Positions 1 to 33,398 of a DNA stretch of 33,398 nucleotides are shown piece after piece. Below the pieces are notes generated by a model, which saw nothing but the letters and a program-made list of their open reading frames with translations, had not been told where the DNA came from and ran no database searches. The position numbers were made by a program, and so were the translations under genes. This DNA is from Acidobacteriota bacterium (lineage in GTDB: Bacteria > Acidobacteriota > Vicinamibacteria > Fen-336): positions 31,234-64,631 of the forward strand of contig QHVM01000093.1 of NCBI GenBank assembly GCA_003223555.1, read 5' to 3'. Every line of letters begins with the position of its first letter. The first letter of the stretch is position 1.

Positions 1-491
1 TGGTCGCCCGTCTCGCGGGCGCGCTCCAGCTCGATGTCCAGCCGCTCGCGGAAGAAGCCGACGTTGTAGAGGCGGGTGAGGGGGTCGGTGATGGCCCGGC
101 GGTGCGTCCGCGTGACCTCGCGGGTCAGGTCGCGCACGCGCTCGACCTGGACGCGATAGAGGTCCTCCAGGATGTCGGGCCGCCGGCGGAGCAGGTCGCG
201 GAAGGCTGCCGCCGGGACCTTGACGATGCGGCATGGGGTGCGGGCGCGCACGCTGGCCGACCGGCGGCTGCCGTCGCTCGCCAGCTCCCCCACGATCGTG
301 CCCGCCTCCATCGTGCGCAGCACGACCTCCTGCTCCTCGGCCGCCTTGTTCACCACCTCCATGGTGCCCTCGACGAGGTAGGCCACCGAGTCGCCGGGGT
401 CGCCCTCCTTCCACAGCACCGTGCCGGGCGGCAGGGCGGCCTCGGTCCCCAGCCGGGACAGCTCGGCACGGATGGAATCCTTCATCGTCAT
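1..491 (-). CDS. Cyclic nucleotide-binding domain / GGDEF protein (partial, C-terminus beyond window)
   Basis: Reverse-strand translation runs open from an ATG at 491 (a second in-frame ATG is at 485) to the window edge. Residues about 15-115 read as a cNMP-binding (CAP_ED) beta-roll: PPGTVLWKEGDPGDS, a VEGTMEVV strand, and GTIVGELASDGSRRSASVRA as the phosphate-binding-cassette region. A helical linker follows, then the start of a GGDEF domain with DPLTRLYNVGFFRERLD, a typical N-terminal signature. The GG(D/E)EF active site lies outside the window, so cyclase activity cannot be judged. The likely role is cytoplasmic signalling in which a bound nucleotide or a degenerate cNMP domain controls c-di-GMP synthesis. 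A GGGAG lies about 16 bases upstream of the ATG and a TATGAT box lies at 520-525. Domain identity is confident; the ligand is unknown. Confidence 0.85.
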   Translation of the reverse strand, partial: MTMKDSIRAELSRLGTEAALPPGTVLWKEGDPGDSVAYLVEGTMEVVNKAAEEQEVVLRTMEAGTIVGELASDGSRRSASVRARTPCRIVKVPAAAFRDLLRRRPDILEDLYRVQVERVRDLTREVTRTHRRAITDPLTRLYNVGFFRERLDIELERARETGD

Positions 492-519
492 CGAGGGCCC
501 GCCGGCACTCCCTGAGGCC

Positions 520-525
520 ATCATA
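520..525 (-). promoter_or_regulatory. Putative -10 box (TATGAT) for the cNMP/GGDEF gene
   Basis: Read on the minus strand, GGCTATGATGG lies in the 51-base gap between the M64 peptidase stop and the GGDEF-protein start. It would give a 5' leader of about 20 bases containing GGGAG. No convincing -35 is visible. The same GGCTATNAT core precedes the GntR and hemE genes in this window, which raises its credibility. Confidence 0.4.
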
Positions 526-542
526 GCCGGCGGCACCCGTCC

Positions 543-1943
543 TCAGCGGGCGTAGAGAGCGATGATCTTCTCGATGGCGCGGCGGCAGACGGCACAGAAG
601 CCCACCTCGTCGCGGGTGAACATGATGCAGTCGCTCTGCGGCCGGTAGTAGCCCTTCGCCTCGTAGAGCGCCCCTTCGAAGGCCCCCACCTTCCCCGCGT
701 AGGGGCCGGACCCGAGCAGCGCGGTCATGCGCTCGCGCTCCTCGCGGAAGAGGGCCTCCATCTCCGCTTCCGGACGCTTCTCCTCTCGGATCTTGCGGCG
801 CCGGGCCTGGATGTCCCTCTGGGCCGCCTCGAACTCCTCCTTCGCCCACGGCGTAGGCAACTGCGTGCCGGCGGCCACGAGGTCGCGCCACCTGGCCGCC
901 CCGGGATCGGCGGTCGCGTTGGGCTCCCAGGGCTCGGGCCGCGCGGCCGCGCCCGCTTCGTAGGCGACGGGCGAGGTGTAGTACTCGTCGGCCAGGCCGG
1001 CGAAGTGGTGGCCGAACTCGTGCACGAACACGTAGGGCGTGAAGGCGTTGTCGGCGGCCACGGTCGCATAGAGGTTGTGGATTCCGCCGCCCCCGTACTT
1101 GCGCTCGTTGACGACGATCTCGATGAACTCGTACGGCGCGGCGGCGGCCGTCTCCCGCAGCCGCCGGTTGTCGAGGTCGAGGACGTAGCGCTCGGAGCCG
1201 AAGGCGTCGTAGGCGGCGCCGAGCGCGGTGCGCCGGTAGACGCCGTCGGAGGGCCGCGAGACGCCGCTCTCCGCCGAGGGCGTGTCGGCCGCCCACACGT
1301 TGAAGTCAGAGCGGTGCTCCCGGAACGGAGACACGGCGAAGAGCGTGTCCGCCAGGCGACGGGCGTCGCGGTGCCATTTGTCCATCTCGGCCGCGGTATA
1401 GCCGTCGCCGAGCAGGAGCAGGTCGACCTTGTCCGCCGGCTCCCCGTTCTGCATGACCGCCCAGACCTTCGCCGCCGCCGGCCTCCGGCGGTCGACGGCC
1501 GGATCGGACGGATCCAGCTTCACCGACCAGGCGGGCTGGAAGACGCCCCGGGCATCCCGCTTCTGGATCGCCACCGTCACCGCGGCGGGCGGTTCCGGGA
1601 ACCTGACCGACTCATGGAAGCCGCGCGGGCGCTCCCTGGCCTCGGGGGTCGTCTCCCACTCCCCGTACACGCTGGCGAAGCCCCGCGAGTAGAGGAGGTC
1701 TCCGCGGCGGGCATCGCGGACCTCGAAGCGGTAGCGGCCGAGGTTGGTCGTGTCGATGCGGCGGTCGGCCGGGCCGGGCCAGGGGCCCTCGCGGACGACG
1801 GCGTCGAGGGCGAAGCGCTCCTCCTTCGCGTCGCCGGTGTGGAAGTAATCGAGCCGCAGCGTGGCGGAGGGGGACGCCGCCGCGGCCAGCAGAGCGATCA
1901 GTCCGACCACGCCCGTTCCCGGCAATCCCGCCCAGACTATCAC
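543..1943 (-). CDS. Secreted M64-family (IgA peptidase-like) zinc metallopeptidase
   Basis: The central motif HEFGHHFAGLADEYY (codons at 978-1022) is the M64 zinc-site pattern HExxHxxGxxxDE: two His and an Asp as probable metal ligands and Glu as the catalytic base. Upstream, VDLLLLGDGYTAAEM and an NVWAADTPSAESGVS segment are typical of this family; an immunoglobulin-like N-terminal region precedes them. The C-terminus has a CIMF..CAVCRRAIE cysteine segment, also seen in relatives. A hydrophobic stretch GVVGLIALLAAAA followed by SPSA is a likely signal peptide, so the enzyme should be exported. The start is uncertain: I chose GTG at 1943. TTG 1925 and GTG 1910 are in frame. Longer versions would run into the divergent gamma-glutamyltransferase gene and lose coding-like composition. 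M64 includes clostridial IgA proteases, but the substrate here is unknown. Confidence 0.85.
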   Translation of the reverse strand: MIVWAGLPGTGVVGLIALLAAAASPSATLRLDYFHTGDAKEERFALDAVVREGPWPGPADRRIDTTNLGRYRFEVRDARRGDLLYSRGFASVYGEWETTPEARERPRGFHESVRFPEPPAAVTVAIQKRDARGVFQPAWSVKLDPSDPAVDRRRPAAAKVWAVMQNGEPADKVDLLLLGDGYTAAEMDKWHRDARRLADTLFAVSPFREHRSDFNVWAADTPSAESGVSRPSDGVYRRTALGAAYDAFGSERYVLDLDNRRLRETAAAAPYEFIEIVVNERKYGGGGIHNLYATVAADNAFTPYVFVHEFGHHFAGLADEYYTSPVAYEAGAAARPEPWEPNATADPGAARWRDLVAAGTQLPTPWAKEEFEAAQRDIQARRRKIREEKRPEAEMEALFREERERMTALLGSGPYAGKVGAFEGALYEAKGYYRPQSDCIMFTRDEVGFCAVCRRAIEKIIALYAR

Positions 1944-1983
1944 CGGCGTTGGCCGCCCCGGCCCGCGTCTGATAGAAGGGGGC

Positions 1984-3672
1984 ATGAAGCTTCGACCGGC
2001 CGCCGTCCTCGCCGCCTTCGCCGCCGCCGCCGTCCTCTCGGCGGCCACCGTCCCGGCCCGCGCCCGCAACGGGATGGTGGTGAGCCAGAACTTCCTCGCC
2101 ACCCAGGCCGGCATCGAAGCACTGTGGGACGGAGGAAACGCGGTGGATGCCGCGGTCGCGACCGCCTTCGCCCTGGCCGTCACCCATCCCGCCGCGGGCA
2201 ACGTCGGCGGCGGAGGCTTCCTGCTCTACCGCCCGCCGAAGGGCGAGGCGGCCGCCTACGACTTCCGGGAGACGGCACCCGCGGGGGCCAGCGCGACCAT
2301 GTTCCTCCGCGACGGCAAGTACGACCCGGAACGGCACCACAACGGCTACTTGTCGGTGGGGGTGCCGGGCACGGTGGCCGGGCTCCACATGGCCTGGAAG
2401 GCCCACGGCAAGCTCCCCTGGCGCCGGCTGCTGGGCCCGGCCATCACGCTCGCCCGCGAGGGCTTCATGGTCACCGACGGCCTCGCCCGCTCGCTGAAGG
2501 AAGTGCTGGCCGACATGAAGAGCTATCCCGCATCGATCGCCCAGTTCAGCCGGGCCGGCCAGCCCTACGAGATGGGCGACGTCTTGAAGCAGCCCGACCT
2601 GGCGCGCACGCTGGAGCGGATCGCCGACAAGGGGCCGGCCGGTTTCTACGAAGGAGAGACCGCCGCTCTCGTCGAGAAGGAGATGAAGGCCCACGGGGGT
2701 CTCGTCACCCGGGCCGACCTGGCCGCCTACCGCGCCGTGCGCCGCGCGCCCGTGCGGGGGACCTACCGCGGCTACGAGGTGCTGAGCATGCCCCCCATCA
2801 GCAGCGGGGGGGCGGCGCTCGTCGAGATGCTGAACGTGCTCGAGGGCTACGACCTGAAGGAGCGCGGCTTCGGCGGCGCCGCGGCCGTGCACGTGGTGGC
2901 CGAGGCCATGCGCCGCGCCTTCGCCGACCGCGCCCGCTACATGGGAGACCCCGCCTTCAACCCCGGCCTCGCCGCGGTCGTGGAGAGGCTCACCTCCAAG
3001 GAGTACGCCCAGGAGCTGCGGCGCACGATCCGGGACGACCGCGCGTCGAAGTCCTCGCCGGGAGCCTTCTCGTGGCCGGCGGAGAGCGCGCAGACGACGC
3101 ACGTCTCGGTGGTCGACGACGCGCGCGGCGCGGCCTCGCTCACCTACACGCTGGAGGAGGGCTACGGGGCGAAGATCGTGGTTCCGGGCGCGGGGTTCCT
3201 GCTCAACGACGAGATGGGCGACTTCAACGCCGGGCCCGGCCTGACCGACGACAAGGGCCTCATCGGCACCGAGCCGAACCTGGCCGCGCCGGGCAAGCGG
3301 ATGCTGTCCAGCATGACCCCGGCCATCCTGTCCCGCGACGGCGAGCTGTTCATGGTCGTGGGCAGTCCCGGGGGCCGGACGATCATCAACACCGTGTTGC
3401 TGACGATCCTGAACGTGGTCGACTTCGGGATGAACGTCCAGCAGGCCATCGACGCGCCCCGCTTCCACCACCAGTGGCTCCCCGACCGGATCCAGTACGA
3501 GCGCTTCGGCCTCTCTCCCGACACCGCCGCGCTCCTGAGGGCGAAGGGCCACGAGCTGCGGGAGACCGATACGCAGGGAGTCGCGCAAGCCATCGTCTAC
3601 GACGCGAAGAACAAGGTCCTCGAAGGGGGCTGCGATCGCCGCGCTCCCGACGGCGCGGCCATCGGCCGCTGA
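1984..3672 (+). CDS. ggt: Gamma-glutamyltransferase (glutathione hydrolase) precursor
   Basis: This 562-residue protein has a signal peptide (MKLRPAAVLAAFAAAAVLSA) and the full GGT Ntn-hydrolase layout. Conserved pieces include GGNAVDAAVATAFALAV and GNVGGGGFLL near the N-terminus. The autoprocessing site Q-T-T-H-V-S has the probable catalytic Thr at residue 371; in E. coli the chain is cut before this Thr to make large and small subunits. GSPGGRTIINTV follows in the small subunit. It should act in the periplasm, cleaving or transferring the gamma-glutamyl group of glutathione. The ATG at 1984 follows AGAAGGGGG; a TAGAAG box also lies close upstream. The next gene starts one base after its stop, so the two are probably co-transcribed. 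Nothing looks missing. Confidence 0.95.
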   Translation: MKLRPAAVLAAFAAAAVLSAATVPARARNGMVVSQNFLATQAGIEALWDGGNAVDAAVATAFALAVTHPAAGNVGGGGFLLYRPPKGEAAAYDFRETAPAGASATMFLRDGKYDPERHHNGYLSVGVPGTVAGLHMAWKAHGKLPWRRLLGPAITLAREGFMVTDGLARSLKEVLADMKSYPASIAQFSRAGQPYEMGDVLKQPDLARTLERIADKGPAGFYEGETAALVEKEMKAHGGLVTRADLAAYRAVRRAPVRGTYRGYEVLSMPPISSGGAALVEMLNVLEGYDLKERGFGGAAAVHVVAEAMRRAFADRARYMGDPAFNPGLAAVVERLTSKEYAQELRRTIRDDRASKSSPGAFSWPAESAQTTHVSVVDDARGAASLTYTLEEGYGAKIVVPGAGFLLNDEMGDFNAGPGLTDDKGLIGTEPNLAAPGKRMLSSMTPAILSRDGELFMVVGSPGGRTIINTVLLTILNVVDFGMNVQQAIDAPRFHHQWLPDRIQYERFGLSPDTAALLRAKGHELRETDTQGVAQAIVYDAKNKVLEGGCDRRAPDGAAIGR

Positions 3673-3673
3673 C

Positions 3674-4567
3674 GTGAGGCCGGGAGGCCGGAACGCCCTC
3701 GCCCTCGCGGTCGGCCTGGGCGCCGCCCTCTCCGCGACGGCCGCCGTCCACGAGCCGGCCGGGGCGCGGGCCGAGGTCGAGCGGCTCATCGCGGCCAGCG
3801 GGGCCGAGGCCTCGGTGGCCTTCCGCACGCTCGACGGAAAGGCCGAGCTTCTCGTCCGGCCCGACGTGGCCTACCACGCGGCCAGCACCATGAAGGTGCC
3901 GGTGATGATCGAGCTGTTCGCGCAGGCCAGGAAGGGCACGCTCCGCCTCGACGACCCGCTGCCGGTGAAGAACAGCTTCGCCAGCATCGTGGACGGCAGC
4001 CCGTATTCCCTCGATCCGGGCGACGACTCGGACCCCGCGGTCTACCGCTCCGTCGGCGGGACGCTCACCCTGCGCCAGCTCTGCGAGGCCATGATCACGG
4101 TGAGCAGCAACCTGGCGGCCAACCTCCTCATCGAGAAGCTGGGGGTGGAGAGCATCCGGCGGCGCGTGCACAAGCTCGGGGCGGACGGGATGGAGCTGCT
4201 GCGCGGCGTCGAGGACGCCAAGGCGTTCCGGAAGGGGCTCAACAACACGACGACGGCCCGGGCGCTCCTGGTGCTGCTCGACCGCATCGCCCTCGGCAAG
4301 GCGGTCGACGCCGCCGCCAGCCGGCAGATGGTCGACATCCTGGGCCGCCAGCGGTTCAACGACGCCATCCCGGCCGGGCTGCCCGCCGGCACACCCGTCG
4401 CCCACAAGACCGGGAGCATCACGAAGATCCACCACGACGCGGCGATCGTCTACGGCCCCCGGCCCTTCGTGCTCGTCGTCCTCGTGCGGGGCCTGGAAGA
4501 CGAGAAGAAGAGCAAGGCCCTCACCGCCGACATCGCGCGGGCCATGTACGGCCCGGTTTGTCCGTGA
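3674..4567 (+). CDS. Class A beta-lactamase-like secreted serine hydrolase lacking the usual Glu166 context
   Basis: This 297-residue penicillin-binding/beta-lactamase-fold protein starts at GTG, one base after the ggt stop, with a hydrophobic signal-like N-terminus (ALALAVGLGAALSATAA). The serine-hydrolase motifs are present: S71-T-M-K74 (nucleophile and Lys), S144-S-N146 (SDN position) and K245-T-G247 followed by S. The omega-loop region reads GVEDAKAFRKGLNNTTTAR. If N190 equals Asn170 of class A enzymes, the position of the deacylating Glu166 is Arg186; the nearest acid, E180-D181, is displaced. This points to a Beta-lactamase2-type enzyme whose role as a real beta-lactamase is doubtful; a peptidase or esterase activity on cell-wall or D-amino-acid substrates is possible. 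Placement with ggt suggests periplasmic peptide processing. The fold is confident; the function is open. Confidence 0.8.
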   Translation: MRPGGRNALALAVGLGAALSATAAVHEPAGARAEVERLIAASGAEASVAFRTLDGKAELLVRPDVAYHAASTMKVPVMIELFAQARKGTLRLDDPLPVKNSFASIVDGSPYSLDPGDDSDPAVYRSVGGTLTLRQLCEAMITVSSNLAANLLIEKLGVESIRRRVHKLGADGMELLRGVEDAKAFRKGLNNTTTARALLVLLDRIALGKAVDAAASRQMVDILGRQRFNDAIPAGLPAGTPVAHKTGSITKIHHDAAIVYGPRPFVLVVLVRGLEDEKKSKALTADIARAMYGPVCP

Positions 4568-4574
4568 TCCGCGC

Positions 4575-5612
4575 TCAGCCCAGCCGGGTGGGCTCCCAGC
4601 GCAGGCCGAGGTTGACGATGCGCTGGAGCAGGCTCTCGTAGTCGACCCCGGCCTTCTTGGCCGATTGGGCGAAGTCCTCGTCCTCGGAGAGCTGGGGATT
4701 GGGGTTGGCCTCGATGACATAGGCCTGGCCGGCCTCGGTCAGCCGCAGGTCGATGCGCGCGCAGCCGCTCAGCATCAGGTTGCGGTAGGTCCGCTTGCAG
4801 ATGTCGCGGATGCGGGCCTCGACCTCCTCCGGCAGGTCCTTCGCCTCCCCGCTCACGATGCCGTGCTTCTTCTGGTAGGTGAGGCTCCACTTCAGCCGCT
4901 CGGTGGCGATCCGCCGCTTCTCCTCCGGCATCTTGGTGAACGACAGCTCCCAGATCGGCAGCACCTGGAGCTGCTGGTTGCCGAGGATGCCCACGTACAG
5001 CTCCCGGCCGTCGATGAAGTGCTCCACGAGCGCGTCGGTCCCGATGCTCTCGTGGATGAACTCCACCCGCGCCTCCAGCTCCTCCTCGTCCTCGACCACC
5101 GAGGCCTGCGAGATCCCGATCGAGGCGTCGAGGGTCAGCGACTTCACGAAGAGGGGGAAGGCGAGCCGCTTCGGCCGCTTGACCTTGCGTCCGCGGGGAA
5201 AGACCGCGAAGTCGGCCACCGGGATGCGGTGGTAGGTGAGGAGCTTCTTGGCGATGGACTTCTCGCGGGCGAGGAGCAAGCCACGCGAGTTGCACCCGGT
5301 GTAGGGCATCTTGCTGAGCTCGAGGTAGGCCACCACGTTCTGGTCCCAGGTGGCGACGTCGTCGAAGCCCTCCAGGAGGTTGAAGGCGATCTGGGGCTCC
5401 AGCTCATGGATCGCGTTGCGGATCACGCCGAGGTTGCTGCCGACCCCGAGGGGGAAGACCTCGTGGCCGAGGCGACGCAGGGTGGACACGACGCAGTACT
5501 CCGTCTTCCACTCCGCCGCCTCCAGGTCGACGCCCTTGGTGTCGTCGGGGGGTATGAGCGACTCGTGCATGAGGGCGAGGATGCGGAGCCGGCGCGGCGT
5601 CTTCTTCTTCAA
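4575..5612 (-). CDS. D-alanine-D-alanine ligase-like ATP-grasp enzyme
   Basis: About 345 residues. The N-terminus RLRILALMHESLIPP followed by WKTEYCVVSTLRRLGHEV marks a DDL-like ATP-grasp subfamily that differs from standard Ddl. ATP-grasp landmarks are FPLFVKSLTLDASIGIS (lysine and small-residue loop), EHFIDGRELYVGILGN, and near the C-terminus ARIDLRLTEAG then EANPNPQLSEDEDF, which supplies the Mg-binding Asp, Glu and Asn. It should couple ATP to formation of an amide bond between two small amino-acid or peptide substrates in the cytoplasm. The start is taken as TTG at 5612, which overlaps the upstream gene's TGA by four bases (TTGA); a later ATG at the MHESL position would clip the first beta strand. 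Pairing with the metallopeptidase suggests a shared pathway. The true substrate is not evident. Confidence 0.85.
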   Translation of the reverse strand: MKKKTPRRLRILALMHESLIPPDDTKGVDLEAAEWKTEYCVVSTLRRLGHEVFPLGVGSNLGVIRNAIHELEPQIAFNLLEGFDDVATWDQNVVAYLELSKMPYTGCNSRGLLLAREKSIAKKLLTYHRIPVADFAVFPRGRKVKRPKRLAFPLFVKSLTLDASIGISQASVVEDEEELEARVEFIHESIGTDALVEHFIDGRELYVGILGNQQLQVLPIWELSFTKMPEEKRRIATERLKWSLTYQKKHGIVSGEAKDLPEEVEARIRDICKRTYRNLMLSGCARIDLRLTEAGQAYVIEANPNPQLSEDEDFAQSAKKAGVDYESLLQRIVNLGLRWEPTRLG

Positions 5613-6760
5613 AGCGCGACCCGGTGGCGGCCGCTGGCCAGGTAGTTCATGGTCTGGACGGTGAGCAGCGTGATGAACTCCAGCTTGGCCTCGTCCTCGG
5701 GGCCGGCCACGCGCAGGTTCAGCTCGCGGCAGCGGGCGACGATGTCGGCCAGGACCTGGTCGATCGTGTACTGGTACTCCCCCGTCCACCGGCTCACCCG
5801 CCGCCGCACCTCCCGCCGGATCCGGCTCACGAAGCCGGACGCGGTCGGCTTGCCGGCGTGCTCGGGCGCGTCGGAGAAGAGGCGCTTCAGGTCGCGGTCG
5901 TAGAAGTCGGGGTGGTCGAGCCCGTAGTGGCGGCGCTTGATCCGGTAGTGATCGCGGAGCGTGCGCCGCAGGCGGGAGAGCAGGTCCGGCTTGCGGCGCG
6001 AGACGACCAGGGGCGGCTGGCCGGCCAGCTCCTTCATCAGCTCGTCCATGTACTCGAGCTTGCGCAGGGCGGGCCAGCCCGCGTAGCGCGTCCGCCACTC
6101 CGGCTCCGGTCCGAGCCAGACCGCGAAGGTCTCCGCGAAGTCCTCGTCGGGATGGCTCTGCGAGTACCAGGCGTCGAGGTGCAGCACGAAGCTCTTGCTG
6201 TAGGGCCGCGGCGCGTAGTACTCGGGGTAGGGCTTGCTCGTGCGGCCGAACAGCTCCTGGCGCCGCCTCCTCCGCCGCAGCCGGTAGGCGTTCTCGATCG
6301 CGTGGCCGGTCTCGTGGCGGAGGATCTTCAAGCACCACTCCCGCGTGCCGCCCTCCACCTCGAGCATCTGGCTCTGCTCCAGCCGGCACAGGCGCGGGTG
6401 GGCCAGGTAGAAGGGGATGGCCATGCCGGGGACGCCGTCGGGGCAGAACCATTCGTCGGAGAGCCAGAAATGGGGCCGGAAGTGGAGGCCGCGCGCCTCC
6501 AGCTCGCGGGCCAGCTCGGAGATGCGGTCCTCGAGGCCAGTGCCCTCGATGCGCAGGTCGAGGTCGCACAGCCGGAGGTCGAGCAGCCTTTCGTCGTCCC
6601 AGCCGTCCCAGACCACCGGCGCCAGCGGCCGGCGCTTCCGGCCGGCGGCGGCGTCCGGCGGGAGGCGGACGCCGGCCGGCGGGAGGCGGACGCCGGCCGG
6701 CGGTGCGGGGGGGGCCGGCCGGGCATGCCCGGTCCGCGCGGGCCTCGGGGCGGAGGTCAC
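5609..6760 (-). CDS. Putative cytosolic zinc-binding metallopeptidase (HExxH)
   Basis: 383 residues from GTG 6760. The N-terminal 35 residues are low-complexity Pro/Arg/Ala and contain a tandem AGVRLPP repeat. The body holds WLSDEWFCPDGVPGMAIPFYLAHP, then HETGHAIENAYRL (the HExxH zinc motif), and 50-odd residues later DEDFAETFAVWL, whose glutamates could supply the third zinc ligand as in gluzincins. There is no signal peptide or TM segment, so it is probably cytoplasmic. It is translationally coupled (TTGA) to the DDL-like ATP-grasp ligase; a ligase that makes and a peptidase that breaks or processes an unusual amide product is a reasonable inference, not shown. The intergenic region to the divergent ppc gene is 90 bases. 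No exact family name can be given from the sequence alone; the putative zinc-binding metallopeptidase family is the best fit. Confidence 0.75.
   Translation of the reverse strand: MTSAPRPARTGHARPAPPAPPAGVRLPPAGVRLPPDAAAGRKRRPLAPVVWDGWDDERLLDLRLCDLDLRIEGTGLEDRISELARELEARGLHFRPHFWLSDEWFCPDGVPGMAIPFYLAHPRLCRLEQSQMLEVEGGTREWCLKILRHETGHAIENAYRLRRRRRRQELFGRTSKPYPEYYAPRPYSKSFVLHLDAWYSQSHPDEDFAETFAVWLGPEPEWRTRYAGWPALRKLEYMDELMKELAGQPPLVVSRRKPDLLSRLRRTLRDHYRIKRRHYGLDHPDFYDRDLKRLFSDAPEHAGKPTASGFVSRIRREVRRRVSRWTGEYQYTIDQVLADIVARCRELNLRVAGPEDEAKLEFITLLTVQTMNYLASGRHRVAL
6656..6697. repeat. Two perfect 21-bp tandem copies inside the metallopeptidase N-terminus
   Basis: The unit CGGCGGGAGGCGGACGCCGGC is present at 6656-6676 and 6677-6697, with partial CGGCGG sequence on either side. 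On the coding (minus) strand it encodes a seven-residue AGVRLPP duplication in a low-complexity tail, so copy number could change without a frameshift. Confidence 0.85.
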
Positions 6761-6838
6761 GCCGGCAGGCTACGACCGACCCAGGCAGGGGTCAAACGCC
6801 GACGCAATGGCAGCGAGCGACAGTGGGGGTCAATTGCC

Positions 6839-6844
6839 TAGAAT
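6839..6844 (+). promoter_or_regulatory. Putative -10 box (TAGAAT) for ppc, placed as for a leaderless mRNA
   Basis: TAGAAT ends seven bases before the A of the ppc ATG at 6851, the spacing expected between a -10 element and its +1. There is no Shine-Dalgarno in the intervening GCACTC or just upstream. GCGACA 16 bases further up is a weak -35. The site may make a leaderless ppc transcript. Confidence 0.35.
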
Positions 6845-6850
6845 GCACTC

Positions 6851-9772
6851 ATGGCGTCCCGCGAAGCCGAGCCTGACCCGCTGAGCGCGGACGTCAACAC
6901 GCTCGGCCGCCTGCTCGGGGACGTGCTGCGCGAGCAGGAAGGCGAGGCCGGCTTCGCCCTGGTCGAGGAGTACCGCGCCTGCACGAAGAAGATGCGCGCG
7001 GCGGCCGGCGAGGACGGCGACGATTTCGGGGAAGCTGGCCGGCGGCTGCGGGCGCGCACCGACGGTCTGGGGATGGACGAGTGCCGGCTCCTCGTCCGGG
7101 CCTTCTCGGCCTACTTCCACCTCGTCAACCTGGCCGAGGAGCACCACCGGCTGCGCGTGCTGCGCCGGAGGGAGCAAGCGGCGGGAAGCGCCCCCCGCGG
7201 AGAATCGGTCCAGCAGGCGCTGGCCGAGGCGGCGGCCGCCGGAGTGGGAGCCGACCGGGTGCGGGAGCTGCTGGCGGCGTGCCTCGTCGAGCCCGTCTTC
7301 ACCGCCCACCCCACCGAGGCTCGCCGGCGCTCGGTTCTCTTCAAGCTGCGGCGGCTGTCCGATCTCGTCGAGCAGCTCGACGACCCGCGGGGGACGGCCC
7401 GCGAGCGCGCGGAGCTGGGCGACCGCATCCGGGAGGAGATCACCTCGCTCTGGCTCACCGAGGAGGTCAGGGGCCGCGCGCCCGCGGTCCTCGACGAGGT
7501 GCGCAACGGCCTGTACTACTTCGAGGAGTCGCTGTGGGAGCTGGTGCCGAGGCTGTACCGGGAGGTGGAGGAGGCGCTCGTCGTCGCCTACCCCGGCCAG
7601 GACATCGACGTGCCCGCCTTCCTGCGCTTCGGCTCCTGGATCGGGGGCGACCGCGACGGGCACCCCCACGTCACCGCCCAGGTCACCGAGCAGACGCTGC
7701 GCCTCCACCGGGAGACGGCCTTCGCCCTCTTCGAGCGCGCGCTCGCCGAGCTGGAACGGGAGCTGAGCGTGGCCGCCGAGACGAGCGACGTCTCGGAGGA
7801 TCTGGCCCGGTCGCTCGAGGCCGACGCCCAGGCCATGCCGGAGCTGGCGGCCTCGCTCTCCGGCCACTTCGCGACCGAGCCCTACCGGCGCAAGGGCGGC
7901 TTCATGCAGGCGCGGATCGCCGCCGCCCGCCGGCTCAACGCCGCCCGGCTGCGCGAGCGGCGGCGCGGCGACGCCGTGCCCGACGTCGAAGACGATCCCG
8001 TGCTGGGCCAGGCCCAGCGGCTGTGGGGCAGCGGCGCGCCGCCCGAGCCACCGCGGCCGGAAGACGACCGCGTGGCCTACGCCCGGCCGGGCGAGCTGCA
8101 GGCGGACCTGCGCCGGCTGGCCGAAAGCCTGCGCCGTCACCGCGGCGCCCGCCTCGCCGACGGCCTCGTCGCGGACCTGATGCGGCGGGTCGAGGTCTTC
8201 GGCTTCCACCTCGCCCGGCTGGACCTGCGCCAGCACAGCCAGGTGCTGGCTTCCGCCGCGGCCGAGGTCCTGAGGGCGGCCGGCGTCGAGGCCGACTTCC
8301 TCGCCCTCGGCCTCGCGGACCGCGGCCGCGTCCTCGCCCGGGAGATCGCGAGTCTCCGGCCGCTCATCCGTCCCCAGGGCGGCTACTCCGCGGAGACCAC
8401 GGAGACGATCGCCCTCTTCCAGACCCTCGCCCGCTTGCAGCAGGAGCTGGGCCCGGAGGCCTGCGACGTCTTCATCGTCTCCATGACGGCGGGCGTCGCG
8501 GACGTCCTGGCGCCGCTGCTCTTCGCCAAGGAGGCCGGTCTGTTCGCACCGGGGGGTGGGGGGGGTGCGGATGACGCGCCGCGCAGCACCCTCCAGGTCG
8601 TCCCCCTCTTCGAGACGATCGATGACCTGCACCGCGCGGCCGGGCTGATGCGGGAGCTGTTCGCCCTGCCCGTGTACGCGCGACAGCTCCAGGCCTGGAA
8701 CGGCCGGCAGCAGATCATGCTCGGCTACTCCGACAGCAACAAGGACGGCGGCTTCGTGACCGCCAACTGGGAGCTGTACCGGGCCCAGCGCGCGCTGGTG
8801 GACGCGTGCCGGGAGGCGGGGGCCACGCTGCTCCTCTTCCACGGCCGCGGGGGCGCCATTGGCCGCGGCGGCGGGCCGACCGGGCGGGCCATCATGGCCC
8901 AGCCTCCCGGGGCATTGAACGGCCGGTTGCGCCTCACCGAGCAGGGCGAGGTGGCCTTCGCCCGTTACGCCCATCCGGGCATCGCCCACCGCCACCTCGA
9001 GCAGACGATCCACGCGGTCTTCCGGGCCAGCCTCCTCCCGCCGCCCGAGGGCTCCCACGACCAGTGGACGGCCGAGATGGAGGAGCTCTCGCCCCTGGCC
9101 CTGGAGTCCTACCGGCACCTCGTCTACGGCGACCGCGACTTCGTCCGCTACTTCCACCAGGCGACGCCCATCGACGCCGTCACCGGCCTGCGCATCGGCT
9201 CCCGCCCCGCAAGGCGAGAGCACTCGGACCGCATCGAGGACCTCCGGGCCATCCCCTGGGTGTTCAGCTGGACGCAGAGCCGGCACGGGCTGCCCGGCTG
9301 GTACGGCCTCGGCAGCGCCTATGCGGCCCACCTGCGGGCGAAGGGACCGGGGGCCGCCCGGCGCTGGGCGGAGATGTACCGCGAGTGGCCCTTCTTCCGC
9401 TCGCTGGTCGACAACGCCCAGCTCAGCATGGGCAAGGCGGACCTGGCGGTGGCGCGCGTCTACGACGAGCTCGCCGAGCCGGGGCTGCGGAGCCGGATCT
9501 TCCCGGCCATCGCCGAGGAATGGCGGCGCACGCGGGACGCCGTGCTGAACGCCACCGGCCGCTCGTCGCTGCTCGACATCTCTCCCGTTCTGCGGCGCTC
9601 GATCCGGCTGCGCAACCCGTACGTCGACCCGCTGAGCTTCGTGCAGGTGAGCTTGCTCGCCCGCCTGCGCGCCCTCCCCGGCGGTCTGGAGGATGGGCAG
9701 CGGGAGACGCTGCAGCGCCTGCTCGCCCTGACGGTCAACGGGATCGCCGCCGGCTTGCAGAGCACCGGCTGA
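6851..9772 (+). CDS. ppc: Phosphoenolpyruvate carboxylase
   Basis: This 973-residue protein carries all the bacterial PEPC signatures: VFTAHPTEARRRS with the catalytic His at residue 153, the GGDRDGHPHV block, YSDSNKDGGFVTANWELY, and FHGRGGAIGRGGGP with His664 and the mobile glycine-rich loop. It ends with the family's usual GIAAGLQSTG. It converts PEP and bicarbonate to oxaloacetate, feeding the TCA cycle. The length is slightly above the E. coli enzyme (883 residues) owing to small insertions, including a Gly-rich loop near residue 570 encoded by a G-run (about 8550-8567). It stands alone, divergent from the metallopeptidase gene and convergent with the DUF4097 gene. ATG 6851 is the first start in frame and no ribosome-binding site is evident. 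Confidence 0.97.
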   Translation: MASREAEPDPLSADVNTLGRLLGDVLREQEGEAGFALVEEYRACTKKMRAAAGEDGDDFGEAGRRLRARTDGLGMDECRLLVRAFSAYFHLVNLAEEHHRLRVLRRREQAAGSAPRGESVQQALAEAAAAGVGADRVRELLAACLVEPVFTAHPTEARRRSVLFKLRRLSDLVEQLDDPRGTARERAELGDRIREEITSLWLTEEVRGRAPAVLDEVRNGLYYFEESLWELVPRLYREVEEALVVAYPGQDIDVPAFLRFGSWIGGDRDGHPHVTAQVTEQTLRLHRETAFALFERALAELERELSVAAETSDVSEDLARSLEADAQAMPELAASLSGHFATEPYRRKGGFMQARIAAARRLNAARLRERRRGDAVPDVEDDPVLGQAQRLWGSGAPPEPPRPEDDRVAYARPGELQADLRRLAESLRRHRGARLADGLVADLMRRVEVFGFHLARLDLRQHSQVLASAAAEVLRAAGVEADFLALGLADRGRVLAREIASLRPLIRPQGGYSAETTETIALFQTLARLQQELGPEACDVFIVSMTAGVADVLAPLLFAKEAGLFAPGGGGGADDAPRSTLQVVPLFETIDDLHRAAGLMRELFALPVYARQLQAWNGRQQIMLGYSDSNKDGGFVTANWELYRAQRALVDACREAGATLLLFHGRGGAIGRGGGPTGRAIMAQPPGALNGRLRLTEQGEVAFARYAHPGIAHRHLEQTIHAVFRASLLPPPEGSHDQWTAEMEELSPLALESYRHLVYGDRDFVRYFHQATPIDAVTGLRIGSRPARREHSDRIEDLRAIPWVFSWTQSRHGLPGWYGLGSAYAAHLRAKGPGAARRWAEMYREWPFFRSLVDNAQLSMGKADLAVARVYDELAEPGLRSRIFPAIAEEWRRTRDAVLNATGRSSLLDISPVLRRSIRLRNPYVDPLSFVQVSLLARLRALPGGLEDGQRETLQRLLALTVNGIAAGLQSTG

Positions 9773-9790
9773 GCATCCACCCCCTCACCC

Positions 9791-9834
9791 TATCCCCTCC
9801 CCCTTACCTGCTTCCTCCCCCTCCCGGGGGGATA
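9791..9834. terminator. Possible bidirectional terminator between ppc and the DUF4097 gene
   Basis: The 71-base convergent gap contains TATCCCC (9791-9797) matched by GGGGATA (9828-9834), and a tighter hairpin with stem TCCCCC/GGGGGA (9816-9821 with 9827-9832) and a five-base loop. There is no T-tract, so termination strength is uncertain. Confidence 0.4.
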
Positions 9835-9843
9835 GCGCAGCTT

Positions 9844-11478
9844 CTAGCGCGCGGTGGCCTTGAGGATCTCGACGTTGCCGTTGCTGTCGGCGAGCCCCAG
9901 CGCGCAGCCGCCGGCTCCGATGCGCCCGCTCAGCGAGTTCGCGCTGAGCGGGCCGGAGGCCGTGACCGGCAGCTCGCTGTGGATGGAGCCGAAGGAGGTG
10001 CGGGCAACGAGGTCGTAGCCTGCGCTCTCGGGCAGGCGCACGCGGATCGGCCCGAACGAGGTGGAGAGGCTGATGCGCGTGCAGGGGCGGCGGCCGACGT
10101 CCTCCACCTCGACGGCCCCGTTCTGGTTGCGGACGTCGATCACCGGGCCCTCGACCCCGCCCAGCACCACCCCGGCGAACGAGGTCCGCACGGTGGCCGG
10201 GCCCTTGACGCCGGTCGCGCGGACCGCGCCGTTGGAGTTCTCCACCTCCAGCGAGCCGCCGACGCGCTCGACCATCACGGCGCCGAAGCTCGTCTTCAGG
10301 TAGGCGGGACCCACGTCGGACACCGCGACCTCTCCGTTGCCCCCCACCACGCGCACGCCTTTCGGCGCTCCCCGAACCTCGATGCGGCCGAAGGTGCTGC
10401 GAACCTCCGCCGCTCCGCCCACGTCGCGCAGCGTCACCGGGCCGTTGGAGTTGGTGACGGAGGCGTCGCCGCGGATCTGCGCGACGTCCACCGCCCCGAA
10501 GCTCGTGCGTATGTCGGCCGCGCCGCCCACCTTGCGGCCGCCGACCCGCCCGTTGTCGTTGACGGCGGTGAGCCCGCGCCCGATGTCGTCGAAGGCGAGG
10601 GTCGCGAACGACGTCTTGAGGTCCGCCGACCCCGTGACGCCGCGCACGTCGACGTTCCCGTTGCCGTTGCTCACGGTGAGGTCCCCGCGGACGAGGCTGG
10701 CCTCCACCCTCCCGAAAGAGTTGGTGATGCGCGAGGGCCCCCCCGTGTCGGCGAGCAGGACGTTGCCGTTGGTGTTGACGATCGTCGCCCCGTCGCGGAC
10801 CGACCGCGCCTCCACCTCCGCGAAACGGTTGCTCACCTGCAGCGCTCCCTGCACCTCGGCCACCCGCACGGCGCCGTTCTCGTTCGTGATCGTCAGGTCT
10901 CCCTCGACGTGGCGGACCTCCACCGCCCCGAAGGAATTCTCCAGCCGCTGCCGTCCGCGGCCGTCGGCGAAGCTCAGCCGCCCATGGGCGTTGCGCACGT
11001 CGCTGTCGGCCTTGAGCCCGCTCACCGACACGTCCCCGAAGCTGTTCCGCGCCTGCAGCGGCGTCCTCTCGGGGAGCGTGATCTCGTAGTCCACGGCGTA
11101 GGAGACGTTGCGCCGGCCGCCGAAGTGCGTTTCCGGGTAAAGCGTGCGCACCGCCACCGCGGTCGGCGTCTCCTGGACCTCGATCGATACCTGCTGGGCC
11201 GCCGACGATGCTTCTTCCGCCGAAGGGGCCGACACGCGGATGTGGGCCAGGATGCGGGCCTCGGCCAGAGGGTGGGCGCGGACGACGACGTCGCCCTGCT
11301 GGTGGTCGAGGCGGAAGGCCTGGCCGGCCCGCATGGCCACGGTGCGCGAGAACTCGCGCGTCGTCTCCTGCCGCGCCGACCGGGCCGATGCCGCGGCCGG
11401 GGTCAGGAGCAGGAGCAGGAGCAGGCCGGCGAGCGCCGGCCATCCCCGGCTCTTTCGCGAGCTACAAGGCGTGGGCAT
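9844..11478 (-). CDS. Exported DUF4097-type beta-solenoid repeat protein
   Basis: 544 residues with a signal peptide (poly-Leu core, then TPAAASA). After residue about 150 it is almost entirely a two-rung repeat: one rung carries (N/T)SFG-x-V and the next N-x-NG-x-V, each about 20 residues apart, giving roughly nine SFG/NxNG pairs. This is the pattern of DUF4097/DUF4098 adhesin-like beta-helix proteins. No C-terminal anchor is seen, so it is probably periplasmic or surface-associated. It overlaps the upstream anti-sigma-like gene by 17 bases, with GAAGGAAG just before its ATG, and so belongs to the sigma-factor operon. A CAGGAG hexanucleotide is repeated about four times at 11405-11425 inside the poly-Leu signal-peptide codons. 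Its partner or ligand is unknown; sensing or stabilising the envelope is an inference. Confidence 0.8.
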   Translation of the reverse strand: MPTPCSSRKSRGWPALAGLLLLLLLTPAAASARSARQETTREFSRTVAMRAGQAFRLDHQQGDVVVRAHPLAEARILAHIRVSAPSAEEASSAAQQVSIEVQETPTAVAVRTLYPETHFGGRRNVSYAVDYEITLPERTPLQARNSFGDVSVSGLKADSDVRNAHGRLSFADGRGRQRLENSFGAVEVRHVEGDLTITNENGAVRVAEVQGALQVSNRFAEVEARSVRDGATIVNTNGNVLLADTGGPSRITNSFGRVEASLVRGDLTVSNGNGNVDVRGVTGSADLKTSFATLAFDDIGRGLTAVNDNGRVGGRKVGGAADIRTSFGAVDVAQIRGDASVTNSNGPVTLRDVGGAAEVRSTFGRIEVRGAPKGVRVVGGNGEVAVSDVGPAYLKTSFGAVMVERVGGSLEVENSNGAVRATGVKGPATVRTSFAGVVLGGVEGPVIDVRNQNGAVEVEDVGRRPCTRISLSTSFGPIRVRLPESAGYDLVARTSFGSIHSELPVTASGPLSANSLSGRIGAGGCALGLADSNGNVEILKATAR

Positions 11479-12010
11479 CTTCCTTCACCACCTGTTGGAG
11501 GGTCCTCTCCTTCTGCTGGTAGAGCGACAGCAGCTCCCGGCGGAGGCGGGCGTTGAACCGGTTGCGGTCGATCCGGGCCCGGCACTCGGCGATGGCCCCG
11601 TCGAGCAGCAGCAGCTTCTCGCGGTAGCTCATCATGAGCGGCGAGTCGGCCTCTTCGACCCTCGGCTCCGCCGTCCTGGCCAGCGCCTCGATCGACCGCA
11701 CGTAGTCGGCTTCGGTGCGCTCCACATCGCGCAGCGCGTTCTCACTCAGGAGCCGGCGCTGCGCTTCCGCCGGCGGGATGCCCGCCGGCGGTGGGCGCAG
11801 CCGGAGGACGGCCGTGAGGGCGAGGGCGAGCACGGCCGCCGCGGCCGCGGCGGTCATCCCGGCCGGCGCGCGGAAGAGCGCCCGCCGCCGCTCGACCCGC
11901 GCCGCCTCGGCGGCCAGGGAGGTCCGAATGCGCGGCCAGAGCTGCGGGCTCTCCCACTCCCGGCGCAGTCCGCGGGCGGCCCGGGAGATCTCCTCGTCGG
12001 TGTAGCTCAC
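11462..12010 (-). CDS. One-TM anti-sigma-like membrane protein
   Basis: 182 residues. A charged N-terminal cytoplasmic segment (about 1-48) is followed by a single hydrophobic helix (about 52-70, AAAAAAVLALALTAVLRL) and a long charged helical C-terminal part rich in E, R and Q that looks coiled-coil. The GTG start overlaps the sigma factor stop as GTGA, implying tight translational coupling. Position directly after an ECF sigma gene and the one-TM topology suggest an anti-sigma factor, but there is no ZAS HxxxCxxC motif and I do not recognise a named family. The C-terminal part resembles heavy-metal-sensor (CnrR/periplasmic-sensor-like) helical domains only in general character. Confidence 0.65.
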   Translation of the reverse strand: MSYTDEEISRAARGLRREWESPQLWPRIRTSLAAEAARVERRRALFRAPAGMTAAAAAAVLALALTAVLRLRPPPAGIPPAEAQRRLLSENALRDVERTEADYVRSIEALARTAEPRVEEADSPLMMSYREKLLLLDGAIAECRARIDRNRFNARLRRELLSLYQQKERTLQQVVKEDAHAL

Positions 12011-12573
12011 GTCCGCCCCCGCGGCGCGCCGAGCGCCGATTGAAGTTCGCGCCTGGCCTCGAAGAGCAGCGCCTTCGAGGTGCCCTCCGCGATGTCGAGG
12101 ATCTCGGCGATCTCCCGGTGGCGGAAGCCTTCGACCTCGAAGAGGAGGAAGACGTCCCGGTGCCGCGGACGCAGGGCGGCCAGCGCCTTCTCGAGGGCCA
12201 CGCGCAGCGGAGCGTCGGCGGGCGCGTGGGCCGCCGCGGGCGGCATCTGCTCCTCGGGCACCAGCCCGGTCTCGTCCCGCCGGCGCCGGCGCTGCCGGCC
12301 GATGTCATGGCAGGCGTTGACGAGGATGCGGTACATCCAGGTGCTGAGCCGGGCCGTGCCCTTGAAGGCAGCCATGCCGCGGTACACGCGCAGGAAGGCT
12401 TCCTGCACCGCGTCCTCGGCGTCGGCGGCGCTTCCCAGGATGTTGTAGGCCAGGCTCTTCATGCGTGTGCCATGGCTGCGGTATAGCTCCTCGAAGGCGG
12501 AGAGCTCGCCCCGCCGGCAGCCCTCGACGAGGTCCGGGTCGGCCGCGGAAACGACCTCGTCCCCATCGGGCAA
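12007..12573 (-). CDS. ECF-type RNA polymerase sigma factor
   Basis: 188 residues. Region 2 runs from about residue 14 to 95 (DLVEGCRRGELSAFEELY, then DAEDAVQEAFLRVYRGMAAF and STWMYRILVNACHD). An Arg-rich linker follows, then region 4 at about 125-180 with ALRPRHRDVFLLFEVEGFRHREIAEILDIAEGTSKALLFEAR as helix-turn-helix. The start is TTG at 12573, set by GAGGAGG five bases upstream. It heads an operon with the one-TM protein and the DUF4097 repeat protein, whose genes overlap in series, so it probably directs an envelope-related regulon and perhaps its own operon. The 129-base upstream region contains GGAAC on the coding strand, a possible ECF -35, without a clear -10. Confidence 0.92.
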   Translation of the reverse strand: MPDGDEVVSAADPDLVEGCRRGELSAFEELYRSHGTRMKSLAYNILGSAADAEDAVQEAFLRVYRGMAAFKGTARLSTWMYRILVNACHDIGRQRRRRRDETGLVPEEQMPPAAAHAPADAPLRVALEKALAALRPRHRDVFLLFEVEGFRHREIAEILDIAEGTSKALLFEARRELQSALGAPRGRT

Positions 12574-12702
12574 GCTCGCCTCCTCGGAGAAGTCCAGACT
12601 CAGCCGTGGGTTGCTGGGAGCGGTCCAGCCCGACGTCGCGTTCCTCCCCTCCGTGCCACACGCTTTGACGGAAGGGCCTCCCGAACCGTTGGAGGAAAAA
12701 GC

Positions 12703-13152
12703 CTACGTCTCGGGCAGGACTCCGCCCATCGCCCAGCCCAGAGCGCCGGCGATGCCGGTGAGGATCGGGTTGACGATCAAGCCTCCGATCCGGGTCACGA
12801 CGGCCTGGCCGAAGGGCACCTCGGTGAGGCCGGGGGCGTTGAGCGCGGTCGGGTGATTGAAGTAGGTGTGCAACCCGAGCGCATAGGAGACGAGCGTCAC
12901 GGCGAAGATCACGACCTGGCTGAGAAGGCCGATCGTCAGGCCCAGGCCGGCCGCCTGCCAGAGCCGGTATCGGCGCCATCGCCGGCAGAAGGCGCCATAG
13001 AAGACGGCCGCGAGCAGCGTCATGATCACGATGCTGAAGACGAAGAAGCCCTTCTCGTAGGGGACGCCGGCGGTCCCCTGCGCCCACCTCCCTACCGTGA
13101 AGATGGCGAGCAGCAGCAGGTAGAGGCGGGCGAGCTTCAGGTTCTCGGCCAT
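12703..13152 (-). CDS. Small four-helix membrane protein of unknown function
   Basis: 149 residues with four hydrophobic segments (about 7-25, 38-56, 68-92 and 128-146). The first loop contains GRWAQGTAGVPYEKG, and the C-terminal half has NPILTGIAGALGWAMGG. ATG 13152 is preceded by GGAGGGAAG, a good ribosome-binding site. I recognise no characterised family. It is divergent from the translocase-like gene across 53 bases and sits upstream of, but 129 bases from, the sigma factor gene, so it is probably its own transcription unit. Confidence 0.65.
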   Translation of the reverse strand: MAENLKLARLYLLLLAIFTVGRWAQGTAGVPYEKGFFVFSIVIMTLLAAVFYGAFCRRWRRYRLWQAAGLGLTIGLLSQVVIFAVTLVSYALGLHTYFNHPTALNAPGLTEVPFGQAVVTRIGGLIVNPILTGIAGALGWAMGGVLPET

Positions 13153-13205
13153 GCTCTTCCCTCCTTGGCTTCGTTCGGGGCGCGCCGCGGCCGGGTTGAG
13201 ATGAC

Positions 13206-14558
13206 ATGCTGCGCGCCTTCGCCGACGTTCGTCCCGAAGAGCGGCCGGGCGTCACCGGCGCGTTCCTGACCCTGTTCGGCATCCTGGCCGGTCACACCCT
13301 GCTCGAGACGGCCCGCGACGCCCTGTTCCTGGCCCGCTTGCCCGCTTCGCAGCTGCCCTGGGTCTACCTGGCCATGGCGGTGGTCGCGGTGGGGCTGTCC
13401 CTGGGTCCCGGGCGCAGCGCCCGCGGTCTCACGCGCACGCGGCGCCTCTCCCACCTGCTCGTCTCCTGCGCGCTGGTGACGCTGCTCTTCTGGCTCCTCG
13501 GCTCGTGGCGCAGCCCCTGGACCCTGCGCGCGCTCTACGTCTGGACGGGGCTCGTGGGCACCCTGGCCGGGCTGCAGTTCTGGCTGCTGCTGGGGGAGAT
13601 GTACACGATCACGCAGGCCAAGCGGGTCTACCGGGTGGTCGGCCTCGGCAGCGTGCTGGGGGCGGTGGCGGGGGCCGGGGTGGCGCGGGTCGTCAGCGCC
13701 TACCTGCCCACCTCGTACCTCGTGCTGGCCTCGGCGGTGACGCTGGCCGTCACCGGCCTGGGACCGGCGCTGGTGCTCCGGCGCGCGGAAGGCGCCGGCG
13801 CGGAGACGGCGACCGCTTCGGAGCCGACACCTTCCAACGTGGCCCAGGCCGTGCAGTTCATGCGCGACCATCCCTACCTCACGCGGCTGTCCGGCCTGGT
13901 GCTCGTCTCGACGGTCGCGGTGACGCTGGCCGACTACGTCTTCAAGAGCACGGTGGCGAGGAACATCCCCGCGGCCGGCCTGGGCACCTTCTTTGCGACG
14001 TTCTACATGGTCCTCAACGTGCTCGCCCTGGGGGCGCAGCTCGTGCTGATGGGCTGGATCCTGCGCGTGCTCGGCTTGCACCGCGCGCTGTGGGTGCTCC
14101 CGACGCTGGTCTTCCTCGGATCGGCCGGGGTGGCCTTCGGAGGCGGCCTGCTGGCCGCGCTCCTGCTCAAGTCCGCCGACGGCGCCCTGCGGCCCTCCCT
14201 CCACCGCACGACCACCGAGCTGCTCTTCCTGCCCATATCCGACGGCCTGCGTGCGCGGGCCAAGCCCCTCATCGACGTGGTCGGGCAACGGGGCGGGCAG
14301 GCCCTGGCCTCGGTTTTCATCCTCGGCGAGCTGACGCTGCACCGGGGCGACTACGCGCTGGCCGGGGTGGCCGCGCTGCTGTGCGTGGTGTGGATCGCGT
14401 GGGCGCTCGAGCTGAAGCCCCACTACCTGGAGCTGTTCGGGGCCGCGCTGTGGACCTGGGCTCGCTGGAAACGCTCATCGCCGCCCTCAGCAGCCGGGAC
14501 GACGCCGAGGTGCGGGGCGCCATCGACCTCCTGGCCGCCGAGGGGCGCGCCAGGCTGA
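13206..14558 (+). CDS. ATP/ADP-translocase-like (TLC/MFS) carrier domain, frame broken at its 3' end
   Basis: The first 415 or so residues are a polytopic membrane domain with about 11 hydrophobic helices. Landmarks shared with NTP/NDP exchange transporters are SDVRP-like FADVRPEERPG at the N-terminus, LLETARDALFLARLP, and GLRARAKPLIDVVGQRGGQA in the late loop. Reading is sensible up to YLELFGAAL (codon 14448-14450), after which this frame turns to Arg/Ser/Pro junk and stops at 14558, while the other frame continues as HEAT repeats. The natural product was probably one carrier-HEAT polypeptide. The frame change equals loss of 3n+1 bases. As written, the carrier alone would be made with about 35 spurious C-terminal residues. 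The start at ATG 13206 has only a weak upstream GAG. Confidence 0.75.
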   Translation: MLRAFADVRPEERPGVTGAFLTLFGILAGHTLLETARDALFLARLPASQLPWVYLAMAVVAVGLSLGPGRSARGLTRTRRLSHLLVSCALVTLLFWLLGSWRSPWTLRALYVWTGLVGTLAGLQFWLLLGEMYTITQAKRVYRVVGLGSVLGAVAGAGVARVVSAYLPTSYLVLASAVTLAVTGLGPALVLRRAEGAGAETATASEPTPSNVAQAVQFMRDHPYLTRLSGLVLVSTVAVTLADYVFKSTVARNIPAAGLGTFFATFYMVLNVLALGAQLVLMGWILRVLGLHRALWVLPTLVFLGSAGVAFGGGLLAALLLKSADGALRPSLHRTTTELLFLPISDGLRARAKPLIDVVGQRGGQALASVFILGELTLHRGDYALAGVAALLCVVWIAWALELKPHYLELFGAALWTWARWKRSSPPSAAGTTPRCGAPSTSWPPRGAPG

Positions 14559-15904
14559 TCCCCGCGCTCATCCTCTATCACCCTTCGCGCCCGGTGGTGC
14601 TGAGGGCGCTGGAGCTGTTCGAGACCTCCGGGCGCTCCGACTTCGTGCCGGTGGCCGACCGCCTGCTCGACCATGCCGACCCCGAGCTGCGGGCGGCCGC
14701 GCTTCGGGCGCGCTCGGCGGCCATGCCGGACGAGGCCCTCCTGCGGAAGGGTCTAGACGATCCGAGCCCCGTCGTCCGCGCGACCGCCCTGGTGGGCCTC
14801 GTCGCCGGCGGCTGGTTGCCGAAGTCGACCGGCCTCGACGAGCTGCTCCGCACCGCGGAGGCCCAGGCCGCCCTCGCCCGCGCCATCCGCCGCCAGCCGT
14901 CGCCGGCCTTCGAGGACGCCCTGCTGGCGCTGGCCGAGGCCCCCTCGCCCGAGGTGCAGGCCCTCGCCGCGGAGGCGATGGGCGCCGTGAAGAGCCCCCG
15001 GTTCTTTCCCGCGCTCCTCTCGATGCTGGGCACGCGGGAGGCGCGGCGGGCGGCCCGGACGGCGTTCCTGGAGCACGGCGAGGACGCGCTGCGGTTCCTC
15101 GACGAGGCGCTCGGCGACTGGTCGCTGCCCCACGAGATCCGGCGCCACCTGCCCCGCACCATCAGCCGGTTCGCGCCGGCGCCGGCCGCCGCCGTCCTCC
15201 TGCGGCACCTGCTGCCCGAGCCGGCCGGGATGGTCCGCTTCCGCATGATCCGGGGCCTGGGCCGCATCGCGGCCGACCATCCCGACGTGCGGCTGGACGC
15301 GGCGGTGCTGAACGAGGCGACCGCCCGCACGCTGGAGGCCTCGTTCCGACTCATGCACTGGCGCTCCGTCCTGGAGCACGGGGCGGCGGAGGAGCCGCAC
15401 CGGGCCACGCGCGGGCACGAGCTGCTCACGACCCTCCTCCGCGACAAGGAGGTCGATGCAGTGGAGCGGCTCTTCCGCCTGCTCGGCCTCCAATACCGCG
15501 GGGAGGACCTGCGGCAGATCCACCGCGGCCTGCGCAACACCAACCCCAAGGTGCGCTCGGGCAGCCGCGAGCTGCTCGAGAACCTGCTCGATCCGCCGCT
15601 GCGGGAGGCGGTGCTGGCCCTGGTGGACGAGGCCCCCGCCGAGCTGCGCCTCGCCCAGGCGATGGCCTACTACCGGGCGCCCCTGCTCGATTACGAATCG
15701 GTCCTGGTGGCCCTGCTCGAGCAGTCGAGCGAGAGCGTGCAGAGCCTGGCCGCATACCACGTGGGCGAGCTGGGCCTGACCTCCCTCAAGGGCCGACTGG
15801 AGGACATCGAGCTGCGCCGGACGGGCTTCTTCGTCTCCCGGGTGATCGAGCGGGCGCTGCGCCTGCTCGCCGGGCCTCCCGAGGGCCTCGTCCATGCCCG
15901 CTAG
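14450..15904 (+). CDS. HEAT-repeat domain, C-terminal part of the broken translocase-HEAT protein
   Basis: From DLGSLETLIAALSSRDDAEVRGAIDLL onward the frame encodes about 480 residues of helical repeats with alternating hydrophobic faces. Typical HEAT helices are EVRGAIDLL, HPSRPVVLRALELF, DPELRAAALRARS, DPSPVVRATALVGLVA and SESVQSLAAYHVGELG. There is no TM segment, so it is probably a cytoplasmic scaffold. A GTG at 14450 could serve as a local start, but no ribosome-binding site is there, and the segment follows directly from the carrier's last helix. I read it as the detached C-terminal domain of one gene. Its stop overlaps the next gene's ATG by 11 bases, so coupling to the cNMP-domain protein is strong. 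Confidence 0.75.
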   Translation: MDLGSLETLIAALSSRDDAEVRGAIDLLAAEGRARLIPALILYHPSRPVVLRALELFETSGRSDFVPVADRLLDHADPELRAAALRARSAAMPDEALLRKGLDDPSPVVRATALVGLVAGGWLPKSTGLDELLRTAEAQAALARAIRRQPSPAFEDALLALAEAPSPEVQALAAEAMGAVKSPRFFPALLSMLGTREARRAARTAFLEHGEDALRFLDEALGDWSLPHEIRRHLPRTISRFAPAPAAAVLLRHLLPEPAGMVRFRMIRGLGRIAADHPDVRLDAAVLNEATARTLEASFRLMHWRSVLEHGAAEEPHRATRGHELLTTLLRDKEVDAVERLFRLLGLQYRGEDLRQIHRGLRNTNPKVRSGSRELLENLLDPPLREAVLALVDEAPAELRLAQAMAYYRAPLLDYESVLVALLEQSSESVQSLAAYHVGELGLTSLKGRLEDIELRRTGFFVSRVIERALRLLAGPPEGLVHAR

Positions 15905-16877
15905 CCCGCACATCTCGGGCCCCGTCGAGCGCCTGCTCGCCCTCAAGCGGATGCCGATGCTGGCCGGCCTGCCCGCCGAGGAGCTGAGTGTCGTGGCGGA
16001 GCACGCCCGGGAGCGCTTCTTCCCCAAGGGAAGCGTCCTGCTGCGCGAGGGGGAGCCGATCTCGGCCCTGCACGTGCTCCTGGACGGCAAGGTCCACCTC
16101 TCGCGTCGCGGCCGGGTGCTCGGTCACGTCACGGCCGACGGCGCGGTGGGCGGAGCGGCGATGCTGGCCCGCGACAGCGACGGCCTGCAGGCGGTGGCCG
16201 AGACGGACACCCTGGCGCTGGAGCTGGAGGCGGATGCTGTCCTCGAGATCTTCGAGGACCACTTCCCCATCCTCCATCACGCGCTGCGCGAGAACTGCCG
16301 GACCCTCATCGACCTCATGGGCCGGCTGCCGGGCGAGCTGTACGCGCAGGCCTTCCCGCCGACCGCGGCCGCCGCGGGACCGGCCTCCGACCTCGACCTC
16401 GTGGACCGGATCGTGTTCTTGCGCCAGGTCTCTCCCTTCAACCGGAGCAGCGTCAACGCCCTCGCCCAGCTGTCGCGGGGCCTGGCCGAGGCGTCCTTCC
16501 CCGCGGGCACCCCACTGTGGGAGGAGGGCGACAGCTCGGGCAGCGTGCTGCTGGTCGTGCGAGGGACGGCGGCCGGGAACGCGCGGGACGGCGCGGCGCG
16601 GTGGAACGCGGGACCGGGGGCGGCGATGGGAGCGGTGGAGTCGATGGCCGAGCGGCCCCGCTGGTACTCGGTCACGGCCGCGACGCCGCTGACCGCTCTC
16701 CACGGCCCGATGGAGGCGCTCATCGACGTCTTCGAGGACAACTTCGAGATGGCGATGGACTACCTGGCGGTGATCGCGCGCTGGCAGATCCGGGTCCTCG
16801 AGATGCGCGTGGCCGCCGGAGGACGCGACCTCGAGCGCTTCTACGGCTGCGACGAAGCCCCCGACGATCCGACCTGA
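15894..16877 (+). CDS. Tandem cyclic-nucleotide-binding-domain protein
   Basis: 327 residues with two cNMP-binding (CAP_ED-like) beta-rolls. The first (about 25-145) reads LKRMPMLAGLPAEELSVVAEHAR, FPKGSVLLREGEPISALHVLLDGKVHLSRRG and then a GAVGGAAMLARDS cassette. The second (about 175-300) reads VSPFNRSSVNALAQLSRG, FPAGTPLWEEGDSSGSVLLVVRGTA and GAAMGAVESMAE. Neither cassette has the full RxA cAMP-binding consensus (FGExALxxxxPRxAT), so nucleotide binding may be lost or altered. There is no DNA-binding or TM part. It overlaps the HEAT frame by 11 bases and is followed by a second carrier. It probably acts as a regulatory subunit for the HEAT/translocase system, by inference from order. Confidence 0.82.
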   Translation: MPASPHISGPVERLLALKRMPMLAGLPAEELSVVAEHARERFFPKGSVLLREGEPISALHVLLDGKVHLSRRGRVLGHVTADGAVGGAAMLARDSDGLQAVAETDTLALELEADAVLEIFEDHFPILHHALRENCRTLIDLMGRLPGELYAQAFPPTAAAAGPASDLDLVDRIVFLRQVSPFNRSSVNALAQLSRGLAEASFPAGTPLWEEGDSSGSVLLVVRGTAAGNARDGAARWNAGPGAAMGAVESMAERPRWYSVTAATPLTALHGPMEALIDVFEDNFEMAMDYLAVIARWQIRVLEMRVAAGGRDLERFYGCDEAPDDPT

Positions 16878-16962
16878 CGGGACGAGCGACCCGGCGTGGC
16901 CGGGGCCTGACGCGCAGCGGCGGCCCGGGCGCCGTCCGATGCTATGCTTCGTGACTCCTGCG

Positions 16963-18315
16963 ATGCCCTCCGATCCCTCGCCACCCGCGTCCTCGCCTGC
17001 TCCCGGCTTCCTCGACCGGCTGCTGCGCCTCTTCAGCGACGTGCGGCCGGGGGAGAGCGGCACCGTGCTCCTGATGCTGCTCAACCTGTTCCTGCTGTTC
17101 TTCGGCTACTACGTCATGAAGGTCGTTCGCGACACCGTCATAGTGGCGAGCGGCGGCGCGACGTCGAAGGCGTACTCCTCCGCCGGGCAGGCGCTGGTCT
17201 TGATGGGCTTCATCCCGCTCTATAGCTGGTTCGCCAGCCAGGTCGGCCGCCTGAAGCTGATCGTGGCGGTGATGCTCTTCTTCATCGGAACCCTGGAGCT
17301 GTTCGCGGTGGGCTTCGCGCACGACGTGTCCTGGATCGCCGTCGCCTTCTTCATCTGGCTGGGCATCTACAACGTCGCCACCCCCGCTCAATTCTGGTCG
17401 TTCGCGAACGATCTCTACCGCAAGGACGCCGGCGAGCGGCTCTTCCCGGTCATCGCGATCGGAGCCACGGCCGGTGCCCCGCTCGGCTCCGAGCTGGCCG
17501 CGCTCCTATTCAAGGCGCGGGTGGGCGTCTTCGCGATGCTTCAGATCGCCGCCGTCATCCTGCTCGTCACGGTCGCGCTCTACGCCGCCGTGCAACAGCG
17601 GGAATCGCGGCGGCCGGGCCAGGCCCGGGTCGCACAGGCGCCCATCGGCTCGGGGCAGGGTTTCTCACTGGTCTTCGCCAGCCGCTACCTGCGGCTCATC
17701 GCGCTGCTGCTGGTCCTGCTCAACGTGGTGAACACGAACGGGAACTTCATCCTGGACTCGGCATTCGACCGGGCGGCGACCGCCGCGGCCACCGCCGATC
17801 CGTCGGTGAGCCGGAAGGACGCGCTGGGAGTCTTCTACGGCCAGTTCTACTTCTACCAGAACATCCTCGCCGTCCTGCTCCAGGCCCTGCTCGTCTCGCG
17901 GATCGTCAAGCGCTTCGGCTTGCCGGGGGTGATCCTGACGCTCCCGTTCGTTGCCCTCGGCGGATATGGGCTGGCGGCCATGAGCGCCGGGCTCGCGGTG
18001 ATCTGGACCGTGAAGCTCGCGGAGAACGCCACCGATTACTCGGTCATGAACACGGGCCGGCAACTGCTGTGGCTGCCCACGCGCCGGGAAGAGAAGTACA
18101 AGGCCAAGCAGACGGTGGACACGTTCTTCGTCCGCGCCGGCGACGTCATCTCCGCCATCCTGGTGGCGGCCGGCGTCGCGGCGCTGGGCCTGCAACCTCG
18201 TGGTTTTGCCGTGCTGAACCTGGTGCTCGTCGGCGCCTGGCTGGCCGTGGCCGTCCTGGTGCTCCGGGAGAACCGCCGGGTCGCGGCGCAGGCGGAGAGC
18301 ACCGAGGCCGCCTGA
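16963..18315 (+). CDS. Second ATP/ADP-translocase-like (TLC) integral membrane carrier
   Basis: About 450 residues and about 11-12 TM helices. FSDVRPGESGTVLLMLLNLF and YYVMKVVRDTVIV at the N-terminus, NVATPAQFWSFANDLY, GERLFPVIAIGATAGAPLGS, and LPTRREEKYKAKQTVDTFFVRAGD in the late loop are typical of the NTP/NDP exchange transporter-like branch found in free-living bacteria. The intact sequence shows what the first carrier should look like. Substrate is not known for these free-living homologues, and nucleotide exchange should not be assumed. I chose ATG 16963; ATG 16939 and GTG 16951 are in frame, and no start has a good ribosome-binding site. The gene is followed 13 bases later by the Omp85 protein. 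Confidence 0.85.
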   Translation: MPSDPSPPASSPAPGFLDRLLRLFSDVRPGESGTVLLMLLNLFLLFFGYYVMKVVRDTVIVASGGATSKAYSSAGQALVLMGFIPLYSWFASQVGRLKLIVAVMLFFIGTLELFAVGFAHDVSWIAVAFFIWLGIYNVATPAQFWSFANDLYRKDAGERLFPVIAIGATAGAPLGSELAALLFKARVGVFAMLQIAAVILLVTVALYAAVQQRESRRPGQARVAQAPIGSGQGFSLVFASRYLRLIALLLVLLNVVNTNGNFILDSAFDRAATAAATADPSVSRKDALGVFYGQFYFYQNILAVLLQALLVSRIVKRFGLPGVILTLPFVALGGYGLAAMSAGLAVIWTVKLAENATDYSVMNTGRQLLWLPTRREEKYKAKQTVDTFFVRAGDVISAILVAAGVAALGLQPRGFAVLNLVLVGAWLAVAVLVLRENRRVAAQAESTEAA

Positions 18316-18328
18316 GAAAGGATCTCCC

Positions 18329-20884
18329 GTGATGACGAGTCGATCGTCCCGGCCCCTGTTCGCCCTGGTGCTCTCGGCTCTCCCCATCGCCGCACGCGCC
18401 CAGGCCCGGGACGCGGCGCCGAGCCAGACGGTGGTGGTGACCGCGGGCGCCCACTACGCGGCGGGCGGCTTGCACCGCTTCCTCCTCGGCGACGACTACC
18501 GGGACCTGTGGACGATGCCGATCCGGGTCGAAGTCCTCGACCTGCACGCCTATGCCGGAGGGTTGAAGCCGGCCTTCCGCGTCGGAGGCCAGGAGACCAA
18601 GGGTCTGGCCATGAAGGGCGCCGACGGCCGGGACTACACGTTCCGGGGCATCGACAAGGACCCGTCGGGCGTCCTGCCCCCCGACCTCCAGGGCACGATC
18701 GCCGAGCGCATCGTGCAGGACCAGATCGCATCCGCCCAGCCCGCGGCGCCGGTCGTGGTGGCGCCGCTGCTGGAGGCCGCCGGCGTCCTCCACGTGACGC
18801 CGAGGATCGTGGTCATGCCGGACGACCCCGCCCTCGGGGAGTTCCGCCCCGTGTTCGCCGGCCTGCTCGGGCTCATCGAGGAGTACCCGCAGCCGGCGAC
18901 GAAGGACCACGCTGGCTTCGCCGGCTCCGCCGAGATCGTCAACGGCACCGAGATGCTCAAGCGCCTCCGCGAGAGCCCCCGCACTCGGGCCGACGCGCGG
19001 GCGTTCCTGCGTGCGCGCCTCATGGACATGTTCATGGGCGACTGGGACCGCCATCTCAAGCAGTGGCGCTGGGCCCGCATCCCCGGCCAGGCGCTCTGGC
19101 CGCCGATCCCGGAGGACCGCGACCAGGCGTTCTCGCGCTTCGAGGGGCTGGTGCTCACGATGGCCCGGCCGCGCCAGCCGCGCTTCGTGGTCTTCGGCCG
19201 CGAGTATCCGGGGATCGTGGGCCTGACCTTCAACGGCTGGGACCAGGACCGCCGGCTCCTCGCGGAGCTGGAGAAGCCAGCGTGGGACGAGATCGCGGCC
19301 GACCTCAAGGGGCGCCTCACCGACAGGGTGATCGAGGACGCCGTCAAGAGGATGCCGGAGGAGTACTACCGGCGCGACGGCGCCCGCATGACCGCGGCGC
19401 TGAAGGCCCGCCGCGACGCGCTGCCCGCCGAAGCGGCCCGCTTCTATCGGCACCTGGCCCGCGAGGCGTACGTGGAGGGCACGGACCAGGCCGAGGCCGC
19501 GCAGATCCGCCATCTCGAGGGCGGTGACGTCGAGGTCGTCCTCGCGCCCGCCGAGGGCGGGGGCGCGCCGTTCTTCCGCCGGCGCTTCCACGCCTCGGAG
19601 ACGCACGAGATCCGCATCGACCTGCGGGGCGGCAACGACCGCGTGACCGTCAGCGGCGGCAAGTCGGGCGCGATCCTGGTGCGGGTCGTCGGCGGCAGCG
19701 GCGAGGACGTGTTCGACGATTCGGCCGGCGGCGGCACCCGCTTTTCCGACTCCGCCGGTGCGCGCCTCGTGGCCGGTCCGGGCTCGCACCTCGACCGGCG
19801 CGAGTACGTCCCGCCGCCGCCCAACAAGCAGGCGCCGTGGATCCCGCCCCGGGACTGGGGGCGCCAGACGCTCACGCAGGCGCTCGTCGGCTTCAACCCC
19901 GATATCGGCGTGTTCCTCGGGCTGCAGCTCGACACGAGGGCGTTCGGCTTCCGCCAGGACCCGTACGCGAACCGGCAGATCATCCGGGCGGGCTATGCGA
20001 CCACGGCGCGCAGCGGGCGGGTCGAGTACGAGGGTGAGTTCCGGCGATCCAACTCACCTGTCTTCACCAGCCTCTTCGCCCGCGCCTCCGGCATCGAGAT
20101 CCTGCGCTTCTACGGGTTCGGCAACGAGACCTCCAACGCCGGGCCGGACCAGTCCTTCAAGGCCAGGCAGGACCAGCTCGTCCTGGAGCCCTCGGTGGGC
20201 GTCTTCCTCACGCCCCGCCTGATGCTGTCCCTGGGTCCGCGCGTGAAGTACGCCAAGACCGATCTCGCGCCCGGCCGATTCATCACCGCGACCCAGCCGT
20301 ATGGCGTCGACAAGTTCGGAGAGGCCGGGCTCGGCGGCGGGCTTCGCTTCGACGGCCGCGATCACCCGGCCAACGCCACGCGCGGGCTGCTTTTCGACAC
20401 GGCGGGCAGCTTCTACCCGAAGATGTGGGACGTGAAGACTGCGTTCGGCGAGGTCCACGGGGACGTGGCCACGTACCTTTCCGCCTCCTCGTCCTTCCTC
20501 CAGCCGACGCTCGCCCTGCGCGCGGGCGGGAAGCGGGTGTGGGGCGACTACCCGTTCTTCGAGGCGGCATTCATCGGCGGCAGCACCACCGTGCGCGGCT
20601 TCCGGGCCCAGCGGTTCGCCGGAGACGGCGCCGTCTACGGCAACGCGGAGCTGAGGCTGAGGATCGCCCGCGTCTTCATCGTCCTCCCGGCGGATCTGGG
20701 CGTGTTCGGGCTCGCCGACGGGGGCCGCGTCTATCTCGCGGGCGAGACGTCGGACAAGTGGCACACCGCCGCGGGCGGCGGGATCTGGCTCTCGTTCCTG
20801 AACCGCGACGCGACGTTCACGCTGGCGGTGGCGACCAGCGAGGAGCGCACCGGCGTGTACATCCGCGCCGGGTTTGTTTTTTAA
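18329..20884 (+). CDS. Outer-membrane Omp85/BamA-type barrel with N-terminal kinase-like domain
   Basis: 851 residues. A signal peptide (to about residue 24, ending AARA) is followed by a roughly 450-residue N-terminal domain. Its features are YAAGGLHRFLLGDDYRDLWTMPI, a lysine-bearing strand RVGGQETKGLAMKG, GDWDRHLKQW (D238 to H242) and PEDRDQAFSRF (D263 to F268). The last two look like the catalytic and metal-binding blocks of distant kinase folds (HipA/CotH/Fam20-like); this is a resemblance, not an identification. The C-terminal third is an Omp85 barrel with the STTVRGFRAQRF lock motif and a terminal Phe (AGFVF). In Bacteroidota a similar region is fused to metallophosphatase-barrel proteins. 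Start GTG 18329 or ATG 18332, both after AAGGA. It sits last in the translocase cluster. Confidence 0.8.
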   Translation: MMTSRSSRPLFALVLSALPIAARAQARDAAPSQTVVVTAGAHYAAGGLHRFLLGDDYRDLWTMPIRVEVLDLHAYAGGLKPAFRVGGQETKGLAMKGADGRDYTFRGIDKDPSGVLPPDLQGTIAERIVQDQIASAQPAAPVVVAPLLEAAGVLHVTPRIVVMPDDPALGEFRPVFAGLLGLIEEYPQPATKDHAGFAGSAEIVNGTEMLKRLRESPRTRADARAFLRARLMDMFMGDWDRHLKQWRWARIPGQALWPPIPEDRDQAFSRFEGLVLTMARPRQPRFVVFGREYPGIVGLTFNGWDQDRRLLAELEKPAWDEIAADLKGRLTDRVIEDAVKRMPEEYYRRDGARMTAALKARRDALPAEAARFYRHLAREAYVEGTDQAEAAQIRHLEGGDVEVVLAPAEGGGAPFFRRRFHASETHEIRIDLRGGNDRVTVSGGKSGAILVRVVGGSGEDVFDDSAGGGTRFSDSAGARLVAGPGSHLDRREYVPPPPNKQAPWIPPRDWGRQTLTQALVGFNPDIGVFLGLQLDTRAFGFRQDPYANRQIIRAGYATTARSGRVEYEGEFRRSNSPVFTSLFARASGIEILRFYGFGNETSNAGPDQSFKARQDQLVLEPSVGVFLTPRLMLSLGPRVKYAKTDLAPGRFITATQPYGVDKFGEAGLGGGLRFDGRDHPANATRGLLFDTAGSFYPKMWDVKTAFGEVHGDVATYLSASSSFLQPTLALRAGGKRVWGDYPFFEAAFIGGSTTVRGFRAQRFAGDGAVYGNAELRLRIARVFIVLPADLGVFGLADGGRVYLAGETSDKWHTAAGGGIWLSFLNRDATFTLAVATSEERTGVYIRAGFVF

Positions 20885-20981
20885 CGCAGAGGTCACGGAG
20901 AACGAACGGAGAGGTCGCAGGGACATTTTGGTGCCGTCTCCGCGTCCTCTCCGTTTTCCTCTGCGTCCTCTGCGTTAAAAA
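20878..20981. repeat. Palindromic intergenic repeat, copy 1 (TTTAACGCAGAGG family)
   Basis: TTTTTAACGCAGAGG at 20878-20892 is perfectly inverted at 20967-20981 (CCTCTGCGTTAAAAA). Between them lie degenerate direct units of AACGGAGAGG / CGCAGGG type on the left and CGCGTCCTCTCCG on the right, so the arms extend imperfectly. It fills the convergent gap exactly, overlapping the stop codons of both flanking genes, and could form a long hairpin acting as a bidirectional terminator. It contains no ORF. Confidence 0.85.
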
Positions 20982-22486
20982 GCTGTTCCAGGCCGGACCA
21001 GCAGCTCGCGGCCGAAGACGCGGGCGAAGCGCTGGTCGAGCGCCCGCGCGCGCCAGCCGAGGAGCGCCGGCATCTCCACCACGACCCCGCCCTCGACGAG
21101 GCGGCAGGAGAGGCTGAGCGCAGCGCCCGGAGAGCACCGCTCCTCCAGGTCGTCGGCCAGAGCGAGGAGGACGCCCGCCCGCTCCACGGCGTCGCGGTCC
21201 TCCCGTCCGAGGAGCGGCGCGTAGCGCGCCGGGCTCGCCTCCTCGTCCCCCGCCGAGAGGACGACCAGGGCCAACAGGGCCACCTGGCGGTGGGTGAAGC
21301 CGTCGAGATCCGAGGCCAGGATGAAGTCGGACGTGTGCTCGCGGCGGTCGAAGAAGTCGAGCGCGCGCCCCATGTCGAGGACGTGGGCGGCGTGGCGCAG
21401 CGCCTCCCGCAGCTCGGGGTCGCCGCCCGGCACGAGCACGCTCCAGAGAGCCTCGGCCACCCCGACGCGGCGCTCCGCGTGGGCGGCGTCCCAGCCCGCG
21501 AAGCGGCCGGTGAGCGAGGCCACCGAGCGCTCGCGCACCTGGGCCGCGGTGGGCATCTCCTCGCCGAGAAGGCTGTAAGCCAGTCCCTCCCGCACCCCCT
21601 CTCCCGATACGCGGACGTGGGCCGCCCCCACGTCGCCCATCAGGGTCTCGATGGCAAGCGCCCCGCCGACGATCGAGTCGCCGCGCTCGCCGCTCAGCCC
21701 CGGCACCCGCTCGCGCTTCTCGAGCCGTCGCGAGGCAAGGGTGGCCGCGACCTCACCCGCCGCGTCCCGCGTCAGGACGTAGCCGTGGACGCGCGGGATG
21801 GGGTAGCTGCGCGCGCGGGCGTCGATCTTGGCCATGTTGCGCAGCGTGCCGCCGGTGCCGACCAGCTCCTCGCCCGGGCGCAGGGCGGGGACCCCGGCGT
21901 CCTCGAGGGCGCGGCGCACGTGCTTGCGCAGCCGGCGCAGCTCGTCCTCGGCCGGGGGGTCGCTCGTCAAGAACGCCTGGCTCAGCCGCAACGCGCCCAG
22001 GGGCAGGCTCCAGGCCCGGTCGAGGGTCCGCTGGAAGAACCGCGTGACCTGCAGGCTGCCGCCGCCGAGGTCGAAGAGCAGCCCGTGGTCCACGGGCAAC
22101 CCGCGCACGCCGCCCAGGAACCCGTATCGGGCCTCGGCCTCCCCCTCGATGACGTCGACCGGGAAGCCCAGCTCGGCCCGGAGCTGCTCCATGAGCTCGG
22201 GCCCGTTCTCCGCGTCCCTCAGCGCCGCCGTCGCCACCCCGACGATCCGCTCCGCCCCCGCGCCCATCGCGAGGGCGCGGAAGTCTCGCAGCGTTTCCCG
22301 GACGTGGGCCACCGTCCCGGGGCTCAGCCGGTGCTCGCGGTCCACGTCGCGGACGAGGCGGAGGGCGGCGCGGCTGCTGGCGAGGATGTGGAGCTGGCGG
22401 GCGGCGTCGAGGCCGTAGCCCACCACCCGCGCGGAGTTGGAGCCGATGTCGATGACCGCGACGCGCCGAGGCGGTCCTACGGCCAC
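20975..22486 (-). CDS. Ppx/GppA-family exopolyphosphatase / guanosine pentaphosphatase
   Basis: About 503 residues. The ASKHA phosphate-binding motifs are VAVIDIGSNSARVVGYG at the N-terminus, GEAEARYGFLGG and FDLGGGSLQV; VGTGGTLRNMAKI and the GERGDSIVGGALAIETLM block follow. The C-terminal 200 residues form the helical HD-like domain (AAHVLDMGRALDFFDRREHTSDFIL and FTHRQVALLALVVL). It hydrolyses terminal phosphates of polyphosphate and/or pppGpp in the cytoplasm; Ppx and GppA cannot be told apart here. GTG 22486 is favoured: GAGG lies seven bases upstream and it overlaps the preceding TPR gene's TAG. The gene ends inside the palindromic repeat, its last codons (GTAF) being supplied by the repeat's right arm. 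Confidence 0.9.
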   Translation of the reverse strand: MAVGPPRRVAVIDIGSNSARVVGYGLDAARQLHILASSRAALRLVRDVDREHRLSPGTVAHVRETLRDFRALAMGAGAERIVGVATAALRDAENGPELMEQLRAELGFPVDVIEGEAEARYGFLGGVRGLPVDHGLLFDLGGGSLQVTRFFQRTLDRAWSLPLGALRLSQAFLTSDPPAEDELRRLRKHVRRALEDAGVPALRPGEELVGTGGTLRNMAKIDARARSYPIPRVHGYVLTRDAAGEVAATLASRRLEKRERVPGLSGERGDSIVGGALAIETLMGDVGAAHVRVSGEGVREGLAYSLLGEEMPTAAQVRERSVASLTGRFAGWDAAHAERRVGVAEALWSVLVPGGDPELREALRHAAHVLDMGRALDFFDRREHTSDFILASDLDGFTHRQVALLALVVLSAGDEEASPARYAPLLGREDRDAVERAGVLLALADDLEERCSPGAALSLSCRLVEGGVVVEMPALLGWRARALDQRFARVFGRELLVRPGTAF

Positions 22487-23022
22487 CGCTGGCCTCGCCG
22501 GGCGGCGTCGAAGGTGGCCTGGGCGGCCGGACGGCTCTCGAAATAAGCCGGATCGAGGCGGGCGGCCGCCTCGAAGGCGGCCACCGCGTCGTCCGCCCGG
22601 CCCAGCTCGGCCAGGGCCACCCCCAGCTCCGCATACGCGGCCGGCTCGTTCGGCCGCAGCCGGATCGACTCCTGCAGCGGCCCCAGCGCGTCGGCCGGCC
22701 GGCCGGTGAGGTACAGCAGGGCGCTTCCGAGCCGCCGCTGGGCCTCGGCATCGCCGGGGCGGGCGCGCACGTCGTCCCGGTACACCTCGACCGCGTCGTC
22801 CCAGCGCTTCAGGGCGGCCAGCCGGCCCGCCAGCACGCGGCGCAGCGTGGCCGCGCGGGCGGCGGGAAGGGCGAGCGCCAGCGCCTGCTGGCATGCGGTC
22901 ACGCCCTCCTCGCCGGGACGCTCCAGGCACTCCCTCACGATCTCCGACTTCGGGCCGGCGGCGGCCGCGACGCCGGGGAGAGCCGTGCCCAGGAGCGGCG
23001 CCAGGAGCAGGACCGCGCTCAG
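22477..23022 (-). CDS. Secreted TPR protein with an apparent CTG start
   Basis: About 181 residues: a signal peptide (LSAVLLLAPLLGTALP then GVAAAA) and three or more TPR-like helical pairs (DDAVEVYRDDVRARPGDAEAQRRLG, ADALGPLQESIRLRPNEPAAYAELG and DDAVAAFEAAARLDPAYF). The frame has no ATG, GTG or TTG that keeps the signal peptide, and none in the region just upstream. AAGGAGG lies four bases before a CTG at 23022, and this CTG overlaps the dehydrogenase stop as CTGA, mirroring the GTGA and ATGA couplings elsewhere in the window. An ATT just before it is too close to the ribosome site. The protein is probably periplasmic, between a dehydrogenase and a phosphatase. No partner can be named. Confidence 0.8.
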   Translation of the reverse strand: MSAVLLLAPLLGTALPGVAAAAGPKSEIVRECLERPGEEGVTACQQALALALPAARAATLRRVLAGRLAALKRWDDAVEVYRDDVRARPGDAEAQRRLGSALLYLTGRPADALGPLQESIRLRPNEPAAYAELGVALAELGRADDAVAAFEAAARLDPAYFESRPAAQATFDAARRGQRWP

Positions 23023-24125
23023 AATGCCTCCTTGTTCACGACGTACGGGACCTTGCCGGGCGAGCCATAGCGATTCTCCAGCACGTCGATCACCGCCTGG
23101 ACGGTGCGGCCGGCCATGCCCACGTCGGGATCGGGCGAGAGCCGCGTGGCCCGGGCGGCGGAGGCGAAATGATGGAACACCCGCAGCTTGAGCTTCAGCC
23201 GGTCGTCGCGCAGGGGGCTGTCGGGCGGCAGCGGCTCGTTCTCGAAGACGTCGAGGGCCGCCCCGGCGATCCAGCCCTCGAGCAGCGCCTTGGCCAGCGC
23301 GTTCTCGTCCACCACCGGCCCGCGGGAGGTGTTCACCAGGTAGGCGGTGGGCTTCATCATCTTCAGGCGCTGCTCGTCCATGAGGTGATACGTCGGCCAG
23401 TCCGACTCGCCCGGCCGGGTCAGGGCCACGTGCAGCGTCACGAAGTCGGCCCGTTTGAGCGCCTCTTCGAAAGCGACGTACTCGATCGCCTGCCGCCGCG
23501 GCGCCAGCCCTTCCCGATGCCGCAGCTCCAGGATGCGCCGCACGGACTCGACGAACCGGTGGTCCTGGAAGACGGGGTCGTGGCACAGGACGTCCATGTC
23601 GAAGCCGACCGCCTTCTTGATGAAGCTCTTGCCGATGCGGCCGGTGCCGATGACGGCCACGGTCTTGCCGGTGACCTCGTCTCCCAACCAGGGATGCCAG
23701 GGATGCCAGGTGGACCAGGTCCGCTCGCGCACCATCTGCTCGCTCGGCCAGGTCTTGCGGGCGGCGCAGCCCATGATGAGGAACGCGAACTCGGCGGTGG
23801 CGTCGGTCAACACGTCCGCGGTGTTGCTGAAGGGAATCTTGTGCTTGTTGGCCGCGGCGCGGTCGATGTTGTCGAAGCCCACCGCGTCCTGGGCCACCAC
23901 CTTCAGCTTGGCCGCCCGGCCGGCTGCGAAGACCTCCTCGTCGATCTTGTCGCGCAGGGTGGTGATGAGGGCGTCGACGCCGCCCTTGACCTTCTCCAGC
24001 ACGAGGCTCTTCGGCGGCGGCTCGATCTGGCCGTAGACCTCCAGGTCCCAGCCCTTCTGCCGGAGCCGGTCGAGCGCCTCCTGCCCGATGTCGCACGTGG
24101 CGAAGACGCGATAGCGCTCAGTCAA
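23019..24125 (-). CDS. D-isomer-specific 2-hydroxyacid dehydrogenase
   Basis: 368 residues. The Rossmann motif VAVIGTGRIGKS (G160 to G165) is followed by DMDVLCHDP, whose Asp after the second strand suggests NAD preference. Substrate residues fit the family: NTSRGPVVDE (catalytic Arg), DVFENEPLPP (Glu) and FHHFASAA near the C-terminus as the His block. An acidic insert and ELRHREGLAPRRQ between the domains make it longer than typical glyoxylate reductases (about 330). A nine-base tandem repeat near 23690-23710 encodes HPWHPW. Start TTG 24125 follows AAAAGG. The substrate could be glyoxylate, hydroxypyruvate, phosphoglycerate or another 2-oxoacid. It is coupled to the TPR gene by CTGA, and palindromic repeat copy 2 lies just upstream, between it and the aminotransferase. 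Confidence 0.88.
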   Translation of the reverse strand: MTERYRVFATCDIGQEALDRLRQKGWDLEVYGQIEPPPKSLVLEKVKGGVDALITTLRDKIDEEVFAAGRAAKLKVVAQDAVGFDNIDRAAANKHKIPFSNTADVLTDATAEFAFLIMGCAARKTWPSEQMVRERTWSTWHPWHPWLGDEVTGKTVAVIGTGRIGKSFIKKAVGFDMDVLCHDPVFQDHRFVESVRRILELRHREGLAPRRQAIEYVAFEEALKRADFVTLHVALTRPGESDWPTYHLMDEQRLKMMKPTAYLVNTSRGPVVDENALAKALLEGWIAGAALDVFENEPLPPDSPLRDDRLKLKLRVFHHFASAARATRLSPDPDVGMAGRTVQAVIDVLENRYGSPGKVPYVVNKEAF

Positions 24126-24135
24126 ACAATTGCCT

Positions 24136-24252
24136 TTTAACGCAGAGGACGCAGAGAAACGGAGAGGACGCGGAGGACCTTGGGGAACGACTGTACATTC
24201 TATTCATCCCTCTGCGTCCTCTTCGTTCGTTCTCCACGACCTCTGCGTTAAA
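24136..24252. repeat. Palindromic intergenic repeat, copy 2 (TTTAACGCAGAGG family)
   Basis: TTTAACGCAGAGG at 24136-24148 is perfectly inverted at 24240-24252. The left arm continues with ACGCAGAG, AACGGAGAGG and ACGCGGAGG; the right arm has CTCTGCGTCCTCTTCG and CTCCACGACC, so the whole 117 bases is an imperfect palindrome built of 9-11-base units like copy 1. The centre (GACTGTACATTCTATTCATC) is unrelated to copy 1. It separates the aminotransferase stop from the dehydrogenase start on the minus strand and could attenuate read-through. Confidence 0.85.
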
Positions 24253-24261
24253 GAGCCTTCG

Positions 24262-25385
24262 TCATGCTTCGATCAGTTGCTTGATGCGGCGCAGCGCTTC
24301 CTCGATGTTCTCCAGGCTGTTGGCGTACGAGAAGCGCAGGTGCCCCTCGCCGAACTCGCCGAAGGCGGTGCCGGAGAGGCAGGCGACCCCGGCCTCCTCG
24401 AGGAGCTTGTCGGCCAGGACGCGGCTCGAGAAGCCCGGGGACGCGCGCACTGGAAGCCGGGAATCGCCCGCAACCCGTCCAGGGTGGCGTCGCGGCGGCG
24501 GCGGAACTCGGCCACCATGCGCTCGACCGCCGACTGGTCCTCCTTCAGCGCGGCCACGCCCGCCATCTGGCTGAAGGTCGCGGTGCAGGAGGTGGCGTTG
24601 GTCTGCAGCTTGGCCACCACCTGGGCCATGGGCGCGGGCATGACGCCGTAGCCGAGCCGCCAGCCGGTCATCGCATAGGTCTTGGAGAAGCCGTCGAGGA
24701 CGATGGCCAGCGGCTCCATGCCGGGCAGGGCGGCGATCGAGACGTGCTCACCGTCGTAGAGGATCCGCGAGTAGATCTCGTCCGAGAGCACGGGCACGCC
24801 GTGCCGGGCCGCGGCATCGGCGATCGCCCTCAGCCCGCTCTCGGGGATCGTGCCTCCGGTCGGGTTGTGGGGGTAGTTCAGGATGATGAGGCGCGTCCGC
24901 GGCCCGACGCGGCTCACGAGCTGGTCCACGTCGAGGCTGAACGCCTGGTCCTCGAGCAGCCGCACGGGGACGGGGTTGCCCCCGATGTAGCGGATCATGG
25001 ACTCGTAGATCGGGAAGCCCGGGTTGGGGTAGAGGACCTCGTCCCCCTCGTCGATGAGGGCCAGGATCACGAAGAACAGGATCGGCTTGGCCCCCGGGGT
25101 CACCACCACCATCTCCGGCGTGGCCCGCATGCCGCGGCGGCGCGCGGTGTCCTCGGCGACGGCCTCGCGCAGCTCGGGGATGCCCGCCGAGGGGCCGTAG
25201 TGCGTCGCCCCCGCTTTCAGCGCGCGCACCGCGGCCTCGCTGATGTGGGGCGGGGTGTCGAAGTCGGGCTCGCCGATCTCCAGGTGGACGACGTTCCTGC
25301 CCCGCGCTTCGAGCGTGCGGGCGCGGACGAGGACCTCGAAGGCGGTCTCGGTCCCCAGCCGCGCCATCCTCTGCGACAGCCGCAT
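24262..25385 (-). CDS. Class I/II PLP aminotransferase, disrupted by internal loss and frameshift
   Basis: Fold type I aminotransferase of the aspartate aminotransferase-like branch: [24 protein letters not shown], a [15 protein letters not shown] loop, DEIYSRI, and [17 protein letters not shown] with the PLP lysine at residue 235. Reading is good to IPGFQCARP (about 24438). The next conserved block, in family members a GAFYxFPN stretch, is absent, and the homologous sequence resumes in another frame as [40 protein letters not shown], keeping the substrate-binding Arg and ending at TGA 24262. The frame change equals loss of 3n+1 bases. Read literally, translation continues out of frame to 24273 without that Arg and would be inactive. 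ATG 25385 has GGGAGG upstream. Transaminase family is certain; the substrate is not. Confidence 0.85.
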
Positions 25386-25517
25386 CCCCCCGCCTCCCGG
25401 GACGCCTAATGTATCCCAGTCTTCGACCGGCGGTTCAGGAGCGGGAGAAGGGACGAGGGCAAGCCGCGGCGGGACCGCGCCCCGACGCGCGCGATCCCGC
25501 CCGCCGAGAATGGACCG

Positions 25518-25938
25518 TCAGAACAAGAACCTCACCCCGACCTGCGCCTCGCGCGGCGGCAGACGCTGGCCGTGAAGATGTTGGGGATGTCCAGCACCTT
25601 GCTGCCGCTGGCGCCCGGCGCCCGCTGGCGTATCGCGAGCGTCGGATGGATGCCGAGGGTGGCGATGTTGTCCTCGGTCCGGGAGTACGTCATCTCGATC
25701 ACCTGCCCCAGCTCCGCGGTGGTGCTGCGCACGAGGGGCGCCTTCCCCACCACCTGCACCTCCTCGCTCATCGCCCCGACCTGCAGCGCGATGTCGAGCC
25801 GCGTCGTCTGGGCGATCTGGACCACGATCCCGCCCCGCAGGTACTTCTTGAAGCCGGACTGCTCGACCGTCGCCGGGTAGGCGCCCGGCGGCAGGAGGGG
25901 GATCGTGTAGAGCCCCTCGGAGCGCCCACCGAGCGCCT
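25518..25938 (-). pseudogene. Remnant of an Oar-like TonB-dependent receptor
   Basis: The fragment begins without a start codon at GLYTIPLLPPGAYPATVEQSGF (carboxypeptidase-regulatory-like fold), then GGIVVQIAQTTRLDIALQVGAMSEEVQVVG and the opening of a plug (LVRSTTAELGQVIEM). It then jumps to TYSRTEDNIATLGIHP, which resembles a late barrel strand, and IPNIFTAS. A frame change near 25567 leads to RLPPREAQVGVRFLF and a stop, a typical C-terminal beta-strand ending in Phe. So the 5' end and most of the roughly 800-residue barrel are gone, and only parts of both ends remain. It starts exactly where the GntR gene's TAG ends. It is not expected to be functional. Confidence 0.75.
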
Positions 25939-26691
25939 CTAGCCCGACCGTGCCCGGCGGCCTTCGTGACGGACCCGCCACTCGGCCGACGTGAGGCCAC
26001 GCAGCCGTCCCGACACCTCCTCGAAGCCGTAGCGGACGTGCGCGCGCATCGCGGCGTCGGCCCGCCCCGGATCGCCCGCAACCAGGACGCCCGCCAGCTC
26101 GGCGTGGAAATGCGGGGGCAGGGGCGTGCGGCGGCCGGCGACGTCGAAGAGCCAGTTCAGGATGAGGACGTGGTTGCGCTCGATCATCTGCCGGAGGAGG
26201 TCGCTGCCTGCGTGCTCGGCGATGTGCATGTGCAGCCGGACGTGATGGGAGTGGACCTTGAAGCCGAAGGCGGGATCGTCGCCCCGGGTGGCCAGGCGGA
26301 CGAAGAACGCGTCCACGTGACGGGCGAGGCGCCCCAGCTCGAGCCGCTGTCCCGGAGTGGCCCGCTCGGCGAAGAGGCGGGCCGATTGCGACTCGAGCGC
26401 CTCCCTCAGCTCGTACAGCTCCCGGACGTCCTTCTCGGTGGGGACGCGGACGCGGGTGCCGGCCCGCGGGCGGCTCTCCACCAGGCCGTCGCCTTCGAGG
26501 CGCCGCAGGGCCTCGGCGACGGGCACGATGCTCATCCCGAGCTCGCGGGCCAGGCGCCGGCGCGAGAGCGGAGTCCCGGGCCGGAGCTGGCCGCGGAGGA
26601 TCTCCTCGCGGATCGCGAGGTAGGCGCGGACGGCGAGGCTCACCCGGGAGGCGGGGGCCAGCGGCGCGCCCGGGGCAGGGGTCCTCGACAC
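25939..26691 (-). CDS. GntR-family transcriptional regulator (FadR/FCD type)
   Basis: 250 residues. The winged helix at about 20-85 contains REEILRGQLRPGTPLSRRRLARELGMSIVPVAEALRRLEGDGLV, the GntR signature. The C-terminal FCD domain (about 95-235) is all-helical with ELYELREALESQSARLFAE and His residues (VHSHHVRLHMHIAEHAGS and ERNH) that could bind a metal or a carboxylate ligand. It binds DNA as a dimer and responds to a small organic acid in known relatives; its effector here is unknown. GTG 26691 has AAGGAGG six bases upstream and a TATGAT box at 26715-26720. Its former target may have been the adjacent TonB receptor, now a remnant directly downstream. Confidence 0.92.
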   Translation of the reverse strand: MSRTPAPGAPLAPASRVSLAVRAYLAIREEILRGQLRPGTPLSRRRLARELGMSIVPVAEALRRLEGDGLVESRPRAGTRVRVPTEKDVRELYELREALESQSARLFAERATPGQRLELGRLARHVDAFFVRLATRGDDPAFGFKVHSHHVRLHMHIAEHAGSDLLRQMIERNHVLILNWLFDVAGRRTPLPPHFHAELAGVLVAGDPGRADAAMRAHVRYGFEEVSGRLRGLTSAEWRVRHEGRRARSG

Positions 26692-26714
26692 TCGGAGCCT
26701 CCTTGCGCTTCCGA

Positions 26715-26720
26715 ATCATA
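26715..26720 (-). promoter_or_regulatory. Putative -10 box (TATGAT) for the GntR gene
   Basis: On the minus strand GGCTATGATTC lies 24 bases upstream of the GTG, with AAGGAGG between. It matches the -10 consensus at five of six positions and shares the GGCTATNAT core with the boxes at 520-525 and 30607-30612. No good -35 is seen. Confidence 0.45.
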
Positions 26721-26788
26721 GCCAATCCGCCGGCCGGCTGCCGCGGTGAGCCCGTCCGCCGGCCGCCCCATCAGACCCGAGACGGAGC

Positions 26789-26794
26789 TAACAT
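26789..26794 (+). promoter_or_regulatory. Putative -10 box (TAACAT) for the sensor-like gene
   Basis: TAACAT ends six bases before the A of ATG 26800, the distance expected between a -10 box and a transcription start at the start codon. No Shine-Dalgarno lies in the gap. This would be a second case of a leaderless arrangement besides ppc. Confidence 0.3.
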
Positions 26795-26799
26795 CTCGC

Positions 26800-27351
26800 A
26801 TGCTCCCTGCCCTCCGGCTGGCCGCGGTGATGGTCCTGGCCCAGGCCGGAGCCGCCGCGCTGCAGGCGCGGGAGACGGCCTACGCGCGGCTGCCGCTGGC
26901 CGACCGGATCGGGAACGACCCCGAGCTAGTCAAGGCAATCGTGGCCAAGAACCAGGTCGTCGAGTCACCGGGCGAGATCCGGCGCATCGACGAGGAGTGG
27001 ATACGGAACCGCCGCTATCCCCTCCGAAAGGCCCTGACCTCGGGCCCGTGCGCGGACCGGCTGCGCAGGCTCGTCCGGGACGACAAGCTGGTGGTCGAAG
27101 CGTTCCTGATGGACGACCGGGGCGGGCTCGTGTGCGCCACCGTCGAGACCTCCGACTACTGGCAGGGGGACGAGGCCAAGTGGCAGAAGACCTACCGCGA
27201 CGGGGCGGCCGTCTTCGTCGACGAGCCGGCTCTCGACGCGAGCACGGGCACCTTCGCCGTGCAGCTCAGCCGGCTGGTGAGCGACGCGCACGGCAAGGTC
27301 GGCGCGCTCACCCTGACCCTGAAGGTGCCCCGCTCGCGCACCCGCCGATGA
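26800..27351 (+). CDS. Secreted PDC/Cache-like sensor domain protein
   Basis: 183 residues with a signal peptide (MLPALRLAAVMVLAQAGAAAL). The mature part, about 160 residues, reads as a single extracellular sensor domain of PDC/dCache character: an N-terminal helix (LADRIGNDPELVKAIVAKNQ), RIDEEWI, VEAFLMDDRGGLVCATVETSDYWQGDEAKWQKTY, and VFVDEPALDASTGTFAVQLSRLVSDAHGKVGALTLTLKV. In histidine kinases and chemoreceptors such domains are followed by a TM helix; here there is none and the protein stops, so it is a free-standing periplasmic module. ATG 26800 is chosen because the longer frame adds residues before the signal peptide. Its 3' end overlaps hemY by 44 bases on the opposite strand. The partner is unknown. 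Confidence 0.72.
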   Translation: MLPALRLAAVMVLAQAGAAALQARETAYARLPLADRIGNDPELVKAIVAKNQVVESPGEIRRIDEEWIRNRRYPLRKALTSGPCADRLRRLVRDDKLVVEAFLMDDRGGLVCATVETSDYWQGDEAKWQKTYRDGAAVFVDEPALDASTGTFAVQLSRLVSDAHGKVGALTLTLKVPRSRTRR

Positions 27352-28720
27352 GGCGTAACGCCGCGGCGGCGGCGGCCCGCCCGTCGCCGATGCAGTCGGG
27401 CAGGCCCGTGCCCCTGAGCCCCGCTCCGGCCAGGAACAGGCCGGGCCGGCCCGCCAGCCGCGCCTCGATCCGCGCCATCCGGTCGAGATGGCCGACCTCC
27501 AGCTGCGGGGTCCCGGCCGGCCAGCGGTAGACCCGCGCCAGCACCGGCGCCCCGCGCAGCCCCAGCAGCGGCCCCATCTCCTCGCGCACGGTCGTCAGCA
27601 GGCTCGCGTCGTCGCGCGCGACCGCTTCCGGATCGCGCCGCCCGCCCAGGAAGGCGCGGAGGAGGACGTGGCCGTCGGGCGCCCGGCCGGCGAACTTGCT
27701 CGAGAAGAAGCTGCAAGCGCTCGTGCGCAGGCCCTCGCGGCGCGGGACGACCAGGCCGTGCCCGTCGAGCGGATGAGCGACGTCGCTCCGCCGGTAGCCC
27801 AGCAGCACGGTGGCCGTCGAGACGAACGGGATCGCGGACAGCAGGCCGGCCAGCTCGCTGTCCTCGCCGGCCAGGAGGCTCGCCGCGCGCGGTGCCGGCA
27901 CGCAGAGGACGACCGCGGCGGCTTCGGCGCTTCCTCCCCCCGCCAGCTCGAGCCGGAAGCGGCCGACCGCCCGCGCCACCGACGCCACCGCCACCCCGGT
28001 CCGTAGCGCCGCGGGCGGCACCCGCTGCACCAGCGCCTCGACGAGCGCTCCGAGGCCGTGTTTCAGCGAGAGGAAGGCGCTCGAGCCGGCGGAGGCTGCA
28101 TCGGCATCACGCGCGGCCCGGAAGCCACGGATGAGGCTCCGGTGCCGCGCTTCCAGATGGGCGAAGCGCGGGAACGTGGCCTTCAGCGAAAGCCGCTCGG
28201 GATCACCGGCATGGATCCCGGCCAGCAGCGGCTCACCCAGCCGCTGCACCGCCTCCGGGCCGAGCCGGCGCCGCAGGAAGGCCGCGATGGACTCGTCACC
28301 GCCCCCGCCTCGCGGCAGCACGAGGTCCAGGCCCATGCGCAGCTTTCCCGGCCACGAGAAGAGCCGCGTGCGCAGGAGCGGACCGATCCGGGTCGGGATG
28401 CCGAGCACTCCTTCCGGCAGCGGGTGCAGCCGGCCTCGATGCAGGACGTAGACGGTGCGGGGGAGGGTCGTCGGCACGAGCTGATCCCCCAGGCCCAGCT
28501 CGCGGCAGAGGGCGATCCCGTCGGGCTTCTGGGCCAGGATCGAGTCCGGACCGGCTTCGACGAGGAAGCCGTCCGCGCGCTCGGTCCGGATGACCCCGCC
28601 CCAGCGCGGCTGTGCTTCGAAGAGGGTGAAGGGCGCTCCGGCGGCGGTCAGCTCGTAAGCCACGGCCAGGCCCGTGATGCCGCCTCCCACGACCGCGACC
28701 CCCGCCTCAGCGACCGGCAT
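27308..28720 (-). CDS. hemY: Oxygen-dependent protoporphyrinogen/coproporphyrinogen oxidase
   Basis: 470 residues. FAD dinucleotide fold at the N-terminus (VAVVGGGITGLAVAYEL), then FEAQPRWGGVIRTERADGFLVEAGPDSIL, the standard PPO/CgoX signature, and LAGAGLRGTGLPDCIGDGRAAA at the C-terminal FAD site. It oxidises the porphyrinogen by removing six electrons in haem synthesis. In a hemE-hemH-hemY order as in Bacillus, CgoX activity is possible, but protoporphyrinogen oxidase cannot be excluded. ATG 28720 lies within the hemH 3' end (14-base overlap). Because hemH has lost 3n+1 bases, its early frame now reads straight into this gene, so a 748-residue HemH-HemY fusion would be translated from the hemH ATG. 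The 3' end overlaps a convergent gene by 44 bases. Confidence 0.93.
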   Translation of the reverse strand: MPVAEAGVAVVGGGITGLAVAYELTAAGAPFTLFEAQPRWGGVIRTERADGFLVEAGPDSILAQKPDGIALCRELGLGDQLVPTTLPRTVYVLHRGRLHPLPEGVLGIPTRIGPLLRTRLFSWPGKLRMGLDLVLPRGGGGDESIAAFLRRRLGPEAVQRLGEPLLAGIHAGDPERLSLKATFPRFAHLEARHRSLIRGFRAARDADAASAGSSAFLSLKHGLGALVEALVQRVPPAALRTGVAVASVARAVGRFRLELAGGGSAEAAAVVLCVPAPRAASLLAGEDSELAGLLSAIPFVSTATVLLGYRRSDVAHPLDGHGLVVPRREGLRTSACSFFSSKFAGRAPDGHVLLRAFLGGRRDPEAVARDDASLLTTVREEMGPLLGLRGAPVLARVYRWPAGTPQLEVGHLDRMARIEARLAGRPGLFLAGAGLRGTGLPDCIGDGRAAAAAALRLIGGCASGAPSGSG

Positions 28721-29554
28721 GATGGCGGCGGACGAGGTCGGCCAGGGCGCGGATGAAGGTCGGTGAGACGTTGAGCGAATCGGTGCGGCCCAGGCCGAGG
28801 CCGCGCGTGCGCGCGAAGGCCCGGGCCTGGACGTCCCGATGGGCGCGACGAGGACCTGCCGCAGGCCCGCCGCCGCCAGCTCGGCCAGCGTCTCCTCGAG
28901 CGAAGGCCCGAGCCACGGCTCGGGGGTCCGGCCCGCGCTCTGGTACGCCTGCCGGTATCGCCCGAGCCCCGCTCGCGCGGCGACGCCGCGGGCCGTCGCC
29001 GCCACCTGCGCCGGGTAGGGATCGCCCTCCTGCACGACCCGCACCGGCAGGCTGTGGGCCGTGAAGACGACCTCGTCCCAGGCTGCTCGCGCCCGGGCCG
29101 AGCGCAGCTTCTCGGCGAAGGCCTCGAGCAGCTCCGGGTGATCGTGCCAGGAGTCCACGAAGCGGACCGTCATGCCGTCCGGGCGCGCGTGCTCCACCGC
29201 CTCGCGGTACTTGCCGACGCTCAGGCTCGAATACTGCGGCGCCAGGGGCAGGGCCACGATGTCGGTGACTCCCGCGGCGGAGGCCTCGCGCAGGGCATCG
29301 GCCACGAAAGGCCGCCAGTTCCTCATGCCGACGAGGACCGGCGTGCCGTCCGCCAGCTCTCGCTGCAGCGCGGCCGCCTGGGCCCGCGTGATGTCGGCGA
29401 GGGGCGACCGGCCGCCGACGGCGGCGTAGTTGCGCCGCATCTCCTCGACCAGCTCGGCCGGGGGCTCCCGGCCGCCGCGCACGAGCCGGAGGTACTCCGG
29501 CATCTGGTCGAGGCTCTCGGGAGTCCCGTGGGCGAGGAGGAGGACCCCCTTCAT
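28707..29554 (-). CDS. hemH: Ferrochelatase, disrupted near the C-terminus with its metal-site glutamate missing
   Basis: The N-terminal two thirds are a clear ferrochelatase: GVLLLAHGTPESLDQMPEYL, RYYAAVGG-like NYAAVGGRSP, GMRNWRPF, LPLAPQYSSLSVGKY, and TAHSLPVRVVQEGDPYP with the active-site His. The frame is good to VLVAPIG (28837). In relatives the next residues are FV(S/A)DHxExLYD, containing the essential Glu (Glu264 in B. subtilis). Here they are absent and homology resumes one frame over as DVQARAFARTRGLGLGRTDSLN through to TGA 28707. Matching the M. tuberculosis-type consensus gives a loss of 13 residues minus two retained bases, 37 bases. As written, the product cannot insert metal. 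ATG 29554 overlaps the hemE stop (ATGA). Either the gene is dead or the sequence is faulty here. Confidence 0.88.
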
Positions 29555-30597
29555 CCAGACCCGGCTCGTCGGGCGGCGTGGTCGTGAACGTGGTCGACGA
29601 CCGCCTTCACGTTGTCCACCGGCGTGGTGGGCAGGATGCCGTGGCCGAGGTTGAAGACGTGTCCGGGACGGCCCCCGGCGCGGGCCATCACTTCGTCGAC
29701 GCGGGACAGCAGCCGCGCGCGGGGGCCGAGCAGGGCGGCCGGGTCGAGGTTGCCCTGCACGCCCGCTCCGTCGCCCACGGCGCGCCAGCCCTCGTCGAGG
29801 GGCACGCGCCAGTCGAGGCCGATGACGTCGCCTCCCGCCTCGCGCTGGAGCGCGAGCAGGTGGGCGGTGCCGGTGCCGAAGTGGACCACCGGGACGAGGC
29901 CGCCCGCGCGGGCGAAGAGGGCCTTGACGTGGGGCAGGACGAACTCCCGGTAGTCGGCGGCGTCGAGGGCGCCGACCCAGGAGTCGAAGACCTGCAGGGC
30001 CTGCGCCCCCGCCTCGGCCTGTGCGCGCAGGTAGTCGCCGGCCACTTCGGCCAGCAGCCCGGCCAGCCGGTGCCACGCCGGCGGGTCGCCGTACATCAGG
30101 GCCTTGGTGGCGGCGAAGGTGGTCGATCGGCCGCCCTCCACGGCGTAGGAGGCCAGCGTGAACGGCGCGCCCGCGAAGCCGATGAGCGGCACCTTTCCTT
30201 CCAGCTCGCGCCGCACGAGCCGGATCGTCTCGAGCACGCTGCGCAGCTCCTCCCTCGGATCGAAGCGGCGCAAGCGGTCGACGTCGGCCGGGCTGCGCAC
30301 CGGGGCGTCGATCACCGGGCCTTCGCCCTCCGCGAAATGGAACGGCACGCCGAGCGGTTCCAGTGGCAGCAGGAGGTCGCTGAAGAGGATGGCCGCGTCG
30401 ACGCCCAGCGCCCGCACCGGCTGGAGCGTGACCTCCGCCGCCAGCTCGGGGGTGCGACAGATCTCCAGCAGCCCGTGGCGCTCGCGCACGGCCCGATACT
30501 CGCCCAGGTAGCGGCCCGCCTGGCGCATGAACCATACCGGCGTGCCGTCCACCGGCTGGCGCCGGCATGCCCGCAGGAACCGGTCGCTCTTGCCCAC
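29551..30597 (-). CDS. hemE: Uroporphyrinogen decarboxylase
   Basis: About 348 residues. The UroD signatures are all present: WFMRQAGRYLGEYRAVR (substrate-binding Arg), FSDLLLPLEPLG with the catalytic Asp, GFAGAPFTLASYAVEGG, and near the end NLGHGILPTTP. It decarboxylates the four acetate side chains of uroporphyrinogen III to give coproporphyrinogen III in the cytoplasm. GTG 30597 (VGKSDRFLRAC) gives the family's normal N-terminus; an ATG further upstream would extend through the divergent promoter region and reads as non-coding. No Shine-Dalgarno is evident, and TATCAT at 30607-30612 lies ten bases upstream. It leads the hemE-hemH-hemY operon, its stop overlapping hemH as ATGA. Confidence 0.95.
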   Translation of the reverse strand: MGKSDRFLRACRRQPVDGTPVWFMRQAGRYLGEYRAVRERHGLLEICRTPELAAEVTLQPVRALGVDAAILFSDLLLPLEPLGVPFHFAEGEGPVIDAPVRSPADVDRLRRFDPREELRSVLETIRLVRRELEGKVPLIGFAGAPFTLASYAVEGGRSTTFAATKALMYGDPPAWHRLAGLLAEVAGDYLRAQAEAGAQALQVFDSWVGALDAADYREFVLPHVKALFARAGGLVPVVHFGTGTAHLLALQREAGGDVIGLDWRVPLDEGWRAVGDGAGVQGNLDPAALLGPRARLLSRVDEVMARAGGRPGHVFNLGHGILPTTPVDNVKAVVDHVHDHAARRAGSG

Positions 30598-30606
30598 TCG
30601 TTGGCG

Positions 30607-30612
30607 ATGATA
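30607..30612 (-). promoter_or_regulatory. Putative -10 box (TATCAT) for hemE
   Basis: GGGCTATCAT on the minus strand sits ten bases before the hemE GTG, so the transcript would have almost no leader. It shares the GGCTAT core with two other boxes in this window. It faces away from the B12-receptor promoter at 30637-30666. Confidence 0.35.
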
Positions 30613-30636
30613 GCCCAGCCGTTCCGCGCCCACGTA

Positions 30637-30666
30637 TTGACAGCTGGCGCCGCAGGCTGTCAGACT
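30637..30666 (+). promoter_or_regulatory. Putative promoter of the B12-receptor leader, with an overlapping dyad
   Basis: A perfect TTGACA (30637-30642) is followed after 18 bases by CAGACT (30661-30666), a three-of-six -10. A seven-base inverted repeat TGACAGC/GCTGTCA (30638-30644 and 30656-30662) spans from the -35 into the -10, so a repressor site is possible. Transcription would begin just before the cobalamin riboswitch. Confidence 0.45.
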
Positions 30667-30680
30667 GCCTTCCAATCGTC

Positions 30681-30890
30681 AGGGTGCCCCTCGTGCGAGG
30701 GGAGCTGGCGCAGCCCCGAAAGAGGCTGGCCAGCCACGGGAAGCAGGTCGAAGGCCTGCGCGGTCCCGCCACTGTAGCCGGAGAGCCCGTCTCCAACGTG
30801 CGCCCGCGAAAGGGGCGCCGCCACTCGGGTGAGCACCCGGGGAAGGTCGGAGGCGAGGCGTCGACCCGGGAGCCAGGAAACCTGCCCTGA
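30681..30890 (+). promoter_or_regulatory. Cobalamin riboswitch
   Basis: The leader has the B12 box AGCCAGGAAACCTGCC at 30871-30886 and the conserved core CGGTCCCGCCACTGTAG at 30761-30777. A GCCACTCGGGTGAGCACCCGG stem-loop lies at about 30820-30840 and GGGAAGGTCGG at 30838-30848, in the order and spacing of the class. The 5' helix GTGCCCCTCGTGCGAGGGGA starts near 30684. It binds adenosylcobalamin or a related corrinoid and represses the downstream TonB receptor. The region between the B12 box and the ATG (30891-31003) holds a possible expression-platform hairpin, ACGGG (30936-30940) with CCCGT (30959-30963), then the ribosome site AAGGAG. No U-tract is seen, so control may be at translation initiation. 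Confidence 0.92.
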
Positions 30891-31003
30891 CCCGACTGGT
30901 CCGAGAGGCTTCTCGCGTGAAGGAGCTGCGGAACGACGGGTCCCTGTTCCGGGGTAATCCCGTCCCCCTCCGTTCGCGTCGAGCCTCCGAAAGGAGACTC
31001 GTC

Positions 31004-33217
31004 ATGCGCCGTCATGGCCGTTTTCTGTTGAGCTTTGTCTTCCTGCTCGGGGCCGCGTTCGCCGGCGCCAACGAGACGGGGATCCTGGCCGGCTTCGTCC
31101 GCACCGCCGAGGGCACGCCGGTGCCCCAGCTACCGTTGATCGTGGCCGGGCCGGCCGGCGAGCGCGCGGCCGTGACCGGCCCCGGGGGACGCTACCGCGT
31201 CACCGGCCTCGTCCCCGGACAATACCGGGTGCGCGTCGATGCGCCAGGCTTCGTCCTCTCCCCCGAGCCCCGTTGCACCGTAGGATCGGGAGAGCAGGAC
31301 CTCGACCTCGTGCTCTCGCCGGCTGCGGTGCGCGAGCGGGTGATCGTGGCCGCCACCCGTGACGAGGCCGCGCTCTCGACGCTCGGAGTGACCGCCTCCG
31401 TCATCGACCACGACCGCATCGAAGAGAGAAGGAGTCCCGATGTCCTGCATCTCCTCCAGGAGGTCCCGGGCGTCGCGGCCGCGCGCGCCGGCGGCCTCGG
31501 GCGGCAGGGCTCGCTCTTCCTGCGCGGCGGCGCCTCGAACGCGGCTCGCATCATGATCGACGGCGTGCCCGTGAACGAGCCGGGGGGCGCGTTCGACTTC
31601 GGCTCGCTGCTGCCGCTGGAGCTGCAGCAGGTGGAGGTCGTGCGGGGAGCCGCGAGCAGCCTCTACGGCACCGACGCGCTGGCGGGCGTCGTGCAGCTCT
31701 TGACCCGCCGGGCCGGGGCCGGCGAGGGATCGTCCTTCGATGCGGAGGCGGAGGGCGGGCGCTTCGACAGCCGCCGGCTGCAGGGCGGCGCGCTGGGCCG
31801 GCGCGGCGGTCTCGATTGGAACGCGGGGGCGGTCCGCGTGGAGACCGACAACCAGGAGCCCAACAGCGCCTTCCGCGAGACAGCGGGCGCGGCCGCCGTG
31901 GGCCTTCGGCTGGGCGACCGCTCCTCGGCGGCCCTGGTGGCCCGCGGCGCGATCTCGTCAGCGGGCACGCCGGGGGCCACCGCCTTCGGGCGGCCGGACC
32001 TCGACGCCTCCATCGAGCGACAGGCGCTCGTGCTCGGCGGCCGGCTCCGCCGCGCGGGAGACGCCGTCTCGCAGGAGCTGCGCGCGGGTTACGCGCTGAG
32101 CGACGAGGTCGACCTCGATCCGATCGACTCGGGCTCCTTCGTCCCGCGCTTCGGCGACCGGATCGGAGCATTCCCGCTGTCGGACTTCCCCGACCCGGCC
32201 GGGTTCCAGAACGACGTCCGGCGGCTCTCTCTCGGCTATCAGCTCGAGGCGAGGGCCGGGGCGCGGCAGCTCGTGACCGCGGGGGCGGAGCTGGAGCGCG
32301 AGACCGGCGCGCTCGGCTCGCGCGGGGAAGCGCCGCTCTCACCCCGCCGCACCAACGGCGGCGTGTACGTGCAGGACCGGCTGGTCCTGGGCGGCCGGCT
32401 GTTCGTGACGGCCGGGGCCCGGCTCGAGCGGAATGCCAGCTTCGGCGCGCGCGTGGTGCCCCGCGCCGCGGCGGCCTGGCGGCTGCGGGGAGGGAAAGAC
32501 GCGACCACGGTCCGGGCCAGCGCGGGCGCCGGCATCAAGGAGCCGAGCTTCTTCCAGTCGTTCGGGATCTCGTTCTTCGCCCTCGGCAACCCGGCCCTGA
32601 AGCCCGAGCGCAGCCGCACCTTCGACCTCGGCGTCGAGCAGCGGCTCTTCGCCGGCCGCGTGCGCGCCGAGGCCACCGCCTTCCATCACGACTACCTGGA
32701 CCAGATCGCCTACCACGTCGTCGACTTCACGACGTTCCAGGGCAGCTTCGTGAACCTCGGCCGCACCCGCGCCCGCGGAGTCGAGCTGGCCGTCGAGGCG
32801 GCGCCGGTCGGTTCGGTGTCGCTCTCGGCCGGGTACACGCTGCTCGACGGCCGGGTCCTCGTCAGCACCGACGCGTTCGATCCCGTGGTGGCCGCCGGCC
32901 GAAGCCTGCTGCGGCGGCCGAAGCACCAGGCCACCTTCGGCGCCCGCCTCGCGCGGGGACGTCTCGGCCTCGGCGCCGACGTCGTGCTCGTCGGCCGGCG
33001 AGCCGACAGCGACTTCGCCGGGCTGGGCCTGCTGACCAACGACGGTTACGCCCGCCTCGACGGGCGGGCGCGGTGCCGTCTCGGCCGCCGGCTGGAGGCC
33101 TTCGTGGTCGGCGAGAACCTGCTCGACCGACGCTATCAGGAGGTGCTCGGCTATCCCGCCCTCGGCCGGGCCGTGCGCGGGGGGCTCCGCTTCGAGTCGG
33201 GGCCGGCGCGGCCGTGA
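31004..33217 (+). CDS. btuB: TonB-dependent receptor, probably for cobalamin (BtuB-like)
   Basis: About 737 residues. A signal peptide (MRRHGRFLLSFVFLLGAAFA, ending at about residue 22) is followed by a carboxypeptidase-regulatory-like domain (GILAGFVRTAEGTPVPQLPL through GQYRVRVDAPGF). A TonB-box-like RVIVAATRDE, a plug (PDVLHLLQEVPGVAAAR, FLRGGASNAARIMIDGVPVN and LYGTDALAGVVQLLTRR) and a 22-strand-type barrel ending in VRGGLRFE follow. ATG 31004 is set by AAGGAG and the signal peptide, not by the longer open frame from 30917. Cobalamin as substrate is inferred from the riboswitch in front and the DUF71 gene behind, which overlaps the stop as GTGA. The N-terminal extra domain is unlike E. 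coli BtuB. Confidence 0.9.
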   Translation: MRRHGRFLLSFVFLLGAAFAGANETGILAGFVRTAEGTPVPQLPLIVAGPAGERAAVTGPGGRYRVTGLVPGQYRVRVDAPGFVLSPEPRCTVGSGEQDLDLVLSPAAVRERVIVAATRDEAALSTLGVTASVIDHDRIEERRSPDVLHLLQEVPGVAAARAGGLGRQGSLFLRGGASNAARIMIDGVPVNEPGGAFDFGSLLPLELQQVEVVRGAASSLYGTDALAGVVQLLTRRAGAGEGSSFDAEAEGGRFDSRRLQGGALGRRGGLDWNAGAVRVETDNQEPNSAFRETAGAAAVGLRLGDRSSAALVARGAISSAGTPGATAFGRPDLDASIERQALVLGGRLRRAGDAVSQELRAGYALSDEVDLDPIDSGSFVPRFGDRIGAFPLSDFPDPAGFQNDVRRLSLGYQLEARAGARQLVTAGAELERETGALGSRGEAPLSPRRTNGGVYVQDRLVLGGRLFVTAGARLERNASFGARVVPRAAAAWRLRGGKDATTVRASAGAGIKEPSFFQSFGISFFALGNPALKPERSRTFDLGVEQRLFAGRVRAEATAFHHDYLDQIAYHVVDFTTFQGSFVNLGRTRARGVELAVEAAPVGSVSLSAGYTLLDGRVLVSTDAFDPVVAAGRSLLRRPKHQATFGARLARGRLGLGADVVLVGRRADSDFAGLGLLTNDGYARLDGRARCRLGRRLEAFVVGENLLDRRYQEVLGYPALGRAVRGGLRFESGPARP

Positions 33218-33398
33218 AGGTCCTCCTCGCCTGGAGCAGCGGGAAGGACAGCGCGTGGAGCCTCCACGTCCTCCGCCAGCAGGGGGACGTGGAGGTGGCC
33301 GGCCTGCTCACGACCGTGAACGAATCGTTCGGCCGGGTCGCCATGCACGCCGTCCGGTGCGAGCTGCTCGAAGCCCAGGCCCGCGCCGCGCGGCTTCC
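33214..33398 (+). CDS. DUF71/COG2102-family PP-loop ATP pyrophosphatase-like protein (partial)
   Basis: GTG 33214 overlaps the receptor's TGA. The visible 61 residues begin VKVLLAWSSGKDSAWSLHVLRQ, a classic PP-loop (SSGKDS) and the start of a COG2102 protein; VAGLLTTVNESFGRVAMHAVR is also characteristic. Archaeal and eukaryal members make diphthamide (Dph6); bacterial members have been proposed, from genome context, to act in B12 salvage. Location behind a cobalamin riboswitch and a BtuB-like receptor agrees with that proposal. It continues beyond the window. Confidence 0.85.
   Translation, partial: MKVLLAWSSGKDSAWSLHVLRQQGDVEVAGLLTTVNESFGRVAMHAVRCELLEAQARAARL

Follow-up and report, generated by a model that had tools for sequence, protein, structure and literature searches.

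Frame-breaking base losses in an Acidobacteriota draft genome are probably scaffold joins without N at under-estimated gaps

Several genes in a 33,398-nucleotide window of an Acidobacteriota draft genome (G000:C119:31234-64631; genome of 5.39 Mb in 151 contigs, 98% complete) appear to be interrupted in the same manner, which raises the question of whether the breaks arose in the cell or during assembly. The original prediction, made from the window alone, was that four reading frames had each lost 3n+1 bases, with about 37 bases fitting every case, and that a systematic assembly fault was the leading explanation and a recurrent hairpin- or repeat-mediated deletion the other; alignment to intact homologues and a search of the remaining genome were proposed as checks. 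Here, the window begins 1 base past a run of 15 N and ends 1 base ahead of a run of 4 N, so no N lies inside it, and a coding-frame model trained on the same genome (third-position G+C of 0.95) placed in-gene frame switches at 14449, 24451-24474 and 28835. The features discussed below are collected in Table 1.

Table 1. Split genes and putative joins in the window, with the evidence for each.
Feature	Position	Strand	Evidence
TLC-type ATP/ADP translocase domain and HEAT repeats, one gene split in two frames	13201..15871	+	frame switch at 14449; Pfam TLC and HEAT_2 in the two ORFs
Putative N-free join, 40 bases missing (3n+1)	14449..14451	+	related loci carry 40 extra bases
Class I/II aminotransferase gene, split	24269..25367	-	coding model; Pfam Aminotran_1_2
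Putative N-free join, 37 bases missing (3n+1)	24437..24438	-	L016-L021
Presumed TonB-type receptor remnant (regulatory-like N-terminal domain and C-terminal end)	25518..25918	-	CarboxypepD_reg; translations; stop codon
Probable N-free join, loss class 3n+1	25560..25572	-	C-terminal peptide resumes in another frame
Frame-preserving net loss of about 2,166 bases, compared with G010	25688..25690	-	two match rows of G010:C320; coordinate arithmetic
hemH (ferrochelatase) gene, split	28729..29560	-	coding model; Pfam Ferrochelatase in ORF 27308-31015
Putative N-free join, 37 bases missing (3n+1)	28834..28835	-	L028 (G010)

Compared with related genomes, the window lacks 40 bases at 14450, 37 at 24437 and 37 at 28834, with abrupt borders. 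All three losses are of the form 3n+1, two being equal and the third differing by one codon, and the relatives used keep an open frame over the sites (928 aa in G001, 394 aa in G003, and 637 aa up to the locus edge in G010). At 14450 the 40 extra bases were found in nine of the nine related loci aligned (L005-L013, taken from 10 family loci), as one gap in seven of them, two pieces in L005 and three in L010, and a second measurement reproduced the value in eight of the nine. The loss of 37 bases predicted in the aminotransferase gene was exact in L016 (G003) and recovered in both alignments of L017-L020 (G005, G010, G007 and G012), while in the more distant L021 the pieces total 37 in one alignment. 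The 37 bases predicted to be missing from hemH were likewise exact, this value coming from L028 (G010), the single fetched relative that spans the junction. Homologue alignment thus gave precise lengths and the predicted class at three junctions, although the lengths are unequal, and at the fourth, in the receptor remnant, the direction of the shift only.

The open frame of G001 contains the ATP/ADP-translocase-like domain together with the HEAT repeats, and the two are probably parts of one protein in this lineage. ORF 27308-31015 on the minus strand, at 1,235 aa, combines most of hemH with the following amine-oxidase (hemG-like) gene and contains both Pfam domains; it is probably a spurious fusion left by the loss in hemH.

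We take the fourth broken frame to be a TonB-type receptor, following the original call and a C-terminal pattern of such receptors; the CarboxypepD_reg domain scores 31.0 bits in it, slightly below the cut-off of 32.3. One close relative (G010) stops matching the remnant at 25572. A frame shift in the 3n+1 direction near 25560-25572 agrees with the break predicted near 25567. The same remnant has further lost a stretch of about 2,166 bases without a change of frame, a loss absent from the original account; it is too long for the join mechanism proposed below and may be a genuine deletion or another kind of misassembly.

The search for further in-gene losses was successful. A same-genus genome, G001, was compared with 257,409 bases of the draft (236,091 coding) in 70 chains, at an identity of 0.83 over 174,868 aligned bases, and 11 N-free losses were found at which the G001 frame is intact and the draft frame broken (34, 46, 34, 40, 37, 52, 22, 73, 22, 40 and 47 bases; one of the two 40s is the window site at 14450). 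Ten of these appear as a single gap, the 73-base loss being split around 12 bases, and one more loss of 35 bases was measured against G010. With sizes of 22-73 elsewhere in the genome, against 40, 37 and 37 in the window, one shared length is not upheld: 37 bases is a typical loss size, and a fixed size is not supported. The G001 list, in which a change must be seen as a frame switch by the coding model, contains no frame-breaking change below 22 bases. The reverse list (draft frame intact, G001 frame broken) has three entries, namely one single base near a chain end and a neighboring pair of 8 and 11 bases with opposite sign, and none in the 257 kb aligned is comparable to the 11 losses.

A similar asymmetry was obtained with a frame-shift finder which, under the same settings, returned 18 junctions in 731 kb of the draft (24.6 per Mb) versus 1 in 450 kb of G001 (2.2 per Mb); over 1.68 Mb of the draft it returned 53 (31.8 per Mb). 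Frame-breaking junctions are therefore roughly ten times as frequent as in the same-genus genome, more than chance would give. They affect unrelated genes, among them essential ones, and are rare in the close relative, which we assume to have been assembled separately.

In total, 34 sites were compared with relatives, of which 19 were N-runs and 15 candidate junctions without N. Eight of the N-free candidates are losses; L150:757 shows a difference of just 3 bases from G001, L153:13379, with 35 bases more than G001, was excluded from the losses, and five have no match across the junction (L132:4076, L145:2932, L147:4424, L151:2089 and L152:2621). L153:7452 (+25, in a low-complexity stretch) and L122:7607 enter no count, nor do L149:18143 (+35) and L129:8297 (+13), which were labeled as frame-changing and failed the test for an intact frame in the relative. 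Beside a frame change, the draft exceeds G001 by 11, 26 and 35 bases at L127:17643, L143:3189 and L153:13383, respectively; none of these stretches enters either list, and they resemble gene boundaries. At L129:16116 the draft lacks 54 bases present in G001, with clean borders and no change of frame; this may be another N-free join, indistinguishable from natural variation.

Runs of N in the same genome provide a direct view of how its gaps were sized. The first 670 kb contain 19 N-runs of 4-166 bases plus one wholly masked contig; 1.68 Mb contain 36, three of which fill a whole contig (348, 2,326 and 2,982 bases), the largest of the others having 178. Ten of the 19 could be aligned across (in L120, L121, L122, L126, L128, L146, L149 and L153), and against G001 the true gap minus the number of N was 40, 43, 16, 34, 3, 21, 29, 13, 31 and -2. 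Nine of the ten runs are thus too short, with a mean shortfall of 23 bases. Match rows give an error near 0 instead of -2 for the run in L122, and for an eleventh run, in L132, match rows alone indicate about 84 true bases against 49 N. Because masking by an operator would give errors of 0, the N-runs are assembly gaps.

The gene secA is present as a single copy in three pieces that jointly span the greater part of the model. It has lost 34 and 46 bases, while the corresponding frame in G001 is open for 1,080 aa. SecA is essential, and a living cell carrying its sole secA in such a broken state is therefore not plausible.

From these sequence comparisons we put the probability at about 0.87 that the breaks are an assembly artefact, namely N-free scaffold joins with under-estimated gaps. 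A systematic assembly fault remains the leading explanation, as originally proposed: the losses occur genome-wide, they are nearly absent from the same-genus relative, they strike the only secA, and the N-runs have wrong lengths. Contigs ending at short unassembled stretches would be linked through read pairs, and the scaffolder would estimate the gap too short and write as many N as it had estimated; an estimate of zero or below would leave the contigs abutted without N and the unassembled bases lost. Read pairs that span a gap yield biased estimates, as Sahlin et al. are said to have described in 2012; the bias would be toward low values, and we infer that it lies behind the short gaps here and that N-free joins and N-runs come from one scaffolding step. 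With a shortfall of about 23 bases, many short gaps would be assigned a size of zero or less, leaving no N to write. Three observations do not fit the join model easily. Low estimates of this size predict losses below 22 bases, yet none is listed, and to explain their absence the shortest gaps would have to be filled in an unproven gap-closing step; losses of 46, 47, 52 and 73 bases exceed the largest N-run error (43); and the excess of 3n+1 (10 of 11 losses, 7 of 10 N-run errors) is not predicted by a scaffolding artefact.

The losses might instead have been made within contigs, through wrong short-cuts taken by a graph assembler, with the scaffolder not involved. Excerpts of PMC7111523 report that local assembly errors are suspected to be prominent in IDBA-UD assemblies, and the losses of 46-73 bases, being larger than the N-run errors seen, would be accommodated more readily. 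However, false overlaps should leave shared bases at the borders, and over 13 sites border microhomology averaged 0.85 base versus 0.77 at random positions; short gap estimates are moreover seen directly at N-runs of the same genome. We regard errors inside contigs as unlikely, and scaffold joins remain the preferred reading. Real decay in a lineage shedding genes by random small deletions would explain why the relatives are intact and this genome broken. It would also be expected to produce many 1- or 2-base frameshifts, whereas the smallest frame-breaking change listed has 22 bases, and it would have to account for a sole secA struck twice, which leaves it very improbable. The recurrent repeat- or hairpin-mediated deletion inside the cell, the original alternative, is equally hard to credit: it would suit sizes that are alike (mostly 34-47) and the 3n+1 lean of the measured losses, but the 13 sites yielded no direct repeats, stable hairpins or unusual G+C at their borders, with microhomology at chance level, folding stability of the lost stretches near the middle of the local controls (rank 0.49, expectation 0.5) and mean G+C of 0.65 in the lost stretches and 0.69 in their flanks, and the border codon phase varies.

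The agreement of the window frames on 3n+1 extends in part to the genome. In the comparison with G001, 10 of the 11 measured losses fall in the 3n+1 class (p = 0.012 in a two-sided test that takes 3n+1 and 3n+2 as equally likely), and without the window site the figures are nine of 10 and p = 0.021. A wider frame count, which is blind to in-frame losses, gave 3n+1:3n+2 as 35:18 at a threshold of 35 (p = 0.027), 24:16 at a stricter threshold of 60 (p = 0.27) and 50:21 at a looser threshold of 20, which admits more ordinary gene overlaps of the same class. These counts imply that 3n+2 losses are common and that the agreement within the window is partly local. Since three of the five N-free candidates without a match across the junction are in the 3n+2 class, the measured set may over-represent 3n+1. 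The sole junction in G001 is also 3n+1. Among N-run errors, seven of the 10 are 3n+1, the same lean as at N-free joins.

Two sources of this lean were considered and rejected. Detection bias would favor one class, and in simulation both classes were recovered about equally (0.65 of 323 versus 0.62 of 320 simulated losses at threshold 35; 0.53 versus 0.50 at threshold 60). Contig breaks at third-position strain variants would put both end bases of a missing stretch at third positions; the border phases found were 1, 2 or 3, several being ambiguous. It is improbable, if slightly less so than gene decay or deletion in the cell, that the lean is real and reflects contigs of a population genome that end at pairs of strain variants, the two members of each pair occupying the same codon position. 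In that event the unassembled stretch, counted from one variant through the other, would have a length of 3n+1, and the assembly breaks would bear a codon-phased signature.

We regard the gene breaks as most probably not biological, and as an assembly artefact they hold low biological interest; the original lead was right in kind and wrong about a fixed length. Their significance is practical, as unmarked N-free joins make intact genes look like pseudogenes. Scaling 11 losses per 236 kb of coding sequence to 5.4 Mb gives an estimate of about 250 frame-breaking losses in this genome, and claims of gene loss, pseudogenes, recoding or frameshifts drawn from such drafts need to be checked against relatives or reads.

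Excerpts of the literature describe related faults. PMC7111523 reports, in the part considered, that N are inserted where scaffolds are joined, and describes local assembly errors together with the false genes to which such faults lead; PMC4864936, which cites Sahlin et al. 2012, notes in its relevant section that pairs spanning a gap form a truncated distribution that biases gap estimates; passages of PMC9326850 describe biased estimates with long tails in several scaffolders, and those of PMC4262078 add little. None of these excerpts says in which direction the gap estimates are biased. The present case shares with the short-read draft scaffold gaps of PMC7111523 the joins made through read pairs, the estimated N-runs and the wrong protein-coding genes that spread to databases. 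It differs in that the passages concerned describe N placed despite overlap and unsupported consensus, whereas here many frame-breaking joins are free of N, with bases missing and unmarked. With the gap-size bias of Sahlin et al. 2012 it shares the idea that a truncated sample of insert sizes, if ignored, biases the gap estimate; here, however, the direction and size of the error (a shortfall of -2 to 43 bases) come from comparison with relatives rather than from reads.
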